Positions 1-64,000 of a DNA stretch of 64,000 nucleotides are shown here, one piece after another. The DNA lies in the NCBI RefSeq assembly GCF_030817415.1, contig NZ_JAUSZI010000002.1, forward strand, positions 1,488,001 to 1,552,000. The letters are read 5' to 3'. The notes under the pieces are model-generated. The model ran no database searches, was not told the DNA's origin, and saw nothing but the letters and a program-made list of their open reading frames with translations. The stretch comes from Streptomyces umbrinus. GTDB lineage: Bacteria > Actinomycetota > Actinomycetes > Streptomycetales > Streptomycetaceae. Position 1 is the stretch's first letter. Every line of letters begins with the position of its first letter. Both the position numbers and the translations under genes were made by a program.

Positions 1-1
1 C

Positions 2-811
2 GGCGCCGCGTTCCTGTCGCAGATCGCGACGCTGCTGCCGTTCGTTTTCGGCCTGGCGACCGCGAGCATCATCGCGGCGAAGGCACCGGACTACGTCGAT
101 CCCGCGGCCCCGAACTTCGTGGGCGGGCTGCTGGCCATCTCGCCGAGCTGGTTCTTCCTGCCGGTGTGTCTGCTCGCGCTGATCGGCGGCATGGCGACGG
201 GCACGACCGCGCTGTACGGGACCGGGCTCGACTTCTCGTCCGTGTTCCCCCGGCTGTCCCGGGTCCAGGCGACGGTGCTGGTGGGCGTGCTGTCCATCGC
301 GTTCATCTTCGTCGGGCGCTTCGGCTTCGACCTCGTACAGAGCATCTCCACGTTCGCCACGATGATCATCACGTGTACGACGCCGTGGATGGTCGTGATG
401 ATGCTGGGCTTCTTCACCCGGCGCGGCTGGTACGACCCCGACGCGCTGCAGGTCTTCAACCGGCGCCAGCGGGGCGGCCGTTACTGGTTCGCGCACGGCT
501 GGAACTGGCGCGGGATGACCGCCTGGTGGGTCTCCGCCGTCATCGGCGTCCTCTTCACGAACATCCCCGGCCAGTTCGTGGGCCCGCTCGGTGACCTGGC
601 CGGCGGGGTCGACATCGGCCTGCCGATCTCTCTGGCGGTCTCCGCCGTGCTGTTCCTGTCGCTGCTGTGGTTCTTCCCCGAACCGCGGGCGGCGTACGGG
701 CCGGAGGGCGCTCGCCTGGTCCGTACCGTCGATGTACCGGTACCACCGATCACCGGACCGGGCAGCGAGGCCGACGAGAACCGCCCGGTCCTGGCCACCG
801 AGGGCTCCTGA
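2..811 (+). CDS. NCS1-family purine/cytosine permease, C-terminal part (5' end outside window)
   Basis: The reading frame is open from base 2, so the gene begins before the window and only the last 269 residues are visible. The protein is strongly hydrophobic with at least five membrane segments (for example around 121-190, 270-330, 350-410, 520-560 and 620-680 in base coordinates), a run of small residues LIGGMATGTTALYGTGLDF, and a charged cytoplasmic tail rich in Pro and Glu. This pattern and the wording of the helices match Streptomyces permeases of the nucleobase:cation symporter-1 family, which import purines, cytosine or related compounds with a cation. The substrate cannot be told from this half. 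No partner gene for nucleobase use lies downstream, and the next gene starts 99 bases on. Confidence 0.72.
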   Translation, partial: GAAFLSQIATLLPFVFGLATASIIAAKAPDYVDPAAPNFVGGLLAISPSWFFLPVCLLALIGGMATGTTALYGTGLDFSSVFPRLSRVQATVLVGVLSIAFIFVGRFGFDLVQSISTFATMIITCTTPWMVVMMLGFFTRRGWYDPDALQVFNRRQRGGRYWFAHGWNWRGMTAWWVSAVIGVLFTNIPGQFVGPLGDLAGGVDIGLPISLAVSAVLFLSLLWFFPEPRAAYGPEGARLVRTVDVPVPPITGPGSEADENRPVLATEGS

Positions 812-910
812 CGACTTCTGACGGCTTCTGAGCACTTCGGGGGGCGAAAACCGGACAGCCCGCTCGGCCGGGGGTCGTCGAGGAGCGGTGCCTTCGTAGA
901 CTGCCGCGCC

Positions 911-1912
911 ATGGAAGAGATCTACGAGCTGGGCGCGATCACGTGTCCGTCCGGTGAGTTGGTGGTCCTCGACGGTGGTCACCTGGGCATGTGGAGCGGG
1001 GAGCGGTCGCCTGCGGAGGTGGACCCGGGGGCGTTCGGCGTCCAGGATCCGGAGGTCGCCGCCGATGTGAGCGGAGCGACCGACTTCTCGATCACCGGCC
1101 CCGACGCCGACACCGCGGCCCACTCGTTCGACCGGCAGCCCGGCCGCATGCTCCACGACATCCCGGCGTCCTCGGTCGCGCGGCTGCGTGAACTCTTCGA
1201 CGCGCACTGCCGGGAACACGGCTTCGACGCCCGGCTGGAGGCCTGTGCCGAGCGAGTGCCGCACCGGGAGCGGGTCCGGCGGTGCGCGACGCGGGGCGGC
1301 GGCTGCTTCCTGATGCACGGGGTGCCGGTCGTGGCGCTCGGCGGCCTGCCCCGCGACCGGGCCCTCCCGGTGCTGGCGTCCGGCGCCGGCATCGTGATCC
1401 CGGTGGACCCGGCCCCCGCCGCCAAGCGCGTGGAACTCGGCGACATCCGGGTCGACTGGGCCCGGCTGCTCTTCGGGGACGCCGACGCGCTGAACGCCTG
1501 GCAGCACGACGAGCCCGTGGACGGACTGGCCGACGTCGCGTTCTGGGGCGCCGCCGAGGAGGAGGCCGCCGCCGAGTTCGCGGCTCCCGCGCTCGGCGAG
1601 CCCGGCGAGGACGGGGTCAGGGGCTGGACGGGGCTGACCGTGTCGGAGGCGATGCGCCGGGCCGGTGCCCTCTTCGACTGGAAGGAGGCCGCCCCGGGGC
1701 GGCGGCTGATGGTGGACTTCCGCCCGCACTCCCACCACTGGCAGGTCATGCGTGAGGTCCGCGCCTCCGCGGTCGAGTCCGGAACCGTCGAGGTCGGCGG
1801 CGCGCGCGTGCTCTGCACCATGACCGGTCAGGGCGACGGCTGGTTCCCCGTGTCGGCGGAGCTCGGCCCGGCCGGCGAACTCGTCGCCGTACGGGTCTCG
1901 TTCCCGAGCTGA
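911..1912 (+). CDS. Hypothetical protein, 333 aa
   Basis: An intact soluble protein of unknown function with normal Streptomyces codon use. There is no signal peptide or membrane helix. Two Cys-containing stretches (around residues 107-135, with CATRGGGCF) and an acidic, Ala/Glu-rich middle are visible, and the C-terminus is predicted to form beta strands. The protein seems to have two halves, an N-terminal part beginning with a DGGHLGMW motif and a C-terminal part with HSHHWQVM. I do not recognise a catalytic motif. No clear ribosome binding site precedes the ATG, so translation could begin a little further in. It stands alone between the permease and the flavoenzyme. Confidence 0.6.
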   Translation: MEEIYELGAITCPSGELVVLDGGHLGMWSGERSPAEVDPGAFGVQDPEVAADVSGATDFSITGPDADTAAHSFDRQPGRMLHDIPASSVARLRELFDAHCREHGFDARLEACAERVPHRERVRRCATRGGGCFLMHGVPVVALGGLPRDRALPVLASGAGIVIPVDPAPAAKRVELGDIRVDWARLLFGDADALNAWQHDEPVDGLADVAFWGAAEEEAAAEFAAPALGEPGEDGVRGWTGLTVSEAMRRAGALFDWKEAAPGRRLMVDFRPHSHHWQVMREVRASAVESGTVEVGGARVLCTMTGQGDGWFPVSAELGPAGELVAVRVSFPS

Positions 1913-2076
1913 GACCGACCGGCCCGGCGATCTTCGCGTCGACGGTGGACGGATCTTGTCCCGCTCGTCAGGATCGTCGCAGGAACGGCGTGGTGTCCGC
2001 GGAAACAGGGCACGGTCTCCAGCGCGAACGGCACGGTCTCGACGGCGAGATCAAGGGCGAGAGGCGGGACGTACGG

Positions 2077-3246
2077 ATGACGAAGCACTGGGCGGACTTC
2101 CAGTACGAGATCTATCTGAACGGCATGACGGGCGCGGTGCCCCGGCTGCCCACCGATCTGACCCGGCTGGAGGAGCTGGCGGAGCAGCGGCTCGAACCCG
2201 GTCCGGTCGGCTATGTGGCGGGCAGCGCGGGCAACGGCAGCACGGCGCGGGCCAACCGGGCCGCGCTCGAACGGCGCCGGATCGTGCCCCGCATGCTGCG
2301 CGATGTGCACGAACGCGATCTGTCCGTCGAGGTGTTGGGGCGCCCGCTGCCCGCTCCCCTCGCCCTCGCGCCGGTCGGCGTGCTGTCGATCATGCACCCG
2401 GACGCCGAGTCGGCCGCCGCCCGGGCCGCCGCGGCGCAGGGGGTGCCGTACATCCTGTCGTCCGCGTCCAGCACCCCGATGGAGCAGGTCGCCGAGGCGA
2501 TGGGCGACGCGGAGCGCTGGTTCCAGCTGTACTGGGCGAAGGACCGCGAGGTCACGAAGAGCTTTCTGAACCGGGCGAAGGCGGCCGGATTCAGCACGCT
2601 GTTCGTCACGCTGGACACGCCGCTGCTCGCCTGGCGGCCGCGTGACCTCGACCAGGCGTATCTCCCGTTCCTGCACGGGATTGGCACGGCCAACTACTTC
2701 TCCGACCCGGCGTTCCAGGCGGGTCTGGCCAAGCCCGTGGACGAGGATCCGAACGCGGCTGTCATGCACTTCGTCGGGATGTTCGCCGACCCCGCGAAGA
2801 CCTGGCCCGACCTGGAGTTCCTGCGCGAGAACTGGGACGGTCCCATCGTCCTCAAGGGCATCCTGCACCCGGACGACGCCCGCCGGGCCGTCACCGCCGG
2901 GATGGACGGGGTGGTCGTCTCCAACCACGGCGGCCGCCAGGTGGCCGGCTCCGTCGGCGCCGCCGACGCACTGCCCCGGGTCGTCGAGGCGGCCGGTGAC
3001 CGGCTGACCGTCCTCTTCGACGGCGGGATCCGCACGGGGGACGACATCTTCAAGGCACTCGCACTGGGCGCCGAGGCGGTACTCGTCGGACGTCCGTACG
3101 CCTATGGGCTCGGCCTCGACGGCCAGGCTGGGGTGGAGCACGTCATCCGCTGTCTGCTCGCCGAACTCGACCTCACCCTCGCGCTGTCCGGTCACGCGGG
3201 CCCGGCGACCGTCAGCACCGACGACCTCGCCGAGGAGACCGTATGA
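2077..3246 (+). CDS. FMN-dependent alpha-hydroxy-acid oxidase, lactate 2-monooxygenase type
   Basis: A 389-residue TIM-barrel flavoenzyme that oxidises a 2-hydroxy acid such as lactate at the expense of oxygen. The C-terminal third carries the family signature: VVSNHGGRQ with the catalytic His and the Arg that binds the carboxylate, then DGGIRTGDDIFKALALGA and VGRPYAYG for the FMN phosphate. The N-terminus (QYEIYLNGMTG, then YVAGSAGN) resembles mycobacterial lactate 2-monooxygenase more than the shorter L-lactate dehydrogenases. I chose the ATG after GAGAGGCGGG. The frame stays open further upstream without a ribosome binding site. The stop overlaps the next ATG by four bases, so a dehydrogenase fragment is translationally coupled to it. 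Whether it releases pyruvate or acetate cannot be read here. Confidence 0.85.
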   Translation: MTKHWADFQYEIYLNGMTGAVPRLPTDLTRLEELAEQRLEPGPVGYVAGSAGNGSTARANRAALERRRIVPRMLRDVHERDLSVEVLGRPLPAPLALAPVGVLSIMHPDAESAAARAAAAQGVPYILSSASSTPMEQVAEAMGDAERWFQLYWAKDREVTKSFLNRAKAAGFSTLFVTLDTPLLAWRPRDLDQAYLPFLHGIGTANYFSDPAFQAGLAKPVDEDPNAAVMHFVGMFADPAKTWPDLEFLRENWDGPIVLKGILHPDDARRAVTAGMDGVVVSNHGGRQVAGSVGAADALPRVVEAAGDRLTVLFDGGIRTGDDIFKALALGAEAVLVGRPYAYGLGLDGQAGVEHVIRCLLAELDLTLALSGHAGPATVSTDDLAEETV

Positions 3247-3446
3247 CCGGCGACTCCCCTGTTCCTGCCCCCGGGGCTGCTCCCGCCGCTGCCAAGAACG
3301 TCCTGGCCGTCATCCCGCCCCACGTGGTGCTCTCGCCGCACGTCGCCGGCGTCACCCGCGAGACCCTCGTTCGGATCGCGCTGGCCGCCGTCCAGAACGT
3401 CACCGGGTTCCTGGCGGGCGAACCACCCCGGGACGTCGTCTCCTAG
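3243..3446 (+). pseudogene. C-terminal remnant of a D-2-hydroxyacid dehydrogenase
   Basis: A 67-residue frame starts on the ATGA overlap with the flavoenzyme gene. After an Ala/Pro-rich lead (residues 1-22) the rest reads PPHVVLSPHVAGVTRETLVR and continues to an FLAGEPPRDVV ending. That is the last 40 residues of NAD-dependent D-isomer 2-hydroxyacid dehydrogenases, including the catalytic His of the SPHVAG motif. The NAD-binding fold and the rest of the substrate domain are missing, so it cannot be an active dehydrogenase. It probably records a deletion that fused the flavoenzyme's end to a lost dehydrogenase gene. A small translated product remains possible because the frame is intact. Confidence 0.7.
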
Positions 3447-3501
3447 CACCCGGCCGGAGCAGGACCTGGCCGGAACAGGATCGGGTCGCGGCAGGATCGG
3501 G

Positions 3502-5373
3502 TCAGAGACCGAGGTTCGAGACCGTCCGCGCCAGCAGCAGGGGCACCGGCGCGTCGGACCGCGGGGCGGAGTCGTCGACGGTTACCGCGCGGCGCTCCGT
3601 GTACGGCCCGGACACGGTGGTGGTCGGCTCCGGCTCCGCGTCCTTCTCCGCGGCAGACGGCTCCGCCTCGCACGGGGACTCGGCACAGTCGGACTCGGAG
3701 TCGCTTCCGGAGTCCGGTGTGACGGACGTCGGCTCGGTGTCCGGACGGCCGGACGACGGCGCGCCCGTTCCGGCGATCGACAGCGACTCCGGGCTGGCCG
3801 TCGTGGCGTCGGTCAGCCAGCGCTGTTCGTCCGACCTGTCGCGGATCTTCACCACGACCTCCGCGTCCGGGTCCGTGGAGGAGGGCGCGACGGCGAGCCC
3901 CTCCTGCCAGCGGGGCAGCAACTCGCCCTGGACGGTGAGGTCGTAGCGCACGTCGTCGCCCCGTTTGGCAGACGCGCCGACGCAGCGGCCCAGGACGACG
4001 ACGCCCGCGTCCACATGGGAGTCCAGGCACAGCTCGGGTTCGGCGACGCTGCGCAGGAGGCCGTCCTCCTCGTACGACCACTTCTGTGTCCTGGCCGCGG
4101 AGCACGTCTCCAGTTTGGTGCCGACACCGGCCCTGGCCCTGCCGTCCTTGATGTCGAGGCAGAGGTCCGCGGCGAGGTTGCGCAGCCGGGTCTGTCCGGG
4201 AGGCGTCGGCAGGCCCGCCGAGTTGGGCGGGGACGAGGAGTTGGTGGGTGGGGTCTGTCCGTCGGCCCCCGGAACGACGCTGCTGGACGCGCCGGCCGAG
4301 GCCGAGGGATCCGCGTCGCCGTCGTCCGACGACCACAGGCTGGCGACCAGGACGGAGGCGAGCAGGGCCACCGAGACGAGGCCCGCTCCGGTGAGGAGCG
4401 CCTTCGAGTGCCGGGAGCCCGGCGAAGAGTGGCGCCCCTGCCGGGACCGCCTGGGCGAGAGCTGGGACAGCAGCCGGGGGCGGTCGCCGCCGCCCGGGCG
4501 TCTGCCGCTGCTGCGGCCCGGACGGGCACCCGAGTGGCCGCGGCTCGGCCGCGACTCCAGATAGCGGCGGGCGCCCCAGCCGAGCATCGACTCGGCGAGC
4601 AGACCGCCCAACCCGCCCTCGAAATGACTGAGTTGCTCGGCCGCGTAACGGCAGAAGCGGCACTCCAGGAGATGCTGCTGCACATCGGGGAGCAGCGCGC
4701 CCCCGCGGCGAATCGGAACGTCCAGGAGACGGTTGTAGTGGCGGCAGTCTTTGTTCGGCGCGAGTTCACGATGGGCCCGAACACAGCCCTCGCGGAATTT
4801 CTCCCGGGCCTGTTCCAGGGCGGCCGACGCGGTGTCGGTATCCATACCCAGCAGACCGGCCGGTACGGATATGGGCTCGGCCTCGACCTCGGTGTGCCAC
4901 AGCACGCACTGGGCGAGTCCCGGGAGGGACTGGAAAGAACGTTCGGCGAGCTTGCGATTTTCCGGCGTCATGGACTTCGTCGCGCGCATACCGCGGCCCC
5001 CGGCGGGTTTCCGGAGATCCGGCAGCACCGCGGATATCCGGTCCTCCGCGGACCACGCCTTGATGATGTCCCGCACGGCCACCAGGAGCTGGGGGCGCAG
5101 GGCGACGGCGGACCCGGCGCGCCGCAGGCGTTCCAGCACCTGTTGGAACGCGGCGGCGGTGACCATGGAGGCGACGTTCGCCGAGGAAGCGAGGCAGATG
5201 ACCGCGTAGTCGTGCGTCGGTTGCCAGTGTCGTGCGAGCAGCAGCGCCACGGAGTGGGTGAGCTCGCCCTCCGGCTGCGCTCTGAGGAGGGCGGCGAGGC
5301 TCTCGTCGGATTCCCCGGGATCGGCTCCGGAGCCCGGCGGATACGGCGGGCGAGGCGGGTGGGGGGTGTGCAC
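3502..5373 (-). CDS. Membrane-tethered sigma-like/zinc-finger protein with extracytoplasmic ricin-type lectin domain (paralogue 1)
   Basis: This 623-residue protein has four parts. Residues 40-205 resemble a degenerate ECF sigma factor, including a region-4-like helix pair beginning SFQSLPGLAQCVLWH. Residues 206-245 hold a zinc-finger anti-sigma motif, Cys210 then His234-x3-Cys238-x2-Cys241. One membrane helix spans about 325-347. Residues 390-510 form a ricin-B-like domain with cysteine pairs and the QKW form of the QxW motif, followed by an acidic Ser/Glu tail. The topology puts the regulatory half in the cytoplasm and the lectin half outside. The GTG start is chosen because GGAAGGA lies eight bases before it. 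Actinobacterial ECF proteins with large fused C-terminal extensions are known. Sensing of wall or external sugar is inference. A paralogue lies at 15255-17510. Confidence 0.7.
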   Translation of the reverse strand: MHTPHPPRPPYPPGSGADPGESDESLAALLRAQPEGELTHSVALLLARHWQPTHDYAVICLASSANVASMVTAAAFQQVLERLRRAGSAVALRPQLLVAVRDIIKAWSAEDRISAVLPDLRKPAGGRGMRATKSMTPENRKLAERSFQSLPGLAQCVLWHTEVEAEPISVPAGLLGMDTDTASAALEQAREKFREGCVRAHRELAPNKDCRHYNRLLDVPIRRGGALLPDVQQHLLECRFCRYAAEQLSHFEGGLGGLLAESMLGWGARRYLESRPSRGHSGARPGRSSGRRPGGGDRPRLLSQLSPRRSRQGRHSSPGSRHSKALLTGAGLVSVALLASVLVASLWSSDDGDADPSASAGASSSVVPGADGQTPPTNSSSPPNSAGLPTPPGQTRLRNLAADLCLDIKDGRARAGVGTKLETCSAARTQKWSYEEDGLLRSVAEPELCLDSHVDAGVVVLGRCVGASAKRGDDVRYDLTVQGELLPRWQEGLAVAPSSTDPDAEVVVKIRDRSDEQRWLTDATTASPESLSIAGTGAPSSGRPDTEPTSVTPDSGSDSESDCAESPCEAEPSAAEKDAEPEPTTTVSGPYTERRAVTVDDSAPRSDAPVPLLLARTVSNLGL

Positions 5374-5587
5374 TGAGCGGTTTCCTTCCAAGGCACAAGG
5401 TGGCACGCAGAAGTCGTGACCGCCGAAAAGGAGCTCCTGGTTGGTGCATACCTTTTTGGCTCGACGCACGGAAAGCGGCCGGGATGTCGACCACTCGACG
5501 TCCGTCGTCCGCGAGCCTTTTGAGCCCAACGGCACGATGAAATCCCGAGCAGCGAATCAGACCTGACCATTGGCCATGTGCGAGGAA

Positions 5588-5603
5588 GTTCACCCTTGCA
5601 CAA
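5588..5603 (-). promoter_or_regulatory. 16-base motif shared by both sigma/lectin paralogues
   Basis: On the minus strand the sequence reads TTGTGCAAGGGTGAAC, 215 bases before the GTG of the first paralogue. The second paralogue has TTGTGCAAAGGTGCAC 75 bases before its GTG, 14 of 16 bases identical. The rest of the two upstream regions shows little similarity, which suggests a conserved regulator site or promoter element. Its role is inferred only from this sharing. Confidence 0.4.
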
Positions 5604-5857
5604 AACTCTCACACCCAACAAGGCACTTGAGCTACTTCAGCAACATCCGCGCATTGAAGGAAAGTCAGCCCCACCTAGGGCAACTCACCTCGGCCGTACC
5701 ACATTTCGAAATGGCAATCGTTGCCATGCGCCCCGTGTGAAGCGCGCGCCCACGCCGGCGCCTCTCGCACGCTCCCCGCACGCGACAAGGCGTAGTCCAC
5801 TGGTAGCGGCCCTTCTCGGAGGCCCCGCACGGGACGGCGGCTCTCCCGCGCGAAACA
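5604..5857. other. Non-coding interval between sigma/lectin gene and toxin gene
   Basis: This is the upstream region of the minus-strand paralogue gene, of lower GC than its surroundings. I found no convincing gene, tRNA or repeat in it. The promoter of the paralogue gene must lie here or nearer its start. Confidence 0.5.
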
Positions 5858-5907
5858 GGCCGCCGACCCCGATCCTCCCGCCCTCGGTCGGCGGCCCCGA
5901 GGGCGGG
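5858..5907 (-). terminator. Two overlapping alternative hairpins 3' of the toxin gene
   Basis: GGCCGCCGACC at 5858-5868 pairs perfectly with GGTCGGCGGCC at 5886-5896. CCCGCCCTCGG at 5877-5887 pairs perfectly with CCGAGGGCGGG at 5897-5907. The two 11-bp stems share bases, so only one can form at a time. The position, 41 bases beyond the toxin stop, fits a transcription terminator for the toxin-antitoxin operon. No U-tract follows, as is usual in Streptomyces. Confidence 0.6.
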
Positions 5908-5947
5908 TCGTCACGTCCGGGACGGCTCCCACCTGTCGCGGCGTGGC

Positions 5948-6325
5948 TCAGATCTGCCAGGACCGCAGACGGTCGGCCGCCGCGAAGACGTCCACCTTGC
6001 CGGAGATCAGGTCGCGGGCGAGGTCCACGAGCGCCCCGTACGGCGGATCGATCCCGACGCCGCTCACGAACATGTACGAGACCGCCGTCGCGCAGGCGAA
6101 ACGGGCGTTGGCGGACGGCAGCGGCTTCAGCAGGGCGAGGGTGTGCAGCAGCGCGGCGGCGCGCCAGGCCGGGTCCGAGTCCACCCCGAGCCGGGGCGGG
6201 TCCACTCTGTGCCGGGCCACGGCGGCCACGAGCACCGAGAAGTCGTTGACGGTCGGCTGGTCGGGCAGCACCTCTTCATGGCGCTGGAGCAGCCAGGGCA
6301 CGTCGATATGGATGACGGGTGCCAT
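5948..6325 (-). CDS. Doc/Fic-like toxin of a toxin-antitoxin pair
   Basis: A 125-residue, mostly helical protein of the size of Doc, the kinase-like Fic-fold toxin that phosphorylates EF-Tu in phage P1. The central motif region reads KPLPSANARFA (residues 67-77), which aligns to the HxFx(D)ANKR core. Asn73 and Arg75 are kept, but the catalytic His is Lys67 and the acidic residue is Ser71. The protein may therefore use altered chemistry or be weakened. It follows the antitoxin gene by three bases and shares its promoter. Streptomyces annotations call such genes Fic-family toxin components. The toxin role rests on fold and context; the activity is unproven. Confidence 0.68.
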   Translation of the reverse strand: MAPVIHIDVPWLLQRHEEVLPDQPTVNDFSVLVAAVARHRVDPPRLGVDSDPAWRAAALLHTLALLKPLPSANARFACATAVSYMFVSGVGIDPPYGALVDLARDLISGKVDVFAAADRLRSWQI

Positions 6326-6328
6326 GAG

Positions 6329-6574
6329 TCAGGCGGCCCGCCCCTCGCCCCTGGTGGGTGGTTCGTCGTCGGGGAAGGCAGCGGCGAACTCGTCCGCGTG
6401 CGCGGCGAAGAACCGGCGGAAGACGTCCGCGCCTTCCTGCAGCGCTCGGTGCCGCACGATGTCGGCCGCGGCCGCCTCACGAACCAGGGCCTTCATCGAC
6501 GTACCGCGCTCCTTGGCGATCTGCCGCAGATCCTCGAGCTCGCGCTCGCTGAATTCCACGTTGAGAGCAGGCAT
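6329..6574 (-). CDS. Ribbon-helix-helix antitoxin
   Basis: An 81-residue protein. Its first 35 residues (PALNVEFSERELEDLRQIAK then TSMKALVREAA) give the strand-helix-helix pattern of ribbon-helix-helix DNA-binding antitoxins. The acidic C-terminal half with FRRFFAAHADEF would be the part that wraps the toxin. It is the first gene of the pair, transcribed leftward, and the toxin ATG lies three bases after its stop. A 26-base imperfect palindrome sits 16 bases upstream and is a good candidate for its own operator. Assignment as antitoxin follows from size, fold and gene order. Confidence 0.72.
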   Translation of the reverse strand: MPALNVEFSERELEDLRQIAKERGTSMKALVREAAAADIVRHRALQEGADVFRRFFAAHADEFAAAFPDDEPPTRGEGRAA

Positions 6575-6590
6575 GCCCTCACGGTACCGC

Positions 6591-6616
6591 GCGGGTACTT
6601 ACTCGTAAATACCCGC
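6591..6616 (-). promoter_or_regulatory. Operator-like palindrome before the antitoxin gene
   Basis: GCGGGTACTTAC and GTAAATACCCGC form 12-base arms with a single mismatch around a two-base centre. A TTGACC -35-like hexamer on the minus strand (6619-6624) directly precedes it, so a protein bound here would cover the promoter. Ribbon-helix-helix antitoxins normally repress their own operon through such sites. Confidence 0.6.
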
Positions 6617-6690
6617 AGGTCAAGTGCTATGGCCAACGGTACCGAGCAAGTACGACGCCACGAGCCCGAAGCAGCCCACCTGAGACCTGC

Positions 6691-6721
6691 GTCACATTTC
6701 AGCCTCCGCCTGTCACATTCC
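6691..6721 (+). promoter_or_regulatory. Repeated GTCACATT elements before the ECF41 sigma gene
   Basis: GTCACATTTC at 6691-6700 and GTCACATTCC at 6712-6721 are near-identical direct repeats 21 bases apart, that is two helical turns. The second extends to TGTCACA, which I recall as the -35 element reported for ECF41-dependent promoters. I do not see a clear CGTC -10 at the expected distance. Autoregulation by the sigma factor is plausible. Confidence 0.4.
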
Positions 6722-6770
6722 GGACCCTCTCGGCCCTCGCATGGGTGAGCGCGCTACGGGAGGCACACGC

Positions 6771-7754
6771 ATGTCCGAGAGTCCGGCACCGGCGACCGAC
6801 GAGGCACTGACCACGGCGACCCGGTTGTTCATCGACCACCGCGAGTTGTTGTTCGCGATCGTCTACAACATGCTCGGCGGCGTCGCGGACACCGAGGACG
6901 TACTCCAGGACACCTGGCTGTCCTGGTCCGGCAGCCGCGACCGGGCGCCGGACCAGGAGATCGACAACCCGCGCGCGTACCTCGTACGCATAGCGGTGAA
7001 CCACGCGCTGAAACGGCGGGCCGTGATCAGCCGCCGACGTGAGACGTACGTCGGGCCCTGGCTGCCCGAGCCGCTCGTGGCCGAGTCCGCCGAGACCCAG
7101 GTGGTGTCCGCGGACACCGCCGACCGTGTGCTGCGCGGGGAGTCCGTGTCGATGGCGATGCTCGTCGTCCTGGAGTCGCTGTCCCCGCTGGAGCGGGCGG
7201 TGTTCGTCCTGAACGAGGTGTTCGGCTACGCCCACACCGAGATCGCCGAGGTCATCGACCGCAGCCCCGCGGCCGTCCGCCAGCTCGCGCACCGCGCCCG
7301 CCGGCACGTACACGCCCGCCGTCCGCTGTACGAGGCACATCCGCGGGTGCGAAGAGAGGCGACCGAGCGGTTCGTCGAGGCCGCTCTCGGCGGAGACATC
7401 GGCGCCCTGATGGAGATCCTCGCGCCGGACGTGACGATGTGGACCGACGGCGGCGGCAAACGGCGTCCGGCGGGGCTGCGGCCGATACACGGGCGGGACA
7501 AGGCGATCCGCCTCATCGCCTCCTACGCCTCACGGGACGGCGTGCCGGCGCTGGACATCCGCTACCGGCGCGTCAACGGCGACGACGCCGCGGTGCTGTT
7601 CACGGGCGACTCCCCGTACGCGGTGATGGTCATGGACCTCACCCCGGAGGGCGACCGGGTGTCCGGCCTCTACATCGTCTCCAACCCCGAAAAGCTCACG
7701 CACGTGCACCTGGCCGAGAAGGACGAGCAGCACCAGAAGGAGGGGACAGCGTGA
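6771..7754 (+). CDS. ECF41-family sigma factor with SnoaL-like C-terminal domain
   Basis: This 327-residue sigma factor begins with a normal region 2 (LLFAIVYNMLGGVADTEDVL) and region 4 (LSPLERAVFVLNEVF, then RQLAHRARRHVHARRP). It then carries a roughly 110-residue C-terminal domain of NTF2/SnoaL type. It shows the three signatures of ECF41: WLPEP in the linker between regions 2 and 4, DGGGK in the C-terminal domain, and NPEKL near the end. In ECF41 proteins the fused domain controls sigma activity and replaces a separate anti-sigma factor. The ATG follows GGGAGG. Its stop overlaps the GTG of a cytochrome b gene, so the two are co-translated. ECF41 sigma factors often sit beside a carboxymuconolactone decarboxylase, oxidoreductase or epimerase gene; a cytochrome b partner is less usual. 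Confidence 0.88.
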   Translation: MSESPAPATDEALTTATRLFIDHRELLFAIVYNMLGGVADTEDVLQDTWLSWSGSRDRAPDQEIDNPRAYLVRIAVNHALKRRAVISRRRETYVGPWLPEPLVAESAETQVVSADTADRVLRGESVSMAMLVVLESLSPLERAVFVLNEVFGYAHTEIAEVIDRSPAAVRQLAHRARRHVHARRPLYEAHPRVRREATERFVEAALGGDIGALMEILAPDVTMWTDGGGKRRPAGLRPIHGRDKAIRLIASYASRDGVPALDIRYRRVNGDDAAVLFTGDSPYAVMVMDLTPEGDRVSGLYIVSNPEKLTHVHLAEKDEQHQKEGTA

Positions 7755-9499
7755 CCACCACCGGACGACAGGCGGCAAAGGAGTCCTCCGGTCAGCGCGT
7801 CGCCGACTGGTTCGACGGCCGCCTCGGCACCCACAGCCTCGGCAAGAAGTATCTGCGCAAGGTCTTCCCGGACCACTGGTCGTTCCTGCTCGGGGAGATC
7901 TGCCTCTACAGCTTCGTCATCCTGATCCTGACCGGCGTCTATCTGACGCTGTTCTTCCATCCGTCGATGAACGAGGTGACCTACCACGGCAGTTACGTCC
8001 CGCTGAACGGCGTCCGGATGTCGGAGGCGTACGCCTCGACGCTGGACATCAGCTTCGACGTGCGGGGCGGTCTGCTGATCCGGCAGATCCACCACTGGGC
8101 GGCGCTGATCTTCATCGCCGGGATGCTCATGCACATGATGCGGCACTTCTTCACGGGCTCGTTCCGCAAGCCCCGTGAGGTCAACTGGCTGTTCGGCTGG
8201 ACGTTGTTGTTCCTCGGACTCTTCGAGGGCCTCTTCGGCTACTCGCTGCCGGACGATCTGCTGTCCGGCACCGGAATGCGGTTCGTGGACGGCGCGATCC
8301 TGTCCGTGCCGATCGTCGGAACGTATCTGTCGTTCTTCCTGTTCGGCGGCGAGTTCCCCGGGCACGACATCATCGCGCGCTTCTACTCACTGCACATTCT
8401 GGTGATTCCCGGGATCATGGCGGCCCTGGTGGTCGCGCATCTGATCCTGGTCGTCTACCACAAGCACACCCAGTTCCCCGGCCCCGGGAAGACCGAACGG
8501 AACGTCGTGGGCGCGCCGTTCATGCCGGTCTACATGGCGAAGGCGGGCGGCTTCTTCTTCCTGGTGTTCGGGGTGATCGCACTCATCTCGGCGGTCGCCT
8601 CGATCAACCCGGTCTGGTCGTACGGTCCCTACCGCGCCGACCAGGTGTCCACGGGGGCCCAGCCGGACTGGTATCTGGGCTTCGCGGAGGGCCTGGTGCG
8701 CATCATGCCCGGCTGGGAGATCAACATCGCCGGACACACGCTGGTCCTCGGCGTGCTGATCCCGATCGTGGTCTTCCCGCTCCTGCTCATCTTCATCGGG
8801 GCCTATCCGTTCCTGGAGTCCTGGATCACCGGTGACAAGCGCGAGCACCATCTCCTGGACCGTCCGCGCAACCGGCCGATCCGCACGTCCATCGGCACGG
8901 CGTGGATCAGCATCTACCTCATCCTGCTCGCGGGCGGCGGCAACGACATCGTGGCCACCCGCTTCCATCTGTCGATCAACACGGTCACCTGGGCCGTCCG
9001 CATCGCGCTCTTGGTCGTCCCGGTCATCGTCTTCGTCGCGACCCGGCGCATCTGTCTGGCCCTCCAGCTCCGGGACCGGGAGCTGGTGTTGCACGGCCGC
9101 GAGACCGGCGTGATCAAACGGCTCCCGCACGGCGAGTACGTCGAACTGCACCGGCCCCTCTCCCCCGCCGAACTGCACACCCTCACCCAGCACGAGCAGC
9201 CCCGGCCGCTCGAAATCGGCCCGGCCGAGGACGCGAACGGCGTGCCGAGCCCGAACCACCGGATGCCGATGCTGCGTCTGCGGGCCCGGCTCTCGCGCGC
9301 GCTGTACGGCGAAGGCACCCAGGTGCCGAAGCCGACGGCCGAGGAGTACCGGCAGGCCCACCGGCCCAACGAGCACCTGGCCGACGAACACCCGGCCACC
9401 GAGCGCCCAGCCGTCGAACAGCGGCCGGGCGAAAGGCAGATGAGGGAGCATCAGGTGAGTGGGCGTCAGGTCAGCGAGGCGGGGCCTCCAGACGGCTGA
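7751..9499 (+). CDS. qcrB: Second, orphan cytochrome b subunit of a bc1-type complex
   Basis: A 582-residue membrane protein of the actinobacterial QcrB family. Two His pairs for the b hemes are visible: IHHW with MHMMRH, and SLHILV with VVAHLIL. The quinol-site motif PDWY lies in QPDWYLGF. Eight or nine membrane helices fit the family. The last about 120 residues are a cytoplasmic tail ending in short acidic repeats (ADEHPATERPAVEQ and similar) beyond the usual end. The GTG start follows AGGAGGGG and overlaps the sigma factor stop. No Rieske protein (QcrA) or cytochrome c (QcrC) gene is near, so this copy either replaces the housekeeping subunit or works in another quinol-oxidising complex. 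The gene ends 29 bases inside the converging pseudogene. Confidence 0.88.
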   Translation: MTTTGRQAAKESSGQRVADWFDGRLGTHSLGKKYLRKVFPDHWSFLLGEICLYSFVILILTGVYLTLFFHPSMNEVTYHGSYVPLNGVRMSEAYASTLDISFDVRGGLLIRQIHHWAALIFIAGMLMHMMRHFFTGSFRKPREVNWLFGWTLLFLGLFEGLFGYSLPDDLLSGTGMRFVDGAILSVPIVGTYLSFFLFGGEFPGHDIIARFYSLHILVIPGIMAALVVAHLILVVYHKHTQFPGPGKTERNVVGAPFMPVYMAKAGGFFFLVFGVIALISAVASINPVWSYGPYRADQVSTGAQPDWYLGFAEGLVRIMPGWEINIAGHTLVLGVLIPIVVFPLLLIFIGAYPFLESWITGDKREHHLLDRPRNRPIRTSIGTAWISIYLILLAGGGNDIVATRFHLSINTVTWAVRIALLVVPVIVFVATRRICLALQLRDRELVLHGRETGVIKRLPHGEYVELHRPLSPAELHTLTQHEQPRPLEIGPAEDANGVPSPNHRMPMLRLRARLSRALYGEGTQVPKPTAEEYRQAHRPNEHLADEHPATERPAVEQRPGERQMREHQVSGRQVSEAGPPDG

Positions 9500-12400
9500 T
9501 CCGCAGGGCGCCCCGGACCTCACCCGGGTGGCGGCTCTTCATCGTGACCCGGAGCCGGGTGCCGCGTACCGCGTCGAAGGTGACCACCGTCGGCGCGTCG
9601 GACGCGGTGGCCCAGTCGACGTCGGCTCCCCGCACGGGCCGATAGCGGCGCCCGTCCCAGGCGGCGACCTCCACCGAAGCGGGCAGGGAGTGCGTGGCGT
9701 CGACGGTGAAGGAGATCTCGATCCGGTCGAAGGAGCGGGCACGGCCCCACTCGACGGACACCCAGTCCTCCTCGCGGGCGCCGTCGAAGGCGGGCAGCAG
9801 GGCCGTGGCCGCCTTGAGGAACGCGTTGGACCAACCGGTGGCCGGGTCGCCGTCGACCATCGCGGCGGGCAGGGTGTCCGGACGGCCCGAGTAACTGGCG
9901 TCCGCCAGAGGGTAGTTGGGTGCGCCCGGTCCGGGGTCGGGAGCGAATCTGCCGCCGGGGTGAGGACTTTCGGGCGGTCGTGGCGCGGTCGGTCACGGTC
10001 GCCGTCCGCAGTCCGCAGTCCCGCCGAGCGTGCCCGAAGCGTGAGACTTCCGTCCTCGGTGCCGGAGCGGACGATCGCCAGGGCCTTGCCGTGGAAGGCC
10101 GTTCGGGTGCTCGCCTGGTAGCGCTCGGCGCTCTCCTCGCGCCCGTTGTCGACGCCGGCCAGCGATTCGCCGTCGACGTCGAAGGCGATGGAGTGGTCGG
10201 CGCCGGGCACCACCACGCCACGGGCGTCGACCACCTCGGCGGTCACGAAGCACAGCGAACGGCCGTCGGCGCCAAGGGACTTGCGGTCGGAGGTGAGGCG
10301 CAGCGCGTGCGGATCCCCGGCGGTGCGCAGGACATCGGTGGCCACGGTCCTGCCGTCACGCCGGGCCACCGCCTTCAGCTCGCCCGGCGCGAACGGCACC
10401 TTCCAGGTGAGGTGGAGTTTGCCCGCGCTGCCGTTCGGACTGGTGTAACTCCCCGGCCAGGGACCGCCGGTGACGGTCTTGTCGTCGCCCGTCGCCTCGA
10501 TGGTCTCCAGGTACGTACGCCCGTCGGTGGTCTTCTTCTCGTCGAACTTCCTTGTGCCGAGGGACTTTCCGCTGAGGAAGAGCTCGACCGTGTCCACGTT
10601 CGAGTACGCCCAGACGTCGACCACCTCGCCCGGGCGGTGGTCGGTCCAGTTCATCGGGAGCAGATGGACCATGGGCTTCTCGGTCCACTGGCTCTTGAAG
10701 AGGTGGTACATGTCCTTCGGGAAGCCGGCCGTGTCGACCGCGCCGAAGAAGGACGCCTTGACCGGGAAGGCGTCGTACGGCGTCGGCTCGCCGAGGTAGT
10801 CGATCCCCGACCACAGGAACTCGCCCGTGAACCACTTCCGGTCCCGGTCCTTCTTCAGCCCGTACTCGCCGCTCATCGTCCAGGAGGCGAGGTTGTTGTC
10901 GTACGAGGAGGTCGCGCGCCGGCCGGGGGTGTGGTCTCGCCCGTGTTGAGGCGCTCCGGCTCCTGGTACGCCCCACGGGTGGAGGTCTCGAACGAGGACT
11001 CCGACTCGAAGAGGAAGAGGCGCGGATAGCGGGCGTGCAGGGCGTCGACCGAGGCGGCGGTGTTGTAGTTGAGGCCGAGTCCGTCGATCTTGGCGAGGAT
11101 CAGGTCGGCAGGTGATCCGACGGCGGGCAGGCTGCGGCGCCGGTGGGAGCCGATCACGATCGGGCGGGTGGTGTCCAGCGCCTTCACCCCGGCGATCAGC
11201 CGGTCCGCGATACCGAGGCCCTCCGTGGAGGTGAACTCGGAGATCTCGTTGCCGATGGACCACATGATGACGGCTGGCGAGTTGCGGGCGGCCAGGACCA
11301 TCTCGGTGATGTCGGCGTCGCTGTGCGCGTCGAAGAAACGCCCGTGGTCGTACCGGTTCTTGCCGCGCTGCCAGCAGTCGAAGGCCTCCACCATCATCAC
11401 GATGCCGAGCCGCTCACAGGCCGCGATCACCTCGGGGACGGGCGGGTTGTGCGAGGTGCGCAGGGCGTTGACACCCATGCTCTTCATGATCTTCAGCTGG
11501 CGTTCCACGGCGTCCGCGTTCACCGCGGCACCGAGGGCACCCAGGTCGTGAGGGAGATTGACGCCTCTGAGCTTGAGGTAACGGCCGTTCAGGGTCGGGC
11601 CGTTGTCGGCGTCGACGGTGAAGTGCCGGATGTCGAAGGGGGTTTCGTAGGTGTCGACGGTGCGGCCGTCGACTCGGACTTCGGTCTTCAGGGTGTAGAG
11701 CGCTGGTGTGTCGATGTCCCACATCCGTGGGCCTCGGACGGTGAGGTCGTGTGTGACGGTCGCGGGGTCAGCGCCGACCGTGACGGTGGACGTCCCGCGC
11801 GCCACCGTACGGCCGTCCGGGTCGACGACCGCCGATCTCACCTCGGCCCGTCTCGCTTCGCCCGACGCGTTCACGACGCTCGTCCGCGCCCGTACGAGCG
11901 CGCGGTCCTTCCCGGTCTCCGGTGTCGTCACCTGGGTGCCCCACCGCTGGACGTGCACCGGGTCGGTGACGACGAGGCGGGCTTCTCGGTGGATCCCGCT
12001 GCCCGAGTACCAGCGGCTGCTGGGGAGCCGGTTGCGGACCTCGACCGCGATGACGTTCGGGGTGCTGCCGTCCGTGTGCAGCAGATCGGTGAGATCGAGG
12101 GCGAACCCCGTGCAGCCGTACGGGTGTTGGCCGACGAGCTGCCCGTTGCAGTACACGGACGAGTCCATGTAGACGCCGTCGAACTCGACGGAGACCCGCT
12201 TGTCCGCGTACGCCTTCGGGAGGGTGAAGGCGATGCGGTACCAGCCGAGGCCGCCGGGGAAGAATCCGGTGCCGCTGGTCGCGCCGTGCTCCGTGGTGGG
12301 GCTGAGCTCGATGCTCCAGTCGTGCGGTACGGCGATCCGCCGCCACGCCGAGTCGTCGTAGTCGGGCTCGGCGGCCCGGGCGTACGCGCCGGTGGGGTCG

Positions 12401-12525
12401 GTGAGGCCGGCCGGATCGACGAGCGCGAAGCGCCAGCCGTCGTGGAGCGGGACGGTCCGCCCTCCGGTGGCGGGCCGGGCCCGGAAAGCGGTGTCCGTCG
12501 GAGGTGCCCGCGAGGACGTAACCAT
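9471..12525 (-). pseudogene. Frameshifted glycoside hydrolase family 2 (beta-galactosidase-like) gene
   Basis: Read leftward from ATG 12525 the frame encodes a GH2 sugar-binding domain (HDGWRFALVDPAG, VPHDWSIE), an Ig-like domain and most of the TIM barrel, including SIGNEIS (acid/base Glu) and LFESESSFE (nucleophile Glu). It then runs to a stop at 10873. Around 10930-10945 the homologous sequence switches frame (TSSYDNNLASWTMSG and on through GEFLWSGIDYLGEP). A second break coincides with a tandem CGCAGTC duplication at 10007-10020. A third near 9960-9985 leads into PESPHPGGRFAPDPG and the carbohydrate-binding end. With three breaks this is decayed, although the first 550 residues could still be made. 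A LacI-type operator-like site lies just upstream. Confidence 0.82.
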
Positions 12526-12534
12526 CACCCCTCC

Positions 12535-12546
12535 GGTAGCGCTTCC
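12535..12546. promoter_or_regulatory. LacI-family operator-like site before the GH2 pseudogene
   Basis: GGTAGCGCTTCC has the GG-x-AGCGCT-x-CC layout of operators bound by Streptomyces LacI-type sugar regulators. It lies about ten bases before the start of the glycosidase frame. It is an imperfect relative of the CebR box at 19284. Which regulator binds is not known. Confidence 0.4.
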
Positions 12547-12659
12547 TTTCCAGCGCGTCGCATCGGCCCCTACGCGATCGGGTAGGCTGCCCACTGTGCG
12601 TAGCGAGAACCAAGCACGCACGATGCGCTGAGCGAGAACCAGGCCGGCGCACACCAATG

Positions 12660-12781
12660 CTTTCGGGCAACCGGGCAGGTTCCGTCCCGCCTGGTGCTGA
12701 GGGAGTAAGACCTCACAGGTCGCTGACCGGTGAGGCTTCCTGAGCCAGGAATCCCCCTGCTTCGGCTGGGGGAGGGTTCAA
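12660..12781 (+). mobile_element. Probable right-end remnant of an IS200/IS605-type (TnpB) element
   Basis: The segment ends with AGCCAGGAATCCCCC, a UUCG-capped hairpin (12753-12757 pairing with 12768-12772) and GGGAGGGTTCAA. This is the typical 3' end of Streptomyces TnpB elements, where the transcript forms the guide (omega) RNA scaffold and the bases after TTCAA form the guide. No TnpB or TnpA reading frame is next to it, so I read it as a solo end left by deletion. It stops about 30 bases before the phosphatase start. Recognition rests on memory of such ends, not on an alignment. Confidence 0.5.
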
Positions 12782-12811
12782 TGTGAGTGTGCGCAATGTG
12801 GAGTGGCGTCA

Positions 12812-15217
12812 ATGAGGAGCCACAACGAATCCTCGGACGACAGCCCGGGGTACCCGTTCGACGAGACCGCCACCGCGCGGGCCGTCATCGACGGCGACGG
12901 CATCCTCGTCGAGTGGAACGAGGGCGCCCGGCGCCTGCTCGGCCATGCCCCGGCCGAGGTCGTGGGCCTCCCCGCCGCGAACCTCCTGGCCCCGGACGCC
13001 GGAGCCCTGCTCCCCCCGTCGGCCGACCACCGCTGGAACGAGACACTCGCGCTGCGCCACCGGGACGGGCGGACCCTGAACGTATGGCTGCTCGCGCACC
13101 GGCGCAGCCCCGAGCTCGGCGACCGCAGCGACTGGCTCGTCGTCACCCCGCTGGAGAACGGCGAGCCGCGGACGGAGGCCGATTCCCTCTCCGCCATGTT
13201 CCTGGAGCAGTCACCCTGCGCCACCGCCCTCTTCGACGAACGGCTGCGGCTTCGACGGGTCAACGCGGTGATGGCCGAGTCGATAGGCCTCCCGGAGGAA
13301 CGTATCCGCGGGCTGCGCATCCCCGAGATCGGCGGCAGACCGCAGAACGACGAGCTCGAGGCGTCCATGCTCCAGGTGCTCCTGACCGGGCAGCGCCAGG
13401 ACGTACAGACCCTGGGCACCGGCAACACGGACGGCGCGCTGGCCTGGCTGGCGCGGATGGCGCCGCTGACCGACGCCGAGGGCCGGGTGGTCGGTGTCTG
13501 TCTGTCCGCCCACGACTTCACCGACCAGTACCTCGCCCGGGAGCGCCTCCAGATCGTGAACGAGGCGAGCATCCGCATCGGCTCCACACTCGACGTCACC
13601 CGTACGGCCCAGGAGCTGGCCGATGTCTGCGTGCCCGCGCTCGCCGACTTCGTCAGCATCGACCTCGTGGATCCGCCGGAGCACGGCGGCGAGCCGTACA
13701 CCGGCCCGATCTCCGCTCCCGTGAGCCTGCGCCGGGCCGCCCACCGGTCGGTGAACCCCGGCAATCCGGAGGCCGTGGTCAAGCTGGGCCAGATCGACGT
13801 CTACCCTGCCTCCTCGCCGCAGGCCGACTCCCTGGTCGCCGGTCGGCCCATCGTGGCCTCGGACCCCATGAGGACACTGGCGGACTGGCTCGCCTGGGAT
13901 CCGGCGCGCGGCGAGCGCGTCAGGGAACTCGGCATCCACACGACGATGTCCGTTCCGATCCAGGCCCGCGGTGCGACGCTGGGCGTCGCCGTCTTCACCC
14001 GGTTCCGGCGCCCCGACCCCTTCACCGCCGACGACGTTCTGCTGGCCGAGGAGGTCACGGCCAGGGCGGCCGTCTGCATCGACAACGCCCGGCGTTTCTC
14101 CCGCGAGCGCGAGACCGCGATCGCCCTGCAGCGCAGTCTGCTGCCCCGGACGCTCCCCCGGACGGCCGCCGTCGAGGCGGCCTCGCGCTATCTGCCCGCG
14201 GCCCGGGCCGGGGTCGGCGGCGACTGGTTCGACGTGATCCCGCTGTCGGGGATGCGCGTCGCCATGGTCGTCGGAGACGTCGTCGGCCACGGGGTTCAGG
14301 CCTCCGCCACGATGGGGCGGCTACGGACCGCCGTGCGCACCCTCGCCGACATCGACCTGGCACCGGACGAGCTGCTGACCCACCTCGACGACCTGGTCGT
14401 CCGGCTCTCCTCGGAGGCCGGCGAGGGAACCACGGGCGAGGTGGGAGCCACCTGTCTGTACGCCGTGTACGACCCGGTCACCCGCGTCTGCACACTCGCC
14501 CGGGCGGGCCACCCGCCACCGCTGATGCTGCGGCCGAACGGCTCGCCCGAGGAGGTCGACGTACCGCCGGGGCCTCCGCTGGGCCTGGGCGGGCTGCCGT
14601 TCGAGTCGGTCGAGCTCCGGCTGCCCGAGGGCACCGTGCTCGCCCTCTACACCGACGGTCTGATCGAGAGCCGCGACCGTGACCCGGACGAGAGCCGAGC
14701 GGTGCTGTGCCGGGCGCTCGGACGCAGCGCGGGCTCCCTCGACGAGACCTGCCACGACATCCTCCAGTCGCTGCTCCCGTCGACCGGCGCCTCCGACGAC
14801 GTGGCCCTGCTGCTCGCCCGGACGAAGGGGCTGCCGACCTCGCAGGTGGCGACCTGGGACATCCCCGCCGATCCGGCCCTCGTCGCCCCGATCCGCAAGC
14901 AGGCCGTTCAGCAGCTGGAGACCTGGGACCTGAGCGAGGCGGGCTTCACGACCGAACTGGTCGTGAGCGAACTCGTCACCAACGCCATCCGGTACGGCGA
15001 GCGTCCGATCCGGCTACGGCTGATCCACGACGCCACCACGCTGATCGTCGAGGTGTCGGACTCCAGCCACACCGCGCCGCATCTGCGCCGCGCCAAGATC
15101 TTCGACGAGGGCGGCCGCGGTCTGCTCCTGGTCGCCCAGCTCACCGAGCGCTGGGGCAGCCGTCACACCACCGAGGGCAAGACGATCTGGGCGGAGCTGA
15201 CACTCGGCGAGGAGTGA
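12812..15217 (+). CDS. PAS-GAF-SpoIIE phosphatase fused to RsbW-like ATPase
   Basis: An 801-residue signalling protein with five parts. Two PAS-like domains (about 20-115 and 120-245) are followed by a GAF domain (about 255-430). Next is a PP2C/SpoIIE phosphatase (about 435-660, metal ligands in GGDWFDVIPL and the VVGDVVGHG segment, late Asp in GASDDVALL). An HATPase_c anti-sigma kinase domain comes last (about 675-800, N box ELVTNAIRYGE, then GRGLLLV). Such fusions hold both the phosphatase and the kinase that set the phosphorylation of STAS anti-anti-sigma proteins, typically for SigF-type stress or sporulation factors. The cytoplasmic sensor domains presumably read a small ligand. I prefer ATG 12812 after GTGGAG; GTG 12803 is possible. 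It converges on the second sigma/lectin paralogue. Confidence 0.85.
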   Translation: MRSHNESSDDSPGYPFDETATARAVIDGDGILVEWNEGARRLLGHAPAEVVGLPAANLLAPDAGALLPPSADHRWNETLALRHRDGRTLNVWLLAHRRSPELGDRSDWLVVTPLENGEPRTEADSLSAMFLEQSPCATALFDERLRLRRVNAVMAESIGLPEERIRGLRIPEIGGRPQNDELEASMLQVLLTGQRQDVQTLGTGNTDGALAWLARMAPLTDAEGRVVGVCLSAHDFTDQYLARERLQIVNEASIRIGSTLDVTRTAQELADVCVPALADFVSIDLVDPPEHGGEPYTGPISAPVSLRRAAHRSVNPGNPEAVVKLGQIDVYPASSPQADSLVAGRPIVASDPMRTLADWLAWDPARGERVRELGIHTTMSVPIQARGATLGVAVFTRFRRPDPFTADDVLLAEEVTARAAVCIDNARRFSRERETAIALQRSLLPRTLPRTAAVEAASRYLPAARAGVGGDWFDVIPLSGMRVAMVVGDVVGHGVQASATMGRLRTAVRTLADIDLAPDELLTHLDDLVVRLSSEAGEGTTGEVGATCLYAVYDPVTRVCTLARAGHPPPLMLRPNGSPEEVDVPPGPPLGLGGLPFESVELRLPEGTVLALYTDGLIESRDRDPDESRAVLCRALGRSAGSLDETCHDILQSLLPSTGASDDVALLLARTKGLPTSQVATWDIPADPALVAPIRKQAVQQLETWDLSEAGFTTELVVSELVTNAIRYGERPIRLRLIHDATTLIVEVSDSSHTAPHLRRAKIFDEGGRGLLLVAQLTERWGSRHTTEGKTIWAELTLGEE

Positions 15218-15254
15218 CGCGCCCTGACCCCGGGGTGCCTGACGGACCCTCGGC

Positions 15255-17510
15255 TCATCGGCCGCCGTACCCGCCTCCGCCGTAGCCACCGCCTCCATAA
15301 CCGCCCCCGCCGTACCCGTATCCGCCTCCTCCATAGCCACCGCTGTAACCGCCTCCGTAACCGCTGCCACCGCCATAGCCACCGGCGGATCCGCCGTCGT
15401 ACCAGCAGTAGTAGCCGTAGCACACCCAGCTCGGAGCAGGGGCGGGCGTCGGGGGCGGAGGCGGTGGGAGCGTCTGGGAAGGCGCGGGCTTCGGCGGCGG
15501 GGGTGGTGTGCGGGTGGGCTCCGGGCTCGGGGCGCGCGTCGGCTTGGCCGTGTCGCTGTTCGTGTACGACGTGATCCACTCCATCTGGAGCGAGTCCACC
15601 GAGGTGTCGATCTCCCAGCGCTGGGCCTTGCCTTCGCTACGGGTCTTGAGGACCAGGCCCGTCTCCTCGTCCCCCGAGACGGGCGCCAGCGCGAGCTTCG
15701 GGCGCCCCAGGGGCACCAGGTTCCCCTCAAGGGTGAGGTCGTAGCGGACGGACACCTCATCCTTGTCGCCGTCGCACGGACCCAGCCTGACCGAGGAGGG
15801 GAGCCGGGAGTCGAGGCACAGGTCCTTGTCGGCCAGGCTGCGCAGCAGACCGTCGCTCTCGTACGCCCACTGCTGCCGCTCCGAGGAGCCGCAGGTGGCG
15901 ACGGTGGCCTCCACGCCCGCGGTGGCCTTGCCGTCGGCGATCCCAACGCAGTCGCCGCTCGCGACGTTGCGGAGCCGCCCGCTGAGGGTGCCGGTCTCCG
16001 TGCCGCCGGTGCCGACCCTGGTCGGCCTGGTGTCCGGCTCCTCCGACGCCGTTCCGGCATCCGAGGAGGAGGGCTGCCCCGTGCTGTCCCCGCCGGACCA
16101 CAGGGCCAGTGGCACGAGTACACAGCCGCTCACGGCAAGGATGGCCAGGGCGAGGTTGCGTCGGCGCGGGGAGCGCCTGCCGGGGTCGCCCGGGGGGGCG
16201 TCCGCATGCGGGGGAAGCCGTACGGCGTGGCGCGGACCCGCGCTGTGGAGGGCGGCGCCCGCACGGCGACCGGTATCCCGGTGGGAGCCTGCTCCCGAGG
16301 CCCTGGCCGTACTCGCCTGGCCGCTCGTAGTCGAGTGGGACCCGGTCACCGGACCGGGATCGGCGCTCGGACCGGCGGCCGAGTGGGCGCCGGCTCCCTG
16401 GTGACGGGCGAGATCCGGGCGGGGCGCGGGGCCCGGCGCATCGAAAGCCTGCAGGGGACTGGGCCCCCAGACGGAATCGGTGTCCGAGTTGGGATCGGCG
16501 TCAGAGGGGTGCCGCGAGGGATGTCCGGTACCCGGCTGAGGTACGGAACCCTCAACGGGCCCGGCCCCGGCGCCCGGCCGGGATCCCGCGGCCGCCGGGT
16601 ACGAGCCCCCACCCGGATGCGGGTCCATGCCCGGAGCCACCGACACCACGGGACCCGCCTGCGTCTCCTCCGCCCGGACCCGGCGTCCCGGCCTGGAGTC
16701 GAGATACCGCTGGGCCGCCCACCCGAGCACCCCCTCGGCCAGCAGGCCGGCGAGACGGCCGCCCGACTGGTCCAGCTGGCCGGCCGTGGACTGGCAGTGC
16801 GGGCAGCCGGCCATGTGCTCCTGCAGATCGGGGCAGATCCTGCCGCCGGGCCGGAGCGATACGTCGAGCAGCCGACTGTAGCGGCGGCACTCCTCGTCGG
16901 GGGCGAGTTCGCGATGGTTCTCCAGGCAGTTCTGGCGCAGCAGTTCCCGCGCACGTTCCAGCGCGACGGAAGCGTCCTCGACGGAGATTCCGAGCAGGCG
17001 GGCCGGTACCGCGAGATCCTCGGCCTCCACCTCTGCATGCCACAGAACACAGCGGGCGGACTCCGGCAGCCGATGGAACGCGCGCGACACGAGCCGCCTG
17101 TTCTCCGGCGGGAGAAGCCGGTCCGCGGCCCGGTCCTTGTCGTTCGGGTCGGACCGCAGCTCGGGATGGAGCAGCTCCCGGCGTTTGTCCGCGTCCCATT
17201 CGCCCGCTATTCGGCGCACGGTCACCAGCAGTTGCGGCCGCCACGCGGCCTTCGGACCGGTGTGCCGAACCGACTCCCCGAAGAGCCGGGTGAATGCGGC
17301 GGTGGTGAGCATTCCGGCGTACTGCGCACCGTTCGTGCACAGTCGGGCGTACGAGAAGACCGGCACCCAGTGCCGGGCGAGCAGTTCCCCGGAGGGATAC
17401 TGGGCGGGTGTCTTGCCCGAGCCCTTCTTCAGGTCTGCAGTGAGCCGTTCGTCCGTCGCATCGAACAGGCTTCCGGTTGTAGGGGAATTCGACGGGGTCG
17501 CGTCGCTCAC
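15255..17510 (-). CDS. Membrane-tethered sigma-like/zinc-finger protein with ricin-type domain and Gly/Tyr-rich tail (paralogue 2)
   Basis: This 751-residue protein has the same plan as the product of 3502-5373. The sigma-like part is at residues 40-205. The zinc motif is Cys208, then His232-x3-Cys236-x2-Cys239. A long Pro/Ser/His-rich linker spans 280-450, one membrane helix lies at 451-471, and a ricin-type domain at about 495-640 contains QQW and QRW motifs. A Pro-rich segment then leads to an unusual tail (about 695-751) made almost only of Gly and Tyr around WVCYGYYCWYDGG. The GTG start is nine bases after GGAGG; GTG 17516 is less well spaced. It converges on the phosphatase gene with a 37-base gap. 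Outward display of the sticky tail is inferred from the topology. Confidence 0.7.
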   Translation of the reverse strand: MSDATPSNSPTTGSLFDATDERLTADLKKGSGKTPAQYPSGELLARHWVPVFSYARLCTNGAQYAGMLTTAAFTRLFGESVRHTGPKAAWRPQLLVTVRRIAGEWDADKRRELLHPELRSDPNDKDRAADRLLPPENRRLVSRAFHRLPESARCVLWHAEVEAEDLAVPARLLGISVEDASVALERARELLRQNCLENHRELAPDEECRRYSRLLDVSLRPGGRICPDLQEHMAGCPHCQSTAGQLDQSGGRLAGLLAEGVLGWAAQRYLDSRPGRRVRAEETQAGPVVSVAPGMDPHPGGGSYPAAAGSRPGAGAGPVEGSVPQPGTGHPSRHPSDADPNSDTDSVWGPSPLQAFDAPGPAPRPDLARHQGAGAHSAAGPSADPGPVTGSHSTTSGQASTARASGAGSHRDTGRRAGAALHSAGPRHAVRLPPHADAPPGDPGRRSPRRRNLALAILAVSGCVLVPLALWSGGDSTGQPSSSDAGTASEEPDTRPTRVGTGGTETGTLSGRLRNVASGDCVGIADGKATAGVEATVATCGSSERQQWAYESDGLLRSLADKDLCLDSRLPSSVRLGPCDGDKDEVSVRYDLTLEGNLVPLGRPKLALAPVSGDEETGLVLKTRSEGKAQRWEIDTSVDSLQMEWITSYTNSDTAKPTRAPSPEPTRTPPPPPKPAPSQTLPPPPPPTPAPAPSWVCYGYYCWYDGGSAGGYGGGSGYGGGYSGGYGGGGYGYGGGGYGGGGYGGGGYGGR

Positions 17511-17584
17511 GTGCACTTTCCTCCATAGCCCCCGCAGAAATAGTCCATACCAAGGGGTAAGGAATTTTTCCTGCACGCTTACGG

Positions 17585-17600
17585 GTGCACCTTTGCACAA
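17585..17600 (-). promoter_or_regulatory. 16-base motif shared by both sigma/lectin paralogues (second copy)
   Basis: On the minus strand this is TTGTGCAAAGGTGCAC, 75 bases before the GTG start. It differs at two positions from the copy upstream of the first paralogue. It contains GTGCA twice, eight bases apart, which could be direct half-sites. Confidence 0.4.
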
Positions 17601-17908
17601 CGCACCGCCCGGAACAAGAGAACGCTCTCAATCCTCCATTCCCCTCAGCGTCTTTGGCGGAGACAAAGTGTCAACAGAAGCCCGAAGCAATGCGATTCGG
17701 AATCACACACTCTCAAGTTACTCGAAGTAAGTACCGATTTGGCACCGGAAGAGAAGGGGGCCGCTGCCGGTAATTCGTTGGAATATGCAACCCAAGAACG
17801 CAGGGAAGGAGCTCGACGTCGGGGTCTTGGACACGCCCCCGTTCACCTCCGCAACAGGCCGTCTGATTCGATCAAACGAAACCGACAATCACTCCCGAAG
17901 GACGAACC
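17601..17908. other. Non-coding interval between paralogue 2 and the permease
   Basis: A divergent intergenic region of relatively low GC. It must hold promoters for both flanking genes. I see no gene, RNA or strong palindrome in it. Confidence 0.5.
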
Positions 17909-19165
17909 CTGAGTTCCACACTCGCCACAGCCCTTTCCGCCGTTCTCCTCGTGGCGGTACTGGCCTGTGCCGTGATCCGTCCCTTCGGCCTGCCGGAGGC
18001 CACCGTGGCGGTCCCGGCCGCCGGTGTGGTGATCGCGGCCGGCGCGATCACGCTCGACCACGCACGCGCCGAGGCCGAGCTGCTCGGGCCTGTGGTGGGC
18101 TTCCTGGCCGCGGTGCTCGTGCTCGCCAAACTCTGCGACGACGAGGGGCTCTTCCAGGCGTGCGGCGCCTGGCTGGCCCGTACGTCCAAGGCGCGGCCAC
18201 AACGGCTGCTGGCCGCCAACTTCCTTCTCGCCTCGGTGATCACGGCCGTACTGAGCCTGGACGCCACCGTCGTCCTGCTCACTCCGGTGGTGTTCGCGAC
18301 CGTGGCCCGGCTCGGCGCCCGCCCGAAGCCCCACGTGTACGCCACCGCCCACCTGTCGAACACGGCCTCGCTGCTGCTGCCCGTCTCCAACCTCACCAAT
18401 CTGCTGGCGTTCACGGCCAGCGGTCTGAGCTTCACCCGGTTCGCCGTGCTGATGGGGCCCGCGTGGGCCGTCGCGATCGCCGCCGAGTATCTGGTCTTCC
18501 GGCGCTTCTTCGCCGGCGACCTCAAGGGCGACGCCCCGGAGCCGACCACGGTCGAGCCGGTCGAGCTGCCCGTGTTCGCGCTGGTCACGGTCGCCTGTAC
18601 GCTCGCGGGCTTCGCCGTGGCGTCCGCGCTCGGGATCGAACCTGCCTGGGCCGCACTGGCCGGGGCGCTCGTCCTGGCCGGCCGGGCACTGGTCCGCGGG
18701 CGCACCACACCGCTCGCCGTCGTGCGCGCCACCTCACCGGCCTTCCTCGCCTTCGTCCTGGCGCTCGGGATCGTGGTACGTGCCGTGGTCGACAACGGCC
18801 TCGCGGACGTGCTCGGCCATCTGGTCCCCGACTCGTCGAGCCTGTTGGCGCTGCTCGGCATCGCGGCCCTCGCGGCCGTCTTGGCGAACCTCATCAACAA
18901 CCTGCCCGCGGTCCTGGTGCTGCTGCCCCTGGCGGCCGTGGCGGGCCCGGGCCCGGTCCTAGCCGTACTCCTCGGGGTGAACATCGGCCCCAATCTCACC
19001 TACGCCGGATCGCTGGCCACGCTGCTGTGGCGGCGCATCGTGCATCAGCACGAACACGAGGTCGATCTCGGCGAGTTCACGCGGCTCGGCCTGATCACCG
19101 TGCCCGCCACCCTGATCCCGGCCGTGGTGGCCCTCTGGCTCTCGCTGCGCGTGTTCGGAGCCTGA
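17909..19165 (+). CDS. ArsB/NhaD-type ion permease with probable CTG start
   Basis: A 418-residue membrane protein with about ten to eleven helices from the ion transporter superfamily that includes ArsB and the SLC13 carriers. Typical features are SLDATVVLLTPVVFATVARL and LINNLPAVLVLLPLAAV, two related segments holding the substrate-binding Asn/Thr and Asp residues in re-entrant loops. It may export arsenite or an organic anion. There is no arsenic operon around it, so the substrate is open. An AAGGA sits seven bases before a CTG at 17909, and the residues from there match the usual N-terminus of these Streptomyces proteins. The first in-frame GTG (17951) lies inside the first membrane helix and has no binding site, so CTG initiation seems likely. 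Confidence 0.75.
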   Translation: MSSTLATALSAVLLVAVLACAVIRPFGLPEATVAVPAAGVVIAAGAITLDHARAEAELLGPVVGFLAAVLVLAKLCDDEGLFQACGAWLARTSKARPQRLLAANFLLASVITAVLSLDATVVLLTPVVFATVARLGARPKPHVYATAHLSNTASLLLPVSNLTNLLAFTASGLSFTRFAVLMGPAWAVAIAAEYLVFRRFFAGDLKGDAPEPTTVEPVELPVFALVTVACTLAGFAVASALGIEPAWAALAGALVLAGRALVRGRTTPLAVVRATSPAFLAFVLALGIVVRAVVDNGLADVLGHLVPDSSSLLALLGIAALAAVLANLINNLPAVLVLLPLAAVAGPGPVLAVLLGVNIGPNLTYAGSLATLLWRRIVHQHEHEVDLGEFTRLGLITVPATLIPAVVALWLSLRVFGA

Positions 19166-19241
19166 GGCGCGCACGCCCCCGGGGCACCTCGACCGGGGCA
19201 CCTCAACCGGGTCGGCCGCCGCGGCCCGGCCAGGTCGTGCG

Positions 19242-19280
19242 CGGAGCATTGACGCTGTGACATGGCCATGCAATGCTCCG
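19242..19280 (+). promoter_or_regulatory. Promoter within a 10-bp inverted repeat before the cellulase gene
   Basis: CGGAGCATTG (19242-19251) and CAATGCTCCG (19271-19280) are perfect inverted repeats 19 bases apart. The left arm runs into TTGACG (19249-19254), a good -35, and the right arm overlaps a -10-like AATGCT (19272-19277) 17 bases later. A regulator binding both arms would cover the promoter. It is separate from the CebR box just downstream. Confidence 0.5.
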
Positions 19281-19283
19281 TTT

Positions 19284-19297
19284 TGGGAGCGCTCCCA
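19284..19297. promoter_or_regulatory. Perfect CebR operator
   Basis: TGGGAGCGCTCCCA is a perfect 14-bp palindrome and exactly the consensus for CebR, the LacI-family cello-oligosaccharide repressor of Streptomyces. It lies between the promoter and the start of the GH9 cellulase, where binding would block transcription. Cellobiose or cellotriose release CebR in known systems. The cebR and cebEFG genes are not in this window. Confidence 0.88.
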
Positions 19298-19359
19298 CTG
19301 TCCTGTCGTCCCCGTGAGACGGCATCCGTGGACCCAGTCCAGGCACCGGGAGGCGCTCC

Positions 19360-21258
19360 ATGCTCACGTTCCCGCACGTGCACCGCCGCCCCACAAGACG
19401 CCGTACGAGAAAACGCACGACGGCCGCCCTGCTCACGGCGGCCCTGCTCTCCGGCGGCATGGCCCTCGCCCCCGGCGCGACCGGGCTGTCGTCCGCCGGA
19501 TCACCGTCGGCCGCACCGCCGTCCGCCGCGGACCCGGCCGCCGCCGCGACGACGCCCGTGCGCGTGAACCAGGCGGGCTACCTGCCGGACGGCCCCAAGC
19601 GGGCCACCGTGGTCACCGCGGCCACCCAGCCGCTGACCTGGCAGCTGCGCAACGCGTCGGGCGCCGTGGCCGCCTCCGGCCGGACCGTCGTGCACGGGGC
19701 GGACACGGCCTCGGGCGAGGCGACCCACACCGCGGACTTCTCCGCGTACCGGAAGGCGGGCTCGGGGTTCGTCCTGGTGGTCGACGGGCAGAACAGCACG
19801 CCCTTCGACATCCGCGCGGACCTCTACGACAGCCTGCGCTCGGACGCGATGGCGTTCTTCTACCACCAGCGCAGCGGCACGCCGATCGAGGCCTCGCTGG
19901 TGGGTCCCGCCTACGCGCGCCCTGCCGCGCACATCGGAGTCGCGCCGAACCAGGGCGACACGAACGTGCCCTGTCAGGCCGGGGTGTGCGACTACACCCA
20001 GGACGTGCGGGGCGGCTGGTACGACGCGGGCGACCACGGCAAGTACGTCGTCAACGGCGGGATCTCCGTCTGGACGCTCGTCGACTCCTTCGCGCGGGCC
20101 GAACGGGCGGGCAACGCGTCCGCGCTCGGCGACTCGACCCTGCGGATACCCGAGCGCGGCAACGGCGTCCCGGACGTGCTGGACGAGGCCCGCTGGGAGC
20201 TCGACTTCCTGATGCGGATGCAGGTGCCGGAGGGCAAGCCGTACGCCGGTATGGCCTTCCACAAGATCCATGACGCGGCCTGGACGGGCATCCCGACCCG
20301 CCCCGAACTCGACGCCCAGCCGCGCGAGTTGCACCGCCCGTCCACCGCGGCCACGCTCAACCTCGCCGCCACGGCGGCCCAGTGCGCGCGTGTCTTCAAG
20401 CCGTACGACTCCACGTACGCGAAGCGGTGTCTGAGCGTGGCCCGTACGGCGTGGACCGCGGCGAAGGCCAACCCCGCGGTCTACGCCCCGGAATCGGACA
20501 GCACGGGCGGCGGCCCCTACAACGACACCCAGGTCACGGACGACTTCTACTGGGCGGCGACCGAGCTGTACGCGGCGACCGGGGAGCGCGCCTACCGGGA
20601 CGCGGTCACGTCCTCGCCCTGGCACACCTCGTCGAGCGCGCTCACGCCGACCGGCTTCAACTGGGCCGACACCGCGGCGCTCGGCCGCCTGACCCTGGCG
20701 ACCGTGCCGAACGGCCTGCCCGCCTCCGACATCAGGCGTGTGCGCGCGTCGGTGACGGCCGCGGCCGACGGACACCTCGCCATGATGGCGGGCCAGGGCT
20801 ATGCGGTGCCCATCCCCGCGAACGGGTATGTGTGGGGTTCCAACAGCCAGGTCACCAACAACGCGATCGTCATGGCCACCGCCTACGCGCTCACCGGTCA
20901 ACAGCGGTACCGAGCCGGGGTGTTGGAGTCGATGGACTACTTGCTGGGCCGCAACGCGCTCGACCTCTCGTACGTCACCGGCTACGGCGACACGTACGCC
21001 CGCAACCAGCACCACAGGTTCTGGGCGAACCAGTACGACGCCTCGCTGCCCAACCCGCCGTCGGGCTCCCTCGCGGGCGGTCCCAACAGCGGTCTGCAGG
21101 ACCCGGTGGCGCAGGAGCACCTGGCGGGGTGCTCCCCCGCGGCCTGCTACATCGACGACATCGGCTCGTACTCCACCAACGAGGTGACGGTCAACTGGAA
21201 CGCCCCGCTGGCCTGGCTGGCGGCCTTCGCCGCCGAGCGCTGCCCGCCGCGCGACTAG
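19360..21258 (+). CDS. Secreted family 9 endoglucanase
   Basis: A 632-residue cellulase that cleaves beta-1,4-glucan with inversion. An Arg-rich N-terminus and hydrophobic stretch ([18 protein letters not shown]) form a signal peptide. An Ig-like CelD N-terminal domain follows at about 66-150, beginning [15 protein letters not shown]. The GH9 barrel then carries [13 protein letters not shown] with the catalytic-base Asp, NQHHRFW with the conserved His, and [15 protein letters not shown] with the acid Glu. There is no carbohydrate-binding module, so it may act on soluble or amorphous substrate. A perfect CebR box just upstream places it in the cellobiose regulon. The gene stands alone; an AraC-type gene converges on it. 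Confidence 0.92.
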
Positions 21259-21271
21259 ATCACGACGGTCG

Positions 21272-22192
21272 TCAGCGTCGGAGCCCGGCCCGGTACGCGC
21301 CGGGCGGGGCTCCGTAGCGCTGCCGGAAGGCCCGGTTGAAGTGGAACGGGCTGCTGAAGCCGGAGGCCGCGGCGACCCGTTCCACCGGCAGGTCGGTGGC
21401 TTCAAGGAGCCGCGCGGCGTGCAGCAGCCGGGCGGCCAGCAGTGCCCGCATCGGGGACCGGCCCAGCTGCTGGGTGAAGAGGTGCGCGAAGCGGGAGGGC
21501 GAGAGCGAGACCCCAGCGGCCAGTGATTCCACGGTGTGCGGGGCGCCCGGGTCGGCCGCGATGAGCGCCTCGGCCTGCCGGATCCGTGCGTCGAGGCCGG
21601 ACCGGTCGGGTTCCCCGCGGGCCGTGGCGGTGGCAAGCAGGACGGCGGACTCCAGGGAGCAGAGGGTGAGCTCGCGGGCGGCGGTTCCGTGGGCCACGGC
21701 GACCCGGACGTCCTCGGGCTCCCCGTCGAGCTCTTCCTCGGGCCTTTCCTCGGGCGGGGCCCCTGCCCCGGTCCACCGGGCGTCCGCGAGCATCCGCCGG
21801 AACGCCGAGTTCAGTCGTCCCCGCACACCGTCCGGGACCGGTGTGACGGCGTACAGCCGGTCCCCGAGCGCGTACGGCCGCAGCCACTCCGTCCAGGTCG
21901 GCCGTGCCTGGCAGTGCACCCACCAGAACGCCCAGTGCCTCGCGCCCGGTGCGACCGCGTAGTGGTGGGGCAGGTCCGGGCCGAGGACGACGAGGTCTCC
22001 CGCGCCCGCCCCCGTCTCCGCGGCGCCCTGGGCGAGCCGGCCCTCACCGCCGGTGGTCCAGACGAAGAGCCAGCTGTCGGCGCCGTCCGGCCGGCTGATG
22101 CTGTAGCCGGGGCGCTGGTCGAAGCGGCCGACCGTCACGAGGCCGGGCGGCGGGGCCGGGACAGCAGGCTCGGGCAACTGGACAGCACGCAC
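21272..22192 (-). CDS. AraC-family transcriptional regulator
   Basis: A 306-residue regulator. The N-terminal half (about 10-160) is a cupin-like AraC sensor domain containing DLVVLGPDLPHHY. The C-terminal 100 residues hold two helix-turn-helix motifs (VESLAAGVSLSPSRFAHLF and VERVAAASGFSSPFHFNRAF). The GTG at 22192 has GGAGG six bases upstream, while the ATG at 22198 abuts that site, so GTG is preferred. It is divergent from the phytanoyl-CoA dioxygenase gene with about 70 bases between the starts and probably controls it, as such pairs usually do. Effector unknown. Confidence 0.85.
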   Translation of the reverse strand: MRAVQLPEPAVPAPPPGLVTVGRFDQRPGYSISRPDGADSWLFVWTTGGEGRLAQGAAETGAGAGDLVVLGPDLPHHYAVAPGARHWAFWWVHCQARPTWTEWLRPYALGDRLYAVTPVPDGVRGRLNSAFRRMLADARWTGAGAPPEERPEEELDGEPEDVRVAVAHGTAARELTLCSLESAVLLATATARGEPDRSGLDARIRQAEALIAADPGAPHTVESLAAGVSLSPSRFAHLFTQQLGRSPMRALLAARLLHAARLLEATDLPVERVAAASGFSSPFHFNRAFRQRYGAPPGAYRAGLRR

Positions 22193-22262
22193 AGGCATCC
22201 TCCCGGAAGGCGCTTCTGCCTAGCGTGAGGCATACAGGACACCGACGCGAAGGGACGGTCGT

Positions 22263-23096
22263 ATGACAGTCACGGACAGGGGGGCGACAACAGAGGCAGG
22301 CGCGGGCGGGGACGTCGTGCGGCGCTTCGAGGAGGACGGCTTCACCGTGGCGCGCGGGCTGTTCGCCCCGGCCCAGATCGACGCGCTGTGCGCCGAGTTC
22401 GCCGCGCTGCACGCCCGCGGACCGGTCCCCGGGCACTTCGAACCCCGCGCGACCGGGACGACGGGCCCGGCGGACCCGCTGCACGTCTACCCCCGGGTCA
22501 TGAACCCGCACCGCATCAACGACCTGGCGCTGCGCCACCTTCTCGAACCCCGGCTGCGGGACATCCTCGAACTGCTGCTGGGCGAGGAGGTGTTGGCGGC
22601 GCAGAGCATGTTCTACTTCAAGCCGCCCGGCGCCCGCGGCCAGGCTCTGCACCAGGACAACTTCTATCTGCGGGTGGAGCCGGGCACCTGTGTGGCCGCC
22701 TGGGTCGCCTGCGATGTGATCGACCGGGAGAACGGCGGCCTCGAAGTGGTCCCGGGCACCCACCGCATGGACGTGTTCTGCCCCGAAGAGGCCGACGAGG
22801 GGCTGTCGTTCGCCCGCGAGTACGTCCCGCCGCCGCCCGGACTGGCCCCCGTTCCGGTCGACATGCAACCGGGGGACGTCCTGTTCTTCAACGGCAGCCT
22901 GGTGCACGGCTCCCAGCCCAACCACAGCGCCGACCGCTTCCGCCGCTCGTACATCGGGCACTACGTCGGCCGCTCCGCCGAGCGCATCGGCCGCTTCTAT
23001 CCCACCCTTTCGATGAGCGGGGAGCCCGTCCCGCTGCGGGAAAGCGAGGGCGCGGGCCCGTGCGGCACGGAGTTCGAGCCGGCGGGACCGCACTGA
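22263..23096 (+). CDS. Phytanoyl-CoA dioxygenase-family Fe(II)/2-oxoglutarate oxygenase
   Basis: A 277-residue double-stranded beta-helix enzyme that hydroxylates a substrate using oxygen and 2-oxoglutarate. The iron ligands are seen as LHQDNFY (His-x-Asp) and LVHGSQPN (distal His), and the 2-oxoglutarate Arg is in FRRSYIGHY. The start lies after GAAGGGACG. It shares a promoter region with the divergent AraC regulator. Members of this family act on small polar metabolites as often as on fatty acyl-CoA, so the name should not be read as the substrate. A HAD phosphatase gene converges 22 bases downstream. Confidence 0.85.
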   Translation: MTVTDRGATTEAGAGGDVVRRFEEDGFTVARGLFAPAQIDALCAEFAALHARGPVPGHFEPRATGTTGPADPLHVYPRVMNPHRINDLALRHLLEPRLRDILELLLGEEVLAAQSMFYFKPPGARGQALHQDNFYLRVEPGTCVAAWVACDVIDRENGGLEVVPGTHRMDVFCPEEADEGLSFAREYVPPPPGLAPVPVDMQPGDVLFFNGSLVHGSQPNHSADRFRRSYIGHYVGRSAERIGRFYPTLSMSGEPVPLRESEGAGPCGTEFEPAGPH

Positions 23097-23117
23097 GCCC
23101 CTCGGGTTCCCTCCGGG

Positions 23118-23765
23118 TCAGGAGCGAAGCAACTCCGCCGCGCCCAGGTCGAGTACGCCGTCGTGCCAGGTCAGCCCGCGCAGAGCCCGTACGACGACGG
23201 GGGCGTCGGTGTCCAGACCGCGCGGCCCGACGCCGATGACGTACGCCCCGGCCGCGGCGCCCGCCGTGGCACCGGCCGCGCTGTCCTCGAAGACGACCGT
23301 GCGTGCCGGGTCCGTGCCCAGTTTCCCGGCGGCCGCCAGGTAGCCGTCGGGGGCGGGTTTGCCGTGGCTGACGTCGTCCGCGGTGATGAGGACGGGCGGC
23401 AGGGGCAGGCCCGCGGCGGCGATACGGGCCCGGGCGAGCGCGTTCACTCCGGAGGTCACCACGGCCCAGCTGCCCGGCGGCAGGCTCGTCAGCAGGCCGA
23501 GGGCGCCGGGCAGTGCGGTCGTGGTGGCCGCCTCCTCGATCTCCAGGCGGTCGATCTCGGCGAGGGCGGCCGGCCGTTCCCCGGGATCGGGCACGAGCAG
23601 TGCGACGGTGTCGGCGGAGCGCCGCCCGTGCACCATCGCGGTGACCCGGTCGGCGGCCAGACCGCGGGCGCGGGCCCACTTGCTCCATGCCTGGTCGACG
23701 CCCAGATCCGAGTCGACCAGCACGCCGTCGTTGTCGAACAGGAGGCCCTCGCAGGGGATGTTCAC
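23118..23765 (-). CDS. HAD-superfamily sugar-phosphatase-like hydrolase
   Basis: A 215-residue HAD subfamily IA phosphatase. Motif I is DNDGVLVDSD near the N-terminus, motif II is VTSGVN, motif III Lys lies in SHGKPAPDGY, and motif IV is VFEDSAAG. The cap domain of about 70 residues fits beta-phosphoglucomutase or sugar-phosphatase relatives. Asp to Asn at the position before the second Asp (DNDG rather than DxDG) is common in this branch. GTG 23765 is preferred because GTGAGGTG is nine bases upstream. It is followed on the same strand by no close gene and lies downstream of a dehydrogenase gene read in the same direction. Confidence 0.82.
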   Translation of the reverse strand: MNIPCEGLLFDNDGVLVDSDLGVDQAWSKWARARGLAADRVTAMVHGRRSADTVALLVPDPGERPAALAEIDRLEIEEAATTTALPGALGLLTSLPPGSWAVVTSGVNALARARIAAAGLPLPPVLITADDVSHGKPAPDGYLAAAGKLGTDPARTVVFEDSAAGATAGAAAGAYVIGVGPRGLDTDAPVVVRALRGLTWHDGVLDLGAAELLRS

Positions 23766-23861
23766 TGAAATGCACCTCACAGGGGCGGTTCCGGGCACGT
23801 CACCCGACCTGCTTTCCCGGGGGCGGGGTGGCCGCCGGGAAAGCAGGACATGGCCGCGCCC

Positions 23862-24878
23862 TCAGGTGACGGGACGGTTTCGGTAGCGGCCGACGAGCTC
23901 GCGCGCGGCGGTCTGCATCCGGGCGGGCGGCAGCCCCTGGGCCAGCAGGGTCAGGTCGTCGACGACCATGTCGCCGATGGTCAGGAAAGCCTCCGGGATA
24001 CCGCCCGCACGATGGGCGGAGAGGACCAGGCCCTCCAGTTCGCGGGCCGGGTCGTCGGCGGCGACGGGTTCGTCGGGCCAGACGTCGATGCCCGCGAGCA
24101 GCCTGCCCTCGGCCACCCGCGCGAGCAGCGCCGGGAAGTCCACGACGGGCGCTCTGCTGACCAGCACGAGCCGCGCGCCGTCGGGCAGAAGGCCCAGCTC
24201 ACGCTCGCCGAGCAGATGACGGCTGTCGTCCGTGACGGTCGCGAGGACGAAGACGAACCGGCTGCGGGTCAGGGTCTCATCGAGGCCGGCCGGGACGAGA
24301 CCCTGCTCGCGCAGGACGGCGGCCGGCAGCCACGGGTCGTAGACGCGGAGGGTGGGGCGGAAGGGCGCCAGGAGCGGGTGGAGGCTTCGGCCGAGGTTCC
24401 CGAATCCGATCAGGCCGACGTCCGCGCCGCGCAGAAGTACGGCGTCGGCGTTGCCGTCGGACACGTACCGTTCGCGTCCGGCGCGGAAGGCCCGGTCCTC
24501 GCGGCTGATGCCGCGCGCCAGGTCGAGAGCGAGCCCGAGTGCGTACTCGGCGACGGCCTGGGCGTAGGCCGGTCCGCAGCCCAGGACGTGGATGCCGCGA
24601 CGGAAGCACCCTTCGTAGTCGACGTTCGGGAAGAAGTTGCCCTCGACGTTGAGCAGGGCCTTCAACTCGCCTGCCCGGGCGAGGCGTTCGGCCGGGAGAT
24701 CGGGCTGGCCGACGACGGCGAACGCGTCGGGCAGCGCCTTGTCGAAGGCTTCCCCGGTGTCCGGTTCCACGACGGTGAAGCGGTCGTCGAGCCGGGCCAG
24801 TGCGTCCGGGGTGAAGATGCGTTCCTTGGGGTGCGGGTCGGCTTGCAGGATCACGAGCGGCTTGTGCGGGGTGCTCAC
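23862..24878 (-). CDS. D-isomer-specific 2-hydroxyacid dehydrogenase
   Basis: A 338-residue NAD(P)-dependent oxidoreductase. The Rossmann motif is GLIGFGNLGRSL. The three catalytic residues are Arg in VSRAPVVD, Glu in DVWPDEP and His in LSAHRAGGIPEA. The gene is complete, unlike the fragment at 3243-3446. GTG 24878 is chosen because AAGGAG precedes it; GTG 24899 would add seven residues. The HAD phosphatase gene lies 96 bases downstream on the same strand, so the two may be co-transcribed. The substrate (hydroxypyruvate, glyoxylate or other) cannot be assigned. Confidence 0.83.
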   Translation of the reverse strand: MSTPHKPLVILQADPHPKERIFTPDALARLDDRFTVVEPDTGEAFDKALPDAFAVVGQPDLPAERLARAGELKALLNVEGNFFPNVDYEGCFRRGIHVLGCGPAYAQAVAEYALGLALDLARGISREDRAFRAGRERYVSDGNADAVLLRGADVGLIGFGNLGRSLHPLLAPFRPTLRVYDPWLPAAVLREQGLVPAGLDETLTRSRFVFVLATVTDDSRHLLGERELGLLPDGARLVLVSRAPVVDFPALLARVAEGRLLAGIDVWPDEPVAADDPARELEGLVLSAHRAGGIPEAFLTIGDMVVDDLTLLAQGLPPARMQTAARELVGRYRNRPVT

Positions 24879-25027
24879 GGCTCTCCTTGCCTCCGTCACG
24901 GTTCTCGTACAGGCACTGGCGTCGGCCTCGCCAAACGGTAGCCCGACGCCGCCGGCACGGCACCATGGCCTAGCGCCCGTCTCTCGTGTTCAGGGGTCCG
25001 AGCAGCGACCGCTCACAGGGTCAGGCC

Positions 25028-25936
25028 TCACGGTCGGTCGACGGAGAGCCCCGCCGCGAAGCCCAGGATCGCGTCGGCGACGGGGCGCGGGTTCTCCAGC
25101 AGCATCGCGTGGGTGCCGTCGATGTCGGCGACGGTCACCTCGGCACGGCTGTCGGCCAGTTCGGCCAGATCCCGGGCGAGTCCCTTCGCGTAGGCCGCCA
25201 TCAGCTCGTCGAACCAGTCGAGGCCCGGGATCGAGGGCACCGGCCGCAGCGCGCGGCCGAGCAGCAGGGGCCGGTCCATGCGGCGGAAGAGCGCGAAGAG
25301 GTCGAGCGAGTCGATCTCGGCCAGCAGCTCCAGGGCGTGCTCCCGCCCGGGCCGCAACTCCAGTTGTCCGTCGGTGCGTTCGTGGACGGAGCGCCGGACA
25401 CCCGCCTCCAACAGCTCGTAAGGGATGCCCAGTTGCACGGACATCGCCCTCTGCTGGGCGAGCAGGTCCTTGAGCCCGCCCGGGGGAACGACCTGGCCCG
25501 CGACCGTCGCGGCCAACTCCCGTACCTGGGCGAGCCGTTCCTCGACGTACGCCCGATCGAGGCCGACGTACTGGCCGGGGCTCCCCCACCCGTATCCGTC
25601 CAGGTTCACCGCGCCCGGAGTGATTCCCGGGTGGTCGAGGGCGTACCGGACGGCGAGCATCCCGCCGAGCGAGTGGCCGACGGGGAGCGCCCCGGGAATG
25701 CCGTGCGTGTCCAGGACCGCCTCGATGTCCGCGAGCACCTCGGCGATGCCCCACGTGCCGTCCGGCGAGTACCCGTGTCCTCTCAGGTCCACGGCCAGCA
25801 CCCGGTGGTGGCGGGCGAGGAGCGGGGCGACGGCGGCCCAGTCCGCGAGAGTACGGCCGGCGCCGTGCAGCAGCAGGAGCGGGGTGCCCTTGCCGCCGTG
25901 GTCGTGGACGGCGAGGGTGACGTGGTCTCGGATCAT
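25028..25936 (-). CDS. Alpha/beta hydrolase
   Basis: A 302-residue alpha/beta-hydrolase-fold enzyme. LLLLHGAGRTLADW forms the oxyanion-hole strand, GHSLGG holds the nucleophilic Ser, and GTHAMLLENP the catalytic His. An insertion of about 100 residues between strand 6 and the acid residue forms a cap. It resembles the broad esterase/epoxide-hydrolase/haloperoxidase group, so the reaction is not predictable. ATG 25936 is the simplest start; a TTG two codons earlier is slightly better placed relative to GAGGGG. The gene is flanked upstream by a cluster of intergenic palindromes. Confidence 0.78.
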   Translation of the reverse strand: MIRDHVTLAVHDHGGKGTPLLLLHGAGRTLADWAAVAPLLARHHRVLAVDLRGHGYSPDGTWGIAEVLADIEAVLDTHGIPGALPVGHSLGGMLAVRYALDHPGITPGAVNLDGYGWGSPGQYVGLDRAYVEERLAQVRELAATVAGQVVPPGGLKDLLAQQRAMSVQLGIPYELLEAGVRRSVHERTDGQLELRPGREHALELLAEIDSLDLFALFRRMDRPLLLGRALRPVPSIPGLDWFDELMAAYAKGLARDLAELADSRAEVTVADIDGTHAMLLENPRPVADAILGFAAGLSVDRP

Positions 25937-26000
25937 GATCAAACACTAGAACGTCCCCTCGGGCGGGCCCTGCCGTGGGGTGGCCGGCCTTGTCGTCGTC

Positions 26001-26244
26001 GGGTGCGGGCGGGTGGGGGTTGCTCGCGCAGTTCCCCGCGCCCCCAAGAAGCCGGTGGCTCAGGGCCGTTGCCGACTGTCGGCCGTCTTGGGTTGCTCGC
26101 GCAGTTCCCCGCGCCCCTGACGGGGCGGGGTGCTGCACCCGTCCAACGGGCCGCAACCCCCACCCACCCAGGGGCGCGGGGAACTGCGCGATCTTTTAGG
26201 GGCGCGAGGAACTGCGCGACCAGCCCCCACCCACCCGCAGCCGG
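26001..26244. repeat. Cluster of four Streptomyces intergenic palindromic repeat units
   Basis: Four copies of the GCGCAGTTCCCCGCGCCCC unit lie here: 26020-26044 and 26093-26117 in one orientation, 26170-26190 and 26198-26219 in the other. The outer pair extends into GGGTGCGGGCGGGTGGGGG and its near complement, giving inverted arms of about 44 bases with a few mismatches. Such units are scattered between Streptomyces genes and can fold into large hairpins. The cluster separates the hydrolase and the sugar operon. Confidence 0.75.
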
Positions 26245-26314
26245 CAACAGACCCCGGCGGAGCCACAACACACCCTGCGCGGACTTGACGCGCAAGAATT
26301 CGCACGGTTTGATC

Positions 26315-26360
26315 CTGGGCGTGCCGGGCCGCGCAGCCCGGCACGCAGAGGTACGCCCAG
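26315..26360. repeat. Two-layered hairpin upstream of the sugar operon
   Basis: CTGGGCGT at 26315-26322 pairs with ACGCCCAG at 26353-26360. Inside, GCGTGCCGGGC at 26319-26329 pairs perfectly with GCCCGGCACGC at 26336-26346 around a six-base loop. The element lies about 90 bases before the lipoprotein start. It could be a leader RNA hairpin, a regulator site or a terminator of an upstream transcript. Confidence 0.5.
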
Positions 26361-26452
26361 CCGGTATCGGACAAGGTTCTCAGTCCGGCCAAAGTCGCCA
26401 GGACCGTCACGGGGTCCGAGGCGGGGACGTACTCGCGATTGATGGAGCGGAC

Positions 26453-27298
26453 ATGCCCGTCAAGCGTGGCGCCCGCGTGGGAGTGTTCCGGGCGGCCGCT
26501 GCCCTGATCGTCCTCGCGGCACTGGCCTCCTGTACGTCGGATCCGGACGACAAGGGCCCGGACGAGTCCACGAAGCCGAGCCCCAAGGCCGTTCGGCTGC
26601 CCCCCGTGCACGCGGGTTTCGACTACCAGATCGGCGGCGCCTATCCGCCGCCCGCCGGTGTCCGTGTCGTCGCCCGCGACCGCAAGGCCGAACCCGCGCG
26701 CGGCCTCTACAACATCTGTTACGTCAACGCGTTCCAGGCCCAGCCGGACGAGCGGGACGACTGGCCCGCCGACCTGCTGCTGCGCGACAAGAAAGGCAAG
26801 GTCGTCGTCGACGGCGACTGGGACGAGGCCCTGCTCGACATCGGCACGCCCGCCAGGCGTGAGCGCGTCGCGGCCAGGATCAACGAGTGGATCGACGGCT
26901 GCGCGGACAAGGGCTACGACGCCGTCGAGCCGGACAACCTCGACAGCTTCACCCGCTCCCGCGGTCTGCTGAGCTCCGCCGACGCCACCGCCTTCGTCAA
27001 ACTGCTCTCGGACCACGCGCACTCCCGGGGCCTGGCCATCGGGCAGAAGAACACCGTGGAGCTGGCCGGTCAACGAGGCCGTACGGGGCTCGACTTCGCG
27101 GTGGCGGAGGAGTGCGGCGAGTACGACGAGTGCGGTGAGTACGCCGAGGCGTTCGACGACCGGGTCGTGGTGATCGAGTACACCGACAACGGTTTCAGGA
27201 AGGCCCGTTCGGGCTTCGGCGACCGGCTGAGCATCGTGCGCCGGGATGTGCTGGTGTCGACGCCCGACAGCGCCGACTACGTCCGCAAGACCCGCTGA
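26453..27298 (+). CDS. GH114-family lipoprotein (endo-alpha-1,4-polygalactosaminidase-like)
   Basis: A 281-residue lipoprotein with lipobox LAALASC at residues 21-27, so it sits on the outer face of the membrane. The rest is a TIM barrel with the family 114 signatures: GFDYQIGGAY, YDAVEPDNLDSF (acidic pair) and DFAVAEECGEYDEC (Glu and paired Cys). Characterised members cut alpha-1,4-linked galactosamine polymers such as fungal galactosaminogalactan. ATG 26453 follows GGAG; a much longer open frame upstream lacks any family similarity. It is the first gene of a compact six-gene operon and would trim polymer for the importer encoded next. Activity on galactosaminogalactan is inference from the family. 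Confidence 0.78.
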   Translation: MPVKRGARVGVFRAAAALIVLAALASCTSDPDDKGPDESTKPSPKAVRLPPVHAGFDYQIGGAYPPPAGVRVVARDRKAEPARGLYNICYVNAFQAQPDERDDWPADLLLRDKKGKVVVDGDWDEALLDIGTPARRERVAARINEWIDGCADKGYDAVEPDNLDSFTRSRGLLSSADATAFVKLLSDHAHSRGLAIGQKNTVELAGQRGRTGLDFAVAEECGEYDECGEYAEAFDDRVVVIEYTDNGFRKARSGFGDRLSIVRRDVLVSTPDSADYVRKTR

Positions 27299-27310
27299 CG
27301 GAGGCTCCCG

Positions 27311-28633
27311 ATGACTCGAACCCGAGGTGTTCTGTGCCCTGTTGAGCGCCGCGGCCTGCTCAAAGGGGCTGCCGCGATCGCCGCCGCGCCGCTGCTGGGC
27401 GCCTGTTCGCAGGGCGCGTCCGACGGCGTGGATGCCGACGGGAGAGTGACCGTGGAGCTGTGGCACGGCCAGGTCGACATCGCCAAGGACGCGATACAGG
27501 CGCTGGTCACGGAGTTCAACCGGACGCATCCGAGGATCCGGGTGGACGCCGGTGGCGGCGGGGTCATCTCCGACGCGATGCTGCAGAAGGTGACGGCCGC
27601 GCTGGCCGCCGGTTCGTATCCGGACATCGCGTACGTCTTCGGCTCCGACCTCGCCAGCATCGCTCGCAGCCCCCGTGTCGTCGACCTGACCGACGCGATG
27701 CGCGGCGGCCCCACGCCCTGGAACAGTTTCTGGGCGCCGGTACGCGAAGCAGTCAGCGTCAACGGCAAGGTGCGGGCCGCTCCCGCACTGCTCGACTCGC
27801 TGGCCGTCGTCTACAACAGGAAGCTGTTCCGGCAGGCCGGTGTTCCCTTCCCCGAAGCGGGCTGGACCTGGGACGAATTCGCCGACACGGCACGGAAGTT
27901 GACCGACTCCGGCCGGGGCGTCTTCGGAACGGGCTGGCCCGGCACGGTTGACGAGGACACGGTCTGGCGGCTGTGGCCGATGATCTGGGACCTGGGCGGG
28001 GACGTCGTCGCCGACGACGGCAAGAGCATCGGCTTCGCCGGCCAGGGCGTCCGGGCGCTCGACACCCTGCGGCAACTCGTCCGGGACAAGAGCGTGTACG
28101 TCGATCCGAAGCCCGGCGGCGAGCAGATGTACCAGGTGTTCCTGGGCGGCCGGATGGCGATGGTGGCGACCGGACCCTGGCAGCTGCCGGACATCCTGGA
28201 CGCCGAGGTGGACTACGACGTCGTACCGCTGCCGTCCTACAGCGGGCGCCCTGTGACGATCTCGGGCCCCGACACCTGGACCGTCTTCGACAACGGCTCC
28301 GCGCGCTCGCGGGCGGCCGTGGAGTTCGTCCAGTGGATGATGCGGCCGGAGCAGGACGCCCGGTGGGACATCCGGGCCGGGAGCCTGCCCCTCGGTTCCG
28401 CGACGGAGCGGCGCCCGCAGTGGCGGAAGCACTCCCGGGAGACCACGGGACTCGCGGTGTTCACCGACGCGCTGGACTCCGCCCGCGTCCGGCCCGTCCA
28501 TGCCGCGTATCCGCAGATCTCCCAGGCGCTCGGCGAGGCGATCGTCTCCGTGCTGCTCGGCCGGGACTCCCCCGCCAAGGCGCTGCGCCGGTGCGCCGAC
28601 AAGGCCGACGCGGCGCTGCTCATCCCGCGCTGA
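27311..28633 (+). CDS. ABC sugar-importer solute-binding lipoprotein
   Basis: A 440-residue extracellular binding protein. The N-terminus combines a twin-arginine-like ERRGLLKGAA segment with the lipobox LLGAC (Cys32). The mature part follows family-1 sugar binders: VTVELWHGQ at the start, ATGPWQLP in the hinge region, and aromatic residues that stack on sugars (for example FGTGWPG, WRLWPMIWDLGG). It starts 12 bases after the GH114 gene, behind GGAGG. It would deliver an oligosaccharide to the two permeases that follow. No ATPase gene is nearby; Streptomyces importers of this type share the MsiK ATPase encoded elsewhere. Confidence 0.88.
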   Translation: MTRTRGVLCPVERRGLLKGAAAIAAAPLLGACSQGASDGVDADGRVTVELWHGQVDIAKDAIQALVTEFNRTHPRIRVDAGGGGVISDAMLQKVTAALAAGSYPDIAYVFGSDLASIARSPRVVDLTDAMRGGPTPWNSFWAPVREAVSVNGKVRAAPALLDSLAVVYNRKLFRQAGVPFPEAGWTWDEFADTARKLTDSGRGVFGTGWPGTVDEDTVWRLWPMIWDLGGDVVADDGKSIGFAGQGVRALDTLRQLVRDKSVYVDPKPGGEQMYQVFLGGRMAMVATGPWQLPDILDAEVDYDVVPLPSYSGRPVTISGPDTWTVFDNGSARSRAAVEFVQWMMRPEQDARWDIRAGSLPLGSATERRPQWRKHSRETTGLAVFTDALDSARVRPVHAAYPQISQALGEAIVSVLLGRDSPAKALRRCADKADAALLIPR

Positions 28634-28728
28634 CCACGCTCACGGATCCTCGTGATGCCTCACGGATCCCTCGTGGATCCCCGCTCAAACCGTGCTGATC
28701 CCGCGCTGTACCAAGGGAGGAAGGCCGC

Positions 28729-29697
28729 ATGACATCACTGCCCCGCGCCATCACCCTCGCACCGCAGTCCCAGCCGCGGGCACCGGCCGCCTCCCGGCGC
28801 GGCGCGCGGCGGCGCGCCCGGCGGGAGAAGGCCACCGCCTGGGCGTTCATCGCCCCGTCGGTTCTCGTCATCCTCGGCCTGGGCATCGTCCCGGTCGTCT
28901 GGTCGCTGCTGCTGTCGTTCCGCGCCGACGACCTGGTCACGCCGGGCCGCTGGGTGGGCCTCGACAACTACCGGGCACTGGCCCAGGACCCCAACTTCCA
29001 TACGGCGGTCGGCAATACGCTGCTGTACTCGGCGCTGTTCGTGCCGCTGAGCCTGCTCGGCGGCCTGGCGCTCGCACTCGCCCTCAACCGGCGTATCCGG
29101 TTCATCGGCCTCTACCGGACCCTGCTCTTCATCCCGTTCGTGGTGTCCGCGGCCGCGCAGGGCGTGCTGTTCTCGTTCATCCTCGATCCGGAGTTCGGCG
29201 CGGCCAACTCGCTGCTGCACAAGTTCGGCGTCTCGCCGCAGGGCTTCCTGACCGACCCCGACCAGGCCATCTACCTGCTGGTCCTGATCTCGCTGTGGAG
29301 TGGTGTCGGCTTCTGCGTGGTCGTCTATCTCGCCGCGCTGCAGGACGTACCGCGCGAACTCGTCGAGGCCGCCCGCATCGACGGGGCCGGCCGGTGGCGC
29401 GTACTGCGGCACATCACCCTCCCGGCGCTCACTCCCGTGACGGTGTTCCTGCTGCTGTGGCAGCTGATCACCGCGCTCCAGGTCTTCGACCTCGTGTACG
29501 TGACCACCAAGGGCGGCCCGCTCGGCTCGACCACCGTGATCGTGTACTTCGTCTGGCAGCAGGCGTTCCAGATGTTCACGGCCGGGTACGGAGCCGCGGC
29601 CGCGTACGTCCTCGCGCTGGCCATGCTGGTCGCGGGGGTGGCACTGCGTGTCGTGCGGCGTCGGCAGGGGCGCGTCGTGGAAGGGGCCTTCCGATGA
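28729..29697 (+). CDS. ABC sugar-importer permease, MalF type
   Basis: A 322-residue inner-membrane subunit with six predicted helices. The EAA loop that contacts the ATPase is visible as LVEAARIDGAGRWRVLRHIT. A basic cytoplasmic N-terminus (RRGARRRARREK) precedes helix one. The ATG follows GGGAGG. The stop codon overlaps the ATG of the second permease, showing coupled translation. It partners with the product of 29694-30557 to form the channel. Confidence 0.9.
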   Translation: MTSLPRAITLAPQSQPRAPAASRRGARRRARREKATAWAFIAPSVLVILGLGIVPVVWSLLLSFRADDLVTPGRWVGLDNYRALAQDPNFHTAVGNTLLYSALFVPLSLLGGLALALALNRRIRFIGLYRTLLFIPFVVSAAAQGVLFSFILDPEFGAANSLLHKFGVSPQGFLTDPDQAIYLLVLISLWSGVGFCVVVYLAALQDVPRELVEAARIDGAGRWRVLRHITLPALTPVTVFLLLWQLITALQVFDLVYVTTKGGPLGSTTVIVYFVWQQAFQMFTAGYGAAAAYVLALAMLVAGVALRVVRRRQGRVVEGAFR

Positions 29698-30557
29698 GTA
29701 CGCGTCCGACGAGTGCGCTCAAGGTAAGTGCGGGCGGGGCGAGTTCGCGCAGCGTGAGTCCCTGGCATCTGCTGCTCGCTCCGCTGGCGCTGGCGTTCGC
29801 GCTGCCGCTGGTGTGGCTGCTGCTGAGTTCGGTGATGACGAACGCGGAGATCAACCGGTTTCCGCCGGCGTTGTGGCCCGACAGCATCGATCTGGGCGGC
29901 TACCGGTATGTGCTGGGCAACGCGATGTTCCCGCGCTGGTTCGCGAACTCGCTGATCGTCGCGTCGGTCGCCGTGGTGTCGAATCTGCTGCTCGGGTCGC
30001 TCGGCGGCTACGCGTTCGCGCGGATGCGGTTCGCGGGGTCGCGTGTGCTGCTCGGGCTGATGCTGGCGACCATGGTCATCCCGTTCCAGCTGACGATGAT
30101 CCCGACCTTCCTGGTGATGAAGTGGCTCGGTCTGATCGACACGCTGGGTGCGCTGATCGTGCCGTCGCTGGTGACGCCCTTCGCCGTGTTCCTGTTCCGG
30201 CAGTTCTTCCTGACACTGCCGAGGGAGATCGAGGAGGCCGCCTGGATCGACGGGTGTTCGCGGCTGCGCGTGCTCTTCTCGATCGTCATGCCGCTGGCCC
30301 GGCCCGCCCTCGCGACGGTCGCGGTGCTGACGTTCCTCACGACGTGGAACGACCTGTCCTGGCCGCTCATCGCGATCAACCACGACACCCAGTACACGCT
30401 CCAGCTGGGTCTGACCACCTTCCAGGGGCAGCACCACGCACGGTGGTCCGCGGTGATGGCGGGCAACGTCATCACGGTGCTGCCGGTGCTGGTGGCGTTC
30501 CTGCTGGCGCAGAAGACGTTCGTCCAGTCGCTCACGTCCAGCGGACTGAAGGGGTAG
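29694..30557 (+). CDS. ABC sugar-importer permease, MalG type
   Basis: A 287-residue inner-membrane protein with six helices and the EAA motif EIEEAAWIDGCSRLRVLFS. It starts on the ATGA overlap with the first permease gene. The C-terminus (QKTFVQSLTSSGLKG) has the glycine-lysine end that is typical for MalG-like sugar permeases. A kinase gene begins six bases after its stop, so the transported sugar is probably phosphorylated as soon as it is released inside. Confidence 0.9.
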   Translation: MSTRPTSALKVSAGGASSRSVSPWHLLLAPLALAFALPLVWLLLSSVMTNAEINRFPPALWPDSIDLGGYRYVLGNAMFPRWFANSLIVASVAVVSNLLLGSLGGYAFARMRFAGSRVLLGLMLATMVIPFQLTMIPTFLVMKWLGLIDTLGALIVPSLVTPFAVFLFRQFFLTLPREIEEAAWIDGCSRLRVLFSIVMPLARPALATVAVLTFLTTWNDLSWPLIAINHDTQYTLQLGLTTFQGQHHARWSAVMAGNVITVLPVLVAFLLAQKTFVQSLTSSGLKG

Positions 30558-30562
30558 CCGCC

Positions 30563-31510
30563 TTGTCCCGTTCCTTCGACCTCCTGGTGATCGGTGACGT
30601 CAATCCCGATGTCGTAGTGGGTCCGGTGCCCCGCGCGGTGGCCTTCGGCCAGCGTGAACAGCTCGTCGAGCGGGGCGGGCTGGTCCTCGGCGGCTCGGCG
30701 GCGATCATGGCGTGCGGAGCGGCACGGCTGGGGCTGCGGGTGGCCTTCGCCGGGCGCGTGGGGGACGACCCCGCGGGCGCGTTCGTCCGCGGAGAGCTCA
30801 CCGACCACGGCGTCGACACCACTCGTCTCACCATCGACCCTCACCTGCCCACGCCCCTGACGGTGGTGCTCAACGACAAGGACGGCGACCGGGCCATCCT
30901 CACGTCGCCCGGCTGTCTGACGGCGACGAGTGCGCAGGACGTGCCCGAGGCACTGCTGGCCGACGCCCGGCACGTGCACGCGGCGTCCTACTTCCTGATG
31001 CCCCGTCTGGCCCGGTCCCTCGCAACCGTGTTCGCCCGGGCGAGGGCCCACGGGGCGAGTACCTCGCTCGACACCAACGACGATCCCGACGACAGATGGG
31101 ACCGCGAACTGCTCGAACCCGTACTGGAGTTCACCGACATCCTGCTGCCGAACGCCGCCGAGGCCCGCGCACTCACCGGCGAGACCCAACTGGAGGCGGC
31201 GGCAGCCGCGTTGGCGGGAATCGTCCCGCTGGTCGTCGTCAAGGACGGCTCCGAGGGCGCTCTCGCCCACGACGGAGAACGGGTCCGGCGCGTACCGGCC
31301 GTGCCGGTGGAGCCGGTCGACACCGTGGGCGCAGGCGACAGCTTCGACGCCGGTTTCGTCGCGGCGACCCTGCGCGGTCTTGACCTGCGCTCGTCCCTTG
31401 CGCTGGCCGCCGTCTGCGGTTCCCTCTCGACCCGCGGCCACGGCGGTACGGCGGCACAGCCGACGTGGCACGAGGCACTCGCCCACACCGACCTGGAGAG
31501 CCGTACATGA
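30563..31510 (+). CDS. PfkB-family sugar kinase
   Basis: A 315-residue ribokinase-like enzyme. The N-terminal motif GGSAAIMACGAARLGL and the C-terminal signature DTVGAGDSFDAGF with the catalytic Asp are both present. It starts at a TTG with AAGGGG eight bases upstream; no ATG is in frame before family similarity begins. It is coupled to the following GH4 gene by an ATGA overlap. Within this operon it would phosphorylate a monosaccharide released by the GH4 enzyme, perhaps galactose, tagatose or an amino sugar. The actual substrate cannot be read from sequence. Confidence 0.87.
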   Translation: MSRSFDLLVIGDVNPDVVVGPVPRAVAFGQREQLVERGGLVLGGSAAIMACGAARLGLRVAFAGRVGDDPAGAFVRGELTDHGVDTTRLTIDPHLPTPLTVVLNDKDGDRAILTSPGCLTATSAQDVPEALLADARHVHAASYFLMPRLARSLATVFARARAHGASTSLDTNDDPDDRWDRELLEPVLEFTDILLPNAAEARALTGETQLEAAAAALAGIVPLVVVKDGSEGALAHDGERVRRVPAVPVEPVDTVGAGDSFDAGFVAATLRGLDLRSSLALAAVCGSLSTRGHGGTAAQPTWHEALAHTDLESRT

Positions 31511-32817
31511 CCGAGGTAAAGATCGCCTTCGTGGGAGCCGGCAGCGTGGTGTTCACGCAGGGGCTCCTGGCCGATCTGTTCGCCTTCCCCGAGCTGGGGC
31601 ACGCCCGGATCGCCCTGCACGACATCGACGAGGAACGGCTGGCCACGGCGGAGGGAGCCGCCCGCCAGATCGCGGACGAGCGAGGCGCCAAACCGACGAT
31701 CACCGCGCACCTCGACCGGCGCGCCGCCCTCGAAGGCGCCGACTTCGTCGTCAACACCGTCCAGGTCGGCATGAACGAGGCCACCCGCACGGACTTCGAC
31801 GTCCCGGCCCGCTACGGAGTGCGCCAGACCATCGGCGACACCCTCGGTATCGGCGGCATCTTCCGCGCCCTGCGCACCTTCCCCGTGCTGCGCGGTCTCG
31901 CCGAGGACATGGCCGAACTCTGCCCGGACGCCCTGCTGTTGAACTACACCAACCCCATGGCGATGAACGTCCTGTACCTGTCGCGGATCGCACCGGCCCT
32001 GCGCACGACCGGTCTGTGCCACTCGGTGTACTGGACGATGCACGACCTCTCGAATCTGGTGGGTGTCCCCTTCGAGGAGGTCTCCTATCTGGCCGCCGGC
32101 GTGAACCATCAGGCCTGGGTGCTGCGTTTCGAGCGCGACGGCCGCGACCTCCACCCGCTCCTCGACGCCGCGATCGCGAAGGATCCGGGCCTCCTGCGCC
32201 GCGTACGGGTCGACATGTACCGCAGGCTGGGCCACTACCCCACCGAGACGAGCGAGCACTCCGCCGAGTACGTCCCCTGGTATCTGCACCACGACACCGA
32301 GATCGAACGTCTCCGGCTGCCGGTGGGCGCGTACTTGGAGATCATCGCGGAGAACACCGCCGACTACGAGCGCACCCGCCGGGCCCTGCTCGCGGACGCT
32401 CCCCTGCCCGTCGAGGGCACGATGGAGTACGCGCCCCAGGTCATCCACAGTGTCGTCACGGGGACCCCGCGCACGATCTACGGGAACGTCCCGAACCGCG
32501 GGCTCATCGACAACCTGCCCGCCGGTTCCGTGGTCGAAGTGCCCTGTCTGGTCGACGCGTTGGGCGTCCAGCCGACCCGGGTCGGGGCACTGCCCCCGCA
32601 GTGCGCGGCGCTCAACAGTGCATACGTCTCCGTCACCGACCTGGTCGTCCGCGCGGCCACGGACGGCGATCCGCGGCACATCCGCCATGCCGCGATGGCC
32701 GACCCCGCGACGGCGGCGGCCCTTCCGGTGGAGCGGATCTGGGACCTGTGCGACGACCTCGTACGGGCTCATCGGGAGCTGCTGCAGCCGGAGTTGCGGG
32801 AGGAGCTGGGGCACTGA
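31507..32817 (+). CDS. GH4 alpha-galactosidase/alpha-glucosidase-like enzyme
   Basis: A 436-residue member of glycoside hydrolase family 4, which uses NAD and a divalent metal and works by redox-assisted elimination. The dinucleotide motif is FVGAGSVVFTQGL, the NYTNPM segment and GLCHSVYW hold the metal ligand Cys and the CHS motif of alpha-galactosidases of the MelA branch, and GVNHQAW the His. The ATG overlaps the kinase stop. It is cytoplasmic, so it acts on oligosaccharides brought in by the ABC system. CHS, rather than CNV or CDM, favours an alpha-galactoside, which agrees with a galactose-containing substrate for the locus. Confidence 0.86.
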   Translation: MTEVKIAFVGAGSVVFTQGLLADLFAFPELGHARIALHDIDEERLATAEGAARQIADERGAKPTITAHLDRRAALEGADFVVNTVQVGMNEATRTDFDVPARYGVRQTIGDTLGIGGIFRALRTFPVLRGLAEDMAELCPDALLLNYTNPMAMNVLYLSRIAPALRTTGLCHSVYWTMHDLSNLVGVPFEEVSYLAAGVNHQAWVLRFERDGRDLHPLLDAAIAKDPGLLRRVRVDMYRRLGHYPTETSEHSAEYVPWYLHHDTEIERLRLPVGAYLEIIAENTADYERTRRALLADAPLPVEGTMEYAPQVIHSVVTGTPRTIYGNVPNRGLIDNLPAGSVVEVPCLVDALGVQPTRVGALPPQCAALNSAYVSVTDLVVRAATDGDPRHIRHAAMADPATAAALPVERIWDLCDDLVRAHRELLQPELREELGH

Positions 32818-32835
32818 CACCCGGCCCGTACCGGG

Positions 32836-33351
32836 TCACCGCTCCAGGAGGTCCAGGGCCTGTTCCCAGCGGAACTCCCGGCCCGCGGGGCCGCCGAAGG
32901 CGTGCTCGCCGAACCGGACGCCCATCCCGCGCAGCCTTTTCAGGCTGTCCTGATACGCGGGGTGGGCCGTCAACGCCTCGCTCACACAGGGGAGTACGGA
33001 GATGGGCACCCCCATCCCGTACACCTCGCAGAGTGTGCCGAGGGCGAGGGTGTCGGAGATCCCGGCCGCCCATTTGTTGATGGTGTTGAACGTCGCGGGC
33101 GCCACGGTGACGGCGTCCGGGTCGGGGAAGGGGCGCGGGTCGCCGGGGGCACGCCAGGCGGACCGGATCGGCCTGCCGGTCCGCGACTCGAGCGCCGCCG
33201 TGTCGAAGAAGCCGGTCGCGATCGGGGTCGCGAAGACCCCGACCTCCCAGTTCCGCTCCTGCGCCAGGGCGATCAACTCCTCGACCCCCTCGGCGACTCC
33301 GGCGGCGCAGACGACGACGTAGAGGAAGGGCTTCCGGGCCTGTTCAGTCAC
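32836..33351 (-). CDS. Flavoprotein of the phosphopantothenoylcysteine decarboxylase family
   Basis: A 171-residue protein with the single-domain fold of FMN-dependent Cys decarboxylases (PPC-DC, EpiD/LanD). Visible elements are YVVVCAAGVAEG near the N-terminus, VTVAPATFNTINKWAAG (flavin-phosphate and substrate-clamp region), and LPCVSEAL. The proline-rich motif PASANT of true decarboxylases is replaced by PATFNT. It starts at a GTG. No lantibiotic precursor is nearby. It converges on the sugar operon with an 18-base gap and is more likely an independent housekeeping or detoxifying gene. Confidence 0.75.
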   Translation of the reverse strand: MTEQARKPFLYVVVCAAGVAEGVEELIALAQERNWEVGVFATPIATGFFDTAALESRTGRPIRSAWRAPGDPRPFPDPDAVTVAPATFNTINKWAAGISDTLALGTLCEVYGMGVPISVLPCVSEALTAHPAYQDSLKRLRGMGVRFGEHAFGGPAGREFRWEQALDLLER

Positions 33352-33401
33352 CCGGGAACCCTACTGAACGCCGCCTCGCAGCCCCGGCGCCTCGCGGCCC
33401 G

Positions 33402-33860
33402 CTACTGGACGGGGAAGGAATCCCCTCGCTCCGCGTCCGGGCGCGGGCCGTGGATCCGGCGTTCCTTCTCCTCGATCGGTACGTCGTTGATGCTGGCCTC
33501 GCGCCGGGTCATCAGGCCGTGCTCGTCGAACTCCCACAGCTCGTTGCCGTAGGAGCGCCACCACTGGCCGTCGGCGTCGCGGCACTCGTACTGGAAACGG
33601 ACGGCGATGCGGTTGCCGTCGAATGCCCAGAGGTCCTTGCGCAGGGCGTACTCCTGCTCGCGCCCCCACTTGTCGGTGAGCATGTCCACGATCTGGGCGC
33701 GGCCGGTGACGAAGGTGTCGCGGTTGCGCCAGACCGAGTCCTGCGAGTACGCGAGCGAGACCTTATGGGGATCGCGGGTGTTCCAGGCGTCCTCGGCCGC
33801 CTGGACCTTCTGGGCCGCGGTCTCACGGGTGAACGGCGGCAGGGGCGGGCGGTCGGTCAT
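33402..33860 (-). CDS. NTF2-like DUF1348 protein
   Basis: A 152-residue cone-shaped NTF2-like protein of the DUF1348 family. It is recognised from [20 protein letters not shown] and the [14 protein letters not shown] segment, with [14 protein letters not shown] in the last third. The pocket may bind a small molecule, but no reaction is known to me. ATG 33860 has GAGGAAG upstream. It is divergent from a TetR regulator gene, and two palindromes lie between them, so it is almost certainly the regulator's target. Confidence 0.82.
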
Positions 33861-33926
33861 GACGGCTTCCTCTCGATGGCGGTGCAACTCGAAGGCGACG
33901 CGGCTCAATGGCGGTGCGACGAGCGG

Positions 33927-33977
33927 GAGAACGTGCGTTCTCCGGCCTGGCCGATAACGTAGAGAACGTTGGTTCTC
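33927..33977. promoter_or_regulatory. Two TetR-type palindromic operators
   Basis: GAGAACGTGCGTTCTC (33927-33942) and GAGAACGTTGGTTCTC (33962-33977) both have perfect GAGAAC/GTTCTC arms around four bases. Their centres are 35 bases apart. They lie between the divergent DUF1348 and TetR genes and overlap both likely promoters. Confidence 0.85.
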
Positions 33978-34007
33978 CCGTCAAGACGCCAAGGAGCGGG
34001 CCGGTAC

Positions 34008-34580
34008 ATGGACAGCGCGACCGCCAGGGAACAGGCCCTGGACGCGGCGGAAACCCTGTTCTACGGACGGGGCATACAGGCCGTCGGCATGGACGACATC
34101 CGCGGCGCGTCGGGGGTCTCGCTCAAGCGGCTCTACCAGCTGTTTCCCGCAAAGGAGCAGCTGATCGTGGCCTACCTGGAGCGCCGCGACATCCGCTGGC
34201 GGCAGCGGCTGTCCGACCACGTGGCCGGACACGAGGATCCCGGGCGGCGCGTCCTGGCGGTCTTCGACTGGCTCGGCGAGTGGTTCCGCGAGCCCGACTT
34301 CCGGGGCTGCGCCTGGATCAACTCGTACGGGGAGCTCGGCGCGACGTCGGAGCGGGTCACCACCCAGGTCCGCGCCCACAAGCAGGCTTTCAAGAACTAC
34401 CTGACCGGCCTCGTGCGCGACGCCGGGCTGCCGCCCGACCTGGCCGACCAGGTGTATCTGCTGGCAGAAGGCGCCATGGTCACCGCCGGGATCGAGCAGA
34501 GCGGCTCGAAGCCCGCCGAGCAGGCCGGGCGGGCGGCCCGGATGCTGGTGGAGGGATACGGCGGGACCGTCGGCCATTGA
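34008..34580 (+). CDS. TetR-family regulator
   Basis: A 190-residue regulator with an N-terminal helix-turn-helix (ALDAAETLFYGRGIQAVGMD, then GVSLKRLYQLFPAKEQL) and a C-terminal ligand-binding domain containing WLGEWFREPDFRGCAWIN. The latter is like AcrR/YxaF-type repressors linked to NTF2-like or oxidoreductase targets. It starts at an ATG 11 bases after GGAG. The two palindromes upstream are probably its own operators, giving joint control of itself and the DUF1348 gene. Effector unknown. Confidence 0.87.
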   Translation: MDSATAREQALDAAETLFYGRGIQAVGMDDIRGASGVSLKRLYQLFPAKEQLIVAYLERRDIRWRQRLSDHVAGHEDPGRRVLAVFDWLGEWFREPDFRGCAWINSYGELGATSERVTTQVRAHKQAFKNYLTGLVRDAGLPPDLADQVYLLAEGAMVTAGIEQSGSKPAEQAGRAARMLVEGYGGTVGH

Positions 34581-34704
34581 CTGCCGCCCCGTCGAGTTGC
34601 AGACTCCATTTGAAGATTCAACGGAGAATTATTCACCAGGCGAACGCGCCACGACTCCCGTTCGGAGCACGGTGCAGCGCCTCGCACGACGGGAAGAGCC
34701 GCGC

Positions 34705-36165
34705 ATGACCCTCCATCGTGACCTGCTGATCGGCGGCAAGGACCTGCCCGCGACCTCCGGCCGCACCGCCGAGGACGTGAATCCCTACAGCTCACAGGTG
34801 TACGCCACGGTCGCCGCGGTCGGCGTCGAGGACGTCACCCGGGCCGTGGACGCCGCCGACGCGGCGTTCGCCGACTGGGCCGAGCTCGGGCCCGCCCAGC
34901 GGCGGAAGATCTTCCTCACCGCGGCCGATCTGCTGGAGGCCCGCACCGACGAGGCCGTACGGATCATGGCGGGCGAGGTCGGCGGGACCCGGCCCTGGGC
35001 CATGTTCAACGTCGGTCTTGCCGCGAACATCCTCCGCGAGGCGGCCGCCGCGGTGACCGCGCCGCGCGGCGAGGTGCTGAGCGCGCAGGAGGAGGGCGCG
35101 CTGGGGCTCGCGGTCCGTGAACCGGTGGGTGTCGTGGCCGCGTTCTCGCCGTGGAACGCCCCGGTCATCCTGGGCGTCCGGGCGGTCGCCGCGCCGCTCG
35201 CCGCGGGCAACACCGTGGTGATGAAGCCGAGCGAGGACGCACCGATCGCCTGCGGGCTGTTCGTCGCAGACGTCCTGCGCGACGCGGGCCTGCCCGACGG
35301 CGTCCTGAACGTGATCACGAACGCTCCGGAGGACGCGGCCGCCGTCGCCGAGGCCCTGATCGCCGACGAGCGCGTACGGGCCGTCAACTTCACCGGTTCC
35401 ACGGGCGTCGGCCGGATCATCGGTGTGCACGCGGCCCGGCATCTGAAGCCCGCGGTCCTGGAACTCGGCGGCAAGAACTCCGTGATCGTGCTCGACGACG
35501 CCGACGTCGACTACGCGGTCGACGCCGCCGTCTTCTCCGTCTTCATGAACTCCGGGCAGATCTGCATGTCCGCCGACCGGATCCTCGTCCACGAGAGCCT
35601 CGCCGAGGAGTTCACAGCCAAGTTCACCGCGAAGACCGAGTCGCTCGCGTCCGGTGACCCGGCCGACCCGCACACCGTCGTCGGCCCGCTCGTCACGACG
35701 GACGCCGCCCGCCGGGTCGCCGCGCTCGTCGAGGACGCCGTCGCCAAGGGCGCCACCGTGCTGACCGGCGGCGCCGCCCCCGAGGGCGCCGTGCATCCGG
35801 CGACCGTGCTGACCGACCTTCCCGAGGACGCCGACCTCTACCACGGAGAGGCGTTCGGCCCGCTCGCCGTGATCAGCACCTTCGGCACGGATGACGAGGC
35901 GATCGCCTTCGCCAACGCCACGGAACACGGGCTCACCTGCGGAATCATCACCGAGAACGGCACCCACGGGCTCAGGGTTGCCCGCCGGATCCGTACCGGC
36001 ATCGTGCACATCAACGACCAGTCCGTCGCCGACGAACCGAACGCCCCCTTCGGCGGGTTCAAGGCCAGCGGATACGGCCGCTTCGGCGGGCGCTGGGGCA
36101 TCGAGGCGTTCAGCAACACACGCTGGGTGACACTGGCGACGCAACAGGCGCACTTCCCGTTCTAG
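34705..36165 (+). CDS. NAD(P)-dependent aldehyde dehydrogenase (aromatic aldehyde type)
   Basis: A 486-residue aldehyde dehydrogenase. The catalytic Glu is in LELGGKNSVI and the nucleophilic Cys in NSGQICMSADR; the cofactor loop is NFTGSTGVGRII. The length and the C-terminus (VADEPNAPFGGFKASGYGRF) fit the vanillin/benzaldehyde/salicylaldehyde dehydrogenase branch. The ATG is chosen since similarity begins there, although the frame is open further upstream without a binding site. No partner genes for aromatic catabolism are next to it, so it probably serves general aldehyde detoxification. Confidence 0.87.
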   Translation: MTLHRDLLIGGKDLPATSGRTAEDVNPYSSQVYATVAAVGVEDVTRAVDAADAAFADWAELGPAQRRKIFLTAADLLEARTDEAVRIMAGEVGGTRPWAMFNVGLAANILREAAAAVTAPRGEVLSAQEEGALGLAVREPVGVVAAFSPWNAPVILGVRAVAAPLAAGNTVVMKPSEDAPIACGLFVADVLRDAGLPDGVLNVITNAPEDAAAVAEALIADERVRAVNFTGSTGVGRIIGVHAARHLKPAVLELGGKNSVIVLDDADVDYAVDAAVFSVFMNSGQICMSADRILVHESLAEEFTAKFTAKTESLASGDPADPHTVVGPLVTTDAARRVAALVEDAVAKGATVLTGGAAPEGAVHPATVLTDLPEDADLYHGEAFGPLAVISTFGTDDEAIAFANATEHGLTCGIITENGTHGLRVARRIRTGIVHINDQSVADEPNAPFGGFKASGYGRFGGRWGIEAFSNTRWVTLATQQAHFPF

Positions 36166-36305
36166 ACGGTCCGCCCGACTCGGCGGTACACGGGCTGCGG
36201 CACACCTTGCGAGTGCCGCGGCCCTTCCCCGCCCCGGTCGGTAACGCGTTCCCGTACACGACAAATGAGTTGCCCAGGCGGCTGCCCCGACGCCACCATC
36301 TGCCC

Positions 36306-36413
36306 ATGACCACGACCGAAGCCCTTCTGCCGCCGACCTTCGCAACCGTTCGTCCGGTGCGGGTCCAGCAGCAGTCCGGCCGACCGCGGAGGCTCTCACT
36401 TCCGCGGTCGTGA
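36306..36413 (+). CDS. Possible 35-residue leader peptide before the LysE-type exporter
   Basis: A short frame starts at ATG 36306 and its TGA overlaps the GTG of the exporter gene (GTGA). The peptide has seven Arg residues, including GRPRR near its end. It could couple translation of the exporter to ribosome progress through Arg codons, but it has no good ribosome binding site of its own. It may be a chance frame in GC-rich DNA. Confidence 0.3.
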   Translation: MTTTEALLPPTFATVRPVRVQQQSGRPRRLSLPRS

Positions 36414-37042
36414 CCGCCGCGCTCGTCGCGGGGCTTCTCGCGGGCTATGGCATCGCCATCCCCGTCGGAGCGGTCGCGACCTACCTCGTCTCCCTCACCG
36501 CCCGTACGTCCCTGCGGATCGGCGTGTGTGCCGCGCTCGGCGTGGCGACGGCCGACGGGCTCTACGCCCTGGTGGCCGCGCTAGGCGGCTCCGCGCTCGC
36601 CACCGCCCTCCAGCCCGTACTGGTCCCGCTGCGCTGGGCCTCGGGACTCGTGCTCGTCGCCCTCGCCGTACGAGGCGGAGTCACCGCACTCCGCCAGTAC
36701 CGCGAGCAGCGGCTCGCCACCCGCTCCGACCGGACGCCGGTGAGCCCCGGCCGCGCGTACCTGGCCCTGCTCGGCATCACGATGCTGAACCCCACCACCG
36801 TCGTGTACTTCGCGGCGCTGGTGCTGGGCAGCAGTGCCGGTGAGGCCGTCGGCCTCCTGGAACAGGGGGTGTTCGTCCTCGCCGCCTTCGCCGCGTCGGC
36901 CACCTGGCAACTGCTGCTCGCGGGCGGCGGCGCGCTGCTGGGCCAGGTTCTGACGGGTCGGAGGGGGCGGCTGGTGACGGCGCTGGTGTCCAGTGCCGTG
37001 ATCCTCGCCCTGGCCGTACGCATGCTGATGGCGCCGTCGTGA
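36410..37042 (+). CDS. LysE-family exporter
   Basis: A 210-residue membrane protein with six helices of the LysE/RhtB type, which exports amino acids or related compounds. Typical elements are GYGIAIPVGAVATYLVSLTA at the N-terminus, GVATADGLYALVAALGG in helix two, and LLGITMLNPTTVVYFAALV in the middle, with the conserved NP. The GTG start is set by the beginning of the first hydrophobic segment. It overlaps a short upstream frame. No dedicated regulator is seen nearby. Confidence 0.85.
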   Translation: MTAALVAGLLAGYGIAIPVGAVATYLVSLTARTSLRIGVCAALGVATADGLYALVAALGGSALATALQPVLVPLRWASGLVLVALAVRGGVTALRQYREQRLATRSDRTPVSPGRAYLALLGITMLNPTTVVYFAALVLGSSAGEAVGLLEQGVFVLAAFAASATWQLLLAGGGALLGQVLTGRRGRLVTALVSSAVILALAVRMLMAPS

Positions 37043-37153
37043 CGGGCGGCATCGCACGCCTCCCGGAAAAATATTCCGGCCGCCCGTCACACTTGCGCGC
37101 CGCGCTCCGTCAGGGCGATGACAGACACTTTCGGAACTCATGAGGAGCACCTG

Positions 37154-37615
37154 ATGCAGGCACGGATGAAGAACCCGGCGGCCATCCTTCCCGACGCGGG
37201 GCAGGCCATCCAGGGGCTGATCAAGGCGGCCGGCAAGGGCGGTGTGCCCCAGGAGACGCTCGAGCTCGTGCACCTGCGCGCGAGCCAGATCAACGGGTGC
37301 AGCGCCTGCGTCTACGGGGGCAGCCACAGCGCCCACAAGGCGGGGCTCAGCGACGAGCGGCTCTGGGCGGTGTCGGCCTGGCGCGAGGCACCCTTCTACT
37401 CGGACGCCGAACGCGCGGCCCTCGCCCTGGCCGAGGCGATGACCCGGCTCGGCGACCGCTCCGACGACGCGGTGCCGGACGAGCTGTGGGACGTGGTCGC
37501 CGACCACTACGACGAGCGGCAGCTAGCCTCGCTCATCCTGTGGATCGCGACGACCAACTTCTTCAACCGCCTCAACGCCACCGTCAAGGAGCCCGCGGGC
37601 GCCACCTGGGGCTAG
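37154..37615 (+). CDS. Carboxymuconolactone decarboxylase/AhpD-family peroxidase-like protein
   Basis: A 153-residue helical protein of the AhpD-like family. The redox-active CxxC lies in QINGCSACVYGGSHSAHKAG, which together with the upstream Glu (LELVHLRASQ) and the following His completes the AhpD active site. Such proteins reduce peroxides or serve as disulfide partners. The ATG is six bases after GAGGAG; an earlier in-frame ATG at 37118 lacks a binding site. It stands alone, with a nitroreductase gene following in the same direction after about 140 bases. Confidence 0.85.
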   Translation: MQARMKNPAAILPDAGQAIQGLIKAAGKGGVPQETLELVHLRASQINGCSACVYGGSHSAHKAGLSDERLWAVSAWREAPFYSDAERAALALAEAMTRLGDRSDDAVPDELWDVVADHYDERQLASLILWIATTNFFNRLNATVKEPAGATWG

Positions 37616-37757
37616 GTCCGGCTTCCGGTGAGCGGGAGTGGTCTGCACGAGTGGTGTGGGCGGGAGGGGCCTGCGGGAGGGATGAAATCCCTTGGGTGGC
37701 CGTGTTGAATCGACGTCGGCACGAGTCGCACGAACGACGATCGATGGGATGGATGTC

Positions 37758-38207
37758 ATGCCTCTCAAGGGTGAGTACGAACCCAGCCCCACCAAGTGGG
37801 TACGCGACCAGGTCGAGCTGTACGAGAGCTCGAACGGAACCGAGGGAACGACGTTGATGGACACGGGGTTGCCCGTGATCGTACTGACCACCCTGGGTGC
37901 CAAGAGCGGGAAGATCCGCAAGACGCCGCTCATGCGCGTGGAGCACGACGGCACGTACGCCGCCGTCGCCTCGCTGGGCGGCGCGCCCAAGCACCCCGTC
38001 TGGTACCACAACGTCGTCGCCGATCCCCGCGTGGAACTCCAGGACGGCGGGACACGCCAGGACATGACGGCGCGCGAAGTGACCGGCGAGGAGAAGGCCC
38101 AGTGGTGGGAGCGGGCGGTCGCGGCGTATCCGGCCTACGCCGACTACCAGAAGAAGACGGACCGCGAGATCCCGGTCTTCGTACTGGAGCCGGCCGCCGG
38201 GGCGTGA
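37758..38207 (+). CDS. Deazaflavin (F420)-dependent nitroreductase family protein
   Basis: A 149-residue split-barrel protein of the DDN family. It matches the mycobacterial nitroimidazole-activating enzyme in [20 protein letters not shown] (cofactor phosphate site), [16 protein letters not shown] and the closing VFVLEP. These enzymes use reduced F420 to reduce quinones or other oxidants. ATG 37758 is preferred; ATG 37749 is an alternative, and neither has a strong binding site. A strong hairpin ends the transcript 17 bases downstream. Confidence 0.88.
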
Positions 38208-38223
38208 GCAGCGCGGGCACATG

Positions 38224-38266
38224 ACGGCGGGCCGTACCTGGGCACTGTTCCGGTACGGCCCGCCGT
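38224..38266. terminator. Hairpin terminator between convergent genes
   Basis: ACGGCGGGCCGTACC (38224-38238) and GGTACGGCCCGCCGT (38252-38266) form a perfect 15-bp stem with a 13-base loop just after the nitroreductase stop. It could act in both directions, as the cation efflux gene converges on it. Confidence 0.8.
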
Positions 38267-38270
38267 TCTG

Positions 38271-38339
38271 GTCCCGACAGGGGCTCCTCGGTGGCTCCGC
38301 GGCGAGTCCCGACAGGGGCTCTTCCGTGGCTCCGCGGCG
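38271..38339. repeat. Tandem duplication, 35-base period
   Basis: GTCCCGACAGGGGCTC begins both copies, at 38271 and 38306, and each runs 34 bases to GGCTCCGCGGCG. They differ at two positions. A partial third repeat of the CCGCGGCGGCTCCCG type follows. It lies in the gap between convergent genes and has no evident function. Confidence 0.75.
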
Positions 38340-38399
38340 GCTCCCGGAACTCGTTCGAAAAAAGTTGGCATGATTCCCGGACCGCCGGGCACCCGACGC

Positions 38400-39410
38400 T
38401 CAGGCCCCGCCGCGCTCCCCCGTCGCGGCGGGGCCGCCGACGTGTGCGCCGGGGCGGGAATCCGCGTGTTCGGCCCGCGCGGCGCGGCGCGCGATGGCGG
38501 CATCCGTCACGTCGAGGAAGATCTGGTCGGCTTCCGGGACCGTGTGGGCGACGGACCGCTTGATGCGCACGGCGACGAGCTCGACCTCCTCACTGTCCAG
38601 GCCGGGGACCAGGTCGACCCGGGCGGCGACGAGCGTCGAGTCGGGGCCGAGCTGCATGGTCAGCAGGGACTCCACCGAGTCGATCTCGGGCTGGGCGTCC
38701 AGCAGCGAGCGGATACGACTGCTCGATTCCAGATCCGCGGCCTGACCGATCAGCTGGTCGCGTGCGTCACGGCCCAGCCGGTACGCCACGTACACGAGCA
38801 GCGCCCCGATGCCGAGCGACGCCGACGCCTCCCAGACGATCCGGCCGGTGACCATGTGAAGGGCCATCCCGGCGATCGCGAGAGTCACGCCGAGCACGGC
38901 GGTGCCGTCCTCGGCGACGACGGTACGCAGGGCAGGGTCTCGGGCTCCGGCGGCGAGGCCGCCCTGTTTGCGCACCTGGTGGAGGGCCCGTAGCAGGGAA
39001 GCGCCCTCGGCGAACAGAGCGACGACGAGGACGACCAGTCCGACCACATAGCCGTCGTGGGTCTCCGTGCTCCCGCTCCTGAGGGCGTCGAAGCCCTGGT
39101 AGAAGGAGAAGCAGCCGCCCATCACGAAGATCCCGACGGCGGCGAGCAGGGACCAGAAGAAGCGTTCCTTTCCGTAGCCGAACGGGTGCCGGCTGTCGGC
39201 AGGGCGCAGGCTGCGGCGCAGGGCAGCCAGGAGGAAGACCTCGTTGAGGCTGTCGGCCACCGAGTGCGCGGCCTCCGAGAGCAGCGCGGGGGATCCCGCG
39301 ATCAGCCCGCCCACGGCCTTGGCCACGGCGATCACGAGGTTCGCGGCCAGCGCCACCAGCACGGTGACCCGGGTCCTGCGATCGGACGGTGTGGAGGGCT
39401 TGTGACTCAT
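38400..39410 (-). CDS. Cation diffusion facilitator family transporter
   Basis: A 336-residue membrane protein with about six helices. The metal site residues of helix 2 are seen in ALLSEAAHSVADSLNE (His-x3-Asp), and helix 5 has the matching pair in DGTAVLGVTLAIAG (Asp with Gly rather than His). The cytoplasmic end (about 210-310) is the ferredoxin-like dimer domain. It exports a divalent metal such as zinc, manganese or iron in exchange for protons. The ATG is followed at once by a basic stretch and helix one. It is divergent from a glutathionyl-reductase-like gene. The same frame stays open far upstream without meaning. Confidence 0.87.
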   Translation of the reverse strand: MSHKPSTPSDRRTRVTVLVALAANLVIAVAKAVGGLIAGSPALLSEAAHSVADSLNEVFLLAALRRSLRPADSRHPFGYGKERFFWSLLAAVGIFVMGGCFSFYQGFDALRSGSTETHDGYVVGLVVLVVALFAEGASLLRALHQVRKQGGLAAGARDPALRTVVAEDGTAVLGVTLAIAGMALHMVTGRIVWEASASLGIGALLVYVAYRLGRDARDQLIGQAADLESSSRIRSLLDAQPEIDSVESLLTMQLGPDSTLVAARVDLVPGLDSEEVELVAVRIKRSVAHTVPEADQIFLDVTDAAIARRAARAEHADSRPGAHVGGPAATGERGGA

Positions 39411-39503
39411 CTCGGCCGAATGCCCCTCCCACCGGCCCTCACACGGGGCGACGGCGGTTTTCGGGGAACCCTCCCCAGAGCACGCGCACGGAAGGAGCCA
39501 GGT

Positions 39504-40520
39504 ATGAGCGACACCGAGGGCAACAGGGCGTACGGGAAGAAGTCCTTCAAGCGGTCCAAGAGCCACTTCGCGGACCGCGTCACGGCGGACGGCCGGGACG
39601 GCTGGCCGGTCGAGGCGGGGCGCTACCGCCTCGTCGTCAGCCGGGCGTGCCCCTGGGCGAGCCGCGCGGTGATCTCCCGACGGCTGCTGGGACTGGAGGA
39701 CGCCCTCTCGATGGCGATCGCCGACCCGATCCAGGACGACCGGAGCTGGCGGTTCACCCTCGACCCGGACGGCCGGGACCCCGTACTCGGCATCCGCTTC
39801 CTCAGCGAGGCGTACGAGGCCCGGGAGCCGGGCGCTCCGGGCGGCGTCAGCGTGCCCGCACTGGTGGACGTGCCGACCGGCCGTCTGGTGACCAACGACT
39901 ACCAGCGGCTCACCCTGGACCTCGCCACCGAATGGACGGCCCTGCACCGGGAAGGGGCGCCCGACCTCTACCCGGCGGACCTCCGCGCCGAGATCGACGA
40001 GGTCATGGCGGAGGTGTACGAGGACGTCAACAACGGGGTGTACCGGGCCGGGTTCGCCAACGGTCAGAAGAAGTACGCGGCGGCCTGCGAGGGTGTGTTC
40101 CGGCGGTTGGAGCTGCTGTCGGAGCGGCTCGAGGGGCGGCGGTACCTCGTCGGGGACACGATCACCGAGGCCGACATCCGGCTGTTCACCACACTGGTCC
40201 GCTTCGACGCCGTCTATCACGGCCACTTCAAGTGCAACCGCTGGAAGCTGACGGAGGACCCGGTTCTGTGGGCGTACTCCCGTGATCTCTTCCAGACGCC
40301 CGGATTCGGGGACACCGTCGACTTCGACCACATCAAGCGGCACTACTACCAGGTCCACACGGGCATCAACCCGACCGGCATCGTGCCGCTCGGGCCGGAC
40401 CTGTCCGGCTGGCTCACCTCGCACGGCCGCGAGGAGCTGGGCGGGCGCCCCTTCGGGGACGGGAGTCCGCCGGGGCCGGTGCGCGAGGGCGAGGAGGTGC
40501 CGGCGGCGGGCAGGCCCTGA
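39504..40520 (+). CDS. Omega-class glutathione transferase / glutathionyl-hydroquinone reductase-like protein
   Basis: A 338-residue protein of the ECM4/YqjG type. The thioredoxin-fold N-terminal domain has the active-site Cys in VVSRACPWASR, the cis-Pro in VSVPALVD, and the helical domain contains NNGVYRAGFANGQKKY and ITEADIRLF. In other bacteria these remove glutathione from glutathionyl-hydroquinones. Streptomyces makes mycothiol, so the natural thiol partner may differ. The ATG is well placed after GAAGGAG. Neighbouring genes for AhpD-like, F420 and peroxiredoxin proteins suggest a loose redox-stress neighbourhood. Confidence 0.87.
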   Translation: MSDTEGNRAYGKKSFKRSKSHFADRVTADGRDGWPVEAGRYRLVVSRACPWASRAVISRRLLGLEDALSMAIADPIQDDRSWRFTLDPDGRDPVLGIRFLSEAYEAREPGAPGGVSVPALVDVPTGRLVTNDYQRLTLDLATEWTALHREGAPDLYPADLRAEIDEVMAEVYEDVNNGVYRAGFANGQKKYAAACEGVFRRLELLSERLEGRRYLVGDTITEADIRLFTTLVRFDAVYHGHFKCNRWKLTEDPVLWAYSRDLFQTPGFGDTVDFDHIKRHYYQVHTGINPTGIVPLGPDLSGWLTSHGREELGGRPFGDGSPPGPVREGEEVPAAGRP

Positions 40521-40628
40521 ACCGTCGGCGCCTGGGCCGCCACGCATCCCGCCGGCTCTTTGCGTATGTGCCGCTGAACTGGACACTCGCCATGGTGAGA
40601 CCGGAAATGCGAGCCGAAGGAGATCCAG

Positions 40629-40922
40629 GTGCAGAAGAAGAAGCTGCCACTCGTGTACAAGCCCCTCGGGTTCGTGCTCGGCTGGGCGAGCGGGGCCCTC
40701 GCCGGGATGGCCTTCCAGGCGACCTGGAAGGCCATACGCCACGAGGAGGACGCGCCCGACGCGCTGGACAGGGACCGCGGCTGGGGCGAGGTGCTGCTGG
40801 CCGCGGCCATCCAGGGCGCCCTCTTCGCGGTCGTCCGCAGCGCGGTGGACCGTACGGGGGCGACGGCCATCGAGAGGTCGACCGGAGTGTGGCCCTCCGA
40901 CGACAAGGGGGGCCGCGACTGA
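40629..40922 (+). CDS. Small membrane protein, DUF4235
   Basis: A 97-residue protein with two membrane segments (about 8-30 and 55-72) that contain Gly-rich packing faces (GFVLGWASGALAGMAF). It matches the actinobacterial DUF4235 family by size, the WKAI and WGEVLLAAAIQGALFA segments, and a basic first few residues. Function unknown. The GTG start follows AAGGAG. The gene is 108 bases after the transferase and 72 before the peroxiredoxin. Confidence 0.83.
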   Translation: MQKKKLPLVYKPLGFVLGWASGALAGMAFQATWKAIRHEEDAPDALDRDRGWGEVLLAAAIQGALFAVVRSAVDRTGATAIERSTGVWPSDDKGGRD

Positions 40923-40994
40923 CTCCCGTACCGTCCAGTACGGTTGGCCTCCACGCAGTCGGCCCGGAGCCGGCCGGGAGTCAGGGGAGCAATC

Positions 40995-41462
40995 GTGAAG
41001 AACCAGATAGAGGTCGGCGACACCGTCGAGGACTTCGAGCTTCTCGACGAGACCGGCACCTCGCGCAAGCTCTCCGAGCTGCTGGGCGAGGGGCCGGTCG
41101 TGCTGTTCTTCTATCCCGCGGCGATGACCGCCGGCTGCACCGCCGAGGCGTGCCACTTCCGCGATCTGGCCGCCGAGTTCACCGCCGCCGGGGCCCGTCC
41201 GGTGGGGATCAGCGGTGACACGGTCGAGCGCCAGCAGGAGTTCGCCGGGAAGCACACCCTCGGGTTCCCGCTGCTGTCCGACCCGGAGGGGCTGATCCGC
41301 GAGCGGTTCGGTGTGAAGCGGGGCTTCTCGATGGCGCCCACGAAGCGGGTCACCTTCGTGATCTCCGAGGACCGGAAGGTACTGGAAGTGGTGCGCAGCG
41401 AGTTCAAGATGAGCGCGCACGCGAACCGCGCCCTGGCGGCCCTGCGCACGCACAACGGCTGA
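40995..41462 (+). CDS. Peroxiredoxin (AhpC/TSA, BCP-like)
   Basis: A 155-residue thiol peroxidase. The peroxidatic Cys lies in FFYPAAMTAGCTAEACHFRD, with a second Cys five residues on, which is the BCP/PrxQ arrangement for an intramolecular disulfide. The Arg that activates the Cys is in KRVTFVI. GTG 40995 is chosen because GGGGAG is five bases upstream; the open frame before it has no similarity. It reduces hydrogen peroxide and organic peroxides with thioredoxin as the usual electron donor. Confidence 0.88.
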   Translation: MKNQIEVGDTVEDFELLDETGTSRKLSELLGEGPVVLFFYPAAMTAGCTAEACHFRDLAAEFTAAGARPVGISGDTVERQQEFAGKHTLGFPLLSDPEGLIRERFGVKRGFSMAPTKRVTFVISEDRKVLEVVRSEFKMSAHANRALAALRTHNG

Positions 41463-41507
41463 ACGAACGCGGCCAAGCCCTGCTCTTCGCGGACCCCGCC
41501 TGCCTTC

Positions 41508-41900
41508 TCAGCCCTGCTTGGGGGCGGTGGTCCGGTTGCTGCGTATGGTGAACGAGTGGCCGGCCGGGTCGGCGAATCCCCGCTCCTCGAACGGACCGGC
41601 CGGATCCTTGGCCTCCAGCGGCCGGCCGCCGAGCCCGATGACCTTGCGCTCGGCCTCGTCCAGGTCCTCCACGTGGAAGTCCAGGTGGGCCTGCAGGGAG
41701 TTCTCTGGGCGCGGCCAGCTCGGCGGAGTGGCGTTCACGTCCCGCCGGAACGCGATCCGAAACCCGTCGGCTCCCCTGATCTCCACACGGTTCGCCGACG
41801 CGTCCGTCTCCTCCGCGTCGAGGAACTCCATGTAGAACGCGGCGAGCTTCTCGGGCTCGGCACAGTCCAACACCACAACGCCCGCCACTACCAGTGCCAT
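41508..41900 (-). CDS. VOC-family (glyoxalase-like) protein
   Basis: A 130-residue protein made of two beta-alpha-beta-beta-beta repeats. The motif VVVLDCAEPEKLAAFYMEFL opens the first, DFHVEDLDEAERKVIGLGG the second, and FADPAGHSFTI closes the fold. It belongs to the large group of small actinobacterial VOC proteins that bind metals, drugs or small metabolites. The ATG is four bases after GGAGG. It converges on the peroxiredoxin gene. Confidence 0.85.
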   Translation of the reverse strand: MALVVAGVVVLDCAEPEKLAAFYMEFLDAEETDASANRVEIRGADGFRIAFRRDVNATPPSWPRPENSLQAHLDFHVEDLDEAERKVIGLGGRPLEAKDPAGPFEERGFADPAGHSFTIRSNRTTAPKQG

Positions 41901-42052
41901 GTCTCCTCCGTACACCGACCGACCACGAGCGGCGCTCCGCCCACGGCTCCACGGCGACCGGGTACCCCGCCTGCGGAAATCAGTCGGCCACGCGCCCACG
42001 CCCCGTCGGTGCCGGTGGCGAACGTGCCCATTCGGCCACGGAGACCGACAAA

Positions 42053-42109
42053 TCACCGAGGTCACGGAGTGGTGTAACGCAGGTCACGGTCAAGTCACCG
42101 AGGTCGCGG
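42053..42109 (+). promoter_or_regulatory. Three AGGTCRCGG iterons before the terpene cyclase
   Basis: AGGTCACGG occurs at 42059-42067 and 42081-42089 and AGGTCGCGG at 42101-42109. The outer two sit in a longer TCACCGAGGTCRCGG repeat 42 bases apart, four helical turns. The region from 41901 to 42258 has no gene. A regulator binding cooperatively along one face is a reasonable reading. Confidence 0.55.
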
Positions 42110-42258
42110 CATAGATCATTTACGATCAGGGCAGCCTCGTAGCGTAAATCGAGTCAACTTTCGCCTCGGGAAACGCAGTTCGAGCCAGCGGGCGTCAATT
42201 TCGACGTCCGCCCCACAGGGATGGGGGGCCCTGTGCATCGTCTCAAGAGAGGACGCGA

Positions 42259-43290
42259 ATGCCGCAGGACGTCAGGTTCGACCTCCCCTTCACCACTCCC
42301 GTCAGCGAGCACCTCGAGTATGCCCGCGCCCGCCATCTGCGCTGGGTATGGGACAAGGGCCTGGTCCGCAGCCAGCCCGGATTCGAGGAATACCGCTCCT
42401 GGGATCTGCCTCAGGCGGCAGCCCGCACCTATCCCTACGCTTCGGCGAACGACATGGTCGTCCTGATGAACTGGTTCTCGCTGGCCTTCCTGTTCGACGA
42501 CCAGTTCGACTCAGGTAGGCCGGATCGCGCCGATCGCATAGCGGAGGTCGCGCGGGAGCTCATCGCCACCCCCTTGCGTCCGGCGGGCATCACTCCGAGA
42601 GTGGCGTGCCCGATCACCATGGCGTGGGCGGAGGTCTGGGCCCACCTTTCGGATGGCATGTCTCTGACATGGCGCACGCGGTTCGCGGCCTCCTGGGGCC
42701 GCTTTCTTGTGGCGCACACCGAGGAGGTCGACCTGGCCGCCCGCGGCCTGGCCGGCACGCTCGACCTTCAGGAGTACGCCGAGTTCCGCCGCCGTACTGT
42801 CGGCATCCACCACAGCATCGACGCCGGTGAGCGCAGCCGCGGCTTCGAGGTGCCCGCCGAGGTGCAGGCGCATCCGCTGATGGAGAGAATGCGGGACCTG
42901 GCCGCCGACACCATCGGCTTCATGAACGACATCCACTCCTTCGAGCGCGAGAAACGCCGAGGGGACGGTCACAACCTGATAGCCGTCCTGCACCGCGAGC
43001 GTCGCTGCGGATGGCAGGAGGCCTCCGACGAGGCGGTCAGGATGACCACGGACAGCCTTGCCGAGTACCTCGAACTGGAGGCGCAGGTACCGCAGATGTG
43101 CGACGAACTGAGCCTGGACGAGGACGACCGCGCGAAGGTCCGGATGGGCGTCGAGGCCATCCAGCACTGGATAAACGGCAACTACGAGTGGGCACTCACG
43201 TCGGGCCGCTACGCGGCGGACAAGGAATCCCCGGCCGCCAAGGCCGAGTTGGCGGGCCAGGGCTCACTGGACGACCTGCTGGCAGTCTGA
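42259..43290 (+). CDS. Class I terpene cyclase, pentalenene-synthase-like
   Basis: A 343-residue all-helical cyclase. The metal-binding DDxxD motif is FLFDDQFD and the NSE/DTE motif is NDIHSFEREKRRGDGHN, followed near the C-terminus by the Arg-Tyr pair in SGRYAAD. The N-terminus MPQDVRFDLPF and the later segments follow pentalenene synthase, but the pentalenolactone genes are absent, so a different sesquiterpene is likely. The ATG follows AGAGAGG. It converges on a conservon-associated P450 across a strong hairpin. A second P450 lies 4.7 kb away, so oxidation of the product by one of these is possible. Confidence 0.9.
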   Translation: MPQDVRFDLPFTTPVSEHLEYARARHLRWVWDKGLVRSQPGFEEYRSWDLPQAAARTYPYASANDMVVLMNWFSLAFLFDDQFDSGRPDRADRIAEVARELIATPLRPAGITPRVACPITMAWAEVWAHLSDGMSLTWRTRFAASWGRFLVAHTEEVDLAARGLAGTLDLQEYAEFRRRTVGIHHSIDAGERSRGFEVPAEVQAHPLMERMRDLAADTIGFMNDIHSFEREKRRGDGHNLIAVLHRERRCGWQEASDEAVRMTTDSLAEYLELEAQVPQMCDELSLDEDDRAKVRMGVEAIQHWINGNYEWALTSGRYAADKESPAAKAELAGQGSLDDLLAV

Positions 43291-43294
43291 AAGA

Positions 43295-43330
43295 CAGTTC
43301 TCCGCGCCCCGAAAGGGGCGCGGAGAACTG
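43295..43330. terminator. Perfect 16-bp hairpin with GAAA loop, bidirectional terminator
   Basis: CAGTTCTCCGCGCCCC (43295-43310), loop GAAA and GGGGCGCGGAGAACTG (43315-43330). It is a paired copy of the intergenic palindrome family seen at 26.0-26.2 kb. It lies four bases after the terpene cyclase stop, between convergent genes. Confidence 0.85.
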
Positions 43331-43400
43331 CGCGACCAGCCACATCCAACCGCCGGCCAACAAACAAACAACAGTCGCCCCCCACCACCCGGCGGAGCGC

Positions 43401-44654
43401 CTACGCCGCGAACTCGACCGGAAGCTGGTTGAGCTTTGCCTCCCATGTGGAGGCCGTAGAGGTGAGCTCATCCGGAGACACCGCGAGCCGCAGCCCCGGC
43501 AGCCGGTGCAGCAGCACATCGACGGCCGTCTCGATGATGGCCTGGCCGATGTTCTGCCCGGGGCACTCGTGCGGCCCCCCGCTGAACGCGAGGTGCGACT
43601 GGTTGCCATGCACGGAGATGCCGACGTCGGGCCGGATCTCCGGGTCGACGTTGCCCGCGGTCAGGCCGAGGACGAGCAGGTCACCTTCCTGGATACGGTG
43701 ACCGCCCAGTTCGAGGTCGGCCGCGGCGAACCGCCCCGGCAGGACGGCCAGCGGCGGGGTGTTCCACATGACCTCCTCCACGACGGCGGAGATGTTCAGC
43801 TGCCCGCTGACCAGACCGGAGAGCCGGTTGGCGTCGGTGAGCACCAGTTGGAGCACCCGGGCCAGCAGATTGCTGGTGGTGGCGTGGGCGGTGATCAGCA
43901 CCAGACGCAGATGGTTGAGTATCTCGTCGTCGTCGAGGTCGGCGTGGTGCTCCAGCAGCCCGGTGGTGAAGTCGGAGCCCGGCTCCACCCGCTTGCGCTC
44001 GGCGAGTTCACCGAGGATCTGCATGATGCGGTCGTTGTGGACGAGGGCGTCCGCACCACCCTTCATCACCTGTGCGCAGGACTCGGCGAGCTTCCGCCCC
44101 TCGCCCTCCGCGAGCCCGAACACCCTGGTCAGTACGAGCATCGGCAGATACTCGGCGTACTCGGCCACCAGGTCGGCACTGCCCGCACCGGCGAACGTGT
44201 CGATCAGTTTGTTCGCGAAGTGTGTGACATGGCGGCGGATGCCACGGCCCGCAACGGCCTGCAGGTTGTCCGTCACCGCACCGCGCAGCCTGCGGTGCGG
44301 TTCGCCGTCCTGGGAGACGCAGTCGGGCCGCCACCCCAGCATCGGAATCAGTGGCGAGGTGCTCTCGACACGCCCTTCCTTCCAGTCCCGCCAGATCCGC
44401 GAATCCCGGCTGAACTGGCGGGGGTTGTCGAGCACCCGCCGGTTCTCCCGGTAGCCGAGGACCAGCCACGCCGGGATGTCGCCCTCCAGCAGTACCGGCG
44501 CGACCGGCCCGTGCTGCTTGCGCAGCCGCGAGTAGATACCGATCGGGTCGGTCGCCGCGTCGGGCCCGTAGAGACGGGTGAGTCCGTCTCCCCCGCCGTG
44601 CGCGACCGGGCAGCCGCTCGGGGCGTCGGGACCGTTTAAGGGCTGGTCGGTCAT
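43401..44654 (-). CDS. Conservon-associated cytochrome P450 lacking ExxR (CYP157 type)
   Basis: A 417-residue P450. The heme Cys364 is in FSGGPHECPGQNIG. The I-helix has TAHATTS (255-261) instead of the usual AGxxT. The K-helix reads EEVMW (293-297), so the Arg of the ExxR motif, otherwise nearly invariant, is Trp. This change is known for the CYP157 family of Streptomyces, whose genes often sit in conservons as cvnE. The ATG overlaps the cvnD stop by four bases. With the altered K-helix the enzyme may not be a normal monooxygenase and could act as a partner of another P450 or of the GTPase. Role in terpene oxidation is open. Confidence 0.87.
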   Translation of the reverse strand: MTDQPLNGPDAPSGCPVAHGGGDGLTRLYGPDAATDPIGIYSRLRKQHGPVAPVLLEGDIPAWLVLGYRENRRVLDNPRQFSRDSRIWRDWKEGRVESTSPLIPMLGWRPDCVSQDGEPHRRLRGAVTDNLQAVAGRGIRRHVTHFANKLIDTFAGAGSADLVAEYAEYLPMLVLTRVFGLAEGEGRKLAESCAQVMKGGADALVHNDRIMQILGELAERKRVEPGSDFTTGLLEHHADLDDDEILNHLRLVLITAHATTSNLLARVLQLVLTDANRLSGLVSGQLNISAVVEEVMWNTPPLAVLPGRFAAADLELGGHRIQEGDLLVLGLTAGNVDPEIRPDVGISVHGNQSHLAFSGGPHECPGQNIGQAIIETAVDVLLHRLPGLRLAVSPDELTSTASTWEAKLNQLPVEFAA

Positions 44655-45271
44655 CGGGACTCCAGAGCGACTGCGGAGCGTTCTTTGAGGTGGCGTATCA
44701 GCGCGATGAGCACATCACGGCTGGACGCCCGGTCGCGGGCGTCGCAGGCCACGATCGGGGTGTGCGGGGAGATGTCCAGGGCGTCGCGGATCTCCTCGAC
44801 CGGGTGGTCCTTGGAGTCGGGGAAGACGTTGAGGGCGATCACGAACGGGACGTTCTGCCGCTCCATCTCCTCGATCGCCCGGAAGCTGGAGGCCAGTCGA
44901 CGCGTGTCGACCAGGACCACGGCCCCGAGCGCCCCCTTGAACAGCCCGTTCCACAGGAACCAGAACCGCTCCTGACCGGGAGTGCCGAACAGGTACAGCA
45001 CCAGCTGGTCGTTGATGCCGATCTTGCCGAAGTCGAGGCTGACGGTGGTCTCCTGCTTGTCCGCCACCCCGATCAGGTTGTCCACGTCGGCGCTGGCCTG
45101 GGTCAGCGTCTCCTCGGTGGTGAGCGGCTTGATGTCGCTGACCGAGCGGACCATGGTGGTCTTACCGGTGCCGAACCCGCCGGCGATCATCACCTTCACC
45201 GAGCGGGCGCCGGCCGGCAGAGTGCCGTCGGCCGGGTGCCGGTCGGGATGGTCAAAGCCTTTCAAGTCCAC
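44651..45271 (-). CDS. cvnD: CvnD, conservon GTPase
   Basis: A 206-residue Ras-like GTPase. The P-loop is GGFGTGKTTM, the G3 motif GTPGQERFW (Gln-like position occupied as in MglA relatives), and the base-specific region LNVFPD and CDARD. GTG 45271 follows GGAGG and overlaps cvnC by 20 bases. In studied conservons CvnD interacts with the roadblock protein CvnB and the kinase-like CvnA at the membrane, in a manner likened to G-protein-coupled systems. It is translated with the P450 downstream. Confidence 0.93.
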   Translation of the reverse strand: MDLKGFDHPDRHPADGTLPAGARSVKVMIAGGFGTGKTTMVRSVSDIKPLTTEETLTQASADVDNLIGVADKQETTVSLDFGKIGINDQLVLYLFGTPGQERFWFLWNGLFKGALGAVVLVDTRRLASSFRAIEEMERQNVPFVIALNVFPDSKDHPVEEIRDALDISPHTPIVACDARDRASSRDVLIALIRHLKERSAVALESR

Positions 45272-45623
45272 TGAGTACCTCCTCAAGGAGCGCGAGGTCG
45301 GGCCCGCGACCGGCGTTCGACGCCGGGATGGGGTCACGGGCTTCAACGCGTCCTGCGTCCAGCAGATCGGCCAAGAGCACCGCGAGAATGTTGAAGGGCA
45401 ATCCGAGATGGGCGCCGAGTTCGGCCACCGACAGCGGATCGCGGCAGCGCCTGAGGATCTCCTCGTGCTCGTGCTGCAGGCCGGGGACGGCCGCGGCACG
45501 GGAGGTGATGAGGGTCGCCACGTCAAGGCTCGACGACGAACCGCCCGGTCCGCTGCGACCGCCCGTGAGGACGTAGTAGCGCTCGAGACCGGACGGGTCC
45601 GTGGGTCGGCGGGGACCACTCAT
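45252..45623 (-). CDS. cvnC: CvnC, DUF742 protein
   Basis: A 123-residue protein of the DUF742 family. A winged-helix-like core is seen in ILRRCRDPLSVAELGAHLGL followed by AVLLADLLDAGRVEARDP. The N-terminus RYYVLTGGRS is characteristic of the family. The start overlaps the cvnB stop (ATGA). It is a constant conservon member of unknown biochemical role; DNA binding has been considered because of the winged-helix pattern. Confidence 0.92.
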   Translation of the reverse strand: MSGPRRPTDPSGLERYYVLTGGRSGPGGSSSSLDVATLITSRAAAVPGLQHEHEEILRRCRDPLSVAELGAHLGLPFNILAVLLADLLDAGRVEARDPIPASNAGRGPDLALLEEVLSGLERL

Positions 45624-46030
45624 CCAGAGTGCTCCTCCAGGCGCGGAGTGGTGCCGAGGAGCTCACCCATCCTGCGGGCAAGGTCCCTCATCTGGTGGCC
45701 GAGCAGGCCCTGGTCGAGCCCCTCCCTGGCGAGTACTCCGAGGTACGTCTCCACGCCGGCGCGCACCACGAAGAGGTGACCGCCGTCGACCTCGATCATC
45801 GCGAGGCGCAGTTGCCCGGCGTATTTGGGGAACTGCTCGGCCACGGGCTGGGCCAGTGCCTGCAGGCCCGCCACCACTGCGGCGAAACGGTCCACGTCGT
45901 CGGGGTCGTCGGCGCCGTAGGAGGTGATGGCCTTGCCGTCGCTGGAGGCCACGAGGGCGAAGCGGATCTCCTGGATGCTCTCCACCAGATCGCGGAGCGC
46001 CCAGCTCACGTCGGTTCCCTGTTGCGTCAT
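45620..46030 (-). CDS. cvnB: CvnB, roadblock/LC7 protein
   Basis: A 136-residue roadblock/LC7-domain protein, recognised from LVASSDGKAITSYGADDPDD and the GGHLFVVRAGVETYLGVLA strand pair. In bacterial systems such proteins act as GTPase-activating or docking partners of small GTPases of the MglA type. It starts six bases after cvnA and overlaps cvnC by four bases. Confidence 0.92.
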   Translation of the reverse strand: MTQQGTDVSWALRDLVESIQEIRFALVASSDGKAITSYGADDPDDVDRFAAVVAGLQALAQPVAEQFPKYAGQLRLAMIEVDGGHLFVVRAGVETYLGVLAREGLDQGLLGHQMRDLARRMGELLGTTPRLEEHSG

Positions 46031-46035
46031 GTGGA

Positions 46036-47652
46036 CTAGTCGCTCTCTTCAGTGCGGTGCTCTGTGGACTCACGTCCGGCGGCCGGCTCGTGTCCGGCGG
46101 CCGGCTCACGTCCGGCCGTGGCAAAGGCGGCCAGGCCGGTGAAGGACTCGTCCGGCGGCACCGCGTGCGAGGCGGTGGCGGTGGACTCTTCCTCCCGTGC
46201 GACCGACTTGGGCCTCTCGGACTCGGCTCGCCTGCGGCGCCGGGGCAGACCGCCGGGAGTGGTGTCCCCGGTCTCCTCCGGCTCCTCGGCCGGACCCGGT
46301 TCCTCGGCCTGGGCCGAACCGGTGCCCGGCGCGGCGGAGACCGCGGCGGCAGGAGCCGGCGCCGTGACGGCGGCGGGCAACTGGCTGAAGTACTTGTGAG
46401 GTACCACGATGACCACTGAGGTGCCGAGCCACGGGGAGTCCGCGAAGGTGACCCTGATGCCGTACCGGCGGGCCAGGGCTCCCACCACGCGCAGACCGAG
46501 ATGGGCGTCCTCGGACACGCCACCGAGGCCGGGGCCGGGGGCCACACCCTCCAGCGACTGGAGGGCCTCCTGCTTCTTCTCCTCGTTGAGGCCCTTGCCG
46601 GAGTCCTGGATCTCGACGCCGACGCCGTTGGGCACCTCCTTGCCGGAGACGATCACCGGCTCGGTGGGCGGGGAGTAGCGTGCCGCGTTGTCCAGCAGAT
46701 GGGCGAAGATCAGCGTGAGGTGGTCCACCATGCCGCCGTCGACGCCGAGTTCGGGCAGGTGCTGAACCTGGACGCGGTCGAAGTCCTTGATCCGGCCGAT
46801 GCCGCCGCGCACCACGCTGAGCAGGCGCTGAGGCTCCTGCCACTGCCGGCCGGGCCGGTCCGAGCCGCCGAGTACGCCGATGCTCGCGGCCAGCGAGTCG
46901 GCGGGGCCGAGCTGCTGGTCGAGCTCCATCAGGCCCTGGGCGACGGAGGGCAGCCTGCCGTGTTCGCCCTGCATCTCGTGGAGCCGGCCGCGCAGCTTGC
47001 TGGTCAGAACGTGGATACGGCTGCCGATGCTGATGACGGCCTGTTCGGCGGAGGTGGAGCGGTTGAACTCCTGCTCCACGCCGATGAGCGCCGTCCTGAG
47101 CACCTTGCGCAGCTGGGCCTGCAGGTCGGCGCCGACCTCCGCGCACTGGTTGACGGAGGGCAGGACGTCGTCGATGGAGTCACCGGCCCGCAGCCGCTCC
47201 AGCGCCTCGGGCAGCTGCTGGTCGGCGAGCTGGGCGACGGCCGCGAGCTGCCGGTCGAGCTGCTCCTGCCAGGCCTGCGTCTGCTCGGCGATCCGCGCCT
47301 CGTAGGCCTTGGCCTGCTCGGCCAACTGCGCGTCGAACGTGGAGCGTTCGGCGGCGTACTTGCGCTCCAGACCGGCCACGTGCTGCTGCCACTGCTGGGA
47401 GTGTTCGGCCTGCGCGTTCCTGAACTCGCCGGCACTGCGGCGCAGCTGGAGCTGGGAGCGGACGAGAAGTCGTACGGAGATGGCGCTCGCAGCCGTCGCC
47501 GCGACGCCGGAGACGATCGCGGGTATCTGGGTCGAGTCGGGTCCGGCGACCGCGGCGGCGACGGTTCCAGCGCCTAAGGCCAGCGGCATCAGCCACCAGC
47601 TGTACCAGGCGGCCGGTGCCCGCGCCTCCGGTGGCGGAGTGGCAAGTTCCAT
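46036..47652 (-). CDS. cvnA: CvnA, membrane-bound sensor-kinase-like protein
   Basis: A 538-residue protein. Two membrane helices lie near the N-terminus (about 17-35 and 40-60). A long coiled coil follows (about 65-160, with repeated Gln/Glu/Ala such as QAEHSQQWQQHVAGLERKYA). An HATPase_c domain spans about 280-410 with N box LIFAHLLDNAARYSP, DSGKGL and GLRVVGALARRYG. The tail is acidic and Ala/Pro-rich, ending in short AAGHEPAAGRE repeats. The phosphorylatable His region of true kinases is not obvious. ATG 47652 follows GAAGGA; an ATG two codons earlier abuts that site. It heads a cvnABCD-P450 operon. Confidence 0.9.
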   Translation of the reverse strand: MELATPPPEARAPAAWYSWWLMPLALGAGTVAAAVAGPDSTQIPAIVSGVAATAASAISVRLLVRSQLQLRRSAGEFRNAQAEHSQQWQQHVAGLERKYAAERSTFDAQLAEQAKAYEARIAEQTQAWQEQLDRQLAAVAQLADQQLPEALERLRAGDSIDDVLPSVNQCAEVGADLQAQLRKVLRTALIGVEQEFNRSTSAEQAVISIGSRIHVLTSKLRGRLHEMQGEHGRLPSVAQGLMELDQQLGPADSLAASIGVLGGSDRPGRQWQEPQRLLSVVRGGIGRIKDFDRVQVQHLPELGVDGGMVDHLTLIFAHLLDNAARYSPPTEPVIVSGKEVPNGVGVEIQDSGKGLNEEKKQEALQSLEGVAPGPGLGGVSEDAHLGLRVVGALARRYGIRVTFADSPWLGTSVVIVVPHKYFSQLPAAVTAPAPAAAVSAAPGTGSAQAEEPGPAEEPEETGDTTPGGLPRRRRRAESERPKSVAREEESTATASHAVPPDESFTGLAAFATAGREPAAGHEPAAGRESTEHRTEESD

Positions 47653-48011
47653 CTGCATCCTTCGAAGCAACACGATCGAACAGGGGGGGAGAAGCTCGGG
47701 GCAGCACTCGTCGCGCGGTGATCCACCCCGCGACGGGCATGCGTGGACAGCGAGCGACAACCGATTGATGTCCCGTCAACTCGCCGCGCCTCAGGGAACC
47801 TTATCGGGTTTGATCTACCTCAGATCAACCTCTCCCGTCCGGTTCTGTGAAGCTTTCGTCACGCTCCGACCTGGCCTTACGGGTCGACAAATCCCTTAAC
47901 CCATCAGCCACACCGAAGGGCGGTGTGACGAAAACGGCGGGTACGACACGGATCGCGTGGGCATGCATGTCATGATCACAGCACCCGAGTTGATCTTGAG
48001 GAGACTCACCG
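47653..48011. other. Divergent regulatory interval between cvnA and a P450 gene
   Basis: About 360 bases without a gene, of lower GC in the middle (around 47780-47960). It must carry the promoters of the conservon operon and of the rightward P450 gene. I see no strong palindrome or repeat in it. Confidence 0.5.
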
Positions 48012-49475
48012 ATGAGCGGTGTATCAGGTTCTCCCGCCGCGGCACCGACCGCGCCCGGCCGCCTGCCCTTGATCGGACACGGACACCAACTGGCCCGACG
48101 TCCCCTGGAGTTCATGAACGCGCTGCGCGAGCAGGGCAGCGTCGTGAAGATCCTGATAGGCCCCACCGCCGCCTATGTGGTCACCGACCCGGCCGTCACC
48201 CGCCGAGTGCTGGTGACGGAGGTCGACGCGTTCGCGAAGGGCGGCAAGATCATCGACGCGCTGCGGGTGTTCTTCGGCGACGGCCTCGCCACGATCGCCG
48301 ACGGCGACCTGCACATGAAGCACCGGCGGCTGATGCAGCCGATGTTCAACAAGTCCCACATCGCCACCCGTGGCGACGTCATGATCAGCCACGTACGGAC
48401 GGCGACCGAGGCCTGGGCGGAGGGGGTCGCGCGTGACACGTACGAGGACATGAACGACCTGACGCTGTCGACCTTCCTCGTGGCACTCTTCGGCTCGGGC
48501 CTGCCGGGACACGTCGAGCAGGAGTTCCAGGGCCTCATGCCGGAGATCATGCGTGGCACGATCCGGCAGACCATCCTGCCCGGCTGGGTGACGAAGCTGC
48601 CCCTGCCCGCGAACCGCGCGCACGAGCGGCGGGTCGCCCGGCTGCGAGTCCTCATCGACCAGGCCATAGACCACCACCGAGCCCAGTTGGCGTCCGCGGA
48701 GCAGCCCGCGCCCCCGCCCGGCTGCCCCGCCCATCAGGACGGCGCGCAGGCCGAGGGCACCGAGTCACGGACCGGCCTCTTCTCCACTCTTCTCACGGCC
48801 GACGACCCCGAGACGGGCCCTCTCTCGCGCCAACAGCTCCAGGACGAGGCGATCACCCTCCTCACGGGCGCGATCGAGACCACCGGGACAACCCTGGCAT
48901 GGACCCTGTACGAGATCAGCCGCAACCCGGGGATCGAGCGGAAGCTGCACGCCGAACTCGACGCCGTCTGCGGTGAACGCCCGCTGCGCCAGGAGGACCT
49001 GGGCTCCCTGCCGTACATGCGCAGTGTCCTCAAGGAGGCCATGCGCATGTACGGACCCGCCTGGCTCGTCACCCGGACGACCACGCGACCGGTCGTCCTC
49101 GACGGAGTCCCGATCCCCGAGGGCGCGGACGTCGTATACAGCCCGTACGTCCATCAGCACGACCCCGAGGTCTATGCGGACCCCGCGGCCTTCGACCCGG
49201 GCCGTTGGGAGCCCGAGCGCGCCAAGAGCATCAACCGCTCCTCGTTCCTCGCTTTCGGGGACGGCCGGCGCAAGTGCATCGGCGAGGAGTTCGCCTGGAC
49301 CGAACTCCTCATCGTCCTGGCCACCGTCGTCCAACGCTGGCGGCTGACCCTCGCCTCCGCTCCCCCGCGCCCCCAGGCCATCGTCACGGTCAAGCCCGAC
49401 AAGCTCTCGATGACACCGCAGCCGCGGGTCCCGACGAAGGCCCAGGAGCACGAGGAGCAACCCGCTCCTTCCTGA
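48012..49475 (+). CDS. Cytochrome P450, complete motif set
   Basis: A 487-residue P450 with all usual motifs: I-helix LLTGAIETTGTTLAW, K-helix KEAMRMYGP with intact ExxR, and heme loop FGDGRRKCIGEEFA. The overall wording resembles Streptomyces P450s that oxidise sesquiterpenes (CYP170 and relatives) rather than small CYP105-type enzymes. An insertion near residues 225-255 (PPPGCPAHQDGAQAE) is unusual and probably lies on a surface loop. It is divergent from the conservon and converges on the CCR gene. Possible substrates are the terpene from 42259-43290 or the lipid of the next operon. Confidence 0.85.
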   Translation: MSGVSGSPAAAPTAPGRLPLIGHGHQLARRPLEFMNALREQGSVVKILIGPTAAYVVTDPAVTRRVLVTEVDAFAKGGKIIDALRVFFGDGLATIADGDLHMKHRRLMQPMFNKSHIATRGDVMISHVRTATEAWAEGVARDTYEDMNDLTLSTFLVALFGSGLPGHVEQEFQGLMPEIMRGTIRQTILPGWVTKLPLPANRAHERRVARLRVLIDQAIDHHRAQLASAEQPAPPPGCPAHQDGAQAEGTESRTGLFSTLLTADDPETGPLSRQQLQDEAITLLTGAIETTGTTLAWTLYEISRNPGIERKLHAELDAVCGERPLRQEDLGSLPYMRSVLKEAMRMYGPAWLVTRTTTRPVVLDGVPIPEGADVVYSPYVHQHDPEVYADPAAFDPGRWEPERAKSINRSSFLAFGDGRRKCIGEEFAWTELLIVLATVVQRWRLTLASAPPRPQAIVTVKPDKLSMTPQPRVPTKAQEHEEQPAPS

Positions 49476-49481
49476 TGACGG

Positions 49482-50783
49482 TCACATCCCGGTGAGGCGC
49501 TCCCTCCGCTCGGCATCCACGACGCCCAGCCCGGGCCCGGGAGCCAGCGCGAGCACCCCCACCTTGCCCAGGTGGGCGTTGTTCTGGACCAGGCGGGCCG
49601 CCTCTGCCGTGTCGGTGAGGGGGTAGGTCTCGGTGAGGGCGGGAGTGAGGTGACCGAGGTCGAGGAGGCGGCCGACGGCGGCCTGTTCGTGGAGGTTGGA
49701 ACCGTGGCTGCCGATGACGCGCTTGAGGCGCATCCAGAGGTACCGGTTGTCGAACTCGTGCTGGTAGCCGGTGCTGGAGCCGCACGTCACCACCGCCCCG
49801 CCGCGGCGGACAACGAAGACCGAGACGCCGAAGGTGGCCCGGCCGACGTGCTCGAAGACGATGTGCGGGTCCTCCCCGGTCGCGGCCCGGACCAGCTTGC
49901 CGAGCCGCTTGCCGACCAGGGCGGGATCGGCGGGCGGCTCGCTGCCGCTGAGCCCGATCTCCTCCCGGTTGATCACGTGGTGGCAGCCCAGCCGGCGGGC
50001 GTACTCCGCCTTCTGCTCGCTGCTGACGACGCCGACGGCTATGCCCCCGCCGTTGCGGACCAGTTGGACCGCGTACGCGCCGAGGCCGCCCGCCGCTCCC
50101 CAGATCAGCACCACGTCGCCCTGGGTCATCCGGGCACCCCGGTCACTGACCAGCATGCGGTACGCCGTGCCCGCGCACAGCGGGTTCGAGGCGGCCTCCT
50201 CCCAGGTCAAGTGAGCGGGTTTGGGGAGGAGTTGGCTGGTCCTGGCCACGGCGTAGTGGGCCAGTCCTCCGTAGTTGGTCTCGAAGCCCCACGCCAGCAT
50301 GCCGGTGCCCAGCATGCCGTCGGCGTGGGTCGCCGGGTCCTCCTCGTCGACGTACACCGGGCTCACCACGACCGGGTCGCCGACCCGCCATCTGCGCACA
50401 CCCGAACCCGTGCGCACGACGACGCCGGAGGCGTCCGAGCCGATGACGTGGAAGGGCTGGTCGTGCCGGGCCGCCCAGCGGTCCTGGCGGCCGAAGTGCT
50501 TCAGGAAGCTGAAGGTCGGGATGGGTTCGAACATCGCCGACCAGACGGTGTTGTAGTTGATGCCGCTGGCCATGACGGCCACCAGCACCTCGTTCGGGGC
50601 GAGTTCGGGCATCGGCACCGCGCCGATGTGGATGGATTTCCGTACGTCCTTGTCGGCGACTCCGGTGAAGCTGTCGACGTCCTCCGCGCGCAGGTGGGCG
50701 GCGGTGAAGCGGTCGGGTGGGGGCAGGTGCTCCAGTTCGCTGCGGGCGGCTCCCGCGACGACTGCCTCGGCCAGGGCATCCAT
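49482..50783 (-). CDS. ccr: Crotonyl-CoA carboxylase/reductase
   Basis: A 433-residue zinc-less medium-chain dehydrogenase/reductase. The NADPH motif is WGAAGGLGAYAVQL. The four residues reported to bind CO2 in the Kitasatospora enzyme appear conserved: Asn78 (GINYN), Phe167-Glu168 (GFETN) and His360 (GSHGSN). It should therefore carboxylate and reduce 2-enoyl-CoA to an alkylmalonyl-CoA extender, not just reduce. The ATG follows GGAGG. It is the last gene of the operon with FAAL, PKS and esterase genes, 88 bases after the esterase. In this setting it would feed the branched extender to the PKS. Confidence 0.9.
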   Translation of the reverse strand: MDALAEAVVAGAARSELEHLPPPDRFTAAHLRAEDVDSFTGVADKDVRKSIHIGAVPMPELAPNEVLVAVMASGINYNTVWSAMFEPIPTFSFLKHFGRQDRWAARHDQPFHVIGSDASGVVVRTGSGVRRWRVGDPVVVSPVYVDEEDPATHADGMLGTGMLAWGFETNYGGLAHYAVARTSQLLPKPAHLTWEEAASNPLCAGTAYRMLVSDRGARMTQGDVVLIWGAAGGLGAYAVQLVRNGGGIAVGVVSSEQKAEYARRLGCHHVINREEIGLSGSEPPADPALVGKRLGKLVRAATGEDPHIVFEHVGRATFGVSVFVVRRGGAVVTCGSSTGYQHEFDNRYLWMRLKRVIGSHGSNLHEQAAVGRLLDLGHLTPALTETYPLTDTAEAARLVQNNAHLGKVGVLALAPGPGLGVVDAERRERLTGM

Positions 50784-50871
50784 GGTGGTTCCTCCTTGAG
50801 GGGATCGACTCGGGTCAGAGGTCCGCTCGGGCCGGGGCCCGGTCAGGGGGCGGCTCAGGCCGGCGCCCGGG

Positions 50872-51852
50872 TCAGCTCAGGCCGAGGCCCGCCGCGAGCA
50901 TCGGCCACGACGCCTTGAACTCCTGTCGCCAGTACGGCCACGCGTGTGCTCCGCCGTTGTAGAAGTGCACCTGGGCCGGGATGCCCAAGGTGTCCAACCG
51001 ATCGGTGAACCGGTGCGCCTGGGACCAGAGCGCGCCTTCGAGCACCGCGCCTTCGAGGTTGTCGAAGTCACCGCCCGCCAGGCCGCTCCCCTGGGAGATG
51101 TACAGCTTGGTGCCCTTGAGGTTGGCGGCCTGCGCGGAGGGGTTGTGCCGGTTCCAGTTGTCCCGGTTGAGCAGCGGGCTGCCCCAGAGCGTCAGCGGCA
51201 GCAGTTGTTCCCGGGCGACGATCGCGTTGAGCACGGTCGGCATGCCGAACGCCGTGGTGTCGAGGATCCCGCTGTACGAGGCGGCGGCCGTGAAGGTCCC
51301 GGGGTGCCGTGCGGCGAAGGCCAGGGCCCCGTAACCGCCGGTGGAGACACCGGCGACCACACGTTTCGTCCCCGCCCGGAACTTCTGCTGCAGCACCCCC
51401 ATCAACTCGTCGACCTGGAACGTCTCGTAGTCCGGTGCGCCGGCGCTTCCGTAGTTCCACCAGTCGGTGGGGATACCGGTGGGGCCGGACGACGGCATCA
51501 CGGTGATGACGTCCTGGCCGGCGAGGAAGTCGACGACGTCCGTCTCCCTCGTCCAGGACGTGTAGTCGTCGTGCGCGCCCTGGAGCAGATAGAGCACGGG
51601 CCAGGTGCGGTCGGGCTGCGCGGCGTAGCCGGTCGGCAGGACCACCCGTACGGGCAGGGACGCGCCGACCGCCGGGGAGGCGACCGTGAGGTCGACGGTT
51701 CGGGCGTCGAGCCACTTCTGGGCGACGATCGTGGCGCCCGCGGCCACCGCGGCGGCGGGAGCGGCCGTCGCGGGTGGGGCGTTGAGCCCGACTCCCGCGC
51801 CGAGCAGGGCCGTTGTCACCGCGAGCGCGGCGCATCTCCGCTTACGAGTCAT
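50872..51852 (-). CDS. Secreted antigen-85-like esterase/acyltransferase
   Basis: A 326-residue protein with a signal peptide (RKRRCAALAVTTALLGAGVG, cut near ATAAPA). The mature part is an alpha/beta hydrolase of the esterase-D/antigen-85 group: VLYLLQGAHDDYTSW, VMPSSGPTGIPTDWW, FQVDELMGVL, the nucleophile in GVSTGGYGA, and GGAHAWPYWRQEF with the catalytic His. The same blocks, in the same order, occur in mycobacterial mycolyltransferases. It lies 13 bases after the PKS stop. I infer that it moves the PKS product onto a cell-surface acceptor, or hydrolyses such an ester. Confidence 0.85.
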   Translation of the reverse strand: MTRKRRCAALAVTTALLGAGVGLNAPPATAAPAAAVAAGATIVAQKWLDARTVDLTVASPAVGASLPVRVVLPTGYAAQPDRTWPVLYLLQGAHDDYTSWTRETDVVDFLAGQDVITVMPSSGPTGIPTDWWNYGSAGAPDYETFQVDELMGVLQQKFRAGTKRVVAGVSTGGYGALAFAARHPGTFTAAASYSGILDTTAFGMPTVLNAIVAREQLLPLTLWGSPLLNRDNWNRHNPSAQAANLKGTKLYISQGSGLAGGDFDNLEGAVLEGALWSQAHRFTDRLDTLGIPAQVHFYNGGAHAWPYWRQEFKASWPMLAAGLGLS

Positions 51853-51865
51853 GGGGCAAGTCCCT

Positions 51866-54800
51866 TCAGGAGTCCCGCAGATCGCGTGTCAGCAGTGCGG
51901 CCAGCGTGTCGACGACCGGGGGGTCGAGCAGCGACAGATGGTGGCCGGGCAACGGAACGACGGTCAGGTCGGCGCAGTGCGCGTCCCAGCCGAGCGTCGC
52001 GTCGCCGCGTTCGTAACGGGGGTCGTGGACGGTGTGCGGGGCGGTCTCGCTCGCCCGGTAGAGCAGGGTGCGGCCCGCGTAACCGCCGGGCCGGTGGCAC
52101 TCGCCGCTGCGCAGGTCCAGGTAGGAGGTCCGCTGGTGTTCGAGGACCGCTTCCGGCAGTTCGACGGTGTCCTGCAGCACCTTGACGACGAGGTCGATCC
52201 GTCCCGCGTCGTCGAGCCCGGCGAGTTCGTCGTACGGCAGGTCGGGCGCGGCGCCGTAGGTGCGTTCCACGTACGCGGCGAAGTCCCGGAAGTGCCGCAG
52301 GGCCAGGTCGGTCGTGGTGAGGCTGGTGGGCAGAGGCAGTACCGAGTCGAGCAGGACCAGGGCGGCGACTCTGCCGTGCGGGGCGAGCCGCCGGGCCGCC
52401 TCCTGCGCGACCAGACCGCCGTACGACCAACCGCCAACGACCCAGGGGCCTTTGGGCAGCTCCCCTCGTACTCTCCGGGCGAACTCCTCGGCCCGTCCCG
52501 GCACATCGTCGGGGTCGGGCTGCCGGTCGAAGCCGTACACCGGGCGGTCGCCGTCCAGGCAGTGCGCCAACCGGGCGTAGACCTCGGCGGATCCGCCTGC
52601 GGCGTGGGCCAGGAAGAGGGGGGTGCCTGGGCCGGTTCCCGGGAACCGGCGGAGAGGGGTCGGGGTGTCGGGCCGGGTTGCGGATCCTCCCCGTACGAGC
52701 GCGTCGGCGGCCGAACTCACCGCCGTCCCCGGCTCTTTCGGATCGCCGGGCGTCGCCTGCCCTCCCGGAGCACCGGCCGTCTCCGCCTCTCCCCCGGTCT
52801 CCAGCAGCTCGGCCACGCCCCTCAGCGTCCCGCGTCTGAGCAGTACTCCGGGCTCCACCTCGATGTCGAACTCCCGCTGTACCGCGGCCCGTATCCGCAC
52901 GGCCGTGAGGGAGTCCAGACCGAGGTCGGTCAACGGGGTGTCGGGGTCGAGACGTTCGGGGCTGTAGCCCATGACCGCGGCCACGCACAGCCGGAGCCGT
53001 TCGAGAGGACGGGCGGCCGGGTCGAGAGGCGCTGACCGGGGCGGCTCCTCGGGCGGTTCCTCCCCCGCCCAGAAGCGACGGTGCCGCCAGCGGGGCGACG
53101 GGACGTCCACGATGCGGCCCTCGGGATGCAGTCCCTCCCGCGGCTGGGCCACCCGTACGCCGTGGACGAGCAGCGTGGCCAGCGAGGTACGGAAGGCGAG
53201 CGCGTCGTCGGTGTCGCGCCGCAGGGTGGGAACGATCAGCGCGTCCCCGGCGCCGGCATCGCGCAGGGTGTCGGTCAGCGGGTGCAACTGCGTGGCGTGC
53301 GGGGCGACTTCGACGAAGACGCGGTGTCCGTCATCTGCTGCGGCGCGCACCGCCTGTGCGAAGCGGACGGGGTTGCGCAGGTTGGCCGCCCAGTACTCCG
53401 TGTCGCAGGGCACGGTCTCGCGGGGATCGCCGAGCGCGGTGGAGTAGCGGCGGCAGCGGGGTGCGGAGTGCCGGACCTCGCCCAGTTCCCACGCGAACTC
53501 CGGGAGCAGTGGCTCGACTTCGGGCGAGTGGCCCGCCCCCGACACACCCAGCGAACGGGCGAAGCCGCCGTTCTCGGTCACCCGGGCGACCAGCCCGGCC
53601 ACGTCCTCGGCCGAGCCCGTGACCACACACTGCGCGGGAGAGGAATGCACGGCCACTTCCAGCGTGCCGAACTCCCTCGCCAGCACAGGAATTTCGGCCG
53701 CCGGTAGCTCCACGACCGCCATGGCTCCGCCGGTCAGCCGGTCCAGCAGCCGGGAGCGTACGGCGACGATCCGGGCGCCGGTGGCCTGGTCCAGCGCGCC
53801 CGACACGACGGCCGCCGCGATCTCTCCCAGGGAGTGGCCGATGACGGCGTCGGGTTCGAGGCCGTACGAGCGCCACAGTTCGGCGAGGGCGACCTGGATG
53901 CCGTAGAGCACGGGCATGACCGCGGCGGGGGTCGAGAGGTCGGCGTCGGGTCGGAGTCCGGCGCGCAGGGAGAGCCCCGCGTGGTAGCGGACGAGTGGTT
54001 CCAGCCGGTCGACGGCGGCCGCGAACACCGGTTCCGTGGCGAGGAGTTGGCGGCCCATACCGGGCCACTGGGAGCCGTAGCCGGAGAAGACCCACACCAT
54101 GGGTCCAGGCCCGCCCGGCCGGTCCTCCCCCGTGACCAGCCGCGGGGAGGGGTCGCCCGCCGCGAGACGGCCGAGTGCGGTGCGGGTCTCGGCGCGGTCG
54201 CGGGTGACGAGGGCCGCGCGATGGCGGCCACGGCCGGTGCGCCCGGCGAGGGTGCGGGCGAGTTCGGCGTCGCGTACGCGTCGGCTGTCGGGGGTGTCCA
54301 GCCAGTCCGCCAGTTCGCCGGCGTAGGCGCGTACGCGCTCCTTGGTCGGCCCGTCGAGCAGAAGCAGCGCGGGGCGTCCGGCGGGGCCCTTCGCCCGGGC
54401 GGCCGGGCGGTGTTCGGCGAGGACGACGTGGGCGTTCGTACCGCCGAAGCCGAAGGCCGAGACGCCCGCGGTGGCCGTGCCCGAGTAGCGGGGCCAGGGT
54501 TCGGGTGAGCCGACCACGCGCAGGCCGAGCGCGTCGAGGTCGGCATGCGGGCCCGGGCGGTTGAAGTGCAGGTGGGCGGGGATCTCGCCGTGGTGCAGGG
54601 CGAGCACGGTCTTGATCAGGCCCGCGATACCGGCGGCCGCTTCCAGGTGGCCGAGGTTCGTCTTGGCGGAGCCGATCAGGAGGGGCTGGTCCAGGGAGCG
54701 ACCCCGGCCGAGCACGGCGCCGAGGGCGCTCGCCTCGATGGGGTCGCCGAGGGCGGTGCCGGTGCCGTGCGCCTCCACGTAGTCCACGGTCGTCGGGGCG

Positions 54801-56011
54801 GTGTGCGCCTCGGCGAGGAGGGCGCACTGGGCCTCGGAGTTGGGGGCCGTCAGTCCGTTGGAACGGCCGTCGGAGTTGACGGCCGTCGCGTGGATCACCG
54901 CCAGGACGCGGTCGCCGTCGCGTTCGGCGTCAGGGAGCCGTTTCAGTACGACGACTCCGCAGCCCTCGCCGCGTACGATCCCGTCGGCCGCGGCGTCGAA
55001 GGCCTTGCAGCGGCCGTCCGGGGCGAGGGCGCCCGCGCGCTGGAAACCGAGGGTGACGGCGGGGGTCAGGAGCAGGTTCACCCCGGCGGCGAGTGCCGTG
55101 TCGCTCTCGCCCGTCACCAGGCTGCGTACGGCGTGGTGCACCGCGACCAGCGACGACGAGCACGCCGTGTCGACGGACAGGCTGGGGCCGCGCAGGTCGA
55201 GGGCGTACGACAGGCGGCCCGCGGCGATGCTCATGGACGCGCCGGTGGCCGTCCAGGCGTCCACGGCTCGGAGGTCGGCGGTCGTCAGGTGCGCGTATTC
55301 GTTGCCACTGATGCCCACGAAGACACCGGTGCGGGTGCCCGCGAGCGTGGGTGCGGCGAGGGCCGCGTGGTCCAGGGCCTCCCGGGTGACTTCGAGGAGC
55401 ATGCGGTGTTGCGGGTCCATGGCGGTCGCCTCGTGGGCGGGTATGCCGAAGAACTCGGCGTCGAAACCGGCGATGTCGTCGAGGCCGCCGAGAAAGGCGC
55501 CGTGCCGGTTCACGTCGTCCGGCAGGCGTTCCGGATCCCGGACGAAGGGGTCCCAGCGGCCGGGCGGAAGTGTGCCTACCGCGTCGCGGCCTTCGGTGAG
55601 GAGTTGCCAGTATTCGTCCGGGGACGTGACGCCGCCGGGGAATCGGCAGCCGACGCCGATGACGGCGACTGCGGGGGTCGGTTCGGTAGTTCGGTTGGTG
55701 CCGGCCCGCCGTGGCTGATCGCGCCCACGCGGCGGAGCCGCATATGTCACAGCCCCGCGCCCCTTATGGGGCCGGGTCTCCTCCAGTCTTCTCACCAGTG
55801 TGTCGATCGTCGGGGCCTCCCACAGCAGTGTGTCCGGGAGGCGTCTTCCGGCCAGTTCGCTCAGGTCGGATGTGAGGGCCACCGCGTCTCGGGAGGTCAG
55901 GCCGACCTCCGCCAGGGGCCTGTCGTCGGGGAGTTGGCCCGGGCTGACCCCGTACCAGTCCTGGAGCCGCCCGGCGACCAGCTCGCGGATCTCCCTGCGC
56001 GACACGCTCAT
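51866..56011 (-). CDS. Pks13-like polyketide synthase, ACP-KS-AT-ACP-TE
   Basis: A 1381-residue single-module synthase. The N-terminal ACP (1-80) has its attachment Ser40 in GLTSRD. The KS (about 113-540) has Cys284 in DTACSSS and the two His motifs EAHGTGTALGDP and KTNLGHLEAAAG. The AT (about 640-950) has GHSLGE and an unusual GAGHSP where HAFH or YASH is normal. A second ACP (about 1010-1085) has GLDSLT. The thioesterase (about 1120-1381) has GGWSYGG and PGHHLSLL. No ketoreductase is present. This order is that of mycobacterial Pks13, which condenses two fatty acyl units. Its start overlaps the FAAL stop by four bases. Confidence 0.92.
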   Translation of the reverse strand: MSVSRREIRELVAGRLQDWYGVSPGQLPDDRPLAEVGLTSRDAVALTSDLSELAGRRLPDTLLWEAPTIDTLVRRLEETRPHKGRGAVTYAAPPRGRDQPRRAGTNRTTEPTPAVAVIGVGCRFPGGVTSPDEYWQLLTEGRDAVGTLPPGRWDPFVRDPERLPDDVNRHGAFLGGLDDIAGFDAEFFGIPAHEATAMDPQHRMLLEVTREALDHAALAAPTLAGTRTGVFVGISGNEYAHLTTADLRAVDAWTATGASMSIAAGRLSYALDLRGPSLSVDTACSSSLVAVHHAVRSLVTGESDTALAAGVNLLLTPAVTLGFQRAGALAPDGRCKAFDAAADGIVRGEGCGVVVLKRLPDAERDGDRVLAVIHATAVNSDGRSNGLTAPNSEAQCALLAEAHTAPTTVDYVEAHGTGTALGDPIEASALGAVLGRGRSLDQPLLIGSAKTNLGHLEAAAGIAGLIKTVLALHHGEIPAHLHFNRPGPHADLDALGLRVVGSPEPWPRYSGTATAGVSAFGFGGTNAHVVLAEHRPAARAKGPAGRPALLLLDGPTKERVRAYAGELADWLDTPDSRRVRDAELARTLAGRTGRGRHRAALVTRDRAETRTALGRLAAGDPSPRLVTGEDRPGGPGPMVWVFSGYGSQWPGMGRQLLATEPVFAAAVDRLEPLVRYHAGLSLRAGLRPDADLSTPAAVMPVLYGIQVALAELWRSYGLEPDAVIGHSLGEIAAAVVSGALDQATGARIVAVRSRLLDRLTGGAMAVVELPAAEIPVLAREFGTLEVAVHSSPAQCVVTGSAEDVAGLVARVTENGGFARSLGVSGAGHSPEVEPLLPEFAWELGEVRHSAPRCRRYSTALGDPRETVPCDTEYWAANLRNPVRFAQAVRAAADDGHRVFVEVAPHATQLHPLTDTLRDAGAGDALIVPTLRRDTDDALAFRTSLATLLVHGVRVAQPREGLHPEGRIVDVPSPRWRHRRFWAGEEPPEEPPRSAPLDPAARPLERLRLCVAAVMGYSPERLDPDTPLTDLGLDSLTAVRIRAAVQREFDIEVEPGVLLRRGTLRGVAELLETGGEAETAGAPGGQATPGDPKEPGTAVSSAADALVRGGSATRPDTPTPLRRFPGTGPGTPLFLAHAAGGSAEVYARLAHCLDGDRPVYGFDRQPDPDDVPGRAEEFARRVRGELPKGPWVVGGWSYGGLVAQEAARRLAPHGRVAALVLLDSVLPLPTSLTTTDLALRHFRDFAAYVERTYGAAPDLPYDELAGLDDAGRIDLVVKVLQDTVELPEAVLEHQRTSYLDLRSGECHRPGGYAGRTLLYRASETAPHTVHDPRYERGDATLGWDAHCADLTVVPLPGHHLSLLDPPVVDTLAALLTRDLRDS

Positions 56012-57741
56012 CGTGGCCCGAACCCGCCGTCGAGGAAGCGCGCCCGGGCTGCCGCGCGGGACACCTTGCCGCTGCTCGTGCGGGGGACGGAGCCCGGCGG
56101 TACGAGCCGCAGTGAGCCGAGGCGCAGCCCGTGGCGGGCGGAGATCGCGGCGCGCACGACGCGTTCGGCGTTCCGCGAGTCCTTGGGCGTCGGGTCGGTG
56201 TCGCGCCGGTGTTCCGCGACCACGACGAGGTCCTCGCCCACGTCATCCGCCCGGGTCACTCCGAACGCGGCGAGGTGGTCCCGGCGGATCAGGGCCACTG
56301 CCGTCTGTACGGTCTCCTCGATGTCCTGGGGGTAGTGGTTGCGCCCGTCCACGATGAGTACGTCCTTGAGGCGGCCGGTGACGAGAAGCCGCCCTTCGTG
56401 CAGGGCGCCGAGGTCGCCGGTGCGCAGCCAGTCCTCGGCCGCGCCGAAGCCGAAGGTCTCGGCCGTGAGTCCGGCGCGCTTCCAGTAGCCGAGGCCGATG
56501 TTGGGGCCGCGCAACTGGATCTCGCCGACCCGCCCTTGCGGCAGTACGACGCCGTCCCGGCCGACGATCCGCAGCTCCTGCCCGACGGGTGTCCCGCACG
56601 GGACGAGGACGGCCCCCGCCTCGTCCGACGTCTCCTCGATCCGCCCTTCCGTGAGCGCGCCGGCGTCGCAGACGACGGCCGAGGACGGTTCGTCCCGGGA
56701 GCTCGCGGTCACGAACACGGTGGCCTCGGCCAGGCCGTATGCCGGACAGTGCGCGGCCGGGTCGAGCCCGGCGGGCGCGAAGGTCGCGTGGAAGCGGTCC
56801 ACCGTCCCGGCGCGCACCGGTTCGCTGCCGTTGATGAGCACCCGTACGCGGTCCAGGCGGAGTTCGTCGACGAGCCCCGGGTCGGTGCGGGCCACGCAGT
56901 AGTCGTACGCGAAGTTCGGGGCGGCGCTGACGGTGCCCTCGTACGAGCCGAGGAGGCGCAGCCAGCGGGCGGGGTCCTGGAGGAAGGCGGAGGGGTCCAT
57001 GAGGACGGAAGGGAAGCCGCCCACGACGGGTGCGGCGATGCTGAGGACGAGGCCCATGTCGTGGAAGAGGGGCAGCCAGCCGACCGTGGTGGCGGCGTCC
57101 GGGTCGGCGATGAACGCCTGGATGGCCTGGCGGGCGTTGGCGACGACGTTGGCGTGGCTGATCATCACGCCGGCCGGGATGCGGGTGGAGCCGGAGGTGT
57201 ACTGGAGGTACGCGATGTCGTCCGGCTCGGCGGCGCCCGACGGTTCGCCCGAATCGATGAATCCACCGCGCTGGACGGGGAGTTGGTCCACAGGTACGAC
57301 GGGAACCTCCGGCAGGCCGCGTTCGCGGATGAACTCGCCCATCGCACGGGCCGTTTCGGAGTCGCTGAGCAGACAGGCCGGTTCGCAGTCGGCCAGCACG
57401 GCCGCCAGTCTCCCTTCGTGGCCGGGGAGTTGCGGACCGAAGAGAGGTACGGCGATGACGCGGGCGTACAGGCAGCCGAGGAAGCCCGCCGCGTAGTCGA
57501 GCCCCTGGGGAAGCACGAGGGCGGCGCGTTCGCCGGGGGAGGCGATCTGGACGAGCCGGTCGGCGACGGCCCTGGCCCGGGCGTCGAGGGCGCGCCATCC
57601 GAGGGCCCGGTGCACTCCGGTGGGGGCGCTGTCGGGGAAGTCGACGTGGCTGAAGGCGCGTTGCTGCGGACGGTGTCTGGCCCAGTGCCTCAGATGGTCC
57701 GTGAGTGAGGCGGATTCGGCGGCGGGCCGGACGGAGGTCAT
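56008..57741 (-). CDS. Fatty acyl-AMP ligase (FadD32-like)
   Basis: A 577-residue adenylating enzyme. Motifs are LQYTSGSTRIPAGVMISHAN (P-loop region in the form used by FAALs), WLPLFHDMGL, YGLAEATVFV, and the C-terminal GRLKDVLIVDGRNHYPQDIE. The extra segment typical of FAALs between the two main domains is consistent with the length. It activates a fatty acid as acyl-AMP and passes it to an ACP without CoA. Being coupled to the PKS gene, its target is most likely the N-terminal ACP. ATG 57741 is eight bases after GGAG. It is the first gene of the operon. Confidence 0.92.
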   Translation of the reverse strand: MTSVRPAAESASLTDHLRHWARHRPQQRAFSHVDFPDSAPTGVHRALGWRALDARARAVADRLVQIASPGERAALVLPQGLDYAAGFLGCLYARVIAVPLFGPQLPGHEGRLAAVLADCEPACLLSDSETARAMGEFIRERGLPEVPVVPVDQLPVQRGGFIDSGEPSGAAEPDDIAYLQYTSGSTRIPAGVMISHANVVANARQAIQAFIADPDAATTVGWLPLFHDMGLVLSIAAPVVGGFPSVLMDPSAFLQDPARWLRLLGSYEGTVSAAPNFAYDYCVARTDPGLVDELRLDRVRVLINGSEPVRAGTVDRFHATFAPAGLDPAAHCPAYGLAEATVFVTASSRDEPSSAVVCDAGALTEGRIEETSDEAGAVLVPCGTPVGQELRIVGRDGVVLPQGRVGEIQLRGPNIGLGYWKRAGLTAETFGFGAAEDWLRTGDLGALHEGRLLVTGRLKDVLIVDGRNHYPQDIEETVQTAVALIRRDHLAAFGVTRADDVGEDLVVVAEHRRDTDPTPKDSRNAERVVRAAISARHGLRLGSLRLVPPGSVPRTSSGKVSRAAARARFLDGGFGPR

Positions 57742-57865
57742 GGGTGCTCCAACTGGGTCGGCGGCGGCGCGAGTTGAGCGAGAGCGGGAGGGACGAGGGG
57801 CGAGTGCGTCCGCTTGGGGCGGTGCCCCAGGTTCCGCCTCCGGGCGAGGGGTGGGTTAGACGACG

Positions 57866-57906
57866 TGCTGACAGTTCGCCTTCCGCCTTCTGTCAGTTCG
57901 CTGACA
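57866..57906. promoter_or_regulatory. TGTCAGTTCGCTGACA palindrome and half-repeat in the divergent promoter region
   Basis: TGTCAGTTCGCTGACA (57891-57906) is a perfect 6+4+6 palindrome. TGACAGTTCG at 57869-57878 repeats its left half 22 bases before. They lie between the lipid operon and the divergent MFS gene. TGTCAGTCGC recurs at 59445-59454, just before the PucR gene. Confidence 0.55.
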
Positions 57907-57994
57907 AAGGCGTGCCGTCGATTCCATGCCGTGGGCCAGAGCCCGGGCGGCGCTCTCCCGCCGACAATCCGTGCGACGGCGGAAGGAGCGTCTT

Positions 57995-59425
57995 GTGGGA
58001 CGTACACGGCTGTTCGCGCTGTTCTCCCTGCTCACACTGACCGGGTTCATCACGACGCTCGACAACACGGTCATCAATGTGGCCCTGCCGACCGTGCAGC
58101 GCGAACTGAGTCTGACGGTGCCGGACCTGGAGTGGGTGGCCGCCAGCTATGTGCTCAGTTTCGGCGCGCTGCTGCTGCCCGGCGGGCGGCTGACCGATCT
58201 GTTCGGACGCAGATCCGTGCTGGCGGCCGGGATCCTGGTCTTCACGGCGGCGTCGGCGGCGGCCGCCCTCGCGGACAGCGGGGGCATGTTGATCGCAGCC
58301 CGTACGGTGCAGGGGGTCGGGGCCGCGATGGTCATCCCGGCCTCGCTCGCCGTCATCGCGGTCGATCTGCCCGCGCGGCTGCGCGCGACGGCCGTGGGCC
58401 TGTGGACCGCGGCGCTGGCCGTGGCGCTGGCGCTGGGACCCGTGGTGGGCGGCTTCGTCACCCAACGGTGGGGCTGGGGCTGGGTGTTCGCGCTCAACGT
58501 CCCGTTCGGGCTGATCGCGCTGCTGCTGATGCCGGCCGTACCCGGCCGGTCCGCGCCTCGGCGAGGTGGTCTCGATCTGCCCGGTGTGCTGCTGTCCGTG
58601 CTCGCGCTCTATCTGCTCACCTACGGTCTCGTGCGCGGGCAGGAGCACGGGTTCGGCACCGCGCCCGTACCGCTGTGCCTGGGCGTTTCGGCGGTCGCCG
58701 CCTGTGTGTTCGTCGTCGTGGAGGCGCGGACCGCGCGCCCGCTCGTCGAACTGCGGCTCCTGCGCGACCGGTTCCTCACCGGTGGGATCGCCGCGCAGGT
58801 GCTGTGGGGCATCGGCGTCAACGGGGTGTTCTTCTTCACGGCCCTCTATCTCCAGCGGGTGCTCGGCTTCTCGCCGACGGGGGCGGGGCTGGCGTTTCTG
58901 CCGCTGGCGGGTGCGCTGCTGCTGGGGACGCCGGTGGCCGAGCGGGCGGCCCGCGCACTGGGCGCGCATGTCTCGATCGCGGGTGGCCTCTGCCTGGTGG
59001 CGGTCGGTCTGCTGTACGTCTCGGGCGCGGGTGCGCGGGCCGGCTTCTGGGATCTGCAGCCGGGGCTGCTCCTGATCGGCTGGGGTTCCGCGTTCACCAC
59101 TCCCCTGACCGTGCGCTGTCTCGCGCAGGTTCCGGAGACGGGGATGGGAATGGCGACCGGTCTGGTGAGCGCGGCCCGCGAGGTCTCCGGTGTGTTCGGG
59201 GTGGTCCTGGTGGGCGTGGTGCTCACCCGGCGTGAAAGCTCCGAGCTGCGTTCCGGCACCGATCCGCGCGACGCGTTCCTGGAGGGCTACGACCTCGGGC
59301 TCCGGCTCGCGGCGTGCTGCGTACTCGCGGGTGCGTTCGTGACGCTGGTGACGCTGCGCCGTCGTGGGCGTCATCGGCGGGTGGTGGCGCGGAGCAGAAG
59401 CAGGATTCCCCTTGTCATGAAGTGA
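57995..59425 (+). CDS. MFS exporter, EmrB/QacA (14-helix) type
   Basis: A 476-residue membrane protein with about fourteen helices of the drug:H+ antiporter-2 group. Motif A is GGRLTDLFGRRSVL, motif D1 is LDNTVINVALPTV, and motif C appears as ALALGPVVGGFV. The GTG at 57995 has AAGGAG seven bases upstream and precedes the first helix. It is divergent from the FAAL-PKS operon with about 250 bases between, so it may export the operon's product or a precursor. That link is inferred from position and shared repeats only. Confidence 0.88.
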   Translation: MGRTRLFALFSLLTLTGFITTLDNTVINVALPTVQRELSLTVPDLEWVAASYVLSFGALLLPGGRLTDLFGRRSVLAAGILVFTAASAAAALADSGGMLIAARTVQGVGAAMVIPASLAVIAVDLPARLRATAVGLWTAALAVALALGPVVGGFVTQRWGWGWVFALNVPFGLIALLLMPAVPGRSAPRRGGLDLPGVLLSVLALYLLTYGLVRGQEHGFGTAPVPLCLGVSAVAACVFVVVEARTARPLVELRLLRDRFLTGGIAAQVLWGIGVNGVFFFTALYLQRVLGFSPTGAGLAFLPLAGALLLGTPVAERAARALGAHVSIAGGLCLVAVGLLYVSGAGARAGFWDLQPGLLLIGWGSAFTTPLTVRCLAQVPETGMGMATGLVSAAREVSGVFGVVLVGVVLTRRESSELRSGTDPRDAFLEGYDLGLRLAACCVLAGAFVTLVTLRRRGRHRRVVARSRSRIPLVMK

Positions 59426-59429
59426 CAAG
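59411..59429. terminator. CTTGTCA-TGAAG-TGACAAG palindrome at the end of the MFS gene
   Basis: A perfect 7-bp inverted repeat with a five-base centre overlaps the MFS stop codon. It could be a small terminator hairpin or a regulator site, since its TGTCA/TGACA core resembles the elements at 57866-57906. Confidence 0.4.
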
Positions 59430-59527
59430 CCCCCGGTGCATGTCTGTCAGTCGCCGATGAAGCTGGGCAGAATTCTTGCGGGTATCGTCACCGTGCCCCA
59501 CTTCCCGTGCGCAGAAGGAGCCGCTGC

Positions 59528-60781
59528 GTGACCGGATTCCGCATGCTGGAGAAGATCGAGGCCACGAACGCCACGGCGAGGGCCGAGGAGGCCCAGGGCC
59601 CGTTCAAGGCGTTCCCTTCGGGTCTGCACGACCATCTCAGACCGTTCTTCGACGACATCACCGAAGAGGTCGTACGGGCGATCAGAACCGAGATCCCGGA
59701 GTACGCGCGGCCGACGGACGACACGTACATGCAGGTCGTGCATCAGGGCGTGGAGCATGCGCTGCAGGGGTTCCTGGAGCGGATGGCGAAGCCGGACACC
59801 GACTGGCAGCCGGTGACGGCGACGTATCAGCGCATCGGCCGGGGCGAGGCGGACGAGGGACGCAGTCTCGACGCGTTCCAGTCGGCGCTGCGGCTCGGCG
59901 CGCGGGTGACATGGCGCCGGATCAACGCGCTGGTCGACGCCGATCTGCTGCCGCGTCATGTGCTGGCCGCGTTCGGGGAGGCGCTGTTCCTGCACCTGGA
60001 CGAGATGGCGGCCGCGACGACGGCCGGGTACACCGAGGCGCGGCTGCACGCGGCCGGTGAACTGCAGCAGCGGCGTTCGCGGTTGATCGATCTGCTGATC
60101 GTGGACCCGCCCGCGTCGGTCGCGGCCATCACGGATCTCGCGCACACCGCGCAGTGGCCCGTGCCCCGCTCGCTGGCCGTGGTCGTCATCGATCACGGGG
60201 CGCAGGCCGGGGCGTCCCAACCGCCCATCGTGCCACCGGAGTTCCTGGCACGGTTCGACGTGCGCCCGGCCGTGCTGGTGGTGCCCGATCCGGAGGGCCC
60301 GGGCAGGGCGCGTGCCGTCGCCGGTGCGCTGCAGGGCCTACGGGCCGTCATGGGGCCGAGCGTCGCGCTCCAGGAGGGGGCGAGGTCGCTGCGGTGGGCG
60401 GCGGAGGCGCTCGATCTGGCCCGGCGGGGCGTGCTGCCGGACACGCAGATGGTGCGCTGCCGGGACCATCTGGCCACGCTGATGCTGTTCCGCGACGAGG
60501 CGCTGGTGGAGGCGATGGCCGACCGGCATCTGCGCCCCCTGGACACCATCCGGCTGCCTCAGCGCGAGCGCCTCGCGGAGACACTTCTCAGCTGGCTCGA
60601 GTGCGGCCACAACGCGAGCGAGGTGGCCGCCCGTCTCGCCGTCCATCCGCAGACGGTCCGCTATCGCATGCGTCAGCTCGACGAGTTGTTCGGCGACCGG
60701 CTGCACGACCCCACCACCCAGTTCGAGATGCAGTTGGCGCTGCGGGCGCTCAAGCTCCGGAGGGCGGCCCGGGCACGGTGA
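59528..60781 (+). CDS. PucR/CdaR-family transcriptional regulator
   Basis: A 417-residue regulator. The N-terminal 170 residues form the helical RsbT co-antagonist-like sensor domain seen in actinobacterial PucR proteins. A GGDEF-like degenerate domain occupies the middle. The C-terminal helix-turn-helix of the HTH_30 type is GHNASEVAARLAVHPQTVRY followed by RMRQLDELFGDRL. GTG 59528 follows GAAGGAG. It comes 100 bases after the MFS gene in the same direction and is the only regulator next to the lipid operon. TGTCAG-type repeats near both promoters are candidate sites. Confidence 0.87.
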   Translation: MTGFRMLEKIEATNATARAEEAQGPFKAFPSGLHDHLRPFFDDITEEVVRAIRTEIPEYARPTDDTYMQVVHQGVEHALQGFLERMAKPDTDWQPVTATYQRIGRGEADEGRSLDAFQSALRLGARVTWRRINALVDADLLPRHVLAAFGEALFLHLDEMAAATTAGYTEARLHAAGELQQRRSRLIDLLIVDPPASVAAITDLAHTAQWPVPRSLAVVVIDHGAQAGASQPPIVPPEFLARFDVRPAVLVVPDPEGPGRARAVAGALQGLRAVMGPSVALQEGARSLRWAAEALDLARRGVLPDTQMVRCRDHLATLMLFRDEALVEAMADRHLRPLDTIRLPQRERLAETLLSWLECGHNASEVAARLAVHPQTVRYRMRQLDELFGDRLHDPTTQFEMQLALRALKLRRAARAR

Positions 60782-60810
60782 GCGTCACAGAAACTGACCG
60801 AAGGTGAGTA

Positions 60811-61293
60811 TCACAGCGACTGGCCCAGGGTGAGCGTGTGCGGTCCGAAACCGTTGCGCTCGTAGAACCGGATCGCGTCCGCGTTGGCCGCGTACGCCGT
60901 CACCTCCGCGAGCTGGGCGCCCTGTTCCCGCGCCCAGTCGAGGAAGGCCGCCACGAGCCCCGCTCCCGTCCGGGTGCCGCGGTGGGGCGGGCGCACGTAC
61001 AGGCTGTGCAGGGTGGCGAGCTTCACCGGGCGCATGGCCGAGCCCTCCGCGACGGTGCCCACGAGGTGACCTACGACCTCCCCGCCGTGCTCGGCCACGA
61101 GCGACAGCCGGGCCGGATCGTCGATGCCCTTGGCGAATCTCTCCGCACCTTGCGCGAGAGGCCAGTTGATGTCGACGGTCGCGTCCCGGGTGCCCGCGTC
61201 CTCGGCGAACAGGGCGGTGCTGGAGGCGACGAGCGCCGGGAGGTCCTCGCGGCGGGCCCGGCGGACGACTGGCTGGTCGTGGTGGTCACTCAT
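60811..61293 (-). CDS. GNAT-family N-acetyltransferase
   Basis: A 160-residue acetyltransferase. Acetyl-CoA binding motif A is LYVRPPHRGTRTGAGLVAAF and the terminal region is ADAIRFYERNGFGP. The substrate is not predictable. The start is the first ATG, beginning MSDHHDQPVVRRA. It is divergent from the DUF1304-TetR pair, and the long inverted repeat between them could serve both. Confidence 0.88.
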   Translation of the reverse strand: MSDHHDQPVVRRARREDLPALVASSTALFAEDAGTRDATVDINWPLAQGAERFAKGIDDPARLSLVAEHGGEVVGHLVGTVAEGSAMRPVKLATLHSLYVRPPHRGTRTGAGLVAAFLDWAREQGAQLAEVTAYAANADAIRFYERNGFGPHTLTLGQSL

Positions 61294-61350
61294 GGGACAG
61301 GACGGTAGCTGCCGGGTCCGACAGTGCCACCGGGCAGCGCTCCTCGACGC

Positions 61351-61407
61351 CTGGGATTTCCTGGACAGGTGTCCATGTATAGTAGACACCTGTCCAGGAA
61401 ATCCCAG
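61351..61407 (+). promoter_or_regulatory. Perfect 22-bp inverted repeat enclosing a TATAGT -10 element
   Basis: CTGGGATTTCCTGGACAGGTGT (61351-61372) has its exact complement at 61386-61407, with a 13-base centre that holds TATAGT (61378-61383). Within the left arm TGGACAGGTGTCCA (61362-61375) is a smaller palindrome, and GACACCTGTC (61385-61394) repeats it on the other side. This fits a pair of TetR-dimer sites clamping the promoter of the DUF1304-TetR operon. Confidence 0.8.
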
Positions 61408-61437
61408 GAAATTCCCCTTGAAGGATCCCACCTCCCC

Positions 61438-61800
61438 ATGCAGACACTCGCGAACGTCCTGGTCGGCCTTGTCGCCGCCCTCCACGCGTACATCCTGGTT
61501 CTGGAGATGTTCCTGTGGGAGAAGAAGCCGGGGCGCGGGCTGCACGGATTCGACCCCGAGATGGCGAAGGCCACCGCCGCCCTCGCAGCCAACCAGGGGC
61601 TCTACAACGGCTTTCTCGCGGCCGGCCTCGTCTGGGGACTCATCGCCGACGACCCCACGGGCTTCCGCGTACAGGTCTTCTTCCTGGCGTGCGTGATCGT
61701 CGCGGGTGTGTACGGCACGGTCACCGCGAACCGCCGCATCCTGTTCGCGCAGGCCCTGCCCGGCGCGCTCGCCCTGGCCGCCGTCCTCGTCGCCCGGTGA
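61438..61800 (+). CDS. DUF1304 membrane protein
   Basis: A 120-residue protein with four membrane helices. The start of helix one (LVGLVAALHAYILVLEMFLW) and the ANQGLYNGFLAAGL segment are the hallmarks of DUF1304. Function unknown. It is coupled to the TetR gene by a GTGA overlap and preceded by the inverted repeat, so it is the regulator's main target. Confidence 0.88.
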   Translation: MQTLANVLVGLVAALHAYILVLEMFLWEKKPGRGLHGFDPEMAKATAALAANQGLYNGFLAAGLVWGLIADDPTGFRVQVFFLACVIVAGVYGTVTANRRILFAQALPGALALAAVLVAR

Positions 61801-62348
61801 CCTCCGACCCCAGGGCCGAGCGCACCCGGGCCAAGCTGCGCCGGGCCCTCCTCGACGAGTGCGCCCGACGGCCGCTCGCGGAGGTCAGCGTCGCCGCACT
61901 GGTGCGCGCGGCCGGGGTCGGCCGGGCCACGTTCTATCTGCACTACGCCGACATGGAGGCGCTGGCCGTCGACGCCTGCGCCGATGTCGTACGGGACGCC
62001 GTGGACGCCCTGCACGCCTGGCGGGGCAGGCCCGACCCCAGGACCGCACCGGACGCCCTGCTCACCTTCTTCGCGGGCCTGCCCCCTCATGCCCCGCTCT
62101 ACCGCGCCCTGTTGAGCCCGGGCGGCGGCGGACCGCTGGGCCGCGTCCTGCACCGGGACCTGCGGGCCCGCAGCCTCGCCGAGCGTGAACTCGTCGGCGC
62201 GCCGGAGGCGCCGCTCGTCGCCTCCGCCGTCGCCGCGACCTTCGCGGGCGTTCTGGCCGACTGGCTGCACGGGCTCGTCGAAGCCACTCCCGAGGAGATC
62301 GCCCACAAAGTGTGGCGGCTGCTCGTGGCCCTGCACGCGAGCCGGTAG
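61797..62348 (+). CDS. TetR-family regulator
   Basis: A 183-residue regulator starting at a GTG on the DUF1304 stop. The helix-turn-helix is LAEVSVAALVRAAGVGRATF followed by YLHYADMEAL. The C-terminal domain (TetR_C-like, HAPLYRALLSPGGGGPLGRV) is of the AcrR/YsiA kind. It probably represses its own operon through the inverted repeat at 61351-61407. Confidence 0.88.
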   Translation: MTSDPRAERTRAKLRRALLDECARRPLAEVSVAALVRAAGVGRATFYLHYADMEALAVDACADVVRDAVDALHAWRGRPDPRTAPDALLTFFAGLPPHAPLYRALLSPGGGGPLGRVLHRDLRARSLAERELVGAPEAPLVASAVAATFAGVLADWLHGLVEATPEEIAHKVWRLLVALHASR

Positions 62349-62367
62349 GACGCCGCCGGACGGAGGG

Positions 62368-63246
62368 TCAATCGCAGCCCATCCCCTTCTTCACCGCCGG
62401 CCACGCCTCCACCCCGTCCGGCGTGCGGACGTACGCCTTCTTCTTGTCGGCCGTCAGCCACAGTTCCCACTCGCCGTGGCGGTAGCCGGTGTCGCGGGCG
62501 CCGTCGGGCAGGGCGGCATCGCCGTCGTACGGGGCTGTGAGCAGCCCGGACAGCACGCCCTCGGGATCACGGGCGTACAGCACGCGCTTCGCGCCGTGCC
62601 CGAGTTCGAGGAAATGGGCCGACTGCCAGTCGCAGTGCTCCGAGCCCTGGGAACTGCTGATGGTGGTGACCGGGAGCCGACGGCCGCGCGCGTCCGTCCA
62701 GACCTCGTACCCCTGGTCGTCGGTGAAACTCTCGGGGAACTCGGCCGGGTCGCACGAGGCGGTCGTCTCCGGGCCCCAACCGGGCCGGTTCGGCTGGTCC
62801 TTGGCGACGATGACGGCGACCTTGGTCCGACCCCCGACGTCGTACGAGAACAGCACACGGTCCCCGTCGTCGCGCTCGACGCGATAGCCGGACCTCGGGA
62901 CGCCCGGCTGCTCGATGTCGAAGTACGCCTCAAGCCCTTCCGCCGGGGTCGAACCGCCGTCGCCCTTGCTCCAGTTGCCCCCGAACCCGCCCGAGTGGAT
63001 GTCCCCCTCGCACTCCAGGGCCAGCCCCGCCGCGCCCGACTCGGCCTCGGTCGCCCGTTGGCTGTCCTCGTCGTACTCCTTGTGCGGCACGCGCAGCGGT
63101 CCGCTGTAGGGCGTGGTCGACGCGGGTCCACCGTCGAGGAGCCCTCCGTCGGTGTGCCCCTTCTCGCTCTCCACCAGCACCGTCACAAGTGTCGCGACCG
63201 TCACGATGCCCGCCACCGCCAGTCCGCCCGCCTTGATCCCCCGCAT
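62368..63246 (-). CDS. Secreted or membrane-anchored hypothetical protein
   Basis: A 292-residue protein with one N-terminal hydrophobic segment (GGLAVAGIVTVATLVTVLVE) that can be a signal anchor. The rest is polar and rich in Asp, Gly and Tyr. Four Cys (in LECEGD, ASCDPAE, EHCDWQ and the final GCD) could pair outside the cell. I do not recognise a family. ATG 63246 follows GGCGGAG. It lies between a TetR and an AraC-type gene without operon links. Confidence 0.65.
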   Translation of the reverse strand: MRGIKAGGLAVAGIVTVATLVTVLVESEKGHTDGGLLDGGPASTTPYSGPLRVPHKEYDEDSQRATEAESGAAGLALECEGDIHSGGFGGNWSKGDGGSTPAEGLEAYFDIEQPGVPRSGYRVERDDGDRVLFSYDVGGRTKVAVIVAKDQPNRPGWGPETTASCDPAEFPESFTDDQGYEVWTDARGRRLPVTTISSSQGSEHCDWQSAHFLELGHGAKRVLYARDPEGVLSGLLTAPYDGDAALPDGARDTGYRHGEWELWLTADKKKAYVRTPDGVEAWPAVKKGMGCD

Positions 63247-63326
63247 AGCTCCGCCCCCTGCCGGCCGTGTCGCCGTGTCCCTCCTCCGACGCACAGACCC
63301 CTCAGGACGTTCGGACGGAGTTCGCT

Positions 63327-64000
63327 TCAGCTCTGCCGGGCCGTCTGGAACGTACGCCGGTAGGCCTGCGGTGAGACGCCGATCGCCGCGTGCAGATGCT
63401 GCCGGAGCGAGGTGCCGGTCGCGAAGCCGACCTCGCCCGCGATCTGATCCACCGGGAGATCGCTGGCTTCGAGCAACTGCCGTGCGCGGACGACGCGTTG
63501 CTGGATGAGCCAGCGGCCGGGGCTCATCCCGACCTCGTCGTTGAACCGGCGGACGAACGTGCGCAGGCTCATCCGGGCGTGCGCGGCGAGATCGCCCAGG
63601 GTCAGCGGTTCGCCGAGGCGTTCCAGGGCCCACTGCCGGGTGGCCGCGGTGCCCGCGGTCGAGGGCTCGGGCACGGGCTGCTCGATGTACTGGGCCTGAC
63701 CGCCGTCCCGCCACGGCGGCACCACGCAGGACCGGGCCACGCGGTTGGCCAGCTCGCTGCCGTGGTCCTTGCGCACGAGGTGCAGGCAGACGTCCACACC
63801 GGACGCGGCTCCCGCCGAGGTGAGGAGCGAGTCCTCGTCGACGAACAGCACATCGGCGTCCAGGTCCACGTCCGGGAACATCTTCCGGAACAGCGGGGCC
63901 AGCTGCCAGTGCGTCGTCGCCCGGCGTCCGGCGAGCATCCCCGCCGCCGCCAGGACGAAGGCGCCCGTGCAGATGGACACGATCCGGGCGTCCGGCCGGA
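63327..64000 (-). CDS. GlxA-type AraC regulator with DJ-1/PfpI domain, start outside window
   Basis: The last 223 residues of a regulator whose N-terminus lies to the right of the window; the frame is open to the edge (PDARIVSICTGAFVLAAAG). The visible part of the DJ-1/PfpI-like domain includes SICTGAF with the elbow Cys, RRATTHWQLAPLF and DEDSLLTSAGAASGVD. Two AraC helix-turn-helix motifs follow (LGDLAAHARMSLRTFVRRF and VDQIAGEVGFATGTSLRQHL). The family regulates diverse catabolic genes. Confidence 0.88.
   Translation of the reverse strand, partial: RPDARIVSICTGAFVLAAAGMLAGRRATTHWQLAPLFRKMFPDVDLDADVLFVDEDSLLTSAGAASGVDVCLHLVRKDHGSELANRVARSCVVPPWRDGGQAQYIEQPVPEPSTAGTAATRQWALERLGEPLTLGDLAAHARMSLRTFVRRFNDEVGMSPGRWLIQQRVVRARQLLEASDLPVDQIAGEVGFATGTSLRQHLHAAIGVSPQAYRRTFQTARQS

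What the first reader, a model, noticed from the sequence alone, without database searches (positions are those of the whole stretch)
49482..57741. Pks13/FadD32/Ag85-like lipid condensation cassette with CCR in Streptomyces
Seen: an operon encodes a fatty acyl-AMP ligase, an ACP-KS-AT-ACP-TE synthase (stop and start overlapping), a secreted antigen-85-like esterase 13 bases on, and crotonyl-CoA carboxylase/reductase. Known: in mycobacteria FadD32 loads the N-terminal ACP of Pks13, which condenses the chain with a carboxylated acyl-CoA made with AccD4, and Ag85 moves the product to trehalose or arabinogalactan. Inference: here CCR supplies an alkylmalonyl-CoA in place of AccD4, giving an alpha-branched beta-keto fatty acid that the esterase transfers outside the cell. 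Streptomyces are not known to make mycolates, so the product would be a new mycolate-like lipid or lipid ester. No ketoreductase is in the set.
Basis: partly seen in the sequence, partly recalled or inferred. Interest (0 to 1): 0.95.

Follow-up and report, generated by a model that had tools for sequence, protein, structure and literature searches.

The report
Streptomyces mycolate-type locus using CCR
The condensing enzyme of this Streptomyces operon groups in gene trees with the one that joins the two halves of mycolic acids in mycobacteria, but the operon has a CinF-like carboxylase/reductase gene instead of the AccD4-like carboxylase gene of its sister loci, so it is predicted to make, and likely to attach outside the cell, a mycolate-like branched lipid that Streptomyces are not known to have.

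Summary
The four genes are present as described: FAAL, ACP-KS-AT-ACP-TE synthase, predicted-secreted esterase of mycoloyltransferase fold, and CCR. In KS trees the synthase joins Pks13, apart from 17 other type I KSs. The commonest Streptomyces relatives carry AccD-FAAL-Pks13-like-esterase-PucR-cutinase: the five protein families of the mycobacterial AccD4-Pks13-FadD32-cutinase-Ag85 locus; their AccDs group with AccD4. Of 68 complete named loci, 49 have AccD, 14 CCR, 5 neither, none both. AccD-bearing loci of the window's type sit near the base of its branch, so CCR most likely replaced AccD. All 16 sampled CCRs of this type have the Ala/Gly pair of the octenoyl-CoA enzyme CinF; 12 of 14 other CCRs have Ile/Phe. 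The AT motif is GAGH/AAGH (Pks13: GASH/GAGH), not YASH/HAFH; loci of this type without either gene have V/T/I-AGH. [quoted passage not shown] Chain lengths, acceptor, reduction and the esterase's role are untested. The curated Pks13 and FadD32 cut-offs are not met, and the esterase's tree is inconclusive. Nine searches of an open paper library listed nothing on such a Streptomyces locus.

The parts
56008..57741 (-). Fatty acyl-AMP ligase (FAAL, FadD32-like), 577 aa, P0001; predicted to load a fatty acid on the N-terminal ACP
   Evidence: Pfam AMP-binding; NCBIfam PRK05850 517 bits, FadD32 495 bits, both below cut-off; FAAL tree
51866..56011 (-). Pks13-like synthase ACP-KS-AT-ACP-TE, 1381 aa, P0002. 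N-ACP GLTSRDAV (Ser40), KS Cys284, AT Ser727 with GAGH 825-828, C-ACP Ser1034, TE Ser1196/Asp1222/His1358 (positions by count)
   Evidence: Pfam; PDB best match Pks13 870 bits vs MAS 677 and DEBS 610; KS trees; motifs aligned with two Streptomyces relatives and three Pks13
50872..51852 (-). Alpha/beta-hydrolase of mycoloyltransferase fold, 326 aa, P0003; predicted secreted from its N-terminal signal-like stretch (no signal-peptide program run); triad Ser170-Glu272-His303
   Evidence: PDB by sequence: C. glutamicum PS1 148 bits, Cmt1 115, Ag85A 75; residues invariant in 10 aligned relatives; AF2 model pLDDT 76, Foldseek top 6sx4 MytA 4.6e-22
49482..50783 (-). Crotonyl-CoA carboxylase/reductase of the CinF (2-octenoyl-CoA) type, 433 aa, P0004; Ala and Gly at CinF positions 163 and 362
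   Evidence: TIGR01751 538 bits over cut-off; PDB best 4a0s CinF 636 bits vs Ccr 458; CCR tree and residue table
57926..59425 (+). MFS transporter, divergent from the operon; candidate exporter (accessory, inferred)
   Evidence: Pfam MFS_1; beside the operon in 13 of 14 complete CCR loci
59507..60781 (+). PucR-type regulator; a homologue also lies in the AccD-type loci (accessory, inferred)
   Evidence: Pfam HTH_30; maps

Best explanation
The operon is likely a mycolate-type condensation locus: its synthase groups with Pks13 in KS trees, and a CinF-like CCR most likely replaced the AccD carboxylase of its sister loci and would supply the alkylmalonyl-CoA. Predicted steps: the FAAL makes a fatty acyl-AMP and loads it on the N-terminal ACP of the synthase. 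CCR reductively carboxylates a medium- or long-chain 2-enoyl-CoA to an alkylmalonyl-CoA, which the AT takes through its GAGH-type pocket to the second ACP. [quoted passage not shown] The TE releases it or passes it to an alcohol acceptor, the MFS protein may export it, and the mycoloyltransferase-fold enzyme would pass it to a final acceptor outside the cell. The product would resemble an unreduced corynomycolate. Shown by calls: gene order, domains, trees, motifs, conservation, and that AccD and CCR were not found together in any of 80 named loci. Inferred: substrates, chain lengths, acceptor, export and transfer.
For: KS: Streptomyces synthases plus five Pks13 (and L203, L204 first KS) form one side of a branch, 100/96, against 17 other type I KSs and two long-branched rows; SH-aLRT 100 with those two left out. 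PDB best match Pks13 870 bits. AccD: locus AccDs plus AccD4 95/92, apart from the other carboxylase clades. Same five protein families in mycolate-type loci L117/L118 and the Streptomyces AccD-type loci. 68 complete loci: 49 AccD, 14 CCR, 5 neither, 0 both, checked by tblastn. AccD-bearing relatives L141/L142 near the base of the window's branch (FAAL 98/89 with L055; KS 94/79). CCR: 16 of 16 window-type and 5 of 5 large-type rows have Ala/Gly. AT: GAGH/AAGH in 21 of 21 CCR rows (18 distinct) and 2 of 2 AccD loci of the window's type, GAGH in 74 of 74 AccD-type rows with an AT hit (70 distinct; 4 of 78 listed had none), GASH/GAGH in 5 of 5 Pks13, HAFH/YASH in 15 of 18 outgroup ATs. Fold of the esterase.
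Against: No biochemistry or lipid data. Curated Pks13 and FadD32 cut-offs are not met. The window locus has neither AccD nor a cutinase, both part of the mycobacterial set. The esterase tree does not make it a specific sister of Ag85. Five distinct loci of the window's type have neither AccD nor CCR (L133, L137, L143, L175, and S. specialis seen as L055 and L174), so the pairing is not obligatory. In the large-type Streptomyces loci that have CCR it lies on the opposite strand. The AT-motif link rests on 4 changes on the tree (2 on starred branches), too few for a sign test. PucR regulator and MFS pump also fit a secondary-metabolite cluster.
Confidence: 0.66

Rival explanations
1. Secreted small lipid, not an envelope lipid: the same chemistry makes a diffusible alpha-alkyl beta-oxo acid, its ketone or a lactone (signal or antibiotic); the MFS protein exports it and the esterase trims or detoxifies it.
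For: MFS divergent from the operon in 13 of 14 complete CCR loci and a PucR regulator nearby in many; patchy distribution: 6 of 199 Streptomyces genomes in the FAAL-first sample carry the window's type. Free beta-oxo acids lose CO2 to ketones (PMC2568869, passages).
Against: The enzyme's closest folds are transferases of long-chain mycolic esters; it stays with the synthase in both AccD- and CCR-type loci, and AccD-type loci add a cutinase.
Confidence: 0.27
2. Ordinary short-extender PKS: the AT uses ethyl- or methylmalonyl-CoA, and CCR only adds ethylmalonyl-CoA.
For: CCRs of this family include crotonyl-CoA enzymes; five distinct related loci lack either gene and have V/T/I-AGH AT motifs, which I recall as typical of ethylmalonyl ATs.
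Against: The genome already has a housekeeping-type CCR (G000:C2:2736082-2737344); the window CCR has the CinF residues and its AT the Pks13-like GAGH motif.
Confidence: 0.12
3. CCR is only a neighbour and serves another pathway; the synthase draws on a housekeeping carboxylase.
For: 88-base gap to the esterase; CCR missing from five distinct related loci.
Against: CCR follows the esterase on the same strand in the 14 complete CCR loci mapped (in L132 and L139 a desaturase gene on the other strand lies between), in varied flanks, and is absent from the loci that have AccD.
Confidence: 0.07

Closest known systems
Mycolic acid condensation locus Rv3799c-Rv3804c (accD4-pks13-fadD32-Rv3802c-Ag85D-Ag85A)
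   Same: FAAL, ACP-KS-AT-ACP-TE synthase of the same KS clade and a mycoloyltransferase-fold enzyme; the sister Streptomyces loci also have AccD of the AccD4 clade and a cutinase. Gene list from PMC2625445 (passages).
   Different: The window has no AccD and no cutinase; CCR is there instead; gene order differs; found in Streptomyces, with an MFS gene and a PucR regulator.
CinF, 2-octenoyl-CoA carboxylase/reductase (PDB 4a0s)
   Same: Best PDB match, 636 bits; same Ala/Gly at positions 163/362; same clade apart from housekeeping Ccr.
   Different: CinF serves the cinnabaramide pathway (recalled); here the partner is a Pks13-like condensing enzyme.
C. glutamicum mycoloyltransferases MytA/PS1 and Cmt1
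   Same: Fold and Ser-Glu-His triad.
   Different: 29% identity over the fold alignment; Ag85-type enzymes stand apart in the esterase tree (PS1 and Cmt1 were not in it); activity untested.

Membership tests
Pks13 (NF040607) | Curated score cut-off of 2100 bits | tested here: not met
   1197.5 bits
Pks13 (NF040607) | Domain order ACP-KS-AT-ACP-TE | tested here: met
   same families in L117
Pks13 (NF040607) | KS groups with Pks13, not other type I KSs | tested here: met
   100/96; SH-aLRT 100 without two long rows
Pks13 (NF040607) | AT accepts a 2-carboxyacyl-CoA | not testable with these tools
   Only the GA[GS]H-type motif is shared
FadD32 (NF038339) | Curated score cut-off of 975 bits | tested here: not met
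   494.7 bits; FadD32 falls outside the Streptomyces FAAL clade
Mycoloyltransferase (Ag85/PS1) | Fold and Ser-Glu-His triad | tested here: met
Mycoloyltransferase (Ag85/PS1) | Specific kinship with Ag85 | tested here: inconclusive
   other Streptomyces esterases fall on the same side as Ag85; A with B only 85/78
Mycoloyltransferase (Ag85/PS1) | Transfers an acyl chain to sugar or wall | not testable with these tools
   No assay
Mycolate condensation locus | AccD4-clade carboxylase in the locus | tested here: not met
   Absent in the window; present in sister loci
Mycolate condensation locus | Cutinase in the locus | tested here: not met
   0 of 14 complete CCR loci; 46 of 48 gene-called AccD loci
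Crotonyl-CoA carboxylase/reductase (TIGR01751) | Curated cut-off of 378.55 bits | tested here: met
   538 bits
Long-chain (CinF-type) CCR | Ala163/Gly362 pocket (role recalled) | tested here: met

The most novel reading that the evidence does not exclude
Streptomyces, and some other actinomycetes outside the mycolate group, carry a second branch of mycolate chemistry: a Pks13-type machine that builds alpha-alkyl, beta-oxo lipids for the outside of the cell, in which the biotin-dependent carboxylase was swapped for a reductive carboxylase (CCR), with the AT pocket tracking the supply gene.
Probability: 0.45. Interest if true: 0.92.

Novelty: new variant of a known kind. Interest (0 to 1): 0.8.

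Why it matters
Mycolic acids are a hallmark of Mycobacteriales. An AccD4/Pks13/FadD32/Ag85-like set in Streptomyces, whose KS and AccD share clades with the mycobacterial ones, says the condensation module is older or more mobile than mycolates themselves, and gives a safe soil genus in which to study it. The AccD-to-CCR exchange would be a clean case of two unrelated chemistries supplying the same kind of building block, with the AT motif as a readable marker. It predicts a concrete new lipid class that simple mutants and mass spectrometry can confirm or refute.

Tried and rejected
Esterase tree as proof of Ag85 kinship: rejected, weak support and mixed groups. CO2-binding residues of CCR: my numbering against 6na3 did not match the recalled set, so no claim is made. 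Sign test of AT motif against supply gene: only 4 changes, no power. P450 at 48012-49475 as core: rejected, a relative of 60% identity or more is present in 3 of 14 complete CCR loci. Plasmid search with the esterase: 67 records, none at 60% identity or more. Fold of the unnamed 550-aa protein: model too poor (pLDDT 38), not searched. The gene caller missed AccD in L155 (one search counts 48 AccD and 6 neither); tblastn corrects this to 49 and 5. In some searches my class lists put L174 and L175 among the AccD-type loci by number range; both are window-type loci without CCR or AccD, so the AccD-type count is 74 of 74, not 74 of 76. The outgroup list held L097, which is the window genome's own large-type locus, so 15 of 18, not of 19. 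The context labels (13 rows in bucket 'A') mixed in loci without context and are not used. Rows dropped: 168 KS hits were found and 66 put in the tree; 202 esterase relatives were confirmed and only the best 80 returned, of which 12 lacked complete context. Some loci were fetched twice, unnamed and named; distinct counts are. Literature: ten search calls were answered; nine of them were on this question (one search was on CCR), and none of the nine listed a paper on such a locus in Streptomyces; only part of each listing was opened. Papers seen as passages only: PMC2625445, PMC6117356, PMC6164871, PMC11649247, PMC2568869, PMC5936774; the rest as search listings with abstract starts.
Full report
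WHAT IS THERE. FAAL 56008-57741 and synthase 51866-56011 overlap by 4 bases; the esterase 50872-51852 starts 13 bases after the synthase stop; CCR 49482-50783 follows after 88 bases. Pfam confirms the domains, with two ACP stretches. Flanks: a divergent MFS gene, then a PucR regulator; a P450 gene converges on CCR; beyond it lie a histidine kinase, Roadblock, ATP-binding and P450 gene group and a terpene synthase.

SISTER LOCI. A FAAL search in 199 Streptomyces genomes gave 33 genomes at E <= 1e-120. Stretches around the hits show three layouts. A, the window's: MFS, FAAL, synthase, esterase, CCR; 6 genomes, one of them (G121, L055) without CCR. B, the commonest: AccD, FAAL, synthase, esterase, PucR, cutinase, usually with a convergent 550-aa protein; AccD in 22 of 22 loci that hold FAAL and synthase, cutinase in 20 of the 20 not cut by a contig end; one further hit, L084, is an AccD with a FAAL cut by its contig end. 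C: a larger synthase of about 2200 aa (one, L079, tested: KR and DH domains); 4 of 7 such stretches, some truncated, show a CCR, on the other strand. Pfam confirms Carboxyl_trans and Cutinase in layout B. The named set holds 202 confirmed relatives of the esterase; the best 80 were returned and bear Streptomyces names except two labelled Actinobacteria bacterium. Of the 80, 68 are complete; by tblastn 49 have AccD, 14 CCR, 5 neither, none both; among the 12 incomplete ones 1 has AccD, 4 CCR, 7 neither. Cutinase occurs in 46 of the 48 gene-called complete AccD loci (not in L141 and L142) and in 0 of 14 CCR loci.

COMPARISON WITH MYCOLATE LOCI. That matches the published Rv3799c-Rv3804c list (PMC2625445, passages), which that paper reports for mycobacteria, corynebacteria, nocardia and rhodococci. 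In the KS tree of 66 rows all Streptomyces layouts, five Pks13, L203 and the first KS of L204 stand together (100/96) against 17 other KSs, some from mycobacterial PKSs; two long rows fell outside both, and leaving them out keeps the split (SH-aLRT 100). Layouts A and B are sisters (99/94). The AccD tree puts the AccDs of A, B and C layouts with AccD4 (95/92) and apart from other carboxylases; three further rows that I had labelled 'other' also fall in that group, and AccD4 itself is not one clade there. The FAAL tree agrees on A with B (100/99) and puts L055, L141 and L142 at the base of A (98/89), beside a clade of the remaining A rows (99/99) that includes CCR-bearing loci and loci that have neither gene. 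L141 and L142 are A-type loci with AccD and no CCR. The simplest history is an ancestral AccD, replaced by CCR within branch A, with some loci ending without either. Class-wide, related FAALs occur in other families (81 of 296 genomes at E <= 1e-120, FadD32s included), and C-type loci there carry AccD (L203, L239, L246), CCR (L245) or neither in the stretch (L240, L243, L244, L248).

CCR. The best PDB match is CinF, 636 bits, against 458 for Ccr. In the tree all 16 A rows form one clade (100/99; two of the rows are identical), and with CinF, the C CCRs and two others they stand apart from housekeeping Ccr (100/100). The window genome keeps its own housekeeping-type CCR. At CinF positions 163 and 362, 16 of 16 A and 5 of 5 C CCRs have Ala and Gly; 12 of 14 other CCRs and both Ccr structures have Ile and Phe; the remaining two have Ala/Ala and Ile/Ala. 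The role of these residues in chain length is recalled; that a V350G change in AntE widens its range is in PMC6117356 and PMC6164871 (passages), but I did not align AntE position 350.

AT MOTIF. At the YASH/HAFH position (motifs: PMC6164871, passages) the window has GAGH. CCR loci of layout A: GAGH or AAGH in 21 of 21 rows, 18 distinct. A loci with AccD: AAGH in 2 of 2. B loci: GAGH in all 74 with an AT hit, 70 distinct; 4 of the 78 listed had no AT hit. C loci are more mixed: GAGH or AAGH in 5 of 5 with CCR, GAAH or GAGH in 3 of 3 with AccD, and GGAH, AAGH or AAAH in the 6 of 7 others with an AT hit. Pks13: GASH or GAGH in 5 of 5. Outgroup: HAFH or YASH in 15 of 18; a nineteenth listed row, L097 (AAGH), is the window genome's own C locus. 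In Pks13 these are residues 906-909 by count from the alignment; residues 905-907 partly occlude access to the AT serine, where a carboxypalmitoyl chain has been seen (PMC11649247, passages). A loci with neither gene have V, T or I first: 6 of 6 rows, 5 distinct loci. On the KS tree both traits need 4 changes and the pairs agree, 2 on starred branches, too few for significance. One such genome, G121, shows only a housekeeping-type CCR at E <= 1e-60.

ESTERASE. Sequence and fold both rank corynebacterial mycoloyltransferases first, then Ag85. Its tree is less clear: A with B 85/78, with other Streptomyces esterases on the same side as Ag85. So it has the fold and the triad; activity and specific kinship are open.

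MECHANISM AND LIMITS. [quoted passage not shown] Mycobacteria without their reductase still put such beta-oxo chains on the wall and lose some as ketones (PMC2568869, passages), so a missing ketoreductase does not block the model. Chain length, acceptor, export and transfer are untested.

VERDICT. It fails the curated Pks13 and FadD32 cut-offs and lacks AccD and cutinase, so it is filed as a new variant that works like the mycolate module, not as a member of it.

Noticed in passing
G000:C2:1787000-1806500 (L087, L051), outside the window: The same genome has a second, larger FAAL-synthase locus (about 2200 aa) with its own CinF-type CCR, esterase and a gene like one I read as a glycosyltransferase (not tested by Pfam).
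   Followed up: partly
G000:C2:10608000-10627500 (L204), outside the window: A third FAAL beside a short protein whose KS falls in the Pks13-side group on a long branch.
   Followed up: no
L061:14157-15809 and orthologues: A 550-aa protein without a Pfam match, with an invariant GHSLGG motif, is conserved next to the cutinase in AccD-type loci.
   Followed up: partly
L053:12566-13513, and L055, L132, L139, L174: Some window-type loci contain a fatty-acid desaturase gene beside the esterase.
   Followed up: no
window 42259-47760: Histidine kinase, Roadblock, ATP-binding protein and P450 gene group beside a terpene synthase; seen next to the operon mainly in its closest relatives.
   Followed up: no
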